Positions 1 to 64,000 of a DNA stretch of 64,000 nucleotides are shown here, one piece after another (positions within the stretch are counted from its first letter, which is position 1; each line of letters opens with the position of its first letter). The stretch spans positions 1 to 64,000 of the forward strand of contig JACQDB010000133.1 of the NCBI GenBank assembly GCA_016201275.1, written 5' to 3'. The notes under the pieces were generated by a model. It ran no database searches, had not been told where the DNA came from, and saw nothing but the letters and a program-made list of their open reading frames with translations. The position numbers and the translations under genes are program-made. The stretch is from Acidobacteriota bacterium (GTDB lineage: Bacteria > Acidobacteriota > Blastocatellia > UBA7656).

Positions 1-345
1 GGCTTGAATCGGCACGATACGCTCTCGGTACTTGCCGCTGCAAACATTCTCTTTGAGCATGGCAAAGTTGGCGGGTTCCGGCTCAAAGGCATAGACCTGA
101 AATGGCGGCTCTGCGGCTTTGGCAAACAAGCTCGCCATGTAACCGATGTTGGCGCCCACATCAATGATCGGACCACCGCGAAACAATTCCGGGTAATGTC
201 GCGTCAGGTTGGCATACAGAGGGTCCAGACGATGTTTATAAAAGAAGTAGGCACGAGCAAATAGTCTTCTTCCCCAGGCAGAGTCCAGAACCCCACTGTG
301 ATTGATTACGCTATAGGCTTTGACTGAAAGGCTTTTTAAAATCAT
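1..345 (-). CDS. FkbM-family methyltransferase, N-terminal part (runs off the left window edge)
   Basis: Reverse-strand reading from the ATG at 343-345 gives MILKSLSVKAYSVINHSGVLDSAWGRR...ELFRGGPIIDVGANIGYMASLFAKAAEPPFQVYAFEPEPANFAMLKENV, an FkbM-type SAM-binding start. Homologous to 4354-5222. Confidence 0.7.
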   Translation of the reverse strand, partial: MILKSLSVKAYSVINHSGVLDSAWGRRLFARAYFFYKHRLDPLYANLTRHYPELFRGGPIIDVGANIGYMASLFAKAAEPPFQVYAFEPEPANFAMLKENVCSGKYRERIVPIQA

Positions 346-592
346 TTACCGTTCTCTCCCGCAGATAAATTACATGAGTAAACAAGGCTTTTTAGAAGCC
401 ATACGCCTTGTTGTTGGGGTCAAATAAGGAATGAATCGTATGTGTGTTTGCGATGGTGAAAAGATACCTTGATTCTCAAATCGAGTTTCGCGATTGCGAA
501 AAATCGGTCAGCCTCTGCGTAGCTGTCAGTGTTGCTAACTTCGATTTGGCTTGTGAAAATTCGCGAACCGTTTTGCCCGTGGCCTCTCTCTC

Positions 593-3349
593 TCAATCCG
601 AGGCTGTGTAAACCAGTTCCTGCAAAGCTTGCGAGTCCAATACCATGGGCTTGATGGCGCTCAGATTTTTGAGTTTAACGGTCAATTCTTTTTCGCTACT
701 CACTTCATCCTTCGTCAAGTAATCTTCAAGCTCGTGCGTCAAGCAAAACAAATGAGGTAGGTCTTGAGCCGTTTTGTGAATGCCATTTGGTTTAACCAGC
801 ATTTCGGTGAGCGCCGCGACGCCCAACAAATCGCCAGTTGATGCCGCAGCGTTTTTTTCTACCGATAGAATATCTACAACACAATCGGATAATTGAGTGT
901 GGCTTTGATCAACCACTAGCAGACAGTCAGCACTCCTTTTCAAGCGCAAATTTGTACAGTTGATTGCCAGCGCCAGCCCATGACTTGAGTCGGTGTTACA
1001 TTGCCCCTGACAGTCATGAGCGAAATGATGCGGAGAGGCTTGTTGGGTAATTTCTCCACCGACAATAAAGGGATGAAAGCCGTCAACGCCTTCCAACATA
1101 CGGTACATGATAGGCAAAGCATCCACTCTGTTTAAGGGCAAGACCACCGCCGAATTGGTCAGACTGTTGTCTATAATCAAGTGGTCGTTGATGCCAATGA
1201 CGACCACCGATTTCTTATCGGAAATGACGATATTGCCGCGGGCGCTTACATAGAAAGCTTCTACTTTTTCAGAGCCTAAAAATATATTGCCGTCGCCGCG
1301 GTCAGCCTTTGTACCCAAAAAGAATTCACGCAGGTCTTTGCCGGGAGCGCCGACATCCACAAAGCGAATAATCGGCGAGTACAACGCTACAGCTTTACGA
1401 TACTCTGGGTTTTCCAATATTTGTCGGGTTATATCCCCCTCCAGATTCTGAGCCTGAGTGCCTGCTTTGTTTACCGCCAACTGCTGGATAATTTGTTGTA
1501 TGTAACTGCGCCTTGAGACGATGCAACCGCTATCCCAGGCATACGACTCCTCCTGCTGTATCTGTAGCTGCCCAGCGTCCGGCGGTTTTTCGACAAAGCG
1601 GTCAACCGCATAAACTCCCTGACTGATCTCGTCTGCCTTTTGGTAGATGGTATGACCAAAACGCGGGTCGCATTCTCTGTCGGGTACCCCCAAACTGACC
1701 AGAATGCCAGCCTTTTCCCACCAGCTAAGCAAGGCTGCCTTTACCAATGTGTGACGAAATACGGTTAACGGTTCGATTAAATTGTCAGCCGTTGAGACAA
1801 CTAAAATATCCTTGAGTCGGTTGCCCAATTGATTGACCGAATATTGCAGCGCCCCCAGCGTTCCTTTCGGCTGACGCTCTTCAACAATATTTATCGTAGG
1901 GATTCCCAAAGCCTGCATCTGCTCCTGCGCCTTCGCCAGTCCCCTGGTCGTCGAGAGCACAAAAACATTTTCCGGTCGCACACAACCGCTCTTGAGAAAG
2001 CGCGAAACCGTCTCTTCCAGCAAACTCCTGCCGCCCAGCAGTCCGCGCGCCAAAGGCTTGGGCAACTCGACGCAGGAAACCGGCCAGCAGCGTGAACCGA
2101 TACCACCAGCCAGCACGATAACCGACAGATTTCTACTTACCCAGGTGGCGGCATAGTCGAGCAAGCTATGGAAGGCGAACATATTTGTCCAATAGCTTAA
2201 GGTCTTTGATTCTTTGCCGTCTTCATAATAGCCGTAACGGAAATAGCCCTCTTGCGGGTGCTTCATCGCCAGCACACTTTCGGCTAACCCGTTGATTGGC
2301 TGCCAATATTTTTCAGGCAGAATATCAGACTGCAACATCTGTGCGCCAAGCCGCAAAACCTGAGCTTGGGCATCCGTGCGATGGTACGAATGACCTTCTA
2401 TAGTGGTGCCGATTTCCTGAGCGATTTGGCCTTTGTGACACTGTAGAAGCGCCCATTCTGTGGCGCGACGGGCGCTGGCGATAAAGGTCTCATCTTTGAG
2501 AATCGTCCCGACCCGAAAGATGCCTTCCGCCGAATAGCAATGCGGGTGAAGTTGTGTATTACCTTTTGCATCGGTTATGAAACGACCGTCTGGCTTCTGC
2601 CAAGAGATGGCAAAGCGACACAATCGTCGGGCAGCCTCCGCATATCGCTCTTCCAAAGTGACCGCGTATAATTCTGCCAACGCTTCAGCAATTTTAGCCT
2701 GAAAGCTGCCGCGTTGCTGCGACCAACGGGGATTTTCAAACTGCAATTGATTTCCCGAAGCATCGCAGATTGCCGGTATCGAACCGTTTCGATCTATGCT
2801 GGCGACTAGGTTATCCGCCAGGATATGTATTTTTTTCGCCAGTGGTTGTAGCTTCTCTTTCATTTCAGGCTCTCTTACCGCCTGACTTCGGATTGCCTCA
2901 TACAAAGCGACCAAGCCGTTTAGGCAGATGCCGTTATCGAAAGTGAAGATGTTGCCCCCCGCGAAAGAATCCAACCAGCGTTCTTCATCTGTATCCTGCT
3001 CGAAATAATATCTTGTGCGTATCCAGCCACTTTCATTGCTCGCCTTGTGGTTGAGCCAGTCAGCCGCTTGAATCGCTTGGTTCAGATAAACGCTATCTCC
3101 GGTTATTGAGTGCAAGAACAAGAGGTCTCGAATCGCGTAGCCGGTGACTTCACTAAACAGGAAGGGAGGTCTGCCATCATCCCTCCTGCCTTCTTTGACA
3201 ACCCCTGTCTGGTCGTCGAAGAAACGCGCGAGATTGTTTCTATAATCACTGACTAAGGCAGCCAAAAAATCTGAGCAAGGTACTTCATTCATCAGACTTG
3301 AGCGTTGAGCACTTGACATTGCGAAGGTCTCCAAAAGTAAAATCTGCAA
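593..3349 (-). CDS. Fusion: N-terminal alpha/alpha-toroid (six-hairpin glycosidase/epimerase-like) domain plus C-terminal mannose-1-phosphate guanylyltransferase-like nucleotidyltransferase
   Basis: C-terminal half has SVIVLAGGIGSRCWPVSCVELPKPL (NTP-transferase GGxGxR...PKP signature) and ERQPKGTLGAL. N-terminal half has repeated helical W/Y/H-rich hairpins (YHRTDAQAQVLRLG, GYFRYGYYEDGKESKTLSYWTNMFAFHSLLDYA). Confidence 0.7.
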   Translation of the reverse strand: MQILLLETFAMSSAQRSSLMNEVPCSDFLAALVSDYRNNLARFFDDQTGVVKEGRRDDGRPPFLFSEVTGYAIRDLLFLHSITGDSVYLNQAIQAADWLNHKASNESGWIRTRYYFEQDTDEERWLDSFAGGNIFTFDNGICLNGLVALYEAIRSQAVREPEMKEKLQPLAKKIHILADNLVASIDRNGSIPAICDASGNQLQFENPRWSQQRGSFQAKIAEALAELYAVTLEERYAEAARRLCRFAISWQKPDGRFITDAKGNTQLHPHCYSAEGIFRVGTILKDETFIASARRATEWALLQCHKGQIAQEIGTTIEGHSYHRTDAQAQVLRLGAQMLQSDILPEKYWQPINGLAESVLAMKHPQEGYFRYGYYEDGKESKTLSYWTNMFAFHSLLDYAATWVSRNLSVIVLAGGIGSRCWPVSCVELPKPLARGLLGGRSLLEETVSRFLKSGCVRPENVFVLSTTRGLAKAQEQMQALGIPTINIVEERQPKGTLGALQYSVNQLGNRLKDILVVSTADNLIEPLTVFRHTLVKAALLSWWEKAGILVSLGVPDRECDPRFGHTIYQKADEISQGVYAVDRFVEKPPDAGQLQIQQEESYAWDSGCIVSRRSYIQQIIQQLAVNKAGTQAQNLEGDITRQILENPEYRKAVALYSPIIRFVDVGAPGKDLREFFLGTKADRGDGNIFLGSEKVEAFYVSARGNIVISDKKSVVVIGINDHLIIDNSLTNSAVVLPLNRVDALPIMYRMLEGVDGFHPFIVGGEITQQASPHHFAHDCQGQCNTDSSHGLALAINCTNLRLKRSADCLLVVDQSHTQLSDCVVDILSVEKNAAASTGDLLGVAALTEMLVKPNGIHKTAQDLPHLFCLTHELEDYLTKDEVSSEKELTVKLKNLSAIKPMVLDSQALQELVYTASD

Positions 3350-3752
3350 AGCACGGCAAGCCTTTTCAGCTCAGGCGTGCAGCAAGAAGCGGGGTTTTTC
3401 AAGCCATTCGGTACGGCTCGAATTGGTCAACCATGAAGCCTTTGAACCTGATTGTGAAAGTGCGGCAAGTGGTGCAAGGTTCACAAAGTGAGTGTTAGGG
3501 AATAATCTGCCGGATACAGAGGCAGCGCTATAATTCCCGGAGGCTTGTGCAAAATTTGCCTCCGACAAATTGCTACAGCACAGTTTGCGGACTGTCGGGC
3601 GATGACCAAGCCGCCGCCCGAAACTATCTGAGACCAAACCCGTGTCGGCTATGGTGTCCGAATTGACAGAAAGAGCGGTTTGGCTTGGACATTCATCTGG
3701 CATGGGGTTTCCACACATCCCAGGATTAGTTGCCTGACTTTGCGATGCACCA

Positions 3753-4343
3753 TCAATCGTCAAACAACCAGCGTGTGGCGCTTCGGTTAATGGTCATTAC
3801 CTCCCAGGCGAAGGCGACTCGGGGTTGCAAACAGTACATAGGCGCGTCATCTTCTCCGTGACCTGAAGGCATCTGATACTTTGCAAGGTATGCTTCATTA
3901 ATCTGTTTTACGAGTGACTTTCCCCTTACCTCTTCTATTGTGCCTTCAACGATGACCACTTCATCGGCGCTCTCCAGATGTACAGCAATTTGCGGATTCG
4001 CCTTCAAATTACGCGCTTTACGGGTTTGCGGGTGGGTGCCGAAATAGAATCTGCGATGGAGCCACACCCCCCATACGGGCATAACATGAGGTCGCCCGTC
4101 CGGACAAGTCGTAGCGACCCAATAGTTCAAGGCTTTTGCCATACGCTCATCAAGCCAATGCCAACGCAGCATCCCTGTTTTACCTTTGGATAAATAACCT
4201 TCGGGCATATTCGGGCGGCTTGCTTTCGGCACAGCGCCTACCCCTGAACTCTTTTTTGCGGTTTTCGCCGTATACTCTTTTGGTTTCGACAAGGCTTTCC
4301 TCCAGGAAGATTTTTTGCGGAAGTTTGCACAACCTGAAATCAA
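3753..4343 (-). CDS. Pyridoxamine 5'-phosphate oxidase family (PPOX/FMN-binding) protein
   Basis: NYWVATTCPDGRPHVMPVWGVWLHRRFYFGTHPQTRKARNLKANPQIAVHLES is a typical PPOX split-barrel pattern. Confidence 0.75.
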   Translation of the reverse strand: MISGCANFRKKSSWRKALSKPKEYTAKTAKKSSGVGAVPKASRPNMPEGYLSKGKTGMLRWHWLDERMAKALNYWVATTCPDGRPHVMPVWGVWLHRRFYFGTHPQTRKARNLKANPQIAVHLESADEVVIVEGTIEEVRGKSLVKQINEAYLAKYQMPSGHGEDDAPMYCLQPRVAFAWEVMTINRSATRWLFDD

Positions 4344-4353
4344 CTTTCTTAGC

Positions 4354-5222
4354 CTACGTATAGAGAGTTTTTCTTGTCAACAACAACTCAATATAAAGCT
4401 GCGGTCCCGGGTCAATCTGCTGAGCCGTCGGTTCCGGCAAGGGCAACTGTGATTTGACGAAGGAGTTTGAAGAAGCCAGCAGTTCATCAATCTCCGGTTT
4501 CGGATTCGCCAGTACCTGCAACCTGCCTCGATCATTGACTGCGTAAAAATGAAACCCCCGGCTCTCAAAAATATCAAGTAACCGGGCAGGCTCGTATCCC
4601 AGCGCTTTGATGTAATCAGGCGCATAAGTCATGGCTACGGTCAGGTTCGGGCTGTTATCGAGAATATGCCGCATCCCCAGGCATACAGGAATTTCATAAC
4701 CTTGCACGCGCATTTTTACAAAACAGGGAAGTGGCTGAGGCGGTTGGCTGGCGATGAAACTGTCGAGACTGACAATCGGCACTTCGACCAAATCGGCGTC
4801 CTCCGCAGACAACGCCGCTTTGAACTCCGGTGTGATCACCCGGCGGTCTCCCTGACAAATAGAGTTACGCCATAACTCCACAACCTCGTTTTGCTCTCCT
4901 ACGGCGGCTTGAATCGGCACGATACGCTCTCGGTACTTGCCGCTGCAAACATTCTCTTTGAGCATGGCAAAGTTGGCGGGTTCCGGCTCAAAGGCATAGA
5001 CCTGAAATGGCGGCTCTGCGGCTTTGGCAAACAGACATCAATGATCGGACCACCGCGAAACAATTCTGGGTGACGCCGCGTCAGGTTGGCATAAACCGGG
5101 TCGAGATGCTGTTTGCCCAAAAAATAAGCTTTTGCAAATTGTCTTCTTCCCCAAGCAGAGTCCAGAACCCCGCTGTGATTGATGAAGCTATAGCCTTTAA
5201 CGATTAGACTCGTAATGGTCAT
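4354..5222 (-). pseudogene. FkbM-family methyltransferase split by a frameshift (second copy)
   Basis: The N-terminal half is in ORF 4899..5270 (MTITSLIVKGYSFINHSGVLDSAWGRR...GGPIIDV) and the C-terminal half in ORF 4354..4965 (MLKENVCSGKYRERIVPIQAAVGE...). Relative to copy 1, about 30 nt (aagctcgccatgtaaccgatgttggcgccc) are replaced by 'ag'. Confidence 0.65.
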
Positions 5223-5236
5223 CCTATACTTTCCTC

Positions 5237-6823
5237 TCAGATGAATTTGATACGCCAACAGGCAAACCACACCATTTTCAAAAGCATCCAGCCGTGTTTC
5301 CAGCGTTGGATATTGGTTGAGCCGTATGTGCGTTTGCGATAACGAACAGGAATTTCAGTGATTCTCAAATTGAGTTTTGCCGCGCCGAAAAGCAGGTCAA
5401 AATCACCGAATGGATCAAAGTCGCCGAAATAGCTGCGATTTGCAGCGATACGCTCATAGTCGCGCCGCCAAAGTGCTTTGGTTCCGCACAAAGTGTCTTT
5501 GATGGGCTGTCCGATTAATGTTGAAAACGCCAGACTGAAAAACTTATTGCCCAGCAGATTGGCAAATCGCATGGCTTTGTCTTCCATAGGGTAGGTCAGG
5601 CGCACGCTATTGATGAACTCTCCTTTATCTGTATGCAGGGCTTCATAAAAGCGCGGCATATCCGTAGGCGGAACCGCAAGGTCAGCATCCAAAATCATCA
5701 GTATGTCGCCACTGGCTTCGGCAAATCCCAAGCGCACAGCGTCGCCTTTGCCGTCTCCTGTTTGTCGTAGAAGCTTACAGCGACGGTGAGGATGGTTGGT
5801 TATTGCCTGCTCAATTGCAGCATAGGTATCGTCTTGCGAGTGACCTTCTACAAAGATCAGTTCTGTGCGACTGCCCATTTCCGGTAAGCGCTCAAATATT
5901 CTGGCAATGTTACCAGCCTCGTTGCGCGCCGGTACGATGACACTGACCGAAGGCAAGTGGTGAGGGCTTTTTTCGCTGTCCGTTTTCGAGTTTTGCCAGG
6001 GTTGTGCAACGATAAAACTGGTTAAAGCAAAAGCCCGAAACAACGGCAATTTAACCAGAAAATGATTCGCCAGTTGGGCAAAAAATGGAACCGGCAAAGG
6101 CAACAAAATCTCTTGCCACGAACGAATCGTTTGCCAGCCTGACAGTTCCAACAGCCCTTTTACATCTTCCTCTCGCAGCCAGTTCTGCTCTAAAACAGAT
6201 TTTGCCACTCCAAGTTTCTGTGCAACTCTGATAGGCACTTCCCACAACCGACTGTAGGTGTTGATGATGAATCTGGTGTGCGTATCGGCAAACTGCCTGA
6301 CCTGCTCAAGCACGGTTTGTACATCCCACACATCATTGAGCAGGTCTGACATAATGATGACATCAAACGCTTGGTCAACATATTGTGCCAATCCTGTCAG
6401 GTCGTGAGCTTCAGCCTGTATAAAGTGCAGAGCGGGATATTTTTTCGTAGCCTGTACAATGGTTTCACCCGAAAAATCTACGCCGACTCCCAGCGCCGGA
6501 GACAGTGCGGCAAGCAAATCTCCCGTGCCACTACCGATTTCCAGCACGCGCTGGTTGGGTGCTACCAGAAAGGTATAAATCTGTGCCAGCCGACGGTGAT
6601 AATAAGCGCCCCAGCCGCGCCTTTCCTCAGACAAAGCGGCGAGCCTGTCCCAATGCCTTTGCCTCGATGCTGTGTAATCAATCATGGCAGCATCCTGAAA
6701 GGGTTCTTCAAGAGCTGGTTTTTTTTGTTCCTGAACCGTGAAATCAAAGGCGTGACTGCCAATTTCTATGCCGGTGACCGGGCATCTTGATTGCCCCTGT
6801 TTCGTCGTCAATGTATTAATCAT
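5237..6823 (-). CDS. SAM-dependent methyltransferase fused to GT2-family glycosyltransferase
   Basis: VLEIGSGTGDLLAAL (class I MTase motif I), then PSVSVIVPARNEAGNIARIFERLPEMGSRTELIFVEGHSQDDT...MILDADLAVPPTDM (GT2, DxD-like). Confidence 0.8.
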   Translation of the reverse strand: MINTLTTKQGQSRCPVTGIEIGSHAFDFTVQEQKKPALEEPFQDAAMIDYTASRQRHWDRLAALSEERRGWGAYYHRRLAQIYTFLVAPNQRVLEIGSGTGDLLAALSPALGVGVDFSGETIVQATKKYPALHFIQAEAHDLTGLAQYVDQAFDVIIMSDLLNDVWDVQTVLEQVRQFADTHTRFIINTYSRLWEVPIRVAQKLGVAKSVLEQNWLREEDVKGLLELSGWQTIRSWQEILLPLPVPFFAQLANHFLVKLPLFRAFALTSFIVAQPWQNSKTDSEKSPHHLPSVSVIVPARNEAGNIARIFERLPEMGSRTELIFVEGHSQDDTYAAIEQAITNHPHRRCKLLRQTGDGKGDAVRLGFAEASGDILMILDADLAVPPTDMPRFYEALHTDKGEFINSVRLTYPMEDKAMRFANLLGNKFFSLAFSTLIGQPIKDTLCGTKALWRRDYERIAANRSYFGDFDPFGDFDLLFGAAKLNLRITEIPVRYRKRTYGSTNIQRWKHGWMLLKMVWFACWRIKFI

Positions 6824-6912
6824 TGGGTCCTCATCGGGTGACGAATTTCATGAAATCAATGCAATTTCGAGCTTGACCATGGTTGCCGGGGGGAGCCGGT
6901 TTGCTCACATTC

Positions 6913-8388
6913 CTAGTCTTTGCTGTCAACGGTTGGTGGAACTTCTACTTTGTCTGGTTTCCCGAAGGCGTACAAAGAGGTTTTGGTTCGTATATAGATG
7001 CGACCATCGGCGATTGCCGGAGTCGCATAGCATTGCTCATCGAGATCATTGACAGCCAATATTTCCCAGTCCTTGCCGCCTGCCTTGACCGACACCACTT
7101 TGCCATTTTCACTAACAAAAAATATCTTGCCGTCGGCAGCCACAGGCGAAGCAAAATAACTATCAATCGCCCCTTGCAAACGCGCTTGTTTGAATATTTC
7201 GCCGGTTTCGGCATTCACTGTCGTGACAATGCCGCCGCTTTTAATCAAGTAAATAACCTCTCTGTACAACAATACAGAAGGCACATCAATTAAAGATTTC
7301 GCCACCCGCCACTTGATTTTTCCTGTCCGTAACGGCTTCGCGTGAGCCGACAATTTACCTGCGCTGACAGCCAGAAAAGAGTTGCTGGCGCTTTCCGTTA
7401 AACCAAACGCTTCATTCCATTCTTTCGCATCAACGACACCATCTTGATTACCGTATTCCTGATCTACCGCCCGAACGGTTCCACGATAAGCGGGAGTCGG
7501 AAATTCGCTGATCGAAATTTTGCCATCCTGATCTTTGTCCGCTTTCATATCCTTGATGAGCATTTCAAAGGTTGGAGCCGCTTCTGTATTGATATAAAAA
7601 ATATCTTTGCTGAAGACCGGAACCGATATCGGGTTGATTCCCATGCCGCAAACCGCCCACAACTTTTTACCGGTTTCGACAGCATAACTGGTCAGTTCCA
7701 AGGGACCGGAAACCACCACTTGAGTAGGGCTATGATTTGGTTTATAGACGATAGGAGTTGAATGCCCTCCGGCAATATCGAGGCGCAGGGTTTTCCAGGC
7801 CAAGCGACCGGAGTCTTTATCAAACGCTGCAATGTATGAGCCTTCTGTCTGATCGGCGACAAGGATTATCCTGGCATCGGCAAGGATAGGCGAAGTCGCC
7901 ATTCCGTGAGGAACTTTGAAAGGCCCTAGAGGGATTCGCCAGCGTTCTTGACCTTGAAAATCGTAAGAAATCAGTCCGAAGTCAGAGAAAAATGCGTAGA
8001 TATTTTTGCCATCCGTTACAGGGGTAGGAGAGGCCGGATCATTTCTGACAGTTCGGCGCTCGGAACGCTGCTTACCGATACTTTTTTGCCAGAGAGTCTT
8101 GCCGGTTTTTCTGTCCAAACACAGCACCAGCAATTGCTGATCGGCATAGGCGGTGAGGAAGATACGGTCACCAGCCAACACAGGAGATGAATTTCCCGAC
8201 GCAACGACAGCCTTCCAAACCACATTTTGCTTGGGACCAAACTCTACAGGAAGGCTATCTGCCTCAGCGACACCGGAACCATTCGGGCCTCTGAAACGCG
8301 ACCAGTCATCCGCCTGTGATGATACACAGCCAAAGCAGATAATCGCCAAAGTAAGCCGCCACGTCGCAATCATAAACTTCAATCTCAT
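6913..8388 (-). CDS. PQQ-like beta-propeller repeat (BamB-like) protein with EF-hand-like insert
   Basis: Signal-like N-terminus; repeated propeller blades (LCLDRKTGKTLWQKSIG, IAAFDKDSGRLAWKT, SYAVETGKKLWAV, VNAETGEIFKQ); EF-hand-like DKDQDGKISISEF. Confidence 0.8.
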   Translation of the reverse strand: MRLKFMIATWRLTLAIICFGCVSSQADDWSRFRGPNGSGVAEADSLPVEFGPKQNVVWKAVVASGNSSPVLAGDRIFLTAYADQQLLVLCLDRKTGKTLWQKSIGKQRSERRTVRNDPASPTPVTDGKNIYAFFSDFGLISYDFQGQERWRIPLGPFKVPHGMATSPILADARIILVADQTEGSYIAAFDKDSGRLAWKTLRLDIAGGHSTPIVYKPNHSPTQVVVSGPLELTSYAVETGKKLWAVCGMGINPISVPVFSKDIFYINTEAAPTFEMLIKDMKADKDQDGKISISEFPTPAYRGTVRAVDQEYGNQDGVVDAKEWNEAFGLTESASNSFLAVSAGKLSAHAKPLRTGKIKWRVAKSLIDVPSVLLYREVIYLIKSGGIVTTVNAETGEIFKQARLQGAIDSYFASPVAADGKIFFVSENGKVVSVKAGGKDWEILAVNDLDEQCYATPAIADGRIYIRTKTSLYAFGKPDKVEVPPTVDSKD

Positions 8389-8680
8389 TTTGTTCTGCCT
8401 CTCATTAAGAATTGATTGATATTTTCCTTTTGGCTCTCTAAATAATTGGATAAATGAATAATCTATAACGCGCTGAAAGTTTTATGACTGGTTGAAAATA
8501 TGGGTCATCCAAAATCTGAAAAAGGTAAAGCTTGGGCTGGATAACAAAACTTTTTATCAGCAGGATGACCCTCAAGGGCTTCGAATGAAATCAATTGACC
8601 GAAAGCAAGCTCTGGTTAATTTCTCTTTTTACAGTTGATCCTCTTTTGGTCAAAGGGTTTCTCGAAACTTTGCGGAATCG

Positions 8681-8960
8681 CTATTTGCTCTGACCGGAGA
8701 AACTCAATTTCGAGTCAATCGCGTATAGACTTCTTTCTTCTTTCTGCACCGTCTCACTGATGACTCTGGCAAGCTGTTGCGCTTTGTCGATGCCCAAAAC
8801 TTTGATCGTAGCCTGTTCACGCTCTCGTACTGCCAAGGCTTCGTCAGGTGACTTTGACGGCTACATAATCAGGAAGGTTCCCGGCGCAGCCCCTGAGGTT
8901 ACTTGATAGGTAAGGGAAGGTTGTTCCGAGCCTGCCTTGTTGGTGCGGCAACTTGCAGCA
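8681..8960 (-). pseudogene. Probable remnant of a small coding region with an internal stop
   Basis: Reverse-strand reading gives ...GSEQPSLTYQVTSGAAPGTFLIM*PSKSPDEALAVREREQATIKVLGIDKAQQLARVISETVQKEERSLYAIDSKLSFSGQSK*, in one frame across an amber codon at 8861-8863. No intact ORF is listed here. Confidence 0.35.
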
Positions 8961-9084
8961 GAATTTCTGCATGAACATAGAGAGGCTCAAACCCAATCAC
9001 GGCCATTTTTCTTTCGAAGATTGCGTTCAAGGGTTGGTGAACTACATTTGGCTTACGGACTACGAAGATGCCGTCGGCAAAATC

Positions 9085-10875
9085 TCAACTTCCGGTCTTG
9101 GAGCCCTCGGCTTGAACAATCTCGTAGATCATAATTTTATGCTCGGGGATTTCCCATCTCAGTTTTGCGCGTTCAGGATGCTCGCTCAGGAAAGCTTTTA
9201 AAGGCGCGAGGCTAACCTCTTCCCCTAAGCCTATGTCTGATTCAAGAGCAAAGACAAAGAGCGGTTTATCGGGGCTTACTTCAGATAAAACATCCTCCAA
9301 TTTACTAACGGTTTCCGACTTGCTGCCCACGCCGCTGTTGACTCTATCCGTAAACAGTGTGGAAATCGTCGCCCTATTGGTAAACAGATAGACGCCATAG
9401 GCATAGACACTCACCACAACACCATCCTCCGGCACATTCTGTTTTATCCATTCGTTGGCAGCCGTTATATCTTTCCAGTTTCTCGCTGCCAGCGGACCAG
9501 AGAAATGACCGAAGGCATAGACGTTGGCGACGGTTAAGAAATCCACCAGCCCTGCCGACAGCCCATTGAGTATCAATAAGATAATTAAAGCCGCAGACAG
9601 CACTTTTTGCGGAACCCTCAAAAACTGTCGCCGTTGCCAGAGCAATCGCGCGCCGGTAATGAACGGAACCGCCAGCAACGGATAAATCGGCATCAAGAAG
9701 CGAAATGTCCCCTCAAAGGGATAAAGAATAACGACGCTTAAATAAGAGACCAGACACCAGGCGACTACATCGCGCCGCTTGAGCAGAATGACCAGACCGA
9801 TAAGAAAAATCAGGCTGACGAGCAAACCCATTGCCGGGAACAACCAGGCTAGATGAACCTGTGCGAGCAAATCTTGTCCGACAGGTGTTCCCCCAGGCGC
9901 AAAACAGAGGAAAGGTGCGTCCTGCGAAATCAGACTCCATAAATTTGCAGCCGGTTTGCGCCAGCCAAAATGGTTTGATACCCAACCCATATAATTATTG
10001 ACTGAACCGCCGCCGGGAGCTGACAGTATGCTCCAAACCAGCCAAGGCACCATGACCAACCCGGAAGTCACAGCAAAAACTGATAACTTGCGCCAATTGC
10101 GATTGACCAGAAGCGTCAAACCGATTCCGCCAATCACCGTGAAGCCAACCGTGCGCGTCAACATCGCCAGTCCTGCGAAGAGTCCAGCAAGCGCAATGTT
10201 GAGCCACCAACGGCTGTCGCTCTCGGACTCTTCGCCCACACTCTTGGTTGCCAGCAACACCGCAGCCGTCGTCCACAGGGCAAAAAAACATTCCGAAAAT
10301 ATCTGACCGCTCCAAAACATCACCCACGGAATCAAGCCGATCAGAAATGTCATTACCGCCGCGCGTTTTGGCGCAAGGTAGCGCCGCAAAAGCCTATAAC
10401 CAAGCCATAGAAAGACTAAACAGGCAAAAGCGGAAAGGCTCCTGAGAAAAGTGATGCCCGTCGCATCGAGAGCGACAAATTTCAAAGCAACTGCCAGCAC
10501 CGCCGGATAGCCTATCGGAAACATATTGGCGACGGGGGCATCAGGATGATTAATCAAATGATAGCCGTGACCTTCGGAGAGTGCTTTGGCGGAAACCAGA
10601 TACATAGAGTTGTCCAACCCCCATGCCGGATAAGTCACAGGTGGTCCGATGCGTGCCGCGTAAAGCCCTCCCAGAAGCATGACGAAAGCAATCATCAAGC
10701 GATTCGCTTGGCGATTTGTTGCGGCCTCTTGAGAAGTCTTCGCCTGATGCAAAGGTGCCTTGCCGGTATCAGCCTGCTCCAGCGATATAACTCCTGTTTG
10801 CGCGATACGCGTTCCTATTTCCACGTTTTTCTCCTTTTCACCATGAACGTCTTTGCGCCCTGACAAATTGACCAA
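9085..10875 (-). CDS. GT39/ArnT-like integral-membrane glycosyltransferase family protein
   Basis: About 600 aa with many hydrophobic helices; N-terminal loop with DNSMYLVSAKALSEGHGY...INHPDAPVANMFPIGYPAVLAVAL resembles PMT-type extracytoplasmic loops. Confidence 0.65.
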   Translation of the reverse strand: MVNLSGRKDVHGEKEKNVEIGTRIAQTGVISLEQADTGKAPLHQAKTSQEAATNRQANRLMIAFVMLLGGLYAARIGPPVTYPAWGLDNSMYLVSAKALSEGHGYHLINHPDAPVANMFPIGYPAVLAVALKFVALDATGITFLRSLSAFACLVFLWLGYRLLRRYLAPKRAAVMTFLIGLIPWVMFWSGQIFSECFFALWTTAAVLLATKSVGEESESDSRWWLNIALAGLFAGLAMLTRTVGFTVIGGIGLTLLVNRNWRKLSVFAVTSGLVMVPWLVWSILSAPGGGSVNNYMGWVSNHFGWRKPAANLWSLISQDAPFLCFAPGGTPVGQDLLAQVHLAWLFPAMGLLVSLIFLIGLVILLKRRDVVAWCLVSYLSVVILYPFEGTFRFLMPIYPLLAVPFITGARLLWQRRQFLRVPQKVLSAALIILLILNGLSAGLVDFLTVANVYAFGHFSGPLAARNWKDITAANEWIKQNVPEDGVVVSVYAYGVYLFTNRATISTLFTDRVNSGVGSKSETVSKLEDVLSEVSPDKPLFVFALESDIGLGEEVSLAPLKAFLSEHPERAKLRWEIPEHKIMIYEIVQAEGSKTGS

Positions 10876-10955
10876 GCCAGAGGCCGCCGTTTTTTGGCAC
10901 CACTGCCGATTGCCTCGTCAAGCTTCTTCATCAAGACGCTTGAGGCAATAGCGAA

Positions 10956-12413
10956 TCAGGTAAGATCAACCATGTCGAGTATTTGCCCGGTAACGGGGCT
11001 TGAACGGAATTGGCGGTTTTGTTTCGAGACCTGGATATTCACCTCGCCCTTCGGTCTCAGCAAAAGCAAGTTATGGGTTCTTCTGTCAATGCGTTGGTTG
11101 GGAAGCAGTTGCATACCGAGTCTCTGAAGGAGGATTGCCAGAACAATTTTGACTTCGAGGATGCCCAGCATCTGTCCGAAGCAGTGGTGCTTGGGACCGC
11201 CAAACGGGAAGTACTTGGTAAAACCTGGAGTAATCGTTTCCCAACGCTGCGGACAAAAGCGCAGAGGTTTGTCATAAATACTCGGCAAGCGATGCGTGAT
11301 AAAACTGCTCAAAACGATCATCGCGCCTTCGGGCAACTCATAAGGTCCATAAGAGAGCGGTTTGCTAGTGAAGCGCCGCGTGAATGCCTGTGGCGGCATC
11401 AATCGCAAACCTTCTTTTACCACTCTGTCAAGCAGCGGCAGACGTTCCAAATCCTGTATGGTTGGCGCTTCGCCGTGTAAGGCAGCGGTTAATTCATCCA
11501 CCAAATCGGCATGGACTGTCGGGTGTTGCATCAGCAGAAAGAGGGTCCAGACCAGTGCGCTCATGGTTGTTTCGTGATTCATCACGTCATAAATTTCGGA
11601 AATCAGTTCGTAGTCACTGAGCGCTTCGCCTTTCTGTGTGCGTGCTGCTATCATCGCGGCAAGCATATCTGTCGGTTCTGCACCTTGCGCACGCTTTTCG
11701 GTAATCAAATCCTGCAAAGTGTTTACCATTTTGGCTACGGTGCCAAGCATACGACGGTATGGCGTACCTGGAAGATCATAAGGAAAAACCCAGGTGCTGA
11801 AACTGAGAGTCCGAGCAAAAAGGTCTTGAACCACTTTGTAGATGCGCTCAACCTCCTGCGGCTCTTCGACGCCCAGAGTCACTTTCATGGAGAAGGCGTG
11901 AATGAGCCGCCAGATGGTTTCGTGCAGGTCTATGACTTCGCCTTCTCGCCAATGGGCTATGGTACGCTCGGTCACAGAGACCATAGAGTCTCGCCATCGG
12001 GAAACCCAACTGTGATTAAACGCCGAAGAGGTCATGATCTGTCGCCGCATACGGTAATCTTCGCCATCCCTGTTGCCCATGCTCCAGCGTAAAATTGCCA
12101 GCGGCGTATTGGGAACATTCCATTCCAGGCGCGATGAAACATGAAAATTCTCGGAATCTTCCATCAAGCGCTGGTTATATTCAGGGGCGAAGGAAAAGAC
12201 CCAGCGTGGCGACTGTGAACCGAGAGCGCTCAACAATCCATACTTTTTGTAAATCACATCCACGTACCCTACAGGGTCGCGCCAAAAAAGATTTTGCTGC
12301 GGTGTCCAGCCTAAAATCGGCGCTGGAGAAGGCCCCTTGGGTATGGTCTTACCGGCTATGCCCGACCCTGTCGGAGAACCGCTTCGTCTGTTTATCGTCT
12401 GAGAGGTTTGCAT
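10956..12413 (-). CDS. Cytochrome P450 (copy 1)
   Basis: Haem-binding motif FPFGGPKHHCFGQ; ExxR in VVKEGLRLMPP; I-helix region NHETTMSALVWTLF. Confidence 0.93.
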   Translation of the reverse strand: MQTSQTINRRSGSPTGSGIAGKTIPKGPSPAPILGWTPQQNLFWRDPVGYVDVIYKKYGLLSALGSQSPRWVFSFAPEYNQRLMEDSENFHVSSRLEWNVPNTPLAILRWSMGNRDGEDYRMRRQIMTSSAFNHSWVSRWRDSMVSVTERTIAHWREGEVIDLHETIWRLIHAFSMKVTLGVEEPQEVERIYKVVQDLFARTLSFSTWVFPYDLPGTPYRRMLGTVAKMVNTLQDLITEKRAQGAEPTDMLAAMIAARTQKGEALSDYELISEIYDVMNHETTMSALVWTLFLLMQHPTVHADLVDELTAALHGEAPTIQDLERLPLLDRVVKEGLRLMPPQAFTRRFTSKPLSYGPYELPEGAMIVLSSFITHRLPSIYDKPLRFCPQRWETITPGFTKYFPFGGPKHHCFGQMLGILEVKIVLAILLQRLGMQLLPNQRIDRRTHNLLLLRPKGEVNIQVSKQNRQFRSSPVTGQILDMVDLT

Positions 12414-12501
12414 AATTTTGTCCTTGTAGTGCTTGCCGTTTTCTTCAAGAGCAACAGCTATTGAATGCGGATGGGGGTTACAGGTTTGGCTATGGTTTTA
12501 A

Positions 12502-13677
12502 TCAATTCAAGCCTGCGTCTGTCCGCAGTTGCTCGACGCGATTGGTGGCTTCCCAGGTGAAGCCTTCTTCATTGCGTCCGAAATGCCCGAAGGCAGCCGT
12601 TCTGGCGTAAACCGGACGGCGTAAATCGAGACACTCGATGATGCCTTGCGGGGTTAGTCGGAAGTTAGCTCTGATCATCTCTGAAAGTTTTTTCTCCTCA
12701 ACCTTGGCGGTTCCTTCGCAATCAATATAAACCGATACGGGTTCGGCAACCGCAAATACATATGCCAGTTGTACGCGGCAACGGTCGGCGATTCCGGCAG
12801 CGACAATATTTTTGGCGATGTAGCGAGCCATGTAAGAAGCCGAACGATCAACCTTTGTCGGGTCTTTGCCGGAAAACGCCCCGCCTCCGTGAGGAGCCAT
12901 ACCGCCGTAGGTATCAACGATGATTTTCCGTCCGGTCAATCCCGTATCGCCTTGCGGTCCGCCGATGACAAAACGCCCGGATGGATTGACATAATATTTT
13001 GTCCGGCTGTCGAGCAGGTGTTCCGGGATCGTCGCTTTGATAACCGTTTGAATCACTTCCTGGCGAATCTGCTCTGTGCTGATTTCAGGACCGTGCTGGG
13101 TCGAAATCACAACCGTGTCAACGCGCTTGGGTTGGCCTTTAAAATATTCAACGGTTACCTGCGATTTGCCGTCCGGGCGCAAATATTGTAGTGTGCCTTC
13201 GCGCCTGACTTCGCTCAGTCTGCGAACCAGTTGATGAGCCAGTTGAATTGGCAAAGGCATCAACTCTTTGGTTTCATTACAGGCAAAACCGAACATCAGC
13301 CCTTGATCGCCCGCGCCACCCGTATCAACCCCTAAAGCGATGTCGGAAGATTGCGTATTGATCGCCGAAATCACCGAGCAGGTGTCGGCATCAAAACCGT
13401 ATTTTGCTCTGGTGTAGCCAATCTCTTTGACGGTCTCGCGAGCAATCTTTGAATAATCGAATTGCCCTTTTGCGCTAATCTCTCCGCCAACCATAATTAA
13501 ACCTGTGGTCACCATAGTTTCACAGGCGACTCTGCCAAACCCATCCTGGCGCAGCACTTCATCCAAAATGGCATCCGAAATTTGATCGCAAATTTTGTCC
13601 GGATGACCTTCGGTGACCGACTCTGAGGTAAACAAAAAACTCTCTTGTGCCAATGTTGTCTCCTTGCTGTGTAGCAA
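12502..13677 (-). CDS. metK: S-adenosylmethionine synthetase
   Basis: [66 protein letters not shown]: canonical MetK signatures. Confidence 0.97.
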
Positions 13678-13712
13678 CGCTTGATATAGGTGGAACCCAT
13701 CAACCGATTCAA

Positions 13713-15200
13713 TTAGGCATAAGCGTATTGCCCTCGGCGCATACTCTGATAGTTTTCAAAATCCACTTCTTTGATTAAGCGCAGGCGCTCTTCAAACAGT
13801 TCCCGCGCCGAGAAATGCAAGCCGTCGTAAACCGGGAAATAGAAATGCCAGCCTTCGGGGAGTTCCTGCACCGAATACTTCGTTTGCATACTTCTGAAGG
13901 TAGCAATCGGAATCAGGTGAAAGACCGAATATCGGGCTCTGGCGCTGCCGAAGGTATTGACGATGTCACGAATTTCAAGATACCCATTTTTGGTTTTTTC
14001 CATTAAGTCATGATCGGCATCCGGGGGAAGCACGATGCCGAAATCAAGTTCCGGAAGTCCGCAACTCGCCAGCCAGGCAATGATGCCGTTTTGCTCGTTC
14101 AACGGTTTTAACTTGCTATAGTCGGCTCGCCTGTCGAAAGTTTCTACGGGAAGGTAGAGTCTGTAGGCGCCGACAATTTGCCCGGTCTCGGAATCCACTG
14201 TATGAGTGAAGAGAGCTTCCATTAACTCTTCATCAAGTACGCCATTTTTCGACAGTCTGCCAACTTCCAGACCATTGGGAAATTCCCAGGCGAATTTTCT
14301 GTCGCGCAAGGCTTGCAGCAACTCCAGCAAGCGCTTGCGCCCCTCTTTGTTGGCTGCCTGGAGCAGCAAATTGTCATCCACGATGTTGAGGGTTCTGATG
14401 CCAGCTTGCTGATAGTGATCGAGCATGGCGGTGGCGACCTCCAGATCCAAATATTCATAGACGCTCTTGCGGCTCTCGCAAAAATTGCACTCCCGCGGAC
14501 AACCACGCGTAAAATAGATGAAGCCTATAGGGGTTTGCACGCCTTCGGGAACCGGTCCGTCGTGACTATCTTCATACTCCATCAAATGTGGCAGTTTATG
14601 AAAAGCCGGTTTGGTCAATGCCTCAAAAGGATGCCGATACGCGCCAACCATTCGCGGTTCCCAGTTTCCGCTGGCAAGCTCTTGCGGATTGAAGTCGCCT
14701 ATAAAAGCAAGGTCCGCGCCAAAAGCCAGATAATCGTGCGGTCTGGCACTGACATCTGCGCCTCCAACAATCACTTTCACTTGTGGATTCAACTGTTTGA
14801 TATAGCCGATTAAGTCTTTGACGACTCCCGATTCATAAGTAAAATGGCTGGAAATTCCTATAATGTCAGACTCAAGAATCGCTTGATCCGCGTAGCTGAA
14901 AGGCGCACCAACTTTCAGCACTTCGACTTGATAGCCTTCCCAGTCCAAGACTTTATATCTCTCTTCGCGGTCGCAATCGGCTACTCTGAGGTCCAGTATG
15001 TCAACCTCAAAACCGAGTTCTCGCTCCATTACCGAAGCCACTCTTGCCAGGCTTGCCGGTATAATCCTGCGATAGATATTACCAAGGTAGATGCCTGAGT
15101 AAGCCAGATAATCGAAATCAGGATTCGTAAAACCGGTGATTTTAATCGCCACCGTCGGATGTTGAATCAATGTCACTTTCGTGCTTTTTGTGGTATTCAT
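13713..15200 (-). CDS. Cobalamin-binding-domain radical SAM protein
   Basis: Radical SAM motif [13 protein letters not shown] (CxxxCxxC); N-terminal B12-binding-like segment [44 protein letters not shown]. Confidence 0.88.
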
Positions 15201-15392
15201 GTGTTCCTCTTATTAGACAGCTCGGTGTGCAGTTTCGGAGTTAACCGAAAGCGGCGAACAGAAGCAGTTCAGGCAATAATTGAAACCTCATTTGAGGAAG
15301 ATGTTGCGTGTATGAAGTAATTCTCAAGGGGTGCGCCAAAGCCGAAAGCCTTGGCTTCAACGCCTCTGACAAAATTCTCCAAGCTACTTTCA

Positions 15393-16298
15393 TCAGCCAA
15401 GCGGCTTTTCGGCAGTAGCCACGATATAATCCAGACGGGAAGTGTGGTACCTGCGTAGATACCGAATGAGCAAAGCTCTGAGGCCGCCGGAAGTTTCGTG
15501 GCGCTCACGAAATTGTGTAAAAGGTTTTATCACTTGTTCGCGTATGGAAGATATGGAAATATTGGTGAACCCAATCTGAGATAATTTTTCTGCGTAAATA
15601 TCTCTTGAGTACATATTCAAAGAATTGACTCTTGGATCGCTCACCTTGCGTCCGGGCATCGCAATCAGGTCTGCCGTCACCAGTCGCCCTCCAGGGCGCA
15701 GGACGCGGTAGGCTTCACGGAAAAAATCTTCACGGGTCAGGAATTGAAAAGCTGCCTCGACCGAAGCCACCTTATCGAAGGCATTCGAGGAAAAAGGCAG
15801 CTTGACGGCTGAAGCCAATTGCAACTCCAGACGCTCAGACAGACCAAACTTTTCGGCTCGCTCAGAGGCGATTTCGATCACATCAGGGTTGATGTCTATG
15901 GCTGTGATACGGTCAACGCCAAAGTGCCCAATCCAGAAAAAGTCCTGTTCGGCAAGTCCGCAACCAACATCAAGGAGGCGTTCACCGCTTGAGAATTCCC
16001 CCACCTCTGCAACCAGCCTAACCAGCGCTTCTCCTGCTTCATCAACGGTCTGCGCCCCATCTTTCCAGTAGCCCATATTCATGTAGCGCGTGTAGGAGAT
16101 GGGACCGGCATTGCCGTGTTGTCTGGACTGCTCGCGGGCAACAAATTTGCGCTCGTATTCCTCTCGCGTATGTGACGCTCCCTCTGCTTTGTGCCGGGCA
16201 AATTTGCCTATCGCTGATTCTTGTCTCATGGATATTTCTCCTTCCCTTGCGCTTCTCCTGCATCGCAGATCACTTTCGCAGGATTCGCCGGTTTGCAA
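15393..16298 (-). CDS. Class I SAM-dependent methyltransferase (paralogue A)
   Basis: RLLDVGCGLAEQDFFW, KVASVEAAFQFLTREDFFREAYRVLRPGGRLVTADL. Strong similarity to the next gene. Confidence 0.88.
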   Translation of the reverse strand: MQTGESCESDLRCRRSAREGEISMRQESAIGKFARHKAEGASHTREEYERKFVAREQSRQHGNAGPISYTRYMNMGYWKDGAQTVDEAGEALVRLVAEVGEFSSGERLLDVGCGLAEQDFFWIGHFGVDRITAIDINPDVIEIASERAEKFGLSERLELQLASAVKLPFSSNAFDKVASVEAAFQFLTREDFFREAYRVLRPGGRLVTADLIAMPGRKVSDPRVNSLNMYSRDIYAEKLSQIGFTNISISSIREQVIKPFTQFRERHETSGGLRALLIRYLRRYHTSRLDYIVATAEKPLG

Positions 16299-16345
16299 TT
16301 TTGCAAACCCGCCTTCGATGATTTCTCGCGAGTTCCTTTTGTCCT

Positions 16346-17203
16346 TCAGCGAACTTCGCTTTTATCCGCCGTGACCAGCAGATAATCCAGTCGGGAAGCG
16401 AAGAACCTGTGCAGCATCACATTGATAAATCCTAGCAGGTTAAACTTGCCCAGACGGCGCAAAAGGAAATTTGAATAGGGCTTGAAGACAAAGGCTCCTA
16501 TAGAGGTGACCTGCACGTTGGTGAACCCTGCGCCCCTCAGTTTGCTCGCATAAGTTTCAGCCGGGTACGCATTGACCGGATTGATAAAGTGAGCTTTTCG
16601 ACCCGGCAGAGGAACCGCGTCGGTAGTTACCAGGCGACCGCCATTCTTCAATACACGGTAGGCTTCGTGAAAAAAATCCTCGCGGGTCATGAAATGGTGC
16701 GACGCCTCTATTGACACGACTTTATCGAAACTGGCATCCTCAAAAGGCAGGTCAACTGCCGAAGCAACCTGAAAATCAATGTGTTCATTGAGTTTTTTTT
16801 CCGCAACCCGCTTGGCGGCTCCTTCGATTTCCGCAGGGTTGATGTCTATGCCGACAATGCGCTGCGCTTGACCATGCTCCATCCAGAAAATATCTTCATC
16901 GCCATAGCCGCAACCGACATCGAGTATGCAATCGTGTTGGCTGAACTGCCCGCTCGTGGCAACCAGTTTCGCTAACGCCCGCGCCGCTTCATCCAAAGTT
17001 TGCGCGCCGTCTTTCCAGTAACCGATGTTCAGGTATTGCGTCTGATCCGTAGGATTGAAATCCTGGCGCGCGGTATGCTGATAGGTTTTGACTACCCTCT
17101 GCTCGTGAGCTTCTCTTCTTTTTCTGTAAGTGTCCGGCTTCGACTCCGCTCTTTGATTGATCGTTACAACCGAGCTTTGCGCCGTGCTTGTACCTGTTTC
17201 CAT
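16346..17203 (-). CDS. Class I SAM-dependent methyltransferase (paralogue B)
   Basis: CILDVGCGYGDEDIFW, KVVSIEASHHFMTREDFFHEAYRVLKNGGRLVTTD; shares NxGYWKDGAQTxDEA with paralogue A. Confidence 0.88.
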   Translation of the reverse strand: METGTSTAQSSVVTINQRAESKPDTYRKRREAHEQRVVKTYQHTARQDFNPTDQTQYLNIGYWKDGAQTLDEAARALAKLVATSGQFSQHDCILDVGCGYGDEDIFWMEHGQAQRIVGIDINPAEIEGAAKRVAEKKLNEHIDFQVASAVDLPFEDASFDKVVSIEASHHFMTREDFFHEAYRVLKNGGRLVTTDAVPLPGRKAHFINPVNAYPAETYASKLRGAGFTNVQVTSIGAFVFKPYSNFLLRRLGKFNLLGFINVMLHRFFASRLDYLLVTADKSEVR

Positions 17204-17328
17204 GGGTTTCTCCTTTTCAAAATTGACAAAGTTATTCGCCGCAGGAATGGCAAGGCTGCGGCTGACAAGCGCCTCTGTTGACGCTTTGACCGCCAGGCAA
17301 TCAGCCTTTGCCGGATTCCTGACGAGTT

Positions 17329-18816
17329 CTATCCGAGTTCAACGAGAGCGTGAACATTGCCTGTGACAGGGCTTCTCGCACAACGACTGTCTGTGGCGGC
17401 AACCGACATAAGCAATCCCTTGCGCGGTCGCAAAGACAATTGAAAGATGTGGTCAATGCGAAGGTTTGGCGGCACTGCCACTCGATACCGTTGCAGCAAG
17501 ATGGCAAGCACCATTTTCATTTCCAACATTGCAAACGCTGCTCCTATGCAATTGTGGCGACCTGCGCCGAAAGGAAAATATTCGTATGGCGTTGGTTTGT
17601 AGGTTTCCCATCGTTCAGGCAGAAAGCATTTTGGTCGCTCATAAATTTCAGGTAGCCGATGGGTGATGAACTGGCTGAAAGTCACCGCCGCATTTTTCGG
17701 CAACTCGTAGGCACCCATTTGACAGGGTTCAACATTGAAGCGCGTGCCGAATGGCGCTGTCGGGATCAGCCGCATACTCTCTTTGAGAACGCGATCCAGC
17801 AAGGGCAACCGACTGAGTTGTTCAATTCCCGGATTGCCACCCCGCAATTCACTGCTGAGTTCTTCTACAAGGTCTTCATAAACTTGCGGGTGTTGCGCCA
17901 GTAGAAACAACGTCCATACGAGCGTACTGGCGCTGCTTTCGTGGCAGAGCGCATTGTAGGCTTCAGCGATTAATTCGGCGCTGTCAAACCCAGTGCCTTC
18001 TTCATTGCGGGCGCTGATCATCATTGCCAGGATGTCCCGGCAGGCATCCGCATTGGGTCTTTTGCGTTCGACCAGAGCTTGCAGAAAAGCGACAATGCCA
18101 TTAGCACTTTTCATCATCTTGCGATAACTACTGCCCGGCAAATCAAAGGGCAACATAAAAGCGCGCGGGGCTGACGAAAGCATCGTTTCGATCAGTTCGT
18201 TCAGCGTTTGTATCTCGCTTTCGTCATCGAGACTGAGCACTGCCTTCATGGCTACGCGATGTACCAGGCGGCGCAAATCATCTTCGATATCGCGCACTTC
18301 ATGTAGCGACCAGGCATCAATCATCTTGTGAGTCATCGCAGCCATCATTTCCGCATAGGCTTCGACCTGCTTATGATGAAAAGCCGGAGCCATTAATTTG
18401 CGATGCTGTTTATGCTCTTCTCCATCCAGACGCAACAGTCCTGTACGCAGAGTCATCATGGCAGAGCTTTGCGCCTGATCTTTGCCCTTGCGGTCAGGCT
18501 TTACTTGAAACAGTTCAGGGTTAGCCAAAATCTTCTGATTATGTTCCGGCGCAAAAGCAAATACCCGAAATGGTCTTTGGGGATTCCAGACACTCAGCGT
18601 TCCATATTCCTGATAAAGCCTGGCGAGGTAGCTGACAGGGTCTTTTGACCATCTGAGAGCTTCGACATTCCACCCCAGAACCGGCACACCCTGAGGGCCT
18701 GGTGGCAACTCAACTGAGATGACTGGTCTTGCCATAGCAGGTACCCGTTCGGCGCTTACGCTATCATATTTCGACATATGAAACTCCTTCGCTTGCGAAG
18801 ACAAGTGCTGACACAC
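17329..18816 (-). CDS. Cytochrome P450 (copy 2)
   Basis: Haem motif FPFGAGRHNCIGAAFAMLEMK; ExxR in LKESMRLIPTAPF; homologous to the 10956-12413 P450. Confidence 0.94.
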   Translation of the reverse strand: MCQHLSSQAKEFHMSKYDSVSAERVPAMARPVISVELPPGPQGVPVLGWNVEALRWSKDPVSYLARLYQEYGTLSVWNPQRPFRVFAFAPEHNQKILANPELFQVKPDRKGKDQAQSSAMMTLRTGLLRLDGEEHKQHRKLMAPAFHHKQVEAYAEMMAAMTHKMIDAWSLHEVRDIEDDLRRLVHRVAMKAVLSLDDESEIQTLNELIETMLSSAPRAFMLPFDLPGSSYRKMMKSANGIVAFLQALVERKRPNADACRDILAMMISARNEEGTGFDSAELIAEAYNALCHESSASTLVWTLFLLAQHPQVYEDLVEELSSELRGGNPGIEQLSRLPLLDRVLKESMRLIPTAPFGTRFNVEPCQMGAYELPKNAAVTFSQFITHRLPEIYERPKCFLPERWETYKPTPYEYFPFGAGRHNCIGAAFAMLEMKMVLAILLQRYRVAVPPNLRIDHIFQLSLRPRKGLLMSVAATDSRCARSPVTGNVHALVELG

Positions 18817-18884
18817 TTATGAAGCGGATGGCGATGTGCGAAAGCTGTTACGTAGAGCTTTTCGCCTCTTGCAGACGGATAATT

Positions 18885-19589
18885 TCAAGCGCGTCTTAAA
18901 GCCAGAGTCAAGCCATCGGCAACCGGCAGCAGACTGAGGACGATGCGCTCGTCGTGATGAAGTTTTTCATTGAGTTCTTTAATTGCCACAGTGCCCGGCT
19001 CTTTGATTTTCGGGTCGAGTACATCGCCTGAACGAAGCATATTATCGAGAGCAATCAAGCCGCCCGGGCGCACCAGTTGCAAGGCACGCTCGTAATAGTC
19101 CAGATAATTGACTTTATCGGCATCAATAAAAACGAAGTCGAAGGTATTGCCCTGTCCCTCTCGCAACAGGCAATCGAGCGTCTCTGTAGCCGTTCCCAGT
19201 CGCAGGTCAATCTTTTCCGTGACCCCCGCTTCGTGCCAGTACCGTCTGGCGATGCCTGTCCACTCCTCGCTGACATCACAACCCACGAGTATGCCGTCAG
19301 GGGGTAAACCGAGAGCTGTCCACAAGGCGCTATAGCCCGTAAAAACGCCCACTTCCAGAGTCTTTTTCGCGCCGATTGCCTGCACCAACAGGTTCAAAAA
19401 CTGTCCTTGTTCAGCAGGAATCAGCATCTCTGATTCAGGCATACGCGAAGTCTCTTCCCGTAGCCTACGCAAAACCTCTGGCTCGCGCAGGGAAACATCA
19501 AAAATATAATCATATAAAGCTGGGGTGATTTGGGTTCGGTTTAGCATGGTTCCTCCGCTGGTTGCCTTGCGGCAATGGTTCGCGCTCAT
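18885..19589 (-). CDS. O-methyltransferase (caffeoyl-CoA OMT-like family 3)
   Basis: TLEVGVFTGYSALWTALGLPPDGILVGCDVS, FDFVFIDADKVNYLDYYERALQLVRPGGLIALDNMLRSG. Confidence 0.9.
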   Translation of the reverse strand: MSANHCRKATSGGTMLNRTQITPALYDYIFDVSLREPEVLRRLREETSRMPESEMLIPAEQGQFLNLLVQAIGAKKTLEVGVFTGYSALWTALGLPPDGILVGCDVSEEWTGIARRYWHEAGVTEKIDLRLGTATETLDCLLREGQGNTFDFVFIDADKVNYLDYYERALQLVRPGGLIALDNMLRSGDVLDPKIKEPGTVAIKELNEKLHHDERIVLSLLPVADGLTLALRRA

Positions 19590-20626
19590 TGCCCCATTTG
19601 TTCATGGAAACTTCTGAGGCGAAGGTGTTTCACTTTATCCAAAACATCTACGGCTGCTTCGGCTTGCTCATCGTGGTTTAGCAGACTTGGCCCTTCATCT
19701 CCGACGAAATGTGAGCAGACCAATTTGTGCGATTCGTAGGTGTTCTCAAAGGCACTGACTAATCTGGTGTAGCGTTGTTGCGTCGCCGGGTCTAAATTTT
19801 TGAATACCTGTTTTTGCGTTCGCAGCAAGCGCACCAAATATTCGTGATCGCGTGCCAGCACTCCGCTCATGCCCGGCGGCACTTGCGGTGGCATCATTGT
19901 CGGACGTACAGAGGCTTCGTAAACCGTCGGTGAAAAATCTCCGGCGAAATGCAAAGCCACGCTACAGCCATCGAACAATTTCGTCGTCAAATCGAGAGCA
20001 TAAGCGCTCAGTTCCAACTCTCGCATTTTGTAAGCCTGGAAAAAGCAATTGAGTGAGGTGATGACGCATTGAATGAGAACCAGAAAGACATGATGACCGC
20101 GAAGCCAGCGCGCCAGTGGTTCGCACGCTTGCTCGTGCCGCCACAAACTCTTTTCCAGCAGTTCCTCCTCCCAAAGGCTTTCAACCTCTCTATCGCCTCT
20201 GAGGAAACGCAGTGCTGAGTCAAAGGCACCTCTCAGTTGATGCCATTGCCTGTCAGTTAAGGAACTCCTGGCGCTCGTGGTGTCTTCCACAAATTCTTCG
20301 TAAGCGCGAAGAATCGCGTGAACATAAAGATTCAGTGACGCATCTTCATGAACCCTCTTGATACGACAATATTCATCGTGTGAATCTTTATCGGCAGATG
20401 GCTTGTCCACTTGTCTGAAATCTTTGTTTTGAACAGGCACGGACAGCCCCTTCAAAGCCGCCCTGATACGCGCTAGAGTTTCCTTGCCTGAGAGTGTAGA
20501 GATTCCTGACAGGCTCTGGGTCAAAGCCTCATATATTTCTGGCGTACACTGCTTACGAATTGCATCATAGCTGTGCGGCAATGCCTCTGGTGGCAACAAT
20601 GAAAGTACTGGAGGAATATTGTTCAT
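19586..20626 (-). CDS. Uncharacterised helical protein (candidate tailoring enzyme or scaffold)
   Basis: Long intact ORF with RBS AAGGA upstream of ATG at 20626 (MNNIPPVLSLLPPEALPHSYDAIRKQ...). 4-nt overlap (ATGA) with the downstream OMT. No family recognised by eye. Confidence 0.7.
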   Translation of the reverse strand: MNNIPPVLSLLPPEALPHSYDAIRKQCTPEIYEALTQSLSGISTLSGKETLARIRAALKGLSVPVQNKDFRQVDKPSADKDSHDEYCRIKRVHEDASLNLYVHAILRAYEEFVEDTTSARSSLTDRQWHQLRGAFDSALRFLRGDREVESLWEEELLEKSLWRHEQACEPLARWLRGHHVFLVLIQCVITSLNCFFQAYKMRELELSAYALDLTTKLFDGCSVALHFAGDFSPTVYEASVRPTMMPPQVPPGMSGVLARDHEYLVRLLRTQKQVFKNLDPATQQRYTRLVSAFENTYESHKLVCSHFVGDEGPSLLNHDEQAEAAVDVLDKVKHLRLRSFHEQMGQ

Positions 20627-20771
20627 ACTAAGGGTTCCTTGCTTTGACTCTCCGGCGCTCGGTTGATGCAATTGCCTGGCTTTTGCCCGCCTAAGGGAGC
20701 GCCGAAAAGTTGTTTTTGTGTGAACCTTTTCAGGGGTTTCCGATGTTGAAGATACGCCTCACCGCTTTGTG

Positions 20772-21041
20772 TCATCGGAGAGAAATGTGTTGCGTTCGTT
20801 CGCGTCGGACATTGCGGTTGCCCCATTGTCTAGGCCTGACGGAGGTTGTTTTCGACCGTTTTTTGACATAACTTCCCTCGCCTGTCGCCACTTCTTTGAA
20901 GCATAGATAGACAATGCTAGCGAGGGTAAAGGCTGTTATAACTATTGCGCCGATGAGGGCAATCCGTGTGTATAACTCCATCAGTCGCAGGAGGGCATCC
21001 AATATACTTTCCGCAAACCCGAAAGATTCAATGCCATTCAT
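20772..21041 (-). CDS. Small single-pass membrane protein, unknown function
   Basis: RBS-like AGGA upstream; hydrophobic helix TRIALIGAIVITAFTLASIVYLCF followed by basic tail. Confidence 0.45.
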   Translation of the reverse strand: MNGIESFGFAESILDALLRLMELYTRIALIGAIVITAFTLASIVYLCFKEVATGEGSYVKKRSKTTSVRPRQWGNRNVRRERTQHISLR

Positions 21042-21761
21042 ATGGCTATCCTGTCAGTTAGTTCGTGAGGTTGTAGGTTGATTGATGCACAGGGGGATTT
21101 TCTTTTGCCGGTTTTTTACCAGAGATGGATCGCGCCTCGCTACGAGCTTTTCCAATCTGGATTGCAGATGTTGATTACGTATGCAGAAAAGTTTTTTGTG
21201 CTGATAAAAAAGCCTCTCCGAGAGTCTATCAACAGGAACTTTTTTTCATTGTGATGACCGGCTCTGTTTGAACCAAACCGTAGCGGTTTCAAACCAATGA
21301 TTTCGTGTAGAAAAAGCGAATGAAGTTTTCAAAAGGAAATGCTTAGGTACTTCCTAAGCTTTCTGCCAGACAGCAGAAGCAGAGTCCTAGATAGGGTTCT
21401 GAGCAACTCAGGAAATCCAAGCTTTGCAGGAGTTTTCATTGATCTGTAAATAAGCTACTGCATGTCCCGCCAGCCTTGTTTTTCAGCCCTTCAGAAGGTT
21501 TTGAGAACAACAGACGAGCGACACCAGATTTTACAAACGGGAAACGGACTTCGCTGTTTGCAACTTGCCAGAAAACAGGTTGCAAAACTAATGACAAATT
21601 TCGGATTCAGCCAAGTACTCGGCTCATCCTGATGGTCATCATACTGAAAAGGAAATTATAAGTCTTTAAATCCTTCTCAAATGTAATTCAAAATGTTATT
21701 AAAAGCCGCTTCATCAGCCTGCGGTTTCTTTTCCGGTTTTTCGCTGGCTCCATGCTGAGGT

Positions 21762-22286
21762 TTATCTGTGACTCTTTGTTTTTTTCGCTGGCGAGGGGCT
21801 TAATCCATAACGCCTGAGTCGTTGGCTCACCTGTTGCTGAGACAGGTGAATGCCGTAATCTTCAAAGAGTTGATTCGCTAGTGCCTTCAACGTCCAACGA
21901 TGACCATTGGGACTCGGTTCACTTAGATATAGCCGTAGTCGGTTTTCCTGTTCAGGGGAAAGTTTGCTTGTGCGTCCGCCTGTATGTTGGTATTCGAGTT
22001 GTTCAGACCCTCCGGCATTGAAGAGCTTGATCCAGGTACGAATCGTCTTTGGACTGCAGTTCAAAAGGTGAGCAATTTCCTGTAAGGTTTTTCCCTGCGC
22101 TCTCAGGCAAATTGCCTGCAAACGTTGGCGAGTTCGCTGGTTGGTCGCCTGCTCACAAAGGCGTTCCAAGTCTTTTATCTCATAAGGCTGCGTGAGTTCT
22201 AAAGCTCTCATGTTTTCTGTTTTTATGGTCTCCTTTGTGTAATAAATTGCAAAATAATGGTTTGAAATTTCATGTGAACCTCTCAT
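21762..22286 (-). CDS. IS630-type helix-turn-helix protein (transposase N-terminal domain only)
   Basis: RLQAICLRAQGKTLQEIAHLLNCSPKTIRTWIKLFNAGG...LSPEQENRLRLYL...HLSQQQVSQRLRRYGLSPSPAKK is an IS630-like bipartite HTH; no DDE domain follows. Confidence 0.7.
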   Translation of the reverse strand: MRGSHEISNHYFAIYYTKETIKTENMRALELTQPYEIKDLERLCEQATNQRTRQRLQAICLRAQGKTLQEIAHLLNCSPKTIRTWIKLFNAGGSEQLEYQHTGGRTSKLSPEQENRLRLYLSEPSPNGHRWTLKALANQLFEDYGIHLSQQQVSQRLRRYGLSPSPAKKTKSHR

Positions 22287-22558
22287 TCCTGAAATCAGCT
22301 TGAAACAAACTCACAAAGGTTATATACTGACGCCGATCCATACAGGTTCAGCCTTAGATATTTCTGCCGGAGAGGAAAGCCTGGAACGAAGCTGAGATGT
22401 ATAGGGTTGCATGCCGATTCTTTTCATGGGTGGTTTCAGTGATTTCTGCGAACAGGGGGATTAGAGTTAGGCTGGGTTCAAAATACTAAAGCGAACAGAA
22501 TCTTCATATAATCTCGGTTTAGCCTCCAAGTACTCAGGGAGAGTTATAGGGTTAGTAT

Positions 22559-24376
22559 ATGCCAGCTCCTGTTAAGCACATTTTCCTGTTCGGTCCCTTC
22601 CACTTAGATATAAGAGAGCGTCTGTTGTTACGCGATGGTGAGATTGTCTCTCTTACTCGAAAAGCCTTTGAAACCCTGGCGCTACTCGTTCAAAACAGCG
22701 GTCACGTTCTTCAAAAAGAAGAGATGATGAATATCATCTGGCCGGATAGTTTTGTTGAAGAAGCAACCCTTGCCCAAAATGTTTTCACGCTGAGAAGAGT
22801 GCTTGGCGAAAGTCCGATGCAGACTCAATACATTGAGACCGTGCCAAGGCTAGGGTATCGTTTCATTGCTAAAGTCAGCCAGCTACAATCCGATTATCCT
22901 GTAGAGACAGACAGACAAAATGGTACCTCCCCAACGGCAATCAAATCCATCGCCATTCTTCCTTTCAAAACCCTGACGGTTGAAAGCGACAGCGAATATT
23001 TCGGTCTGGGCATGGCAGATGCCCTCATCACCAGACTAAGCAATGTCAAAAATATTATGGTTCGTCCTACCAGCGCGATTCTGAAATATCACAGGCAAGA
23101 ACAGGAGCTTTTTACCGTCGGGCACGAGTTGAAAGTTGAGTTGGTAATGGATGGCATCATCCAGCAAATGGATGACAGGATTCGCATCACCGTGCAATTG
23201 GTCAATGTAGAAACAGGGGCTCCGTTATGGGCTGACAAGTTTGACGAAAAATTCAGCGATGTCTTCACGGTGCAGGACATCATATCCGAAAAAGTCATCG
23301 AAGCCCTGACGCTAAAATTGACCAGCAGTCAAAAAATGCTGTTGACCAAACGCCACACAAAAAATTCCGAAGCCTATCGCTATTACCTCAAGGGCCACTA
23401 TCTGTGGAGCAAATGGACGGAAGATGGTTTTAAGAAAAGTATAGCGGCCTTTGAGCAGGCGATTAAACTAGAGCCGGACTATGCACTGGCTTATGCGGGC
23501 ATGGCGGATACCTATATTTCACTGGGTTTTTACGGTTATCTGTCTCCTTCCAAGGCGATGCCGCAGGCGAAATTACTTGCCAGAAAAGCTTTACTATTGG
23601 ACGATCAATTGGCGGAGGCGCGCTTGTCGCTGGCAGCCGCCTTATTCTTTTATGATTGGGACTGGGCTGGTGCTGAGGAAGAATTTAAGCGATGCATTGA
23701 AGCCAACCCAAGTTATGCGATTGCCCATCAATCGTATGGGCTGTATTTGATTGCCATGAAGCGATTCGAAGAAGCCTCAGCCGTGTTGCATCAAGCTGCC
23801 GAAGCCGACCCGATTTCTCCTCTTATTAAAACAACGGCCGGTTTCCCTTATTATTATTCAGGGCAACCTGACATCGCTATCAAACATTATCGCGAGACGC
23901 TCGAAGAGGAACCCTATTTCGGGCTTGCCCATCTGGCGCTGGCAGACGTCTATATTCAGAAAATGATGTACGAAGAAGCCATTCATCATTATAAAGAAGC
24001 GATGGCTATCTGGGGCGAAAAACAGGCATTGCCCTATCTCGGTTACGTATATGCTTTATCCAATAAACGCGACGAGGCGCTCCGTATATTGAAAAAACTG
24101 GAGCAGATGTCGGCGCAGGAACACATTTCGCCACTGGCAATGGCAATGGTATATATCGGTCTCGGCGACAACGATGCTACCTTCGAGTGGCTTGAAAAAG
24201 CCTACCATGAAAGATCGAATAAGCTCGTCTTTCTGGGCGTTCAACCGCTCTACGACAGCATACGCACAACTGCGCCCTTCACCAGCCTGTTAAAACGGAT
24301 TGGACTTAACCCCGCGATTGTCGCTCTGTGTTTAATAAAGGAAGTGTTGTTGTGGCAAGCCAATTTGGTTTTCTAG
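22559..24376 (+). CDS. OmpR/CadC-type winged-HTH transcriptional regulator with TPR repeats
   Basis: LTRKAFETLALLVQNSGHVLQKEEMMNIIWPDSFVEEATLAQNVFTLRRVLGE...YIETVPRLGYRFIAKV (wHTH), adenylate-cyclase-like middle segment, then TPRs (AIAAFEQAIKLEPDYALAYAGMADTY). Confidence 0.9.
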   Translation: MPAPVKHIFLFGPFHLDIRERLLLRDGEIVSLTRKAFETLALLVQNSGHVLQKEEMMNIIWPDSFVEEATLAQNVFTLRRVLGESPMQTQYIETVPRLGYRFIAKVSQLQSDYPVETDRQNGTSPTAIKSIAILPFKTLTVESDSEYFGLGMADALITRLSNVKNIMVRPTSAILKYHRQEQELFTVGHELKVELVMDGIIQQMDDRIRITVQLVNVETGAPLWADKFDEKFSDVFTVQDIISEKVIEALTLKLTSSQKMLLTKRHTKNSEAYRYYLKGHYLWSKWTEDGFKKSIAAFEQAIKLEPDYALAYAGMADTYISLGFYGYLSPSKAMPQAKLLARKALLLDDQLAEARLSLAAALFFYDWDWAGAEEEFKRCIEANPSYAIAHQSYGLYLIAMKRFEEASAVLHQAAEADPISPLIKTTAGFPYYYSGQPDIAIKHYRETLEEEPYFGLAHLALADVYIQKMMYEEAIHHYKEAMAIWGEKQALPYLGYVYALSNKRDEALRILKKLEQMSAQEHISPLAMAMVYIGLGDNDATFEWLEKAYHERSNKLVFLGVQPLYDSIRTTAPFTSLLKRIGLNPAIVALCLIKEVLLWQANLVF

Positions 24377-25186
24377 CTCGTTGAGGTCTTCTGACAGGGC
24401 TTTGAGCACCAGCGCTTCGTCGCTGTGGATGAAGAAATGTGTCCCTCGAAACAGGTGCATAGCGAAGCGCCCCGTTGTCTCCTTTCGCCAAGCTTCCAGA
24501 TATTCATATTTCACGTTACGATCATCAATACCGCCATAAACGGTGAGCCCGCAATTTAGCGGCGATTCGCTTTCATAAGAGTAGGTTTCGCAAATTGCAC
24601 AGTCGGCTCTGAGCGTCGGCAGCATCAACTTGAAAAACTCCATATTGTCCAACATAGGCGTGCTTGCGCCAACCACTTGTCTCAACTTACTGGCAAACTC
24701 TTCCTCGGGTAAATCGTGCAGACGCGGAAGTCCGGGCGTGATTTGAGGCGCGCCACAGGCTGAAATGAATAACTGGATTGGCTCCAAACCAAAGGCTCGG
24801 CGCAGATGCCTGGACAATTCAAAGCTGACGAGTCCTCCCAGGCTGTGCCCCCAAAATGCCATGGGCTTATCAGCATAAGGCAAAAGCATACGTCCCAAAC
24901 TCTCTACCAGTGGTGGCAAACGGACAAACGGTTTTTCTCTCAAGCGATGCTCACGACCGGGTGGGTGTACCAAAACCAATTCCACACAGGCTGGCAGGCT
25001 GGCAGGCCATTTGTAGAAAATGTTGGCTCCGCTCCCTGCATATGGCAGACAAAACAGTCGCAGTTTCGCCAACGGATTCGGTAGCGGAAAGCTGAACCAG
25101 GAAGCGCTCAAGGGCTGATCGAGAGTATATGAATTTTGCACGGCTGATCCTTTCATGAGACACCAATCACAAAGAGTGTGATTCAA
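24332..25186 (-). CDS. Type II thioesterase (GrsT/SrfAD-like)
   Basis: LRLFCLPYAGSGANIFYKW, VLVHPPGREHRLREKPF, MAFWGHSLGGLVSFELSRHL; C-terminal GTHFFIH. Confidence 0.93.
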   Translation of the reverse strand: MNHTLCDWCLMKGSAVQNSYTLDQPLSASWFSFPLPNPLAKLRLFCLPYAGSGANIFYKWPASLPACVELVLVHPPGREHRLREKPFVRLPPLVESLGRMLLPYADKPMAFWGHSLGGLVSFELSRHLRRAFGLEPIQLFISACGAPQITPGLPRLHDLPEEEFASKLRQVVGASTPMLDNMEFFKLMLPTLRADCAICETYSYESESPLNCGLTVYGGIDDRNVKYEYLEAWRKETTGRFAMHLFRGTHFFIHSDEALVLKALSEDLNELENQIGLPQQHFLY

Positions 25187-26631
25187 TCACTCAGTGGTGG
25201 CAGATTGCCTATGCGACAGTTGAGGTCTGCCGCAACCGTTTCAATCAACCTCTCATATTGGGCTGCCAGCTCTACTACGTTGTCGCTCAACGAGGCGCTG
25301 CCCAATACGATTCTGCCCTCGAATCTTTCGCCATTTTGCCGCATGAGAGCTGTCAAATCAGCGGCGGGTAAATTTTGCTCTATATTTTTGCTGGTAACCT
25401 TCAAACCACCGAATTCGAATTCTTCGTCTAACGGTTCTTCCATAATGAACATCAGGTTAGGAGTGGAAAGCGCCGCCTGACCTGAGGCCTTCGCCACTTC
25501 CTTCACAACCCATTCATAAGGCAATTCCTGATGCTCTAAGGCTGCTAACACTTCTTTTTTTACGTTTGCCAGAATATCTGCAAAACTTGGATTGCCACTT
25601 AAATTCAGTCGAATCAGCACGGTGTTTGATAGCGGCCCGATTAAATCTTCCAACTCTGAGCGCTCTCGATTTGCTACCACTGTAGCCACTGTAATCTCTT
25701 GCTGCCCTCTGTGCCGACCGATGAGCGCTTGCCATCCGGCAAGAAGAATCATATAAGGGGTTATTGCCTGATGGCGAATCACTTGCCTGATGCGCTGGCT
25801 CACTGGCTCGCTCAATTTCACTTCGCAAGCTAATGCGTCTGATTTTCCGTCAGCCCGTCCTGTTTTATCAGCAGCAAAAGGCAATGAGGGCGACTCGTCT
25901 AGCAGTTTTTCTTGCCAGAAGGCAATCTCTCGGTGGAATTCTCCGCTTTGCAGCCTGGACCTTTGCCAGTAGGCAAAATCGCTGTACTGGATCGCCAATT
26001 CAGGCAGTCGGGGGAGGGCACCCTGAAGGTAAGTTTTATATAATTGCCCCAGTTCGTTGACCAGAATTTTTCTTGACTGGGCATCGCAGATCATCTTGTG
26101 CATCGTCAGCATCAACAATTGGGCGTTCGGCCTGAGAACGATGATTGCCCCACTTATTAATGGCGGTTGCTCCAAATTGAAAGCTCTGTGGGCTTGTTCG
26201 TGTGCCAGCAATCGCCATCTGGCTTCTTGTTCCGGTGCCGACAGATGGCTGAGATCAACGACCGACAAATCGAGTTTGACCTGTAAACAAAGGTCTTGGC
26301 ACAGTTCTCCGTCTATTTCCACGAATCGGGTACGCAGGATTTCGTGCCGCCTTGCCACTTCGTTGAATGCCTCAAGCAGTGCAGCAGCATTCAACTGTCC
26401 TAGCACTTCAAGCAGGATTACTTCGTTACTTGCCACAGACGACAGGCCGTACCGCCATTCATACCAGAGTCGCTCCTGAACCGCCGATAACGGGCAAAGT
26501 TTAGAGAGGTCTCTTCGCGCAATGGTGCATAGGGGAGGCAATTCAATACCTCTGTCCTTCAACAGCAATTCAAATAGTTGTTGCTTCTTTTTTGAAGCAA
26601 CCTGAGGTGTATTCTTAAATTGTTCGTTCAT
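25183..26631 (-). CDS. Free-standing NRPS condensation-domain-like protein with degenerate catalytic motif
   Basis: Likely start MNEQFKNTPQ at 26631 (the ORF upstream of this overlaps the previous gene). CPLSAVQERLWYEWR (C1-like); LLMLTMHKMICDAQSRKIL where HHxxxDG is expected; later YSDFAYWQR, ELPYEWVV and NLMFIMEE C-domain motifs. Confidence 0.88.
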   Translation of the reverse strand: MNEQFKNTPQVASKKKQQLFELLLKDRGIELPPLCTIARRDLSKLCPLSAVQERLWYEWRYGLSSVASNEVILLEVLGQLNAAALLEAFNEVARRHEILRTRFVEIDGELCQDLCLQVKLDLSVVDLSHLSAPEQEARWRLLAHEQAHRAFNLEQPPLISGAIIVLRPNAQLLMLTMHKMICDAQSRKILVNELGQLYKTYLQGALPRLPELAIQYSDFAYWQRSRLQSGEFHREIAFWQEKLLDESPSLPFAADKTGRADGKSDALACEVKLSEPVSQRIRQVIRHQAITPYMILLAGWQALIGRHRGQQEITVATVVANRERSELEDLIGPLSNTVLIRLNLSGNPSFADILANVKKEVLAALEHQELPYEWVVKEVAKASGQAALSTPNLMFIMEEPLDEEFEFGGLKVTSKNIEQNLPAADLTALMRQNGERFEGRIVLGSASLSDNVVELAAQYERLIETVAADLNCRIGNLPPLSD

Positions 26632-26719
26632 TTCCTGATTGACCTTGGGTGATGTGAGGATGAATAGGGGCATACTCAGTCTGTCGGAATGACGCAAGCC
26701 AAATATTAAAAGGGGGGGG

Positions 26720-29700
26720 TCATATTTGCCAACGCGCCTGGTTCTGCACCAGAAACTTGTCAACATCTTCATCCGCCGATTCTTCAACCTGCATAAATGT
26801 CCAGGCAATCTCTTCAACGATGTCGCGCCCACCCCAGATTTCCGACATGATGTTGATGAGGCCTGAAACCGTAGGGGTTTCGAACATACTGCGCACCGGC
26901 AGTTCGACACGGAAGATTTCACGCAAGCGCAAGATGATTCTGCTGGCAAGCAGCGAATGGCCTCCCAGACTGAAGAAATTGCTGTTGATTCCCACTTTAT
27001 TGAGGTCCAACACTTCCATCCATATTTTCGCCACCAGTTCCTCGGCAGGCGTTTGTGCAGGAATCAAGTCATCGGTTTGGCTGGCGTTGGGTTGGTTACT
27101 CATCGTCAACGCCGCGCGGTCTATTTTCCCATTGGTTGTGAGTGGTAACTTTTCCATAATGATAAACTCAGCCGGCACCATATAATCGGGGAGCCTTTGT
27201 TTGAGATAATGATAAAATTCATCGGCGCTGACTTGCTGTTTTCGATCTGCGGCTACGTAAGCGAGGAGATATTTGTTACCGAGCGATTCTTCTCTGCTGA
27301 CCACAACGGCTTCGCGAACGGCAGGGTGCTGAGCCAGCATAGATTCGATTTCGCCCAACTCTATGCGAAAGCCTCTGACTTTTACTTGATGGTCGGCGCG
27401 ACCGAAAAAATTGATGTTGCCATCATCCAGATAACAAACCAGATCGCCCGTCTTATACAAGCGCTCGCCGGGGCGCTCGCTAAATGGGTTTGGTAGGAAT
27501 CGTTCGGCTGTCAAATCGGCACGCCCAAGGTATCCGCGCCCCAGTCCTGTGCCGCTGATGTAGAGTTCACCAATCGCTCCTATTGGCAATGGATTCAGGT
27601 GACGTTCCAGAATATACATCTGCGTATTGGCTATCGGTTTGCCAATCGGCGGACGGGCTGGCCACTCCCTACAGGCAGCATCGAGAGAAAACGAGGTGAC
27701 CACATGGCTTTCTGACGGTCCGTAATCGTTATGCAGGCAACTGTGTTTGACAGACTCAAAGAATTTCACCATAGGTCTAGTAATTTGCAGTTGTTCGCCG
27801 GTAGTGGTCACTTCCGCGAGGCTGGTAAAATCCTGCTTGCAAAAGCTTTGTTCTTCGGCAAGTTGCTGAAGAACAACCACCGGCAGGATGGCTTTCTCGA
27901 TGCGGTTTTCGGCAAGATAGGACGCTAAACCAGGGATGTCGACGCGGTATCCTTCAGGAAGTATGAACAGCGTTCCGCCCGAGGTCAGCGCGGCAAAAAT
28001 CTCGTAGAAACTAACATCAAAACCCATTGACGCAAACTGTAGGGTTCTGGCTTTGGTCAAACGATTTGCGCTGTGCCAGGCAATCAGGTTGGTCAAAGTA
28101 CGATGCGGCACGCCAACCCCTTTGGGTCTGCCTGTCGAACCGGATGTGTAAATCACATAAGCGAGATTTTCGGCGGCGGCGCTACAGACAGGGTTGCGGC
28201 TGTCTTGCGCTTCTATCAACTCTCTTTCGCAATCAAGGCGGACGATAGTCGCTGCGCTCTCCGGCAACCGCTCCGCCAATTTACTATCGGTCAGCAAAAC
28301 CAGAGGACTTGCATCGTCAAGGATGAAAGCCAGCCGGTCGTAAGGGTACGCCAGGTCTAGCGGCAAGCAGACGCCACCGGCTTTGAAAATGGCAAGCACG
28401 CTGATGACCATCTGCAAAGACCTTTCCAGGCAAAGACCCACCAACGCTTCCGGACCGACTTCGAGTTGGCGCAAATATTGGGCTAGCTGATTGGCACGGG
28501 TGTTTAATTCTCTATAACTAATCTGCTCATCTTCATAGACGATGGCAACCCCATCGGGCGTCTTCTCTGCCTGCTCTTCAAAAAATCTGTGCAGCCTCTC
28601 ACCGTTGTCGTAGTGGACGTTGGTCGTGTTCCATTCGCCTAAGATGATTTGTTGATCAGATGGTGAAAGCAGCGGCAAATTGCCTATGCGTTGCTCAGGA
28701 GCAACCATTGCCGATGCCAGCAAAGTTTTGAAAGCATCCGTCATTCGCTGTATGGCGGGTTTATCAAACAGGTCTGCGTTATACTCGAATCTGCCGTCGA
28801 AGCCGCCTTCTTTCTCTTTCAACACCAACATCAAGTCGTATTTCGCGGTTCCCGTATTGATTTTCTCTTCCGTCACCGTCAACCCGCTCAACTCGACCGT
28901 TGCGTTCAAACCTTCTTCCATGACGAACATGACTTCTGTGAGAGGGTTACGGTTTACATCGCGCTCGTTGACCAACTCGGCAACGAGCTTTTCAAAGGGC
29001 AACTCCTGATGTTGATAAGCGCCAATGGCGGTGTCTTTTATTCTGGCAAGCATTTCTGCAAAGCTCGGATTGCCGCGCAAGTCGCCCTTCATCAACAGCG
29101 TGTTCACCATCAAGCCTACCGTGCCAGCAAACTCAGCGCGGGTGCGGTTGGCGACAATCGTGCCGACGATTACCTCATCTTGCCCGCCGTATCGTCCCAA
29201 CAAAACTTGCCAACTCGCCAGCAAAATCATAAACGGCGTTACCCCTTTTTCGCGCCCTAATTTTCTAATCCTGTCTCCGCAATCTTGATCCAGCGTAAAC
29301 GTGTAGGTGTCACCTCTGTAGGTCTGTACAGGCTGCCTCATCTGGTTTGTAGGAATCTCAAGAACCGACGGCGTAGAAGACAACTGCGCTCTCCAATACG
29401 CCAATTCATGATCGAGGGCGCCTTTGTCAAAGCGTTCCCTCTGCCATAAGGCAAAGTCTGAATATTGCAACTCCGGCTCCGGCAAAGCCACTGGCTGGTT
29501 ATGACAATAGCCTTCATACAACAGGCTCAATTCTCTGGTTAGAATCTCTTTCGACCAGCCATCGCAAATGATGTGATGGAGAATGAGTACCAACCAATGT
29601 TCCCGCGCGGCAAGGGCGATAAGTCCGACTCTCAGAAGCGGAAGTCTGGTAAGCTGAAATGGCTGAAGCCACTGCTGAATCTGTTGAGCGGCCTGCTGAC

Positions 29701-30181
29701 GTTTTTCGGTTTCCGGCAGCAGGCGCAAATCCACAGTGACCATGTTCACAGCCAGTTGCGGTGAGATGATTTGATAAGGCTGCCCCTGAATGATTTCAAA
29801 AGAGGTTCGCAAAGCCTGGTGGCGACGCACCAACTCTTGCAACGCTTGCTGCAACGCCGAAACATTCAAGGCTCCCGAAAGTCTCAGGGCAATGGCTTCA
29901 TTGTATAGCGGACTGTCGGGGACAAGCTGATCCATAAACCACAAGCGCTCTTGTGCAGGCGAAAGAGGGTATCGGCAAATTCCCGCCGATGGCAAGCGAA
30001 CCAGTTCGCTTGCCGGCTGACGCTCCAGCACAGCAAGAATTTCCTCTTTATGCCTGATGATCTCGTTGCGTAAAGCTTCTGTTATCGTCCCTTCAGGAGC
30101 GCGATAGCGCAGCCGGTTCCCCGCCGCCCAGACCTCTACGCCGAGACTTTGCAGAGTCGTCAAAAATCCCGCAGCCATCAT
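26720..30181 (-). CDS. NRPS: N-terminal TubC-like docking domain - C - A - PCP
   Basis: HHIICDGWS (C3), YVIYTSGSTGRPKGV (A3), NDYGPSESH (A5), YKTGDL (A7), NGKIDR (A10), LGGHSLLA (PCP). MMAAGFLTTLQSLGVEVWAAGNRLRYRAPEG is TubC-like. Confidence 0.95.
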   Translation of the reverse strand: MMAAGFLTTLQSLGVEVWAAGNRLRYRAPEGTITEALRNEIIRHKEEILAVLERQPASELVRLPSAGICRYPLSPAQERLWFMDQLVPDSPLYNEAIALRLSGALNVSALQQALQELVRRHQALRTSFEIIQGQPYQIISPQLAVNMVTVDLRLLPETEKRQQAAQQIQQWLQPFQLTRLPLLRVGLIALAAREHWLVLILHHIICDGWSKEILTRELSLLYEGYCHNQPVALPEPELQYSDFALWQRERFDKGALDHELAYWRAQLSSTPSVLEIPTNQMRQPVQTYRGDTYTFTLDQDCGDRIRKLGREKGVTPFMILLASWQVLLGRYGGQDEVIVGTIVANRTRAEFAGTVGLMVNTLLMKGDLRGNPSFAEMLARIKDTAIGAYQHQELPFEKLVAELVNERDVNRNPLTEVMFVMEEGLNATVELSGLTVTEEKINTGTAKYDLMLVLKEKEGGFDGRFEYNADLFDKPAIQRMTDAFKTLLASAMVAPEQRIGNLPLLSPSDQQIILGEWNTTNVHYDNGERLHRFFEEQAEKTPDGVAIVYEDEQISYRELNTRANQLAQYLRQLEVGPEALVGLCLERSLQMVISVLAIFKAGGVCLPLDLAYPYDRLAFILDDASPLVLLTDSKLAERLPESAATIVRLDCERELIEAQDSRNPVCSAAAENLAYVIYTSGSTGRPKGVGVPHRTLTNLIAWHSANRLTKARTLQFASMGFDVSFYEIFAALTSGGTLFILPEGYRVDIPGLASYLAENRIEKAILPVVVLQQLAEEQSFCKQDFTSLAEVTTTGEQLQITRPMVKFFESVKHSCLHNDYGPSESHVVTSFSLDAACREWPARPPIGKPIANTQMYILERHLNPLPIGAIGELYISGTGLGRGYLGRADLTAERFLPNPFSERPGERLYKTGDLVCYLDDGNINFFGRADHQVKVRGFRIELGEIESMLAQHPAVREAVVVSREESLGNKYLLAYVAADRKQQVSADEFYHYLKQRLPDYMVPAEFIIMEKLPLTTNGKIDRAALTMSNQPNASQTDDLIPAQTPAEELVAKIWMEVLDLNKVGINSNFFSLGGHSLLASRIILRLREIFRVELPVRSMFETPTVSGLINIMSEIWGGRDIVEEIAWTFMQVEESADEDVDKFLVQNQARWQI

Positions 30182-33100
30182 AGTTCGCCCTCCTCGCAAC
30201 CTCTGCTGTGTGCTGCCTTGCGATAACCGCGCATGGTGTCCAGGTCATCAACCCGACAAGCTTGCGACTCTAGCTCTCGTAAAGCGTTCGCCAAACCTCT
30301 GGGCGTCGGATGGGCATAAAATTTTTCTATGCCCGGTCGAAGCTGAAACTCTTTTTCGATAAGCGCGGCTATGCGGATGAGATCAACGGAATTTCCTCCC
30401 AATTCCACTATATCCTGGTCGGGTGCGATGGATTCAAGCTGAAGCACCTCAGCGATCAGCGCGGCGATTTTCGCTTCGAGAAATTCCTCTGCCTGTCGCC
30501 TATCGGTCAGTTGTCCGGCGGTTGATTTGGCAAGCTGCGGCAACTGCTTTCTGTCAAGCTTGCCATTGGCGTTTAGCGGCAAGCTGTCTAAGGTGAAAAA
30601 CGCTGACGGAACCATATAGGCGGGCAGCCTCTCTTTTAAGTATTGCCGCAGTTCATCAGCCGTTACCATCTTGTCCGGGTGGGTTGCCACGTAAGCAACC
30701 AGGCGCTTGCGTTCCCTTTGACCTTCTGGCAAAACCGCATTGGCGCAAATCGCTGGGTGCTTGCCGAGTGCGGCTTCAATCTCGCCCAACTCGATTCGAT
30801 ACCCTTGAACCTTGACCTGTGAATCTTCGCGCCCCAGAAATTCAATATTGCCATCCGGCAGATAGCGACCCAAATCACCGGTTTTGTACAAACGCTCGCC
30901 GCTGCGAGGGTGAATAAGGAAAGAGGCTTTCGTTTGTTTTTCATCGCGCCAATATCCTACTGCTAACCCTTTGCCGCTGATGTAGAGATTGCCCGCCACC
31001 CATATCGGACGCGGCTCGAGCGCTTCATTCAGGACGTGAAACCCTTGATTAGCCATTGGACGACCATAGGGAATGCTTGGAAAATCGGCGCAATCTCGGT
31101 CAATCGCATAGAGGATAGACCAGATGGAGGCTTCCGTTGCGCCACCCAGGCTGATGATTTCAGCTTGGGGGGCAAGTTTTTTGATACGTTCGGGAAGCGT
31201 CACAGGAATCCAATCGCCGCTCAACATCACCAGGCGCAAGGACGCCAGTTGAGTCTCCAGTCGTTGGTCTGCATAGGTGACCAGCATATCCATCAACGCC
31301 GGAACCGAATTCCAGATGGTGATGGCTTGCCGTTGAATCAAATCTGCCCAGCACTCAGGATTGCGCGTCGCCGAATCGGCGGGCATGACGATGGTGCCTC
31401 CAGCAGAGAGAGTGCCGAAAATATCGTAAACCGATAAATCGAATCCCAGATTCGAGAGCGCCAGAACCTTGTCGCCAGGGCGCACATCAAAACGACGATT
31501 GATATCGTCTATGGTATTGACCGCCCCGCTATGAGGAATCATTACTCCTTTGGGCAAACCCGTCGAGCCGGATGTGTAAATAACATAAGCCAGATCATCG
31601 GGCTGTTGCACAGACTCTATAGGCGCTGAATGGAGTGTGCCCAGTCGTTGGCTATCAACCGACAGGCGCGCTATGCCATCGGGCCATTCGAGTCGTTCGT
31701 TGATCCACGATTGTGTCAGCACTATGGAAATTTCGGCGTGACCGAGCAGATGCCAAAGACGTTCTTTCGGCAGGTTGGGGTCTATGGGCAGATAGGCGGC
31801 ACCTGCTTGCAATATGCCCAGAGTGGCGGCGACCTGTTCCCAACCCTTCTCCATAACCACCGCGACCAAAGTGTTAGGGCAGGCTCCCATCTGTCTGAGT
31901 TGATGCCCGAGGTGATTTGCCAGGTGAGCCAACTCTTCATATGTAAGAGTTCCGTTAGCCGCTATCACGGCAGCTTGCGAAGGGCGTTGGTCAGCCTGTT
32001 GCTGAAACTGTGTATGTAGCAGAGTCGGCAGCAGAGCTACTTTGGTTTCGTTGACTTCCTGTCGTTGCTGGAGTTGAGCCGCCGGCAGAAGGTTGATTAC
32101 ACTTTCGCGCCAGATGCTGGGTTCTTCACCCAAACGTTGCAATAGCGCACAGTAGGAGTCGAACAAATCTTGCAGCAGGTTTTCAGGGAAAATGCCTTCG
32201 ACCGCATCCCAGTTGAAAACCAGCGCCCCATTCTCTTCAAGCACTTGATGATCGAGCCACACTTGCGGCGTTTGAGAGATGCCGTAAACGACTTCGCCCA
32301 TCCATAAGGTCTGCTCGGCAACCGAGGTCTTCAAATGTTGCGATAGCAAACTGGTAAACACGATGGGCATGGTAGTTCCGGGGGCTTTGCCTTGAACGCG
32401 CCCGATATCGCGGAGGATTTGCACACCACTGACGTAACGGTGTTCCATATCTTCAAGAAGTTGAGCTTGAATAGCTGCGGCTCTGGTCTGGAAAGAGCTG
32501 GATGCGGAATGGTCAACCGCAAGTGGAATCAAAGTGGTGAAATCGCCGACAATTTCATTGACCTGCGGGTGCAACGGAAAGCGATTGTGCAAAGTCACAT
32601 TGATGGTGAAGCGGTTGCTTTTACTCCACAGCGCAAGGATTTCGGCAAAAGCCGCCAGTAAGATTCCTGACGGGGTGACCCCGCTTTCCACAGCAAGCCT
32701 TTTGATTTGCCTCCAGGGTTTTGGATCCAGCCGCCCGCTGCGCCGCTTAAAGCGGGGATTTTTTAACGTGGTGTAATTCGCAGCGAGCGGCAATTCGGGG
32801 GCAGGTGGTAAGTCTGGCAGGCGATTTGTCCAGTATTGTTGAGCGGCGCTGTAAAGTTCCGACTGCCGCAACTGGGCTTCGCCAAGCACGTAGTCGCGGA
32901 AAGAGAGTTCCACAGCCGGGAGTTTGGTGGTCGGATGATTGTATAACTCAGCCCATTCGTGAAAGAGGATTTGCAGACTCCAAACATCCACTATGAGGAT
33001 GTCGAAGCTAAAATGCAGTCGCCAGCACTGGTCATCCAGTTGCGAAGCGCGAATCTCAAACAGAGGCCAACGGTCAGAAGGCAGAACTTGATGTGACAGG

Positions 33101-33627
33101 CGGTGACGAATCGAATCCAGAAAGGCGTTGGCGGTTTGGGCATCATAGCCGCGCAAATCGAGGGTCTCGATTTCGTAGGGCGGCACTTGATTGAGAATCT
33201 GCTGTCTGCCATCGGCGAGGACGATGGCGCGCAGCATATCGTGGCGCTCAATCAGTTGTTGCAAAGCCAGGTTAAACCTTGCCAAATCAAGCTCTTTGGC
33301 TTCGACTTCATAGTAAGCATGACAAGCCACATTGCCGAATTCAAAAGCGCCGCTTCGCCCTACCCAGTAGGCCTGCTGCATATCCGTCAAAGGGAAAGGC
33401 TCGTATCGGTGTGCCGTATCGGGAGTGATTTGCGGAATCGGGTTGGCAGATGCAGCGTCACTTTGTCCTCTAAGCAAGTCTAAAAGGTCGCCTTTGCTGG
33501 CGATTAATTTGGCTTGTAGTTCCGGGGTCAGAACACCTTTGGGAGCGCGGACGCGCAAGTGTTGACCATCGCCCCACAATTCCACTTTTTGTTTGATAAG
33601 GTCAGCAAGAAGTTCTGTCGCCATCAT
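30178..33627 (-). CDS. NRPS: TubC-like docking - heterocyclisation (Cy) - A (Cys-type code) - PCP
   Basis: FPLTDMQQAYWVGR and FSFDILIVDVWSL (DxxxxDxxS Cy motif); YVIYTSGSTGLPKGV; FDLSVYDIF, IWNSVPAL, VMLSGDW, LGGATEASIWS giving approximate code DLYNMSLIW; ELGGNSVD PCP. Confidence 0.95.
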   Translation of the reverse strand: MMATELLADLIKQKVELWGDGQHLRVRAPKGVLTPELQAKLIASKGDLLDLLRGQSDAASANPIPQITPDTAHRYEPFPLTDMQQAYWVGRSGAFEFGNVACHAYYEVEAKELDLARFNLALQQLIERHDMLRAIVLADGRQQILNQVPPYEIETLDLRGYDAQTANAFLDSIRHRLSHQVLPSDRWPLFEIRASQLDDQCWRLHFSFDILIVDVWSLQILFHEWAELYNHPTTKLPAVELSFRDYVLGEAQLRQSELYSAAQQYWTNRLPDLPPAPELPLAANYTTLKNPRFKRRSGRLDPKPWRQIKRLAVESGVTPSGILLAAFAEILALWSKSNRFTINVTLHNRFPLHPQVNEIVGDFTTLIPLAVDHSASSSFQTRAAAIQAQLLEDMEHRYVSGVQILRDIGRVQGKAPGTTMPIVFTSLLSQHLKTSVAEQTLWMGEVVYGISQTPQVWLDHQVLEENGALVFNWDAVEGIFPENLLQDLFDSYCALLQRLGEEPSIWRESVINLLPAAQLQQRQEVNETKVALLPTLLHTQFQQQADQRPSQAAVIAANGTLTYEELAHLANHLGHQLRQMGACPNTLVAVVMEKGWEQVAATLGILQAGAAYLPIDPNLPKERLWHLLGHAEISIVLTQSWINERLEWPDGIARLSVDSQRLGTLHSAPIESVQQPDDLAYVIYTSGSTGLPKGVMIPHSGAVNTIDDINRRFDVRPGDKVLALSNLGFDLSVYDIFGTLSAGGTIVMPADSATRNPECWADLIQRQAITIWNSVPALMDMLVTYADQRLETQLASLRLVMLSGDWIPVTLPERIKKLAPQAEIISLGGATEASIWSILYAIDRDCADFPSIPYGRPMANQGFHVLNEALEPRPIWVAGNLYISGKGLAVGYWRDEKQTKASFLIHPRSGERLYKTGDLGRYLPDGNIEFLGREDSQVKVQGYRIELGEIEAALGKHPAICANAVLPEGQRERKRLVAYVATHPDKMVTADELRQYLKERLPAYMVPSAFFTLDSLPLNANGKLDRKQLPQLAKSTAGQLTDRRQAEEFLEAKIAALIAEVLQLESIAPDQDIVELGGNSVDLIRIAALIEKEFQLRPGIEKFYAHPTPRGLANALRELESQACRVDDLDTMRGYRKAAHSRGCEEGEL

Positions 33628-36600
33628 AAGCTGAATTCCTCCCATTGTCGCCCAGCAACCGCCGTTGTAGGGGGCAAGTGGTGTTCGGTTAGATGAGCGG
33701 CACCGGGCAATTGCTCAAGCGCATAGGCTATCAATCGCGTAATGCTGGTGCCTTTCAAAATGCGAAGGATGGGAATGGTGATTCCTAAATCGGTTTCCAA
33801 ACGGGTCTTGACTTCCAAAGCCATCAGAGAATCCAACCCGAACCGATTGATAGGCAGGTCGGCGTCGAGTCTGTGGACACCGAGTTTGCCAAACCCTAGC
33901 ACGCGGATCAACAATCGGTTTAAATACTCCTGCAATAACTTTTTACGCTCAGGCTCCAGCGCCGCAAGCAATGCCTCGCGGGTCAAAGCAGCTTCTGCGC
34001 TCTCTTTGGCAGGCTCAGGCTGGTGGCGGGCAGAGACAATCTCGCTGAAAAAGGCCGCACGACGCGAACCTGCAAGGCTGTGGCTCCACGGCTCAAGATT
34101 AAAGTTTACTACGGCAATTTGTGGCCTAGAGGCATTGAGCAAACGCTCAAAGACCGTGACTCCTTCCAGAGGCGTCATGCTGTTGATGCCTTTTTGCGCC
34201 AGTCGTTGGCTGCGCTTGCCTTCTGCTGCAAGACCGACTTCTGCCCAGGGCCCCCAGTCAATGCTTATGGCTGGAAGCCCTTGTGACTTTCTATAATGCG
34301 CCAGACAATCCAAAAATGTATTCGCTGCCGTGTAATTCCCTTGCCCTGCCGATCCCAGCAAAGTCGCAGCCGAAGAGAACAAAACGAAGAAATCAAGCGA
34401 CGCATCCAAGGTCAGGGTGTGCAAATTCCAAGCTCCGGCAATCTTCGGAGCCATCACCTTGAGAAACCTTGAGCGTTGCTGTTGCAGCAAAATTCCATCA
34501 TCAAGCAAACCTGCGGCGTGCACCACACCTCTGAGCGGCGGCATTTGTTGCTCGATCTGAGTCAATATTTGGGCGATTTCCTGATGCTTGCTGACGTCTG
34601 CTTTGACAACCCTTACATCGGCACTCTGGCGCATCGCTTCAACAGCTTCTTGCGCCGCCGCCGAGCCTGCGCTACGCGACAACAACACCAGATGTTGCGC
34701 GCCGCGCTCAATCATCCATTTAGCAATCACTAAGCCCAAGCCGCCGAGTCCGCCGGTTATCAAATATGTGCCGTTGCTGTTTAACTTTATTTCCTGCGTA
34801 AGCGCAGGCGCTATCTGAACCTTTTCTCCGCCTACCCTGAGAGCGATTTTGCCGATGTGGCTGGCCTGCGCCATCGTCCGAAAGCCCTCAGCAGCTTCAG
34901 CGATGGAGAAGATTTGAAGGGGGTATGGGCTTCCGCCTTGTTGTTCGAAGCAACTGATAGCCTGACGCAGAAGGAAGCCCATTTGGGAGGGGTTCTGGCG
35001 GATTAAGGAGGCAAGATCAACTGCAAAAAATGCCAAATTATTTTGAAAAGGTTGCAGACCCAGCTTGGCGTTTTGATAGATGTCGCGCCGACCAAGCTCA
35101 ATGAACCGCCCGCCTGTTCTCAGTAGCGAAAGCCCCGCAGGGATGGCCTCGCCGGCAAGCGAGTTCAAAATCATGTCGAGGCCGACACCATCTGTCGCCT
35201 GTTTGATTTCTTCCACAAAATCGAGCGATCTGGAATCAAAAACATGATGGATGCCGAGAGCTTTCAAATAGTCACGCTTTTGTTGACTACCGGCTGTAGC
35301 AAAGATCTCCGCTCCCTGCTGTTGAGCCATTCGTATGGCAGCCAGACCTACGCCTCCTGTGGCTGAGTGAATGAGCAAGCGCTCGCCGCTTTGCAGTCTG
35401 CCAATATGATGCAGAGAATAATAAGCCGTCAGCAAGGTCAGCGGAATGGTCGCCGCTTGTTCAAAGCTCAGGTGCTGAGGCTTGTGCAATGCCAAACAGG
35501 CAAGCATTTTTGCATAGGCGCCAAAGCACGGATGAGCAATGCCGTAAACTTCATCGCCAATCGAAAAGCCTTCAATGCCTTCGCCAATGGCTACCACTTT
35601 ACCCGAACACTCCCACCCGAAATCTTCTTTGACCTCCGGCGCAGAGGGTAAAACTCCCATACTCAACATTACGTCTCTGAAGTTAAGACCAAGCGCTTGA
35701 ACCTCTATCTCCAACTCTCCCTGAGCCGGTTGCTGACGAAGGGTTTGCCTCAAAACCAGGCTATCGAGTAAGCCTGGTGTGGTGACTTCCAGCCTGAACG
35801 CCTGCCCTTTACCGGCGGTCTCTTTTTCGTAGGCTGGCGAATCACAGAGGCTGTGAGGGAGCAATCTGGCGACGTAGCGAGTTTCACCGCGCAGCGCAAT
35901 CTGCTCGGCTTCGTCGTCCGCCAGCAGTTCATCGCCAAGCAAAGTCATTTCCGCTTCACCCTTGTCGCCAAGGTCTATAAGCGAACAACGCAAATCTGCA
36001 AATTCCTGAGCGATGACGCTGCCCAGTCCCCACAAAGGCGATTGTGCAACGGACAGAGATTCCTCACCGGTAATGGATTGTGCAGCGTTGGTAACCAGCC
36101 ACAGTCGCGGCGCTTTACCTAGAGGGCGTGCCGCCAGCCTTTGTACCAACAGCAGCGTACTGCCCCAACCCATTTCGTGACAGGCTTCGGGCAACTCTTT
36201 CGGAAGATGCGCCGTCGTCGGGACATCAAGGCTCCACAAGTGGACAATGCCGCGACAGGTTTGTGAGCGCGATTGCAAACAGTCGTCAAAAAGTCGCTCA
36301 TAATCTTCGCAAGACTGTGCCTGAATCCGGTAGTGTTTTGGCCCGATTCGGGCGTACTGTTCACCCGCCGAAACGGTGATGCAATCTTCGCCGATTGCTT
36401 CAAGGCGCTTGATAAGCTTTTGCCCTGTGCCGCCCTGGTCTGCAAAAATCACCCACGTTCCAGAGTTTTCCTGCCTAAGGGGAGGCGCTTTGAGAGGCTC
36501 AGTCACTTGCCATTGGATTGTGTAAAGCAGTTGCTCAAGCCGTTTGCTATCTTCCAAGCCTTGGGCTTTCGGAGTCAGTGGCTTTATGGACAAGCCTTTG

Positions 36601-39600
36601 ACTTCCAGCAGGATTTCGCCTTCCTCATCGAAGACCACAAGGTCGCCTTTCAAAACCTCGCCGCTTCTGCCGGAAGGATTTCGAAGCGAGGCATAGGCTT
36701 TCGCATTGGCTTTCGGGCGTTTGTAGATTTGCAGAGCGTCGAGACCGACAGGCAAATGAGGCTGCCGGAGAGAATCGGGTAAAGCGGCTGCCAGAACCTG
36801 AAAACAGGAATCCAGGAAGGCTGGATGAAGATCATAGCCAGCAATTTTTTCGCCCAGCGCATCAGGAAGCTTCACCACGCCCAGAGCCTCTTTGTCGCCT
36901 TGCCATAACTGCTCTACGCCTTGAAAACAAGCGCCATACTCAAGCCCCATCCTTGCCAATAAATCATAATGCTGTGTCTGAGTCAGTCGCTGATGGGGGC
37001 GGGCGAAGATGGCTTCGCCTGCGTTATACAGCGGCGGTTGTTGGGTGGCCACCACACGAAGCATACCGGTCGCGTGAAGCATCCACGAATGCGGCTCTGC
37101 GTCAGGCGGTCGGCTGAAGATTTCAAATTTCGCGCGCTCTGAATTTCGTGAAGAGATGACCAATTGCAGGCGTCCGGGTTCTTCTTCAAGTACGAGAGCT
37201 TGCTTAAACTCCACGCGCTCCAGGAAAAGGTTTGCCTCCGGGTAAAGCGACCGTCCGGCAACCAAAGCCATCTCCAGATACGCAGCCGCAGGAATAACTA
37301 CAGCGCCTTGCACGCAATGGTCTTGCAAAAAAGGGAACGCTTCGCTGCTCACATCGAAATCCCATATACCGGTTTGCGGGTCGGCAGCCGACTCCAACAT
37401 CTGTCCCGAAAGCAGATGTTCGCTGCTACGCGTTCTACTGTTGTGCGAGGTCGGCTCAGCACCCAGCCAGAAGGTCTGTTTTTGCCAGCGATAGGTCGGC
37501 AAGGGCACGCATTGCGCGGTCTGCTCACACAGTTTGTTCCAGTTTAAGGAGTAGCCTGCCGTATAAAGCGCGGCGGCTGAACCGAGCATCAAAGCGCGTT
37601 CGTCTTCCTGGCTTCTCAGGGAAGGCAACACGGTGATGTCCTGAGCAAGCCGCCGCGCGGTTTGTTGAATGGGTGCGGCAAGCAACGGATGGGGACTGAC
37701 TTCTAGAAACAGATGGCAACCACTTTCCAGCACCTGCTCAATCGCTTTGGCAAAGAGCACGGGTTGGCGCAAATTGTTCACCCAGTATTGCCCGTCCAGA
37801 AATGGCTCACGCATCTCTACTCCAGTTACGGTTGAGCAAAAAGCGATGGATGGGATTTGTGGATTGAGGCCTGCCAGAGCTTCCAACAGGTCTTCGCGTA
37901 ACATATCCATCTGTGGGCTATGCGAAGCCACATCTACTTTGACGAACTGGCAGAAGATCTCTCTTTGTTGAAGCACTGTCATGGCTTTCTGCAAAGCCTC
38001 GCTATCGCCTGAGATGACGGTTGAGGTTGGACTACTGGAAACGGCGACCGAAAGATGCTGCTGATAATCAAGCAGGAATTCCTGCGTCTCCTCAAAGGAC
38101 AAGCCAACAACCGCCATGCCTCCCTGTCCGCTGACCCGTTTGAGTAGCAGGCTGCGACGGCAGATGATTTGTGCGGCATCCTCCAGACTGAGGATACCAG
38201 CGACCTGAGCGGCTGCTACTTCGCCCATGCTTTGACCGATGACGACATCCGGCTCGATTCCCCAGTGCCGCCAAAGCGTCGCCAACGCCACTTGAATGGC
38301 AAACAGGCATGGTTGTACAACATCTATTTCATGGAGTTGCGAGGTGCTGGGGTCGGCTGTCAATTCCTCGATCAATGACCAGTTGACGTAGTGGCGAAAG
38401 ACTTTGTCGCAATCTTCCAAAGCCTGTTGAAAGACCGGCTCCTGTTGCATAAGCTGGCGTCCCATCCCCAACCATTGCCCGCCCTGGCCGGGAAACACGA
38501 AAGCGAGTTTCCGCTTATCAAGCGCTGGTGGATGGCCGTAGGCGAGGTTCGGGTTGCTTTCTTTATCGAGGAAAGCTTGCAGTTGCTTGCACAGTTCCTG
38601 ACGTGAAGAAGCAACAGCGGCAAGGCGATATTCATGATGCGTTCTTCTGACGCCGGCGTTGTAGGAGATGTCTGACAGCCTTGAATCGGTCGCTTGACCA
38701 AACGCCAGATAGGCTCGTGCCAGATCTTCGAGTGCCTGAGAGTTGTGTGCTGAAAGAGGCAGCAGTTGAGCGCCCCCCTCTGTCCCCTCTTCTGCCTTGG
38801 GGCTTGAAGATGCCGGTGCTTCCCGCATAACTACATGAGCATTGGTTGCAGAAAGTCCGAAGGCGCTCACTCCGGCGATGGCGGGGGTTGAAGCGGAGGG
38901 CCAAGGGGTCAATTGTCTTGAGACTTGCACAGGAAGTTGCGGCCAGGGAATTGCCGGATTCGGCTCATTGAAATGCAGGCTTGGCGGTATGGCTTTGTTT
39001 TTCAGGCAGAGCGCCGTTTTAATCAAACCGGCTATGCCTGCGGCTCCTTCTGTGTGGCCAATGTTGGTTTTCACAGAACCAAGCAGGCAAGGACTATTGG
39101 GAGGTCTGCCTTCTGCCAGCACAGCGCCAAGACTATTGATTTCCACAGGGTCGCCGACGCTGGTGCCTGTTCCATGAACTTCGACGTATCCGACGGTGCC
39201 CGGACACACGCCAGCCTTGCGATAAGCTTGCCGCAAAACAGCTTCCTGCCCATAACGACTAGGGGTCGCCAGAAGCCCGCTGCTGCGCCCGTCGTTGTTG
39301 ATGGCGCTGCCCAATATAGCCGCGTAAATGGGGTCGCCATCGGCTTGCGCTTGCGCCAAAGGCTTCAGCAGAACGACAGCAGCGCCATCGCTTCTGGTGA
39401 AGCCGTTGGCTTGGGCATCTGCGAATTTACAGCGACCGTCGGTTGCCAGCATACTAGCTCGCGAGAAGGGCATAGAAAGTTCCGGCAATAAAACCAGATT
39501 GACGCCGCCGCTTATCGCCAAACTGCTTTCGCCGCTCCATAAACTTTGACAAGCCAGATGCACGGCAACCAGCGACGAGGAACAGGCTGTATCAACGGTC

Positions 39601-40157
39601 AGGCTGGGACCTGCGAAATCGAAAGTGTAGGAAATCCTGCCCGACAAAATACTGCGAGCCGTCCCGGTTGCCACATAGAGGTCTATTTCCGAGCGGTCGC
39701 GCAGGTGATATTGGATGTCTTCATAGTCTGTTGTACAAGCACCTATGAACACACCTGTATTCGTACCAGCTAACAGATGCGGCGGGATGCCAGCGTCTTC
39801 AAAAGCTTCCCAGGTCACTTCCAGCAACAATCTCTGCTGCGGGTCTAATTTGAGCGCCTCGCGAGGAGATATGCCGAAGAAAGAAGCGTCGAACTCTTCG
39901 AAGTGATTGAGAAAACCGCCCTCCCGATTGCTGATTTTGCCGGGTGTTCCCGGTCTTGAATCATATACAGCCTCAACATCGAAACGGTTTGCAGGAAGCT
40001 TGCCGATGGCATCAACACCATCACGAAGCAACTCCCAGAAGGCTTGTGGGCCGTTAGCCCCCGGGAAGCGACAGCCGATACCTATGAGGGCTATGGGCTC
40101 TTGATTAGCCAAATGATTCTTCTTTTCTGCTGCTATATGGAGAGTTCCAGCAAACAT
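33624..40157 (-). CDS. Type I modular PKS: KS-AT-DH-ER-KR-ACP (fully reducing)
   Basis: DTACSSSLVAVH (KS), GQSMGEVAAA (AT), DHCVQGAVVIPAAAYLEM (DH), LLIHSATGGVGLAAI (ER), TGGLGGLGLVIAKW...LFSSAATLLGSAGQGNYTAANTF (KR), FGLDSLMALE (ACP). RBS AAGGAAA before ATG at 40157. Confidence 0.96.
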   Translation of the reverse strand: MFAGTLHIAAEKKNHLANQEPIALIGIGCRFPGANGPQAFWELLRDGVDAIGKLPANRFDVEAVYDSRPGTPGKISNREGGFLNHFEEFDASFFGISPREALKLDPQQRLLLEVTWEAFEDAGIPPHLLAGTNTGVFIGACTTDYEDIQYHLRDRSEIDLYVATGTARSILSGRISYTFDFAGPSLTVDTACSSSLVAVHLACQSLWSGESSLAISGGVNLVLLPELSMPFSRASMLATDGRCKFADAQANGFTRSDGAAVVLLKPLAQAQADGDPIYAAILGSAINNDGRSSGLLATPSRYGQEAVLRQAYRKAGVCPGTVGYVEVHGTGTSVGDPVEINSLGAVLAEGRPPNSPCLLGSVKTNIGHTEGAAGIAGLIKTALCLKNKAIPPSLHFNEPNPAIPWPQLPVQVSRQLTPWPSASTPAIAGVSAFGLSATNAHVVMREAPASSSPKAEEGTEGGAQLLPLSAHNSQALEDLARAYLAFGQATDSRLSDISYNAGVRRTHHEYRLAAVASSRQELCKQLQAFLDKESNPNLAYGHPPALDKRKLAFVFPGQGGQWLGMGRQLMQQEPVFQQALEDCDKVFRHYVNWSLIEELTADPSTSQLHEIDVVQPCLFAIQVALATLWRHWGIEPDVVIGQSMGEVAAAQVAGILSLEDAAQIICRRSLLLKRVSGQGGMAVVGLSFEETQEFLLDYQQHLSVAVSSSPTSTVISGDSEALQKAMTVLQQREIFCQFVKVDVASHSPQMDMLREDLLEALAGLNPQIPSIAFCSTVTGVEMREPFLDGQYWVNNLRQPVLFAKAIEQVLESGCHLFLEVSPHPLLAAPIQQTARRLAQDITVLPSLRSQEDERALMLGSAAALYTAGYSLNWNKLCEQTAQCVPLPTYRWQKQTFWLGAEPTSHNSRTRSSEHLLSGQMLESAADPQTGIWDFDVSSEAFPFLQDHCVQGAVVIPAAAYLEMALVAGRSLYPEANLFLERVEFKQALVLEEEPGRLQLVISSRNSERAKFEIFSRPPDAEPHSWMLHATGMLRVVATQQPPLYNAGEAIFARPHQRLTQTQHYDLLARMGLEYGACFQGVEQLWQGDKEALGVVKLPDALGEKIAGYDLHPAFLDSCFQVLAAALPDSLRQPHLPVGLDALQIYKRPKANAKAYASLRNPSGRSGEVLKGDLVVFDEEGEILLEVKGLSIKPLTPKAQGLEDSKRLEQLLYTIQWQVTEPLKAPPLRQENSGTWVIFADQGGTGQKLIKRLEAIGEDCITVSAGEQYARIGPKHYRIQAQSCEDYERLFDDCLQSRSQTCRGIVHLWSLDVPTTAHLPKELPEACHEMGWGSTLLLVQRLAARPLGKAPRLWLVTNAAQSITGEESLSVAQSPLWGLGSVIAQEFADLRCSLIDLGDKGEAEMTLLGDELLADDEAEQIALRGETRYVARLLPHSLCDSPAYEKETAGKGQAFRLEVTTPGLLDSLVLRQTLRQQPAQGELEIEVQALGLNFRDVMLSMGVLPSAPEVKEDFGWECSGKVVAIGEGIEGFSIGDEVYGIAHPCFGAYAKMLACLALHKPQHLSFEQAATIPLTLLTAYYSLHHIGRLQSGERLLIHSATGGVGLAAIRMAQQQGAEIFATAGSQQKRDYLKALGIHHVFDSRSLDFVEEIKQATDGVGLDMILNSLAGEAIPAGLSLLRTGGRFIELGRRDIYQNAKLGLQPFQNNLAFFAVDLASLIRQNPSQMGFLLRQAISCFEQQGGSPYPLQIFSIAEAAEGFRTMAQASHIGKIALRVGGEKVQIAPALTQEIKLNSNGTYLITGGLGGLGLVIAKWMIERGAQHLVLLSRSAGSAAAQEAVEAMRQSADVRVVKADVSKHQEIAQILTQIEQQMPPLRGVVHAAGLLDDGILLQQQRSRFLKVMAPKIAGAWNLHTLTLDASLDFFVLFSSAATLLGSAGQGNYTAANTFLDCLAHYRKSQGLPAISIDWGPWAEVGLAAEGKRSQRLAQKGINSMTPLEGVTVFERLLNASRPQIAVVNFNLEPWSHSLAGSRRAAFFSEIVSARHQPEPAKESAEAALTREALLAALEPERKKLLQEYLNRLLIRVLGFGKLGVHRLDADLPINRFGLDSLMALEVKTRLETDLGITIPILRILKGTSITRLIAYALEQLPGAAHLTEHHLPPTTAVAGRQWEEFSL

Positions 40158-40475
40158 ATCATTTCCTTTTTGAAATTGGGTAAGCAATTTTGGGCAGGTT
40201 ACTACCCTGTGACGCCAACGCTTTGGCGACCGCTTCAGGTTAAAATAACCTCTGTATTTTGTTGTTGCTCGCTTGCAAAGGAAATGTGTGGCGCTGACTT
40301 TGTGCCGATTTGTGGCAAGCTAAAGCAGCGCCAACATCCTTGTTTGTCTGACTTCAAAAGATCGCAGAGAGCGTTTTCCACACGACTTCAGCTTTCTGAA
40401 AGTGTGATTTTGTCGAGCCTCGTTTGCACCAATTTGCCAACCACTCGGATGCTTATGTGGCTTTGGTTGCCAAGT

Positions 40476-41018
40476 TCAGGCAGAGTAACTGGCTTCGCCA
40501 AGCTTTTCGACTATGGTGCGTTCAATCTGAAGTCTAGCCTGATAGTTAATCGTATTCAGTAGAACTACGACTCGATCCGAATCTTTCATTTCGCGTTCCA
40601 GAACGCCTGTGAAGTCTTTCCAGACACCGCTTTTGATTAAAACTATATCGCCGGGGTGCAAGTCAGAGCCGATTTTCACAAACCCGTCCTCGCCGATTCG
40701 CGACTGAATCAGCTCGATAATCTCCTGATCCACTTCTACAGGCCTAGTTCCGAAACTAATAATGCCTTGTACGCCTCTTGTGTAGCGTACTTTGTGATAC
40801 ATACTTTCTATATGAAAGCGAGCAAAAAGATAGCGGGAAAACAACGGTTTGGCAGTATATTGGCGCACGCCTGAAAATTCGTTCACGCGATACGTGCGGA
40901 TTTGCGGATAAAAGGTTTCAACATTCCAAGCTCGCAGATTGCTGTTGGTACGTTCCTCTTGCCTCGGGTTGGTATGAATCAGAAACCAACTCTGTTTCTC
41001 ATTGGCAGTGTAAGTCAT
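40476..41018 (-). CDS. NusG-like specialised transcription antiterminator (NGN + KOW)
   Basis: SWFLIHTNPRQEERTNSNLRAWNVETFYPQIR...PLFSRYLFARF (NGN) and HPGDIVLIKSGVWKDFTGVLERE (KOW). RBS AGGAGG 5 nt before the ATG at 41018. Confidence 0.88.
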   Translation of the reverse strand: MTYTANEKQSWFLIHTNPRQEERTNSNLRAWNVETFYPQIRTYRVNEFSGVRQYTAKPLFSRYLFARFHIESMYHKVRYTRGVQGIISFGTRPVEVDQEIIELIQSRIGEDGFVKIGSDLHPGDIVLIKSGVWKDFTGVLEREMKDSDRVVVLLNTINYQARLQIERTIVEKLGEASYSA

Positions 41019-41439
41019 ATGGTTCCTCCTATCCTGACTCTCCAACGAATAAAGGAGCTTGCTCGGTGGCTTCGCTGCTTTTGCGAATCGTTTGCTTCGA
41101 GCCTTCTTGATTTCGAGGGGATGATAGCCGGGCCTCAGCAGGCAAGTCTTTATAGCGACTTGATTTCTATATTAAATATTATTCAAAATGGTTTTAAGAA
41201 TTTTTTAAAGACTCTGTTCTATGTACAACTCACTTTCCTTGAAGTATTGTAAGAAGAACTCTATCAGCAGAAGGCAATCCGATAGCGTTTCTGTGTACAA
41301 CTCTCTATTGTAAGGGCGGCTTCTCTGCGAAATGTGGCCACAGGCGAGATGGAGAGGATTTTGATAGCACTTAGCTCGACTTTATCCATCACGCGGCGTA
41401 GCAAAGTGTATGAATGAATAAATCAAACAATGCTTGTGA

Positions 41440-42000
41440 GATTTTAATTACTTCACTGATGTTACGCAGTGAAAAGAAACGGAGAAGGCTTGACTGCGTT
41501 TGGTCCCGTAGGGACGGGCGAAAATAGCCCAGCGATTGATCACTGGGAGCAAGCACAGGCAAGCCATTGGAGTTCCTTGGGGACGACTGTAGGCTCTCAC
41601 CTGAGCTAATCATTATGATGATTAGCAAGATGGCAAGCCATTGGAGTTCCTTGGGGACGACTGTAGGCTCCTCAGTCGTCCCTGCGGGACTTCGGCAAAT
41701 TCTTCTTTATCCTTTCCAGCCATCAATCGCCGGGCTATTTTATGATCTTTGAAAACATAATCGTACAACCTTAGCCTGCGGAGCAGACGATAGCATAAAG
41801 CCCAGGGTGAAGCGTAGCGCAACCCTGGGTACCGCAATGCCCAAACCTCTCTAGCCCGCGAAGCGGGTGATAGCCAACGGTCTGTCGCCCGCTTCGCAGG
41901 CTCGGAAACTCTGCAACCACGGCATACCCCGCGCTTTCGCCTTGTTATTACCCAAATTTTGACAAAATATTGTAGTTGCGTTTTGATCTTTAAGAATAAT
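41440..42000. repeat. REP/BIME-like cluster of palindromic intergenic repeats, including a 39-nt direct repeat
   Basis: Exact 39-mer ggcaagccattggagttccttggggacgactgtaggctc at 41558-41596 and 41632-41670; hairpins gtcccgtagggac, cccag..ctggg, gctaatcat-tatg-atgattagc, cagtcgtc/gacgactg, cccagggt..accctggg. Confidence 0.75.
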
Positions 42001-42005
42001 GAGTA

Positions 42006-43109
42006 TTAGGACTTACGCACAAAATATTCTTTGAAATGACAGCGGTCGTGGAAATTGAGTAAAGTCATAGTTATGACTCAACAACCAAGAGCTGTGACGC
42101 GCCTCGACTATTGTCAGTATTTGCTCGGTAGTCAAATCAATTACACCCTGACCAACTTTGCTGAGCACTGCGAGCAGTTTTCTCGCCATGCCATCAATCG
42201 CTATCTTGCCAATGACTGCATTGAGCCGCGCTTGCTGTGGGAACCAGTTTGCCCACACCTCGTGCTGAGTGCCGAGGGCTATATCGTCTTCGATGACACG
42301 GTCTTGGATAAGAACTACTCCTTCAAGATTGACCTGGTGCGCCGCCAATACAGTGGCAATGCCCACGACATCATCAAAGGCATCGGCGTCGTCACCTGCG
42401 TTTATATCAACGCCCAGACCAACCAATTTTGGGTCATTGATTATCGCATTTATGACCCCGATGGCGATGGCAAAACGAAGCTTGATCAGTTGCAAGAGAT
42501 GTTGACCAACGCCATTAAACACAAGGAGTTGGCCTTTCGCACGGTGTTGATGGACACCTGGTATGCGACCAAAGATGTGATGTTGTTGATCAAAAGGATG
42601 GAGAAGATTTACTACTGTCGGCTCAAAGATAATCGTCAAGTCGATGACTCGTTGGCGACCAAACCCTATCAAAGGGTCGACCGCTTGAGGTGGAGTGAAA
42701 GTGAGCAGGCAGGCGGCAAGCTCCTCAAGATCAAAGGCTTTCCTAGAGACCACAAGGTGAAATGTTTCCGAGTCGTGCTTTCTACCAAGCGCACGGATTA
42801 TGTCGCGACCAATGACCATAGCGCAAGGCTCGACGACAGCAGCACAAGAGGCGTGTGGCTGGCGTTGGAAGATTGAGCAATTTCACCGCGAGGCGAAACA
42901 AGTAATTGGGATCGAAGGCTGTCAGTGTCGCAAGGCGCGAATCGTGAGAAATCATATTGGCTGTGCGATGCTGGTGTGGGTACGCTTGAAACAAGTGGCG
43001 GAGGAGACCAAACAAACGATTTACCAAGTAAAATTTGGCTTGTTGTCGGAGTATTTGCGTCAGCATCTAAAATCTCCAGCAGTCAAAATGTTTCTTGCGT
43101 AAGTCCTAA
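42006..43109 (+). mobile_element. Insertion sequence with DDE transposase (IS701/IS4-like), about 1.1 kb
   Basis: Perfect 14-bp terminal inverted repeats ttaggacttacgca (42006-42019) and tgcgtaagtcctaa (43096-43109) around the transposase reading frames. Confidence 0.85.
42055..43102 (+). pseudogene. IS701/IS4-like transposase, apparently frameshifted
   Basis: N-terminal part in 42055..42876 (YIVFDDTVLDKNYSFKIDLVRRQYSGNAHDIIKGIGVV); catalytic C-terminal part GWRWKIEQFHREAKQVIGIEGCQCRKARIVRNHIG in the +1 frame (42800..43102). Switch near 42830. Confidence 0.75.
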
Positions 43110-43139
43110 GTATAAAGGAAATAACGAATCATTTCATCC

Positions 43140-44591
43140 TTGTATGAACAAACGCCACAGGAATGGGCGGAGCGTCATTTTGGAGGTGTGGAGTTGGGCG
43201 ATAGCAGACGTGATCAGCGAGTTGTAACCATTGCGGCGGCGATGGCAGCGACGCCGGACAAGACTTTGCCGCAATTGTTTGCCCATACCTACGATTTGAA
43301 AGCTGCTTATAATCTTTTCCAGCACCCAGAAGCAACTCCCGATAATCTGCAAGCCTACCATCGGGAGGCGGTCTTTGAACAACTCCAGCAGCCAGGAGGC
43401 TATCTGCTCCTGGAGGACACCAGTGAACTGAGTTGGGCAGGCAACCAACCAAGAAGCGGCTTGGGTCCCATCGGCAGCGGAGCCAGCGGCTTACAAGGCT
43501 TTCATTTACATTCGACCTTGGCAGTGCGCTGGTCGATGAAGGCGTCTAAGTTCGACCACCAAGCGCTGCCCGTAAAGCGTAGTGCTGTCGAGGTCATCGG
43601 CTTGGCAGATCAGCACTACCACATCGGTCAGCCGCGTCCAGCGGGCGAAAAGGCCAAGGATTCCAAGGTGCGTCAGCAACGTCAGCGCGAATCGCAATGG
43701 TGGGAAGAAACGACGCAGCGACTCGCAGAGGCTCCCGAAGCCAACCATATTGAATGGCTCCGGGTCGCAGATCGGGGAGCCGACATCTATGAGTTTTTGC
43801 GAAGTTGTCAGGAGTATGGTCACGGGTTTGTGGTGCGAGCAGCACAAGACCGCTTGTTGAGTGATGAGCAAGGGCGAGACAAATGCGGGCGCTTGATGGC
43901 AAGCTTGCAGCAGGAAGCATCGGTCGGCGAGTTCGATTTGGAGTTGCGTTCGCGAGGCGGGCGAGCCGCCCGCGTGGCGCACCTCAAGATCAGCCTCCAA
44001 GCGGTGTATTTGCGTGCCCCGCAGCGTCCCGGCAAAAGCGCCGGACAGTTGCCGCCAGTGCGCTGTTATGCTCTGCGGGTGTGGGAAGAGGAGCCGCCTA
44101 GCAATGACGAGAAACTGGAGTGGATCCTGCTGACCAATCTTGCGGTGACGAATTTCTGTGAAGCGTTGGAAGTGGTATTGATCTATGCGACACGCTGGCT
44201 GATCGAAGAATTTCATAAAGCGCTCAAAAGTGGCACGAAAGCCGAAGACTTGCAGTTAGAAAGCGCTGAAGGGTTGTTTGCCGCCATAGTCATCAAAAGC
44301 GTAGTGGCGCTACGCTTGCTTGAATTGCGCGAACGAGTGCGCCAGGAGCCGGGAGCGGCGGTCAGCGAGTCGGGGTTGTCAGAGATCGAAGTCGAGGTAT
44401 TGCAAGCCGCGACAGGTCGAAAGATCAAGACGGTTAAAGAAGTGGCTTTAGCGATTGGACGATTAGGAGGACACTTGAACCGCAAAGCCGATGGGATGCC
44501 AGGATGGCAAAGTTTGTGGCGCGGAATGGCCAAGTTAACCACCTTGGTTGAGGGTGTGCGACTGGCTATGAAATTGAAAAAAATTGAGTAA
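43140..44591 (+). CDS. IS4-family (Tn5/IS50-like) transposase, intact
   Basis: EWAERHFGGVELGDSRRDQRVVTIAAAMAATPDKTLPQLFAHTYDLKAAYNLF (Tn5-like N-terminus); YATRWLIEEFHKALK fits Y-(2)-R-(3)-E-(6)-K. Confidence 0.9.
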   Translation: MYEQTPQEWAERHFGGVELGDSRRDQRVVTIAAAMAATPDKTLPQLFAHTYDLKAAYNLFQHPEATPDNLQAYHREAVFEQLQQPGGYLLLEDTSELSWAGNQPRSGLGPIGSGASGLQGFHLHSTLAVRWSMKASKFDHQALPVKRSAVEVIGLADQHYHIGQPRPAGEKAKDSKVRQQRQRESQWWEETTQRLAEAPEANHIEWLRVADRGADIYEFLRSCQEYGHGFVVRAAQDRLLSDEQGRDKCGRLMASLQQEASVGEFDLELRSRGGRAARVAHLKISLQAVYLRAPQRPGKSAGQLPPVRCYALRVWEEEPPSNDEKLEWILLTNLAVTNFCEALEVVLIYATRWLIEEFHKALKSGTKAEDLQLESAEGLFAAIVIKSVVALRLLELRERVRQEPGAAVSESGLSEIEVEVLQAATGRKIKTVKEVALAIGRLGGHLNRKADGMPGWQSLWRGMAKLTTLVEGVRLAMKLKKIE

Positions 44592-44812
44592 TGACAAGCG
44601 CTTTCGCACGGGGCTTTATGCTTGCGCCCGCCTTCGCCGCTTATCAGATTATTTTTCAAAGATCATAAAATGCCCCTGACGGGGCAAAACAGAGTCAAGC
44701 GATTTTCTAACCTCTCATCTGCGTAACATCAGTTACTTCAACCTCTGAACTGGATATTGAAAATGGCACCTGCTTCACAAATAATTCCTTTCTAAAGCAA
44801 TGGCATCAGCAA

Positions 44813-45367
44813 ATGTCGGTTGCTTCTTGCTGTACCATGCCGCTGTTGGCAGCCATTGTTAAGTCTCATTGGTTACCAATGGATGAAGATCTCTGGGAGG
44901 TTGAAAACTATGCTGACTTCCTGACAATACGGCGCGAGTTATCAGCCAAAGCTGCGAACGATTTCCTGGACAGCCTGCTTGCGGGAAATGCCCCACAACC
45001 AGCGATAGCAACATCCATCCTCGACCATCAAGTTGTCATCGGCAATATAGAAAGCGAAGAGGAAGAACAGATTCTGCGCGAGTGTAACGCCTGGATCGTA
45101 CAAAACGGATTACCTGAAGGCGAATTGATGTATGAATTGACAGATCCAGAGACTGGCAAGCCATTGGCAATTCTAGACCTCGCATGGGCGAATGGATTGC
45201 AGGAAGGATACAGCCAACCCGTAGCTTTACTGCTTGATGAGAGTTTGGAAATCGAAGAAGTGGTAAATAAATCAGGCTATCGTTTCTTCACCAATGCAGA
45301 TGAGTTCAAAGAGTATGTGCGAAAAAAAATCCTGGCTATGGAGCCAGCCTTGAATTCATCAGTTTAG
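44813..45367 (+). CDS. Hypothetical protein
   Basis: Intact 184-aa ORF, acidic composition; no family recognised; start uncertain. Confidence 0.5.
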   Translation: MSVASCCTMPLLAAIVKSHWLPMDEDLWEVENYADFLTIRRELSAKAANDFLDSLLAGNAPQPAIATSILDHQVVIGNIESEEEEQILRECNAWIVQNGLPEGELMYELTDPETGKPLAILDLAWANGLQEGYSQPVALLLDESLEIEEVVNKSGYRFFTNADEFKEYVRKKILAMEPALNSSV

Positions 45368-45640
45368 ATGAATCTGGGAATGACCAAACCATGAGAAATG
45401 TGTTCCGCTTCTTCCGAGTTACCTACAATTGTCATTTTTGGCAATTGCCTAATTCTCACAAATAAATTATTTATCGTTGCTATTGCCAATTCTGACAACC
45501 AGTTTCGCCAACTTTGGCGATAAGGATGATGGGGAGTAGTGGGCGAGAAACGAGTTTAAGGGTACAACGAATTCTGTCGCTGAAGTGGTTTTTCGGTAGG
45601 CTAATCGTTTGATTTTTGTCCTGTTGAGCGCTTGGCTCAA

Positions 45641-46142
45641 TCATCCGCCGCGTTCTGCCGGGTCTTTGACTTTGTCAATGATGGTGCAGTTATGAAACCA
45701 CGGAGTTTGTCCAGCAGTTTGCTGCACAAATTGCTCGTCGGAGTAAGCTTCTGCCAGAGCGCGCATATAAAGCAAGTTCGTCCGCGAGAAGCCTTGCATT
45801 TCAGGGAAAGCGATTTTCAGGTCTTTGGCGAGGCGGTCAATGACTTTCGCGCCCCAGCCCTGCTGCTTCTGGCGGCTGAGAATGTCGCGTCCAATCTGCC
45901 AGTAAAGCAAGACCAACTCGCGATTAACCGCCAGAGCAGCAAGGCTGGGGCGCTTGAATGCGCGATTTCAAGTCGCGAAGAAAATCTTCATAGCCCGAAA
46001 GAGGATGCTCAATCGCTGCCTTAACCACAGCCGTCTTCGGGGTCCTGGTTGCGGCTTTTGTTTTGCGTGATTTTGCCATCGGTCTTATCAAACTCTTCAA
46101 AAGTGCGTTGAACTTTATAGCTGCTGAAGCAACTTGGTTCAA
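45641..46142 (-). pseudogene. Truncated and frameshifted DUF1016/YhcG-type PDDEXK nuclease remnant
   Basis: ORF 45924..46142 (HPLSGYEDFLRDLKSRI) and ORF 45641..45916 (LLYWQIGRDILSRQKQQGWGAKVIDRLAKDLKIAFPEMQGFSRTNLLYMRALAEAY) are successive pieces of the DUF1016 N-terminal domain; the catalytic C-terminus is absent. Confidence 0.75.
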
Positions 46143-46220
46143 GATTTTTTCAGTCGTGCAAGAAAGAACTCAGCCTTCCTTGCACGACTGCTTGACGCTT
46201 CAAGACCTGATCCCCCGTTT

Positions 46221-47600
46221 CTACTTTTTCGGCAGAAGCCCCTGCGGCAGAGGCGGCGGCGGAGGCGGGTCTCGCGGTTTTGGCTTCGGTGGTTTGCGAT
46301 CCGCGAGGTTCTCTATTGCAATCTCTTTTGGACAGCGATGTTTGTTGAGCGCCTGCGGTTTTTCTTCAAAGCGCAGACGGTCAAGAATGATTGGCGACAA
46401 GGAGGTCGCCAGCAACAGCAATTTCTTCGGATTCAATTGGCGAATCTCTTGTGGTTTCATCAAACGACGCTCATAAAAATGCTCGCTTTCCGTCACGCTC
46501 GTCTGGGGCGAAAAGAGGCCTCCCTGCCGGCTGTAGGATTTCTTCTTCTCTCGATGCGTGTACTCACCCATAGCGCGAGAGAGGCGTTCCGCCATCTCCC
46601 CTTCCAAGCCGCCCATCACAATCTTACTGTTGAAGTTATCGTAAATGATCTCGGCTTCCGCCTTGCCGTACAGTACCTCTAACTGGCTGTGAGATTGCAA
46701 CCCTGCGATGATGGTAATATCTCGCCCTCTCAACAAGGTGATGTCTTTTTCAAAATCGTTCAATCTACCGATATTGCCGAACTCGTCGAAGAAGAGATTC
46801 ACCGGCACATTGCCTTCGGCGCGTTTGAGTACGCTGAGCATCAGATTGAAAAAGACTGCCGTGAGTTGCTGCAATCGGGTCACGTCATCTTCTTCCAAGC
46901 ACCAGTAGATTTGTGTGGGAACCCTTCGCAAAACCGAAAAGTCGAAGGCTTCTTTAGTGCTGCTGGTAAAGCGTCGAATCTTCTCGTTATCCAGCCATTT
47001 CAGCTTCTGTTTGACGCCGCTCTTAGCTCCCGTCCGGTAATGTTCTGTGCCTTCGATGTAGGGGCGCGCTTCTCTGCGAACCGTGGCAACCGGCGAAGCC
47101 GTAAGGATTTTTGACAGCACCTGATGATCGGCACAGATCAACTCATAGACAAAGGTCAGCACCGGCGTTTCCGAATGCGCCGCGTGAATGAGCAGAACCT
47201 TGAGCAATTGGCGCTCAGCGTTTTCCCAATAAACATCGCCATGGCGTTTGCCTTGCGCGTAGATGATCGCATCGGTAAGGCGATCCGCAATCGCTGTGTC
47301 CTTGCAAAACGGCACAAAGTTGAAGGACATGCTGTTATCCGGGTCGCTCGGCGCAAAGCGAATTGCATTGGCTTGCTTTGCTGCGGTGTGCGACCACAAT
47401 TCGCTTTTTGGGTCAGTCGCAACGAATGAAGTCTGGCGGTTGTAATAACAGTTAATCAGGAAAATGGAGCGGGATTTGCCGCTGCCACTCGGTCCCAAAA
47501 CCAGCAGATGGCGAAGCGCCGTCCAGCGATCCAGCACCAGGAAACGCTCGTACAATAGGGGAATGCCGACGTAGTGACCGATCACAACCTCCCCTGGCAC
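46221..47600 (-). CDS. VirD4/TraG-family type IV coupling protein (main part)
   Basis: Walker A HLLVLGPSGSGKS; VNLFFDEFGNIGRLNDFEKDITLLRGRDITIIAGLQSHSQL (Walker B region), TraG/TraD-like. Confidence 0.88.
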   Translation of the reverse strand: MPGEVVIGHYVGIPLLYERFLVLDRWTALRHLLVLGPSGSGKSRSIFLINCYYNRQTSFVATDPKSELWSHTAAKQANAIRFAPSDPDNSMSFNFVPFCKDTAIADRLTDAIIYAQGKRHGDVYWENAERQLLKVLLIHAAHSETPVLTFVYELICADHQVLSKILTASPVATVRREARPYIEGTEHYRTGAKSGVKQKLKWLDNEKIRRFTSSTKEAFDFSVLRRVPTQIYWCLEEDDVTRLQQLTAVFFNLMLSVLKRAEGNVPVNLFFDEFGNIGRLNDFEKDITLLRGRDITIIAGLQSHSQLEVLYGKAEAEIIYDNFNSKIVMGGLEGEMAERLSRAMGEYTHREKKKSYSRQGGLFSPQTSVTESEHFYERRLMKPQEIRQLNPKKLLLLATSLSPIILDRLRFEEKPQALNKHRCPKEIAIENLADRKPPKPKPRDPPPPPPLPQGLLPKK

Positions 47601-48022
47601 CGGTGTTTATGATAGCTGGGCAGCAAATGTTTGATCTCCTGCCAGGTTGCGAGATGGGCTTCAGCCTGGCGCGCGAGTTGCCCTCGTCTGCTTGCGACAT
47701 AGTAAATGCCACCGCCCACGGCCGACACTGCCAGGCCAAGCCCAACAGCCTTTTTGGCATCAAGAAGCTGTCCCGGCAGGTCTGTGAAGAACTGTTCCTG
47801 CTCTTCACCAGCCTTGCCGAATGGGTTGTTGTCGTCCGACCTCGTAGCTGGTTTCTTGCCTGTCACAGAGGAGGGCGCGGTTTTTTGTTTCTCTTGTTTG
47901 TGTCCTGCACGGTCTGATGAATTACTCCTGGTCTTTCCGGGTTTTTCCGTCAGCGGTTGTTGGACAATGATTGGTGCTGCGAATGACTTTGCGGCTGTGG
48001 TTAAAAATTTTCTTCTCTTCAT
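47582..48022 (-). CDS. Probable N-terminal membrane segment of the coupling protein, out of frame with the main part
   Basis: 146 aa with TM-like AVGLGLAVSAVGGGIYYVAS, ending SYHKHRCQGRL*. The overlapping frame continues PGEVVIGHYVGIPLLYERF. Confidence 0.55.
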   Translation of the reverse strand: MKRRKFLTTAAKSFAAPIIVQQPLTEKPGKTRSNSSDRAGHKQEKQKTAPSSVTGKKPATRSDDNNPFGKAGEEQEQFFTDLPGQLLDAKKAVGLGLAVSAVGGGIYYVASRRGQLARQAEAHLATWQEIKHLLPSYHKHRCQGRL

Positions 48023-48026
48023 CTTT

Positions 48027-48431
48027 CTATTTCCTTTTCGTGTTGATGTAAATGTTCTCGGTCATCCAATTGTGCAACTTCGTCACGTAATTCGTGAGCG
48101 TGTCGGCAGCCGTTCTGAATGACAGATGAAGTGAGTGATTGAGTTTTGAAAGTCCTAGAAAGACGCGGTTCAACTCATAAAGCAAGCGTTCCAGTGGCAC
48201 TCGTTGATTTGCATCAGCCGGCGGCAAGGCAGGGCGAAACTTGAGAAGTTTGTTGTACAAACCGCGATGCACGAGGTAACGCGAGGCGCTCGTTCGCGCC
48301 AGTTTGGCTCGCAGGCTAATCTCTTCATGTTCTTCATTAGTGAGGCAAACGGTGATCATTTTGGGATAATGATTTGAATTCCAGGCTCGTTTTTTTCGCT
48401 TCCCTTTCAACAACGGCTTTTCTTGGCTCAC
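48027..48431 (-). CDS. MobC-like relaxosome accessory protein
   Basis: MITVCLTNEEHEEISLRAKLARTSASRYLVHRGL (RHH-type), LLYELNRVFLGLSKLNHSLH; position between coupling protein and candidate oriT. Confidence 0.7.
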   Translation of the reverse strand: MSQEKPLLKGKRKKRAWNSNHYPKMITVCLTNEEHEEISLRAKLARTSASRYLVHRGLYNKLLKFRPALPPADANQRVPLERLLYELNRVFLGLSKLNHSLHLSFRTAADTLTNYVTKLHNWMTENIYINTKRK

Positions 48432-48539
48432 AAAAAATCCCCTCTAATTAGTGCTTCCTTTCAGGGGCTTTTCTTCGTTGAGCGATAAGGCAAGCGTGAG
48501 GCCACAGCCCCCGCCTAAAAATCTGAAAAATTTTTTTGA

Positions 48540-48600
48540 AGAGAAGACATTTTTAGTGCGCTAGCGCATCGGTATCCTGCCGTGGGTTGGCGATATGGAA
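48540..48600. promoter_or_regulatory. Candidate oriT (MOBP-like)
   Basis: Perfect palindrome tgcgctagcgca at 48557-48568, followed 4 nt later by tatcctgc (48573-48580), matching the IncP/MOBP-type nic core YATCCTGY; lies directly upstream of mobC. Confidence 0.5.
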
Positions 48601-48828
48601 CCTCGAATTTAATCGGAAACTTGCGCTCATTAAATCGGTGATCATCTGTGCCGATAAAACCTCTCCCTTCGATGATCGGCACAAGCCTTGCAAATAGTCG
48701 CGATGAAAAAGATGTCAGGGTTGGGTTTTGATGATCGTTGAAGAGATGAGCAACCGTTAGTTGAAATCCGCGTCATCATCAAAATCACAATCCGCAAAAG
48801 TCAGAATACAAAAAAAGGAGAAAATCAG

Positions 48829-49014
48829 ATGGATATAAAAATTACAGTTGAGATTGAGGGGTACAGAGAGATCACTTTTGAAAAGTGGCTACCGCGACAT
48901 CCCGAAGAATATCCCCGCTTTGAAATCGCCATCAACCACGTTGGCGATCTGGTGGCCGCCTTCCTCGATGAACATGGCACAAGAGAGTTCTGGCCATTTG
49001 ACTATGTGCCTTAA
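48829..49014 (+). CDS. Small hypothetical protein
   Basis: 61 aa with good RBS (aaaaggagaaaatcagATG). Confidence 0.5.
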   Translation: MDIKITVEIEGYREITFEKWLPRHPEEYPRFEIAINHVGDLVAAFLDEHGTREFWPFDYVP

Positions 49015-49344
49015 GCTTTGTCGCCGTGCGTCTGCTCCCCTACCATAGGCACACACACTGATTTGGCTGACAGAAGTGAAGCTGTAGCTGAGCACCCCGA
49101 CAGAAAACAGATTCGTCAGTTCATCTGATGGGAGAAAAGTTATGAATGTATCAATGATCGCCAGTCCTCATATAGAAGGCAGACAGGCCAAAGCGCTAAC
49201 GGCAAGGTTGACCTATGCGAATAAAAGCATACCAGTGAGTCGAGATTTTTTTTCCTTTGCAATAGCCATATGCTCACGCCTCAGGGTAACGGCGAGAGCA
49301 AGCAGGAAATAGAAGGAGGAGTGTAGAGAAGGGCATCAACAGTT

Positions 49345-49557
49345 GTGAATATTTCAGACAGACGAAATGAGACGGATATTCCCGGCGATGAAATTCTAAC
49401 GCTTGAGGAGGCCGCTGCATTTCTCAAGGTCGGAAAAAGAAATTTGTATTACCACATCGAACGCGGCTCAATTCCCTTGCTCAAGGCCGGGCGGTTGATT
49501 CGCTTCTCTCGCCGCGCACTGATGGACTGGATGGAGCGATCAGCGGCTAGACAATGA
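49345..49557 (+). CDS. Excisionase-type HTH DNA-binding protein
   Basis: ILTLEEAAAFLKVGKRNLYYHIERGSIPLLKAGRLIRFSRRALMDWME; ATGA overlap with the integrase ORF. Confidence 0.85.
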   Translation: MNISDRRNETDIPGDEILTLEEAAAFLKVGKRNLYYHIERGSIPLLKAGRLIRFSRRALMDWMERSAARQ

Positions 49558-50702
49558 GGCAGAGGGTCATTACCATAGCCAAGCACAGTCGCTGGCTAGG
49601 ATTCGGGAAAGGAATAAAGCCAATGACAGTTTTCAAAAGAAATGGACACTGGTGGTTTACCAAAACCATCAACAGGAAGCAAATCAGAAAGCCTTTGCCA
49701 ACGGCGCGCACCAAAGCGCAAGCCGAGGAAGCCGAACGCAAAGAGCTTGAAAAGCTGCACAATCAGAAGTACGGCAAAGCTCAATCAGCTACTCCAATGA
49801 TTGACTATGCCGAAAAGGTTTACCTCCCCTGGGCGCGGAAGAACAAGCGGTCAACCAATGACCCTTATTACCTGAAGGCCATCAAGGATTTTTTCAAGCG
49901 CAAGACCTTTGAGGAGATCAGCCCACTGCTTGTCGAGAAGTTCAAGAGCGAAATAAAGAATGGCATGACGAAATTTGATCAACAGCGCAAGCCCGCGAGC
50001 GTCAACCGCGAAATGACTTGCCTGTCGAGAATTTTCAACATGGCGATTCGAGACGGAGTCACAAGCTCAACCCCTTGCGATCAGGTGAAGCTCCTACGCG
50101 AAGACAATCAGCGCACTCGCTACTTGAGCGCCGAAGAGGAGGCGCGGCTGTTGCGCCAGTGTATCGGGGAGCGTGAGCATCTGCGCCCGATTATCCTGCT
50201 GGCCATCAACACCGGCATGAGGCGCGGGGAAATTCTCGCGCTTCGCTGGTCACAGATTGATTTTCTCCGCAACCTCATCCACCTGAGCAACACCAAGTCG
50301 GGCAAAGGGCGCGACGTGCCGATCAACAGCACAGTAAGAGAAGTGCTTCTCAAACTCGATCAGTCAAAGGAGTTTGTTTTTGTCAGTCCGAAGACCGGCC
50401 TGGCGCTGGTGGAAATCAAACACGCCTTTGCCAGAGCCTGCGAGGAAGCCGAGGTGAGCGATTTTCATTTTCACGATTTACGGCACACGGCGGCAACCCG
50501 CATGGCGGACGCCGGTGTGGATGCCTTTACGATAGCGGCTATTTTGGGACACGCGGATTTGCGAATGACGGCCAGATACACGCACACGCTGGAATCGAGA
50601 AAGCGCGAGGCGTTGGAAAAAATCGCCGATCTCGGAAAATCCGGTCACAAATCGGTCACAATGAAAAAGCGGGAGTCTATAAAACTCCCGCTAAGTGGTT
50701 GA
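49554..50702 (+). CDS. Tyrosine recombinase / integrase
   Basis: INTGMRRGEILALRWSQID, HFHDLRHTAATRMADAGVDAFTIAAILGHADLRMTARYTH. Alternative start at 49623 (MTVFKRNGHWW). Confidence 0.95.
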   Translation: MRQRVITIAKHSRWLGFGKGIKPMTVFKRNGHWWFTKTINRKQIRKPLPTARTKAQAEEAERKELEKLHNQKYGKAQSATPMIDYAEKVYLPWARKNKRSTNDPYYLKAIKDFFKRKTFEEISPLLVEKFKSEIKNGMTKFDQQRKPASVNREMTCLSRIFNMAIRDGVTSSTPCDQVKLLREDNQRTRYLSAEEEARLLRQCIGEREHLRPIILLAINTGMRRGEILALRWSQIDFLRNLIHLSNTKSGKGRDVPINSTVREVLLKLDQSKEFVFVSPKTGLALVEIKHAFARACEEAEVSDFHFHDLRHTAATRMADAGVDAFTIAAILGHADLRMTARYTHTLESRKREALEKIADLGKSGHKSVTMKKRESIKLPLSG

Positions 50703-50712
50703 TGTAGAAAGT

Positions 50713-50784
50713 GGAGCTGAGGGGATTCGAACCCCTGGCCTCGTGAATGCGAGCCACGCGCTCTGCCAACTGAGCTACAGCCCC
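50713..50784 (-). tRNA. tRNA-Ala(CGC)
   Basis: Reverse complement GGGGCTGTAGCTCAGTTGGCAGAGCGCGTGGCTCGCATTCACGAGGCCAGGGGTTCGAATCCCCTCAGCTCC folds as a cloverleaf; anticodon loop CTCGCAT gives CGC; CCA not encoded. Confidence 0.93.
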
Positions 50785-50922
50785 TTAAATCGGAAAAGAG
50801 ATGTTACGGAATCTTTAACCAACCTGTCAACAGAACGACGAAAAATCACCCGCCATCCGTGCCAACAAAAGGGCAGTGATACCAAGCCCGTACCCGCCGC
50901 TGGCATTACTGTAAAAAAACTG

Positions 50923-50968
50923 TTGACAAGCTACTACAAAAGTAGTAAATTCAGCCTCGTTTGTAGTA
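50923..50968 (+). promoter_or_regulatory. blaI promoter/operator
   Basis: -35 TTGACA (50923-50928), 17-nt spacer, -10 TAAATT (50946-50951); perfect palindrome TACTAC-AAAA-GTAGTA (50932-50947) overlapping it; extra half-site GTAGTA at 50963-50968. Confidence 0.7.
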
Positions 50969-50990
50969 GCAACAAAAATAGGAAGGCAAA

Positions 50991-51425
50991 ATGACACAAA
51001 AGAAGCAGATCAAACTGACCAAGTTCGAGATGGAGATGATGGATGCCTTATGGCAATTGGGCAGCGGCTCGGTGCGCGAAATTCACGAACAATTGCCGCT
51101 CAAAAAACGCTCTGCCTACACCACTGTGCAGACCATTATTCGCCGCCTCGAAGACAAAGGCGCGGTGCAGCGGGTTAAAAAAATCGGCAACGCTTTTATC
51201 TTTGAACCGCTCATTACTCGCCAATCGGCGCACCAACGACTCATCAATGAATTGCTTGAATTATTCGGCGGATCGGCGCGTCCTTTGATGGCGCACTTAG
51301 CGGAATCGGGCAAACTCAGCCTCGAAGACATCCGCGAGATGGAAAGTTTACTGCCCGAAGCAGACTTTGAAAGCGACAGTAAAGACACTCGAAAAGCTCG
51401 TAATACAACAAGCAAGCGCAAGTAA
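50991..51425 (+). CDS. BlaI/MecI/CopY-family transcriptional repressor
   Basis: LTKFEMEMMDALWQLGSGSVREIHEQLPLKKRSAYTTVQTIIRRLEDKGAVQR. Confidence 0.93.
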   Translation: MTQKKQIKLTKFEMEMMDALWQLGSGSVREIHEQLPLKKRSAYTTVQTIIRRLEDKGAVQRVKKIGNAFIFEPLITRQSAHQRLINELLELFGGSARPLMAHLAESGKLSLEDIREMESLLPEADFESDSKDTRKARNTTSKRK

Positions 51426-51448
51426 ATCTGCGACAAGGAGCAAGGCAA

Positions 51449-53485
51449 ATGCTGAACCATTGGTTGACCACAACACACCATTGGATAACGGATTGGTCAA
51501 ACTGGCTAGTCCCTCTGGTGGTAAATCATTTATGGCAATCCACGCTGTTTGCCCTACTCGCTTTCGCGGCAGTATTGCTGCTCAAGAGAAGTCCGGCGTG
51601 CGCCCGTTACGCGGTGTGGCTTTTCATCTCAGCGAAATTCATTTTGCCCTCGGCGTTGTTTATGCTGCTTGCCAATCAAGCGGGCTTGGAATTCCCTGCT
51701 CTTTTTGCCACCACTCAAGAAAACGCTACGGTCATTGCTCAAGTCAATGAACCCGTCGGCGACTTTTATGAGCAAGACTCGGCGCTTGAAGAAACCACCG
51801 CGCAAGACAGAGGGATTTATACAGGGCTGACGGTCGTGTGGTTTGCAGGTTTCGTCTTGTTGTTGGGTTTGTGGATGAAGAAGCGGCGCAGATTTGCCCA
51901 AGCCATGAAAGCCGGGGTGTTTGTTTCGCAAGGCAGAGAGGCTGAGGCGCTCAAGAATGTGCAAGTGTGGTTATTCATCAAACGCGAGATTCGCTTATTA
52001 GTCTCGCCGAAAATTTCTGAGCCGGGGATGTGGGGCATAGCACGTCCCATCATCGTCTTGCCTGAAATGATGGCTGACCATTTAAGCGAAGCCGAGCTTG
52101 ACGCCGTGATGATGCACGAGATGATTCACATAGCGCGTTGGGACAACCTTGCCAGCAACGCCCAGATGTTTTTGTGTTGCCTGTTTTGGTTTCATCCGCT
52201 GGTTTGGTTCATAGATAAAAAATTGCTTATCGAAAGAGAGCTTGCTTGCGATGAAAAAGTTGTAGAGTTAGGCGGCGCGCATGGTATCTATGCCGCAAGC
52301 CTTTTGAAAGTCTTAAAGTTTTGTCTAGGTTTACGAGTAGCTGGCTTGAGCGCGGCTGGCGGCTCGAACTTAAAAAGGAGGATTGAGAAAATCATGGCTA
52401 ATGAAACGACTACAAAAATGGCTCTGTCGCATCGCGTTTTACTCATCGCCGTCGCCGCCGCCGTAATCATTTTTTCTCTAGCAGCAGGGTTACTGACACG
52501 CGACCGTGTGGCGGCGCAAAATCGCCCACGCCCCTCAAGCAGCATCTCCGAAGGGGTTGCTGGAGGTGTTGAAGGCGGCGTACCTGGAGAGATGCAAGAT
52601 GAAGACGCCGATATGGAAAAAAAGATCAAGGCGGATTTAGATAAAGCTCTTGAGACGGCTATTCAATTTGAAAACCAGAATCTATCGCCAGTAAGTATTA
52701 CGGAAGCCAGAATCAAAGCGGTGAATTATGATACTTGCTCTAAGCAAAGCAATACGGCTGTCCAACAAGGAAATTTTTTTGCCGTCAGATTTAGCGTTAA
52801 AGTAGTCAACAACACCGACCGCACCATCAAAGTGATAAGCCTTGAGCTAGTAAATCCAGATAACGACAACTGGGTTTATGTTCAGGATGCCGGGGCTTTA
52901 ATTGAGCCACATGGTTCACACACTCTTGGCATGGAGAGGCACAGTTATACCCTGATAAAAAGAGACCCGAACGCTTTAACGGCAAAGGTCGTCGGGGTGA
53001 TTTTTGAAGGTGGCGAGGTCTGGGGAAAAGTGCCGCCATCCCCCCCGCCTCCCCCGCCGCCATCTGCACCTCCACTTCCTCCAACAATGCACAGAGGGAC
53101 AGTAATGACAGAAGTCTCTCCACTAGCGCCACCACCCCCACAGTCTCCGCCTGCCATCGAAAGTGTTCCCGCGCCGCCTGATGCGCCACCTGCGCCGCCT
53201 AAGATCATTCGTAAATCCGGCGGTGTGCTGCAAAGCTCCGCCGTAAGACGCGCCGAGCCAATCTATCCGCCTCTCGCACAAGCAGCGCAAGTGAGCAGCG
53301 CTGTTGTTGTTGAAGTAACCATTAATGAAGAAGGCTATGTGGACTCAGCGAGGGTTTTGTCAGGTCATCCGTTACTCAAGGATGCCGCCGTTGCAGCCGC
53401 GCGCCAATGGAAATTCCAGCCAGCCATGCTGCAAGGCAAAGCCGTCAAAGTCACCGGCACGATGACTTTCAACTTCGCGTTGTAG
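51449..53485 (+). CDS. BlaR1-like M56 metallopeptidase with C-terminal TonB domain
   Basis: HEMIHIARWDNLASN (HExxH), ERELACDEKVVELGG; Pro-rich linker; PIYPPLAQAAQVSSAVVVEVTINEEGYVDSARVLSGHPLLKDAAVAAARQWKFQP (TonB C-terminal). Confidence 0.93.
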   Translation: MLNHWLTTTHHWITDWSNWLVPLVVNHLWQSTLFALLAFAAVLLLKRSPACARYAVWLFISAKFILPSALFMLLANQAGLEFPALFATTQENATVIAQVNEPVGDFYEQDSALEETTAQDRGIYTGLTVVWFAGFVLLLGLWMKKRRRFAQAMKAGVFVSQGREAEALKNVQVWLFIKREIRLLVSPKISEPGMWGIARPIIVLPEMMADHLSEAELDAVMMHEMIHIARWDNLASNAQMFLCCLFWFHPLVWFIDKKLLIERELACDEKVVELGGAHGIYAASLLKVLKFCLGLRVAGLSAAGGSNLKRRIEKIMANETTTKMALSHRVLLIAVAAAVIIFSLAAGLLTRDRVAAQNRPRPSSSISEGVAGGVEGGVPGEMQDEDADMEKKIKADLDKALETAIQFENQNLSPVSITEARIKAVNYDTCSKQSNTAVQQGNFFAVRFSVKVVNNTDRTIKVISLELVNPDNDNWVYVQDAGALIEPHGSHTLGMERHSYTLIKRDPNALTAKVVGVIFEGGEVWGKVPPSPPPPPPPSAPPLPPTMHRGTVMTEVSPLAPPPPQSPPAIESVPAPPDAPPAPPKIIRKSGGVLQSSAVRRAEPIYPPLAQAAQVSSAVVVEVTINEEGYVDSARVLSGHPLLKDAAVAAARQWKFQPAMLQGKAVKVTGTMTFNFAL

Positions 53486-53508
53486 TTTCGGACAGGTCAA
53501 TTCTAAAG

Positions 53509-53563
53509 AAAAGAGTAGAGCGGAAAGAGCCTTTCCCAAAGGCAGCACTCGTTCTACTCTTTT
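53509..53563 (+). terminator. Nested hairpin (possible terminator or repeat) after the blaR1-like gene
   Basis: Outer stem aaaagagtaga/tctactctttt (11 bp), inner stem gccttt-ccc-aaaggc; T-rich tract nearby. Confidence 0.5.
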
Positions 53564-53632
53564 CAAAGCTTTTTTTAGACCCAACATCACCAAGCCAAAA
53601 TAGAAAATGCTTGGCAAATCAGAGAGATACCC

Positions 53633-54835
53633 ATGAAGCCAATCCTTGCCTTCGCGGCGCTCTGCATAATCATCCTGCCTTTGTCCGGCGCAAGAGTTCG
53701 GCAGCAAGAAAATCAGTCATCGCACCAAGCGACTATCGCGGCATGGAGCAATTCCTCATCGGCTATCACAAGCAGAGAGGTAGAAAAATTTCCCCATACA
53801 GATCAAACGAACAACCAACCCGCCAAGACAACCAAACCGCAGAACGAACCAGCGGCTCATGCTATGCAGACCGCCTATCCGCCGCTCGGCAAACTTGTTG
53901 ACATAGGCGGCTACCGCTTGCATCTCTATTGCACAGGCAAGGGTAGAGAAACGGTTGTGCTACTCGCAGGCAGCGGGGATTTCTCCTTCGATTGGAGCTT
54001 GACGCAAGCAAGCATTTCTCGCTTTGCGCGGGTTTGTAGTTATGACCGCGCAGGACTGGCTTGGAGTGATGCAGGACCAACACCGCGCACCATGAAGCAG
54101 GAGGCTTACGAACTTCACGCGCTCTTGAAAGCCGCTCGGATTCATACGCCTACCGTACTCGTAGGGCATTCACTTGGCGGCTTGATTGCGCGAGTCTATG
54201 CCGCGCAGTACCCGAAGGAAGTCGTCGGAATGGTCTTGGTTGATGCGACGCACGAAGACACAACGCTGATGTATCAAGGCAAGCTCGTGCGTGTGCGAGA
54301 AAGCGCAACTGGAAAGCCCATCCCGCCTGTGCAAACCATGCAGAGCAGTCCGCCGCAACCACCGACTGCCGAAGACCTCGAACAATTTGCCTTCAATCAA
54401 AAGGTGTTTGGGAAGCCCAAGACTGAAGCGCCCTTCGACAAATTGCCCGCCTCAATTCAAGCTATGCGTTTGTGGTTTCGCTCTCAACCGCCAAACGCTG
54501 CCGCCGAAGCTGATTTCTGGGCAGAGGAACTGCAAGAGATGTATCTGGCGAGAGCGAAAACTCCGTATCAATTGGGCAATATCCCTCTAGTGGTGCTAGT
54601 CACCAAGCCCGTAGCTGGCAATCCGCCGCCCGGCATTGCCACCGATGAATGGCAGCGCATCAATCAGGAAAAGAGACAGCAGAAGATGGCATTGACGAAC
54701 CTTTCACACAACAGCAAATTGATGGTTGCTCAAAAGAGTGGGCATCACATTCAACTTGATGAACCGCAGTTGGTGACAAAGGCAATTCGTCAAACTGTGG
54801 AAGCAGTGAGACAACACAAGAAGCTTTTGCCATAA
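53633..54835 (+). CDS. Alpha/beta hydrolase
   Basis: PTVLVGHSLGGLIARVYAAQYPKEVVGMVLVDATHED (nucleophile elbow GHSLGG); C-terminal SGHHIQLDEP. Confidence 0.9.
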   Translation: MKPILAFAALCIIILPLSGARVRQQENQSSHQATIAAWSNSSSAITSREVEKFPHTDQTNNQPAKTTKPQNEPAAHAMQTAYPPLGKLVDIGGYRLHLYCTGKGRETVVLLAGSGDFSFDWSLTQASISRFARVCSYDRAGLAWSDAGPTPRTMKQEAYELHALLKAARIHTPTVLVGHSLGGLIARVYAAQYPKEVVGMVLVDATHEDTTLMYQGKLVRVRESATGKPIPPVQTMQSSPPQPPTAEDLEQFAFNQKVFGKPKTEAPFDKLPASIQAMRLWFRSQPPNAAAEADFWAEELQEMYLARAKTPYQLGNIPLVVLVTKPVAGNPPPGIATDEWQRINQEKRQQKMALTNLSHNSKLMVAQKSGHHIQLDEPQLVTKAIRQTVEAVRQHKKLLP

Positions 54836-54887
54836 CCAAGGTTTCTGGTATCTCTTCATTTGTGCGACCAAATCCGCTACCAAAAAA

Positions 54888-54922
54888 GAAAGCCGCCGGA
54901 GTTTTCCTGCACGGCGGCTTTC
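54888..54922. terminator. Bidirectional intrinsic terminator between convergent genes
   Basis: 10-bp perfect stem gaaagccgcc/ggcggctttc with flanking A and T tracts, between the hydrolase (+) and the DUF5916 gene (-). Confidence 0.8.
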
Positions 54923-54940
54923 TCCATCTCAAAAACTATT

Positions 54941-57421
54941 TCAACCTTTACGAAACAGATAAGAAGTCTTGATGAAAAAGGTTCGGCTTTGTCTGCGAAA
55001 GCCCGGTTCAAAATGCCCCGTGAAGGGGCTGTAGCCGTTGTAATTTGCTGTGTCGTTGTAGCCAACATAAAATGCCGTGCCGGGATTTGGCGTCCAACCA
55101 AATAGATATTGCCCGCGTACACTCGCGGCAAGCGAGTCGTAATCCAAGCGCGCCCGCGCAAACAGGAAGCGAGTGAATTGATAAGTCGTCAGCGATGAAT
55201 AGATGTTATCAATCAACACCGTGCGCCCTGTGTCGTTGCGCGTGAAGCGATTGCGATTATAAGTGAGCGAGGTTTTCAAAGCGTTCGTCGGTTGTAACGA
55301 GACGGCCATTTCCAGGTCAAAGGTATTGGCCGCGCCCGGATCAAGCGGCGCGTTTGGATCAAGCAAAGCTGCCGGACTGACTCGCGGAAACTTTGCCCCC
55401 GCGCCGAAATCGAAATCAAAAATATTCCAGCGATGACCGGCAAACATTCCGAACGAAACTTTCTTCGAGGGGTTCATGTTGAAGTTGGCAAACACGGCAC
55501 GCCCACGGGTCGAGCGTTCGGGGTCGTTGCCGTAAAAGGCTCCCTGCCGCGTGGCGCTGCGTTGCGCCCCGAACTCGCCTTCAAACAGTCGTTCATAAAA
55601 TTCGTTGTAGCCGACATTGAAAAAAATCTGCCGGGTAAAAGTGAAGCCGAAGTTATCACTGTGATCTACGCTCTGCGTCCGACCTTGCCAATCGTAGCCG
55701 ATGCCGTTGAAGCTGAAGGCGCGCCACGAAATAAATTTGGCTTTGGCTTTTGGCTCGGAACTGTAGCGCAAAAATAGATTGTTGGAATTGAAATTGGTGC
55801 GCTCGAAAAACCCAACATCGGCGCGGTAATCACGGGTCTTGCCATCGCCGCTCAAGCGATAGCCGAAGTTCCTGCCGGTTTTATCCACGTTCCATGAATA
55901 CGCCAGCGCCTTGCCGCTTCGATAAATATTGCGGTCGTCATTGGCGTCATAAAAATAGCGCCGCGAAGTCGTGCCTAACACTTGAAAACTGAAGGTCGTC
56001 TGTTTATCGAGCCGCAGACGCCCGTCTATGCCGCCGACGCGATTATGCTTTTCGATAAAATCATAGCTCGTGCCGATAAAGCCTAAACTGGATTCTTTGC
56101 CGATGTCGCGTTTGTAGCGCAGCACGGCGATGGCCGCGTTCTTATCAAGAAAGCGTTGAATGCTGGGCAAGATCAGAGGGTCGTTGCGCTCTTCAAGCGC
56201 ATAATTGCCCGGCGCGTTGTCCGAAGCCAGCAACAAACCGAAACTGTTGCGCCCCTGTTTGCCGGTCAACTTCAAGGCATAATCCGGGTCAACAATGGCG
56301 CGAGTATTCAAAGCTTGAATCGGTGTTTGAAAAATATCTATGCCTTCCAAAAAGAACGGGCGCTTTTCGGGGTAGAAAATCGGGAAGCGTTGATTGGCGG
56401 TCAATACCGGGGCGTCGGCCTCGACTTGCGCGAAGTCGGGGTTGACGGTGGCATCCAAAGTGATGGTCGGCGTGATGCCGAATTTCATCGTAAAACCCAA
56501 ATCGGCTGTTATCGGCGCATTGACCATACGCCCAGGGTCGCCTAGCAAAGGATCGCCGAACCGCGCCGCTGGCGAAACCGTAGGAACCCGTTTTCCCGAT
56601 TCCGAAAGCGTCAGGCTGGGAATGAGTTCTATAGTGCGTTCGTTGGAGATGCCTTCCAAGCCGGTGATCTGTCCGAACTGACTTAACAGCGAAGATTTGT
56701 CACGCGAAATCGGCATCCACGAATCCGCCTCTCTATCAAAACGCTGAATCCGCCGATAAAAATTGACGCCCCAAATTTTATCTTTACCGGCAACATAGCG
56801 CAGCGATTTGAAGGGTATGGCGACTTCAACGGTGTAGCCTTGTTGATCAATCACGCCTTTCGATTCATGCACCAGGTCTATGCTGAAATCTTCTTCTATG
56901 CCATCGGTCAAGATGGCATCCCCCTGCACGCCGTAAGGGTTGAACATGAACTCGTAAGCTTTGCGCTTATCATTGAAGGTATCCAGATAAACTTTTACGT
57001 TGTCGTCATCATACACCTGATCGCGTTTGGGAACCGTCGCTCGCACCTTATCGGGATCATCATAAGCGCGAAAGCCGAGGTACAAAAACTTGCTGTCATA
57101 GCCCATCCATACTTCGGTCTTTTGCGAAGGCGCGATGTTATCGCCCGGTTGCACTTGATAGAAATCCTTGAACAGCGTGGCTTGTTTCCAGACCGCATCA
57201 TCGAGCTTGCCATCAATCACCGGCGGACTGGCAAATTTTTTAATCACCACGGGTTGAGTTTTTTCGATGGGCAGCGCGGCAGGCAGTTTGGTAGTAGAAG
57301 GCTTGGCGTCCGCAGCCTTTGATAAAGCGGCGGCTTGAAAAGCTTGAACGTAATCACAACAACCGAAAAGAAGTAAAACGTAGAGAAAAATTCTTTGCTT
57401 CATACCATCATCCTTGGGCAA
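54941..57421 (-). CDS. DUF5916 protein with CBM9-like N-terminal domain
   Basis: ASPPVIDGKLDDAVWKQATLFKDFYQVQPGDNIAPSQKTEVWMGYDSKFLYLGFRAYD, then beta-barrel-like C-terminal region. Confidence 0.88.
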   Translation of the reverse strand: MPKDDGMKQRIFLYVLLLFGCCDYVQAFQAAALSKAADAKPSTTKLPAALPIEKTQPVVIKKFASPPVIDGKLDDAVWKQATLFKDFYQVQPGDNIAPSQKTEVWMGYDSKFLYLGFRAYDDPDKVRATVPKRDQVYDDDNVKVYLDTFNDKRKAYEFMFNPYGVQGDAILTDGIEEDFSIDLVHESKGVIDQQGYTVEVAIPFKSLRYVAGKDKIWGVNFYRRIQRFDREADSWMPISRDKSSLLSQFGQITGLEGISNERTIELIPSLTLSESGKRVPTVSPAARFGDPLLGDPGRMVNAPITADLGFTMKFGITPTITLDATVNPDFAQVEADAPVLTANQRFPIFYPEKRPFFLEGIDIFQTPIQALNTRAIVDPDYALKLTGKQGRNSFGLLLASDNAPGNYALEERNDPLILPSIQRFLDKNAAIAVLRYKRDIGKESSLGFIGTSYDFIEKHNRVGGIDGRLRLDKQTTFSFQVLGTTSRRYFYDANDDRNIYRSGKALAYSWNVDKTGRNFGYRLSGDGKTRDYRADVGFFERTNFNSNNLFLRYSSEPKAKAKFISWRAFSFNGIGYDWQGRTQSVDHSDNFGFTFTRQIFFNVGYNEFYERLFEGEFGAQRSATRQGAFYGNDPERSTRGRAVFANFNMNPSKKVSFGMFAGHRWNIFDFDFGAGAKFPRVSPAALLDPNAPLDPGAANTFDLEMAVSLQPTNALKTSLTYNRNRFTRNDTGRTVLIDNIYSSLTTYQFTRFLFARARLDYDSLAASVRGQYLFGWTPNPGTAFYVGYNDTANYNGYSPFTGHFEPGFRRQSRTFFIKTSYLFRKG

Positions 57422-57557
57422 CTTGGGGCTGGATAAAACACTTGGCCAAATGGGTAGTTTTATTTGCTCTCTGGTTAGACGAAGGAATTCGTATTCTGTT
57501 CCCTTTTCATGAAAAAATCTATAAAAAAAAATCCACGAAGAACCCTATGTAAGAAGG

Positions 57558-57754
57558 GGGTGCAATTAAAAGTGAGACTTGAGATTGGCGGTCTCCTTGA
57601 CAGGGTTTAGGGCAAGGTGGTAGCTCGCCGCTCAACAACGCTGAAAAACCCTTATAATCCGTTACTTGGTGCCTCTCGGTTGGGCAGCTTCAAGATGGTT
57701 AAGCCCTTGACTCGAAATAAGTTCCCATAGCAAGTCTCACTTTTAATTGCACCC
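57558..57754. mobile_element. 197-bp MITE
   Basis: Perfect 24-bp TIRs gggtgcaattaaaagtgagacttg (57558-57581) / caagtctcacttttaattgcaccc (57731-57754), flanked by 9-bp direct repeats gtaagaagg; no ORF inside. Confidence 0.93.
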
Positions 57755-57824
57755 GTAAGAAGGCACTGCCTGGCAAAAAGCGTAGGATTCTTCGTGGCGC
57801 AATGGTAGTGGAGGAAATCGGCAA

Positions 57825-58658
57825 TCAGCGTTCCGCACGCCGCAGCGAGACTTTGCCGTTGACGCCCGAAACGTGAATCGGCGCGCCGCCTGCGCCTAAG
57901 CGTGCGCGAAAATTATTTCTCTCCATCTTGCCTTGCACCACCATATTGGGCAGTTCATTGTGGACGCTGCCGTTGATGCCGGAGACTTCCAAATCGGCGT
58001 TGACATCATCGGCGAAATAGATTTCGACGCCGCCGTTGATGCCGCTGATTTGCGCGCCACGGTCACTCAAACGGACGATCTTCACAAAGACTTTGCCGTT
58101 GATGCCGGACAAGCGTGAATAGCCCACCGCCTGCGCTACATCTACGCGGCCATTGACGCCGCTGACCGTCACCGGGCCATCCACTTCGCCAACCGTGACG
58201 CGGCCATTGACGCCGCTAGCCTTGAGATCAATCTGGCGCGGCACGCTCAATAAAATCTGTTGCCGCACTTCGCGGTTGCGCCCACCTTCCTGGTCTTTAT
58301 CGTGTTCGCCTTTGATGAGCAGACTATTGGCCGTGGCTTCAATCGTAATTTTGCGAAATTGCAGATCGTCGCGATTTTTTGCCGAACGCATGATGTGAAT
58401 TTCAGCGGTGTTGCCGTTGGTGGTCTCAATATCGACGCGGCCATTGATGCCGGAAACTTCTACACGGGCTCCGTTGGCCAGTTCGTAAATCTGATTGATC
58501 TCCTCTTTTTCAGGAAGAACGTCTTCCCAATGCTTGTCTTTCTGTAGCAGAGAATGCAGCGCTACAGTCTTTTCCGCAAAGGCGTTGAAGGCTCGCGGCA
58601 TTACCAAGACAAGCGTAGAGGCCAATAAAATCCCTATCCATAAACTCTTTTTCATCAT
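57825..58658 (-). CDS. DUF4097-type beta-strand-repeat protein
   Basis: Repeated VSGINGRVDIE / ASGVNGRVTVGEV / VSGVNGRVDVA / LSGINGKVFVK units; likely start MMKKSLWIGILLAST at 58658. Confidence 0.85.
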   Translation of the reverse strand: MMKKSLWIGILLASTLVLVMPRAFNAFAEKTVALHSLLQKDKHWEDVLPEKEEINQIYELANGARVEVSGINGRVDIETTNGNTAEIHIMRSAKNRDDLQFRKITIEATANSLLIKGEHDKDQEGGRNREVRQQILLSVPRQIDLKASGVNGRVTVGEVDGPVTVSGVNGRVDVAQAVGYSRLSGINGKVFVKIVRLSDRGAQISGINGGVEIYFADDVNADLEVSGINGSVHNELPNMVVQGKMERNNFRARLGAGGAPIHVSGVNGKVSLRRAER

Positions 58659-58790
58659 CAAGCTCCTGTTCGCAATTTTTATTTTCCCAAGTGGCGCGAG
58701 GGCGGTAACGCCGTGGGTCAGCGCCGATTTGACGAGCAGCGAAGCGCTTGCCCCACCCTTGCCACCGCAGCCTTGCACAACGGTTATTTA

Positions 58791-58880
58791 GAGGGTGTCG
58801 CAGCAATGGATTTTCTATCCAGATATTGTGTGCGATGGCGTAGCTATCCACAACATATAGGCAGTTGCTGGAATTCTGCG
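58791..58880 (-). repeat. 90-bp dispersed repeat, copy A
   Basis: Reverse complement aligns without gaps to 62030-62119 at 76/90 identical positions (hand alignment). Confidence 0.8.
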
Positions 58881-58887
58881 GCACGCT

Positions 58888-60057
58888 CTATTTACACACT
58901 GGCAATTCCGCCGCCGTAGCTTGAGCCAGGCGCGCTCCGGCGCTGAAGGAATCGAGCGAAATTTTTGCCTGCCCGTTGCCGTAGCGCCCAATCAAACGGC
59001 GCGTGATTTCATTTTGCTGCACAGCCGATTCCACCTTGATGGGGAAAGCCGTTTCCAGTTCGCCGCTGAACGTCGTCATCGTAACAGTGAAGCCCGGCGC
59101 GTCGCTTGGCAGGTGCATCGCAACTTCGCCGGACATGGATTTCAGGCGATAATTGCCGCCTTCGCGCAGCGTTCCTTTGAAGAGGTTTTCACCGCTCACG
59201 GTTTCGCTGTCCACATCGCCTTTGACGCCGACCAACTCAATTGAACCGCTGACCGCTTTGGCATCCACGCGCCCCTTCACGCAATGTATGACAACTTCGC
59301 CGGACACCGCATTGGCTTTGACGCTTTCGCCGACGTTGGTGATTCGCAACTCGCCGCTAATCGAAGAGACATCAACAGACCCTTTGACATTGTCTATCGT
59401 GATGTCGCCCGTGAACACATTGATAGCGCAACGCCCGTTGATGTCGTGCGCCAAGACATCGCCGCGCTGCCATCCGCCAACATTGAGCGCACCGACCTGA
59501 TGAACATTCACATCGCCGCTGCCCTGAGCGATAGTCACGCTGCCTTCAAGGTCGCCAACTTCAACGTCGGTCTCCTGACTGTCAACGATTTCGATTGCGG
59601 CATAGCGCGGCACAGAGATTTGCAAGTCCGCGCCTCGACCGTGTCGGCGTCCCGCTACGCCTTCCATAGCAACGCGCATACGTTGAGAATCGCCTTTAAT
59701 TAAAGGGGTTTTCGCATCCAAGGTGTCGCCTTCCATGCTGATGGCTTTGGCCTGCACGGTGTCGCCATCGTAACCTTTCACGGTGATGACGCCGAAGCGA
59801 TTGCTGATGCTCACCTTGCCGCCGCGCTCCAATTTCATCGCCGCTTGCACAGACTCCGCGTCTTCTTCGTGGTCTGGAGGCACAGGAGGAGGGGTTGCGG
59901 GGCGCGAAGTTCTTGGCGGTCTTGGCGGTCTTGGCGGACCTTGGGCTTTTTGCTCAAGCCACTCTTGATTTGACGTTGGCGTTTCTTGGCTAACGGCTAC
60001 AGAGCAAAGTAGGCTCGCTAAAATTATTGTCGAAAGTAAAAAATTTCTCTTGTTCAT
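58888..60057 (-). CDS. DUF4097-type protein (second copy)
   Basis: Signal peptide; repeated beta-strand units (VDVSSISGELRITNVGESVKANAVSGEVVIHCVKGRVDAKAVSGSIELVGVKGDVDSETVSGE). Confidence 0.85.
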   Translation of the reverse strand: MNKRNFLLSTIILASLLCSVAVSQETPTSNQEWLEQKAQGPPRPPRPPRTSRPATPPPVPPDHEEDAESVQAAMKLERGGKVSISNRFGVITVKGYDGDTVQAKAISMEGDTLDAKTPLIKGDSQRMRVAMEGVAGRRHGRGADLQISVPRYAAIEIVDSQETDVEVGDLEGSVTIAQGSGDVNVHQVGALNVGGWQRGDVLAHDINGRCAINVFTGDITIDNVKGSVDVSSISGELRITNVGESVKANAVSGEVVIHCVKGRVDAKAVSGSIELVGVKGDVDSETVSGENLFKGTLREGGNYRLKSMSGEVAMHLPSDAPGFTVTMTTFSGELETAFPIKVESAVQQNEITRRLIGRYGNGQAKISLDSFSAGARLAQATAAELPVCK

Positions 60058-60299
60058 AAGTTCATCGCTATAAAATTTGTCTTAAAAATCCTAACTACCC
60101 AGCCAGTGCTTGCGGCTCTGCCGCTTTGAGGTGCGGAAAGGCTGCGCCTTGCCGTAAGCGGCGCTCCCCACTCTAGAGCGGTTTGCATATGTGTGTACTG
60201 AACCCCCTATCGTTGAGCAGCGGTCTTCGACCGTGCGCCGGTCAACGGGTTTGAGCTTTCCGTAATCTCAAACACAAACCGCTCCAGGGATTTGAACGC

Positions 60300-61238
60300 T
60301 CAATTGGCGGTCACGTCTTTAAGGACTTCGACCTTCTTCGCATAAGCCGTCAACAGATACTGCAAAGCGATGGGGTCATCGGAATTTTGATGCACAGCTT
60401 TGCGGGTTTCGGCAATCGTGCGATCAATGCTGGCGAGCGAAGCGTCCAACTTCGCCACCAATTTCGGGTCAAGCTTCGAGCGACGTTGATCAAAGTCACG
60501 TTGCAACAGCGCGATGGCCTGCACATATTTCTGCTCGGCATCGCGCACTAATTCTTCCGCTGTTGATCTAGGTTTGCTGGCCGCAACCTTTGCAAGCGGC
60601 GTTTGTCGCGGCGTTGATTCATTCCTGATCGGAATCATTTGCGGCGCGTCTTGTTTAACCGCATAGTGATTTTTATCCGGCGGATTCACCGCATTATTTT
60701 TCTGTTCAGGTGCGCTGTTTGGTGGTTCGTTGGAATTGCCTGTTCCGCCTGCTAATGCTTTATCCTCGCTTGACGGCGCAGTATTGCGATGGGGCGAAGA
60801 AGCGGACGACGTAGTGTGGATATTTCCGCTCGCTTGCATTGCAGGATTGGAGTTCTGGTTCACTACCTTCATCACCAGAACGGTCGCGCCAACCGCTATC
60901 ACCACGAGCAAAGCCGCAAGCGCAAGACTGAAGCGCGGCGCATGAAAGGTCTCGCCAAAAAACCGGCGAAGTCGTTGCGCCATTCCCGCCGGTTGCTCGA
61001 AATCCGGTTGCGCCGCCTCACGCTTGAGGCTCGCCTGCACGCCCTGCCACAGCGCCGCCGTTACTTCCAGGTCGCGCTGATAATGCGCGTAAAGTTGTTG
61101 CTCCTGTTGCAGCGCCGCATACGCTTCGTCACAAGTGAGGCACAGCGCCAGATGTGCTTTGACCCGAAGGGCGTCGCGGTCGTGCAATTCGGCATCGCCG
61201 TATTCTTCCAAAAGACTCAGGCAATCTTCACACTTCAT
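60300..61238 (-). CDS. Anti-sigma factor (zinc-finger, zf-HC2-like) with one TM
   Basis: MKCEDCLSLLEEYGDAELHDRDALRVKAHLALCLTCDEAY; TM FSLALAALLVVIAVGATVLVM; overlaps the sigma gene. Confidence 0.88.
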   Translation of the reverse strand: MKCEDCLSLLEEYGDAELHDRDALRVKAHLALCLTCDEAYAALQQEQQLYAHYQRDLEVTAALWQGVQASLKREAAQPDFEQPAGMAQRLRRFFGETFHAPRFSLALAALLVVIAVGATVLVMKVVNQNSNPAMQASGNIHTTSSASSPHRNTAPSSEDKALAGGTGNSNEPPNSAPEQKNNAVNPPDKNHYAVKQDAPQMIPIRNESTPRQTPLAKVAASKPRSTAEELVRDAEQKYVQAIALLQRDFDQRRSKLDPKLVAKLDASLASIDRTIAETRKAVHQNSDDPIALQYLLTAYAKKVEVLKDVTAN

Positions 61239-61860
61239 AACCCACCCCCAAGTATGGCTGGATTCTTCTACGCATCTCAGCCCGCGCCCTGTGCAAGTCC
61301 GTCTTCAATTTCGGAATTGAAAAGCCGGTGATCGCAGCAATCTCTTCGTAGCTGCGTTGATGAAAAACTTTCAACGTAAAGACCGCTCTGCGGTCTTGAT
61401 CTAAAGTTGCCAGCGCCTCGTGAATGACGCGATTCAACTCTTTGTTCAACAACCGCCCGTCCGGCAAAAGTTCGGTATCGCTCAACTCCATCACGCTGTC
61501 ATTTTCCATTTCTACTTTGTGATTTTCGCGCAGACGCGAACGCAAAGCTTCCCGCGCTACGTTTTTGGCAATGCCGAATAACCAGGTCGAAAGTTTGGTC
61601 TCGTCCTTCAAAGATTGAATGCCGCGATAGGCGCGCACGAACGTCTCTTGCGCCAACTCTTCGGCCAGATCGCGCTGCCCGGTCATATCGTAAATAAAGC
61701 TGATGACAGGGCGAATGTAGCGGTCAAAGATCAAGCGAAACGCTTCCTCATCACCGCCGCGAACCCGCGCTATCAGTTCTTGAGAGCTATTCATCAACAT
61801 TCCAGCGCGTCCGTCTTGTTGGCTAACCAGCCTGTAGGCATCCATAATCCGCCCGTGCAT
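61228..61860 (-). CDS. ECF RNA polymerase sigma factor
   Basis: EEAFRLIFDRYIRPVISFIYDMTGQRDLAEELAQETFVRAYRGIQSLKDETKLSTWLFGIAKN; sigma-4 region QRSYEEIAAITGFSIPKLKTDLHRARAEMRRRI. Confidence 0.95.
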   Translation of the reverse strand: MHGRIMDAYRLVSQQDGRAGMLMNSSQELIARVRGGDEEAFRLIFDRYIRPVISFIYDMTGQRDLAEELAQETFVRAYRGIQSLKDETKLSTWLFGIAKNVAREALRSRLRENHKVEMENDSVMELSDTELLPDGRLLNKELNRVIHEALATLDQDRRAVFTLKVFHQRSYEEIAAITGFSIPKLKTDLHRARAEMRRRIQPYLGVGYEV

Positions 61861-62029
61861 TCTTTCTTGTTCCGCCGAGTTAGTGACCGACGCTTTGAAA
61901 AGGTTGCAGAAAGTGTAAAAAAAATACTTCGCATCTGGGAAGCCTCAAATACGAATTGCTTGTTCAGGGTCATGCAATTCTCGACGATAAAGTTGACTGC
62001 CTTGCAAAGCGAAGGTAACTAGAGCGAGT

Positions 62030-62119
62030 CGCAGAATTCCAGTAACCGCCCATATGTTGTGGATAGGTAAACCATCACCTACAATATCTGGACAAAAAAT
62101 CTATTGACGCGACACCCTC
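62030..62119 (+). repeat. 90-bp dispersed repeat, copy B
   Basis: See copy A; cgcagaattccag...gcgacaccctc. Confidence 0.8.
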
Positions 62120-62401
62120 TAACTACCCAGTCAGTGCTTGCGGCGGTGCCGCAGCGCATTCAACTCTCACAAAAAGGCTGGGCAGTTACAATCGAAGTCT
62201 TGATGGAAAGCGAATTAGGCGGATCAACCGTGCTATTGATCTGCCTAATCCGCTTCGTCCGTGTTCTATCAAAACATGAATTTCAAACTCCTACTCTTTC
62301 GTTGCGAGAACTGCATGACAGTGTTTATCAAGCGCGTTTTGCAAGGGTAATTTTCTAACCGCTTGTTGCGAGATATTCCCAAGCCTACTTATACTCCTCG
62401 A

Positions 62402-63337
62402 ATGACTACCGCTCTAATTTATGATCCGCTTTTTTTGCGGCACGAGACCGGCTTTCACCCGGAAAATGCCGAGCGTTTGCAGGCGATTTATGCCGCCCTT
62501 GAGGCCGACTACGAATTGCAATCCCGCGTCAAAAATCTCTTGCCCACGTCGGCATCTGACGAAGACCTCTTGCGTTGTCACGGCGAACCACTCCTAGCGC
62601 AGGTGCGAACCTTTTGCGAACGCAATCGCCCTTTCATAGACCTGGATACGGTGATCTGTCCGCAATCGTTCCAGGTGGCGAAACTGGCGGCAGGCGCGGC
62701 AATCACCGCAGTGGATGAAGTGTGCAACGGTGCTTCAACCAATGCCTTCGCTTATGTGCGTCCGCCCGGTCATCACGCCACAGCCAATCGCTCTATGGGC
62801 TTTTGCCTGTTCAACAATGCGGCGATTGGCGCACGCTACGCGCAGGCGCGGTACGGCGTCGAGCGCGTCTTAATCATTGATTGGGACGTGCATCACGGCA
62901 ACGGCACGCAGGATATTTTTTATCAAGACCCGACGGTGTTTTATTTTTCGACGCATCAATTTCCCTACTATCCCGGAACCGGTGCCAAAAGCGAAACCGG
63001 CGACGGCAAAGGCGCAGGCACAACTCTCAACATCCCTCTGCCTGAAGGTACTGCGGCGCGCCCTCATAGAGAAGCTTTCACCCAAGCATTGCAACTCATC
63101 GAACACGATTTCCCGCCCGATTTGATTATCATTTCCGCCGGGTTTGATTCTCGCCGCGATGACCCTTTGGGAGGCTTGCGGCTCGAAGATACGGACTTCG
63201 CGGAGATGACCAAAGAGGTGATGGAGATGGCCGACCGCCACGCAGCGGGGCGCGTCGTGTCGCTGCTGGAAGGCGGCTATAACCTCAACACCCTTGGCGA
63301 AACCGTTCGCGTTCACGTCAACGCTCTGGCTTCCTAA
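62402..63337 (+). CDS. Histone deacetylase-like (HDAC/AcuC/AphA superfamily) amidohydrolase
   Basis: YVRPPGHHATANRSMGFCLFNNAAIGARYA, LIIDWDVHHGNGTQDIFY, IISAGFDSRRDDPLGGL. Confidence 0.95.
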   Translation: MTTALIYDPLFLRHETGFHPENAERLQAIYAALEADYELQSRVKNLLPTSASDEDLLRCHGEPLLAQVRTFCERNRPFIDLDTVICPQSFQVAKLAAGAAITAVDEVCNGASTNAFAYVRPPGHHATANRSMGFCLFNNAAIGARYAQARYGVERVLIIDWDVHHGNGTQDIFYQDPTVFYFSTHQFPYYPGTGAKSETGDGKGAGTTLNIPLPEGTAARPHREAFTQALQLIEHDFPPDLIIISAGFDSRRDDPLGGLRLEDTDFAEMTKEVMEMADRHAAGRVVSLLEGGYNLNTLGETVRVHVNALAS

Positions 63338-63402
63338 AGCACCGCCGAGTAGTATTTCGTTTCGCGCAAAACCAAAATCTAAAATTCGGAGTGAATGATA
63401 AA

Positions 63403-64000
63403 ATGGGTGACATTGATGAAACTGTATCCGAGGCCATAGAGAAGGCTGAAAAAGAACCGGAATCACGGCTCAACTCGGTGATTGCCGCGCTGGTTGCAGT
63501 GCTGGCCACTTTCATGGCTTTATCCAATATCAAAGACGGCAATGTGGTGCAGGCCATGGCGCAAGCGCAGGCGGCGAGCATTGATAAATGGGCTTATTAC
63601 CAATCGAAAAGCACCAAACAGCACATGGCGGAAAATATGGTCGAACAGTTGACCATACAGCGCGACACCAGCGCCAATCTGACGCCGCAAAGTAAAGCGC
63701 TGTTCGAGCAAAAGATTGCCGCCTACAAAGACGAGGCGCAGCGTTACACAACGGAAAAAGAGGACATTAAAAAAGATGCCGAGGGACAGCAAAAGGAGTA
63801 CGACAGATTGAATCAGCACGACGATCAATTTGATATGTCGGAGGCCGGTCTAAGCATAGCGATTGCCTTGTTAGGCATCAGCGCCTTGACGCGAAAAAAA
63901 TGGCTGGTGATCGTCGCTCTCGTCTTCGGAGGGTTCGGCACCTTGTTGGGCTTGGCAGGTTTCTTAGGTTGGGCTATACATCCCGATGCCATCGCCAAGT
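63403..64000 (+). CDS. DUF4337-like membrane protein (truncated by the window end)
   Basis: MGDIDETVSEAIEKAEKEPESRLNSVIAALVAVLATFMALSNIKDGNVVQAMAQAQAASIDKWAYYQSKSTKQHMAE...; open to the right edge. Confidence 0.8.
   Translation, partial: MGDIDETVSEAIEKAEKEPESRLNSVIAALVAVLATFMALSNIKDGNVVQAMAQAQAASIDKWAYYQSKSTKQHMAENMVEQLTIQRDTSANLTPQSKALFEQKIAAYKDEAQRYTTEKEDIKKDAEGQQKEYDRLNQHDDQFDMSEAGLSIAIALLGISALTRKKWLVIVALVFGGFGTLLGLAGFLGWAIHPDAIAK

Follow-up and report, generated by a model that had tools for sequence, protein, structure and literature searches.

A stand-alone condensation-fold protein with lysine in place of the catalytic histidine in an acidobacterial PKS-NRPS operon, possibly a non-condensing partner of the preceding module

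A stretch of 64,000 nucleotides from an Acidobacteriota genome (positions 1 to 64,000 of contig JACQDB010000133.1, here called the window) encodes a stand-alone condensation-type protein, referred to below as Csa, in which the second histidine of the HHxxxDG motif is replaced by lysine (HKMICDA). As the best explanation we tentatively favour that Csa is a detached C domain of the LCL type, maintained as a non-condensing partner that would act in trans on the PCP of the preceding NRPS, N2. We count as established for Csa the altered motif, the predicted fold, the sister relation to the C domain of N2, the linker anatomy and the absence of stops. Against this explanation stand a long branch, a codon score below that of every other operon gene and changes of conserved residues away from the active site, all of which also fit relaxed constraint.

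Results

The gene for Csa belongs to a minus-strand PKS-NRPS operon with the gene order NusG-like protein, PKS, N1 (Cy-A(Cys)-PCP), N2 (C-A-PCP), Csa and type II thioesterase (TE), and an SfmD-type methyltyrosine cassette sits downstream of these genes. The features are as follows.

40476-41045 (-): NusG-family protein at the operon head (Pfam NusG; homologue at the same place in genome G001)
33624-40187 (-): PKS with KS-AT-DH-ER-KR-ACP (Pfam)
30178-33645 (-): N1, TubC_N-Cy(DILIVD)-A-PCP, A code DLYNMSLIWK for Cys (Pfam, motif, code)
26720-30199 (-): N2, TubC_N-C(HHIICDG)-A-PCP (Pfam; C domain sister of Csa in trees)
25183-26631 (-): Csa, stand-alone condensation-fold protein of 482 aa with HKMICDA (ORF, Pfam, AlphaFold2)
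26470-26472 (-): R54 of Csa in the C1 motif (QERLW), Arg in 48/56 alignment rows
26080-26100 (-): altered catalytic motif of Csa, H178-K179-M-I-C-D183-A184 (codons and alignment)
24332-25156 (-): type II TE (best PDB match RifR, E 8e-37; 46% homologue after a Cys module in genome G166)
22559-24376 (+): transcriptional regulator with TPR repeats, converging on the operon (Pfam; 50% homologue beside the G001 sister cluster)
19586-20671 (-): SfmD-like 3-methyl-L-tyrosine peroxygenase/hydroxylase (PDB 6vdp, E 1.7e-35)
18885-19589 (-): catechol-type O-methyltransferase (Pfam Methyltransf_3)
17329-18816 (-): cytochrome P450 a (Pfam p450; nearest PDB CYP120)
16346-17203 (-): SAM methyltransferase 1 (Pfam)
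15393-16298 (-): SAM methyltransferase 2 (Pfam)
13713-15200 (-): B12-binding radical SAM protein (Pfam B12-binding and Radical_SAM)
12502-13677 (-): S-adenosylmethionine synthetase, MetK (TIGR01034)
10956-12413 (-): cytochrome P450 b (Pfam p450; PDB matches)

The initial annotation had placed Csa at the end of the line, behind a final NRPS without a TE. For the NRPS part this stands, as no TE or reductase domain is found in cis in N2 (Pfam), but a separate type II TE gene follows Csa directly, with its ATG 27 nt past the Csa stop. Judged from the Cy motif and the cysteine code of N1, the product of the line would most likely contain a thiazoline.

The ATG of Csa is at 26631 and opens a frame of 482 codons without a stop, which encodes a short N-terminal helix and a single C fold (ORF, Pfam). 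Pfam Condensation (PF00668) spans residues 46-469 (E 4.6e-67) and places the protein in the superfamily. Residues 178-184 are encoded by CAC AAG ATG ATC TGC GAT GCC, where the neighbouring C domain of N2 reads HHIICDG. The lysine codon AAG is at least two base changes away from a histidine codon (CAC/CAT), and a single sequencing error is therefore an unlikely origin of Lys179. ORF, Pfam, codons and alignment thus confirm what had been read at the outset, namely a stand-alone C-type protein whose second, catalytic histidine has become lysine.

We aligned 56 C-type domains from the Csa genome and related genomes, 47 of them canonical. The second histidine is invariant (100%) in the canonical rows and is missing only in Csa, in a HELVADA domain encoded on contig C31 of the same genome, and in two Cy domains. 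The change from glycine to alanine in the motif is unremarkable, as alanine is present in several canonical rows; at this position it also occurs in 36% of a clade of stand-alone C domains (PMC13142362). The remaining C motifs had been described as intact. This applies to 44 of the 58 columns conserved at 90% or more, including R95, R100, D183, W222 and R322, but not to the conserved positions R258, G266, G316, R383, Y443, D446, L447 and F448, which are changed. Among the 121 columns conserved at 80% or more, Csa deviates in 47, compared with 2 to 32 in the canonical rows. An acceptor-channel arginine is typical of LCL domains (PMC8097023), and R54 of Csa would be this residue if, as we assume, R2577 corresponds to the same column.

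The motif sets Csa apart from catalytic LCL domains, since the HHxxxDG with its second histidine is gone, whereas the LCL ancestry and the C1 arginine are present. It likewise has no DxxxxD (HKMICD) as in Cy domains and groups apart from those of N1 and G001. As to the extent to which such a motif may still support catalysis, an H-to-Q mutant of the fuscachelin LCL domain retains ~1% activity (PMC8097023), but streptothricin ORF18 functions with HQxxxDM in place of HHxxxDG, and the second histidine is dispensable in some C domains (PMC11546977). By comparison with these cases, ordinary condensation by Csa appears unlikely, and we infer that it has been lost. Because the second histidine is not essential in every C domain, residual catalysis is possible.

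A rather unlikely alternative to a non-condensing partner is an active release or transfer enzyme, which would join the chain on the N2 PCP to a soluble amine or alcohol or close a ring, with a motif suited to a small acceptor. The lack of a TE or reductase domain in N2 is in line with this proposal, and terminal or stand-alone C domains that release chains with free amines are known, such as glidonin C13 with putrescine (PMC10587159) and OaaC with small amines (PMC13142362). The activity of ORF18 with HQxxxDM (PMC11546977) and the retention of D183, S186, R95, R100 and R322 in Csa also speak for it. However, we found no precedent for lysine at the position of the second histidine, glidonin C13 requires this histidine (PMC10587159), the stand-alone FAA clade has it in >99% (PMC13142362), and many conserved residues outside the motif of Csa are changed. 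In fungal CT domains the histidine of HxxxDxxS is the second of HH; Csa retains D183 and S186 and has lysine instead of this histidine. From the FAA-type stand-alone C domains (OaaC clade) it is separated by the lysine and its LCL ancestry. Furthermore, a type II TE follows Csa, and in the distant genome G166 the line ends with a homologue of N1 (56%), directly behind which, with no C domain between, comes a homologue of this TE (46%), so that release without Csa is possible.

By sequence, fold and tree, Csa is closest to LCL domains. It is the sister of the N2 C domain in the tree (SH-aLRT 97), a pair that received 99/94 (bootstrap/SH-aLRT, bootstrap not settled) when long rows were removed. 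The terminal branch of Csa (2.17) is longer than that of the N2 C domain (0.90) and is the second-longest of the tree with long rows removed. The N-terminal helix KKKQQLFELLLKDRGIEL corresponds to the linker that opens new subunits behind a PCP tail in other NRPSs of the class. Csa starts 88 nt past the N2 stop, an anatomy also seen in other C-first subunits after a PCP tail (rows L062, L075 and L070), and its C-terminal end lies at the point where an A domain would begin. On the strength of the sister relation, the LCL type and the kept N-terminal linker, Csa is best read as a detached C domain, the putative remnant of a third module (C-A-PCP) that followed N2 and was otherwise lost. The frame of Csa is open upstream through the end of N2, and a frameshift fusion of both proteins was therefore considered; it was not adopted because the stretch between them encodes nothing conserved and the ATG of Csa (26631) fits the usual anatomy of a subunit start.

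A sister cluster in G001, a genome of the same family, encodes homologues of NusG (48% identity), PKS (51%), N1 (52%) and, on the far side, the regulator (50%). Between N1 and the regulator there is one ORF of 181 aa (L054, G001:C51:50659-51201), which consists of a PCP that lacks the phosphopantetheine serine (GGGAD instead of GGHSL), a tail and the linker VKRRRLVELLLEKTGITL, and then stops. Its tail GGREIVDEIAWTFMQV is almost the same as that of N2 (GGRDIVEEIAWTFMQV); both have the rare pattern GGR.IV.EIAWTFMQV and differ from the other tails of the class. At this place in G001, which is equivalent to that of N2 and Csa, the C-A part of N2 is gone, and no C domain is found between N1 and the regulator. 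Together with the arrangement in G166, this shows the line to be conserved except for its end, the section of N2 and Csa, which varies.

Orthologues of Csa were found neither in relatives, the class, the phylum and two other phylum groups (147, 162, 396, 2 and 149 genomes, partly overlapping) nor on plasmids, and a contig scan returned only Streptacidiphilus C domains with 29-31% identity. Full-length matches did not exceed 37% identity, the 37% match being the N2 C domain of the same genome. Under neutral drift, 0.067 nonsense changes per missense change are expected for the codons of Csa. For 145 missense changes, a low figure for its own branch that is about half of the 310 differences from the N2 C domain, this amounts to ~10 stops, and for 455, the number based on the excess branch length, to ~30. 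The frame holds none, and Csa has therefore probably been maintained for long. Its codon-position GC pattern is that of a real gene, and its codon-usage score of 0.697 is the lowest of the operon (others 0.71-0.78). The absence of stops, the gene-like GC and the confident model, on the one hand, and the changed conserved residues and lowest codon score, on the other hand, suggest that Csa was under selection for most of its history, with demands that would have been relaxed in comparison to a condensing domain.

These data also bear on whether Csa, as a leftover of the lost module, is dead, with a frame still open by chance or through a recent loss of function and on its way out as in G001, an explanation that we regard as doubtful. 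It would agree with the G001 locus, where the C-A part of N2, the serine of the PCP and the C domain are all missing, with the weakest codon score of the operon, with a branch longer than all but one in the tree with long rows removed, with the number of departures from the columns conserved at 80% or more, and with the missing orthologues in the genomes searched. On the other hand, a pseudogene would show stops or frameshifts within the domain, and the frame of Csa is full length; 482 codons without a stop where ~10-30 are expected could be reconciled only with a recent loss of function, and the gene-like codon-position GC and the confidently predicted fold likewise argue against a relic.

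The AlphaFold2 model of Csa has a mean pLDDT of 86 and matches solved C domains with TM 0.69-0.79 (by query length). Ordinary C domains lead the structural matches, with X domains in seventh, ninth and eleventh place (4tx2 and 6m7l within the first 11). The initial annotation had proposed that Csa may recruit the two P450s of the locus, as the X domain of glycopeptide NRPSs does, and had suggested alignment and phylogeny with C, Cy, X and other domains as a check. X domains, too, descend from LCL domains, have a degenerate motif and are what remains of an additional module that was lost (PMC8949500), so that such a platform at the N2 PCP would share their path of origin; two P450s are indeed encoded in the operon. 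Nevertheless, we consider it very improbable. Ordinary C domains rank first for Csa by sequence as well as by structure. The tree comprised other C-type domains, and affinity to X domains was judged by regression from PDB scores, with the N2 C domain as reference; scores against X sequences were not raised once scaled in this way (residual z 0.53 for 4tx2 and 1.27 for 6m7l; ordinary domains and the EpoB Cy domain reach 1.5-1.8). The tree thus resolved Csa as LCL, sister to the N2 C domain and apart from Cy, and its scaled scores against the two X domains lay within the spread of ordinary domains.

Csa also has HKMICDA rather than the HRxxxDD of X domains, and it is a free-standing gene product followed by a separate type II TE rather than a domain in cis between the last PCP and a TE. 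P450s that X domains recruit are reported to carry a PRDD motif (PMC8949500); neither P450 a nor P450 b has it or a close variant of it. Among PDB chains, the nearest to both are of the CYP120/CYP51/lutein type, along with P450s from plants or animals, and no Oxy chain is among their best 60 matches. Their closest homologues (46% and 45%) stand beside homologues of the same methyltransferases in an SfmD-type cluster of genome G100, in which all C domains have HH. The P450s are therefore to be grouped with the tyrosine cassette and not with Csa, and the proposed P450 recruitment was not borne out.

Discussion

The initial suggestion of a non-condensing or unusual release role is reasonable in its general form, since the histidine is lost, the fold is kept and no TE is present in cis; its P450 part is not supported. 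For the preferred explanation, that of a non-condensing protein acting in trans on the N2 PCP, the following course may be envisaged. A third NRPS module would have followed N2, its C domain having arisen together with that of N2 by duplication inside the cluster. The A and PCP domains of this module would then have been lost, leaving the C domain detached as Csa, which would have lost the catalytic histidine and part of the conserved frame and been kept under selection as a folded protein. In the present state Csa may bind the loaded N2 PCP in the manner of a C domain that opens the following subunit, and it may gate the finished chain or hand it over, for example to the type II TE or a tailoring enzyme. 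The gating or hand-over role and the choice of partner are a guess. The boldest interpretation, which we consider improbable, is a new type of trans factor, in which the lysine at the position of the catalytic histidine would assist release or Csa would serve on the last PCP as a docking platform for a tailoring enzyme such as the B12 radical SAM protein, the SfmD-like peroxygenase or a P450.

Csa resembles LCL domains, namely the N2 C domain and the solved relatives of teixobactin Txo1/Txo2, in the C1 arginine, RHExLRT, the motif aspartate and R322. It differs from them by the lysine, the lack of attached A and PCP domains, and the loss of the C-terminal YNxDLF element and several conserved arginines and glycines. 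Interface (I) domains of siderophore NRPSs also have the C fold, but their task is to recruit a tailoring enzyme and not to condense. They are set beside Csa here by description, and in contrast to their systems no aspartate hydroxylase was seen in the operon; the I domain is listed as a bacterial C subtype (PMC10212144). X domains are likewise LCL-derived and degenerate (HRxxxDD) and are thought to be the remnant of an extra module (PMC8949500), whereas Csa is free-standing and not part of a PCP-X-TE arrangement, and the P450s belong to another type and lack PRDD. Glidonin C13, OaaC and streptothricin ORF18 act at the chain end or as separate proteins, some with altered motifs (HQxxxDM, (D/H)HxxxDS). 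However, they keep or need the second histidine or have glutamine there, whereas Csa has lysine and is of LCL and not starter-type ancestry. The fourth-best PDB match of Csa is HtmB2-CT (8z0q, deposited as 'special condensation domain'), a terminal C-type domain without HH (TRPWGIFDGWS), which in contrast to Csa sits in a larger NRPS and lacks both histidines. A special kinship is not indicated because the N2 C domain matches HtmB2-CT even better.

Few C domains are known that have lost condensation and gained other jobs (X, I and terminal release), and the domain is usually fused in line. In the case of Csa, detachment, loss of the histidine and disappearance of the other domains of the module can be traced, with the sister C domain next door and G001 in another state of loss. 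If Csa works, it would be a minimal, separately expressible degenerate C domain.

The HELVADA domain represents a second, separate loss of the catalytic histidine in the genome of Csa (G000). It was considered as kin of Csa and does not group with it in trees. This C domain, with glutamate for the second histidine, is part of a C-A-PCP-R NRPS in a PKS-NRPS cluster on contig C31 (L044:18632 to L045:3185), and the NRPS adjoins a tryptophan halogenase (L044:17040-18608) and a lantibiotic-dehydratase-like protein (L045:3104-5845). The cluster resembles clusters with PEARL enzymes (PMC11212132).

The cassette downstream of the operon deserves mention in its own right. In saframycin-type pathways, 3-hydroxy-5-methyl-O-methyltyrosine is the product of SfmD and its methyltransferases. 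In the window this saframycin-type tyrosine cassette accompanies another kind of line, a PKS-NRPS of thiazoline type in which no reductase domain is present. The SfmD-like protein has no Pfam or NCBIfam match. Its presence led us to consider a Pictet-Spengler role as in SfmC, which is not supported, N2 being without a reductase domain. With regard to the A domain that would activate the modified tyrosine, the code of N2 (DVYITTDVVK) matched none of the codes in the SfmD-type cluster of G100. The latter (G100:C6; L057, L058 and L095) combines a NusG-like head and a different NRPS-PKS with the same tyrosine cassette (COMT 65%, two methyltransferases 53% and 45% identity) and at least four P450s. 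The B12 radical SAM protein shows a weak likeness to P-methyltransferase and hopanoid methylase families, and C-methylation of an unreactive carbon in the product is a possible function. In P450 b, the heme loop reads FGGPKHHCFG, with proline in place of the usual glycine of FxxGxxxCxG. Directly upstream of the operon (43140-50702), a Tn5-type transposase, a TraG-like coupling protein and a phage-type integrase mark a mobile-element region at the edge of the cluster.
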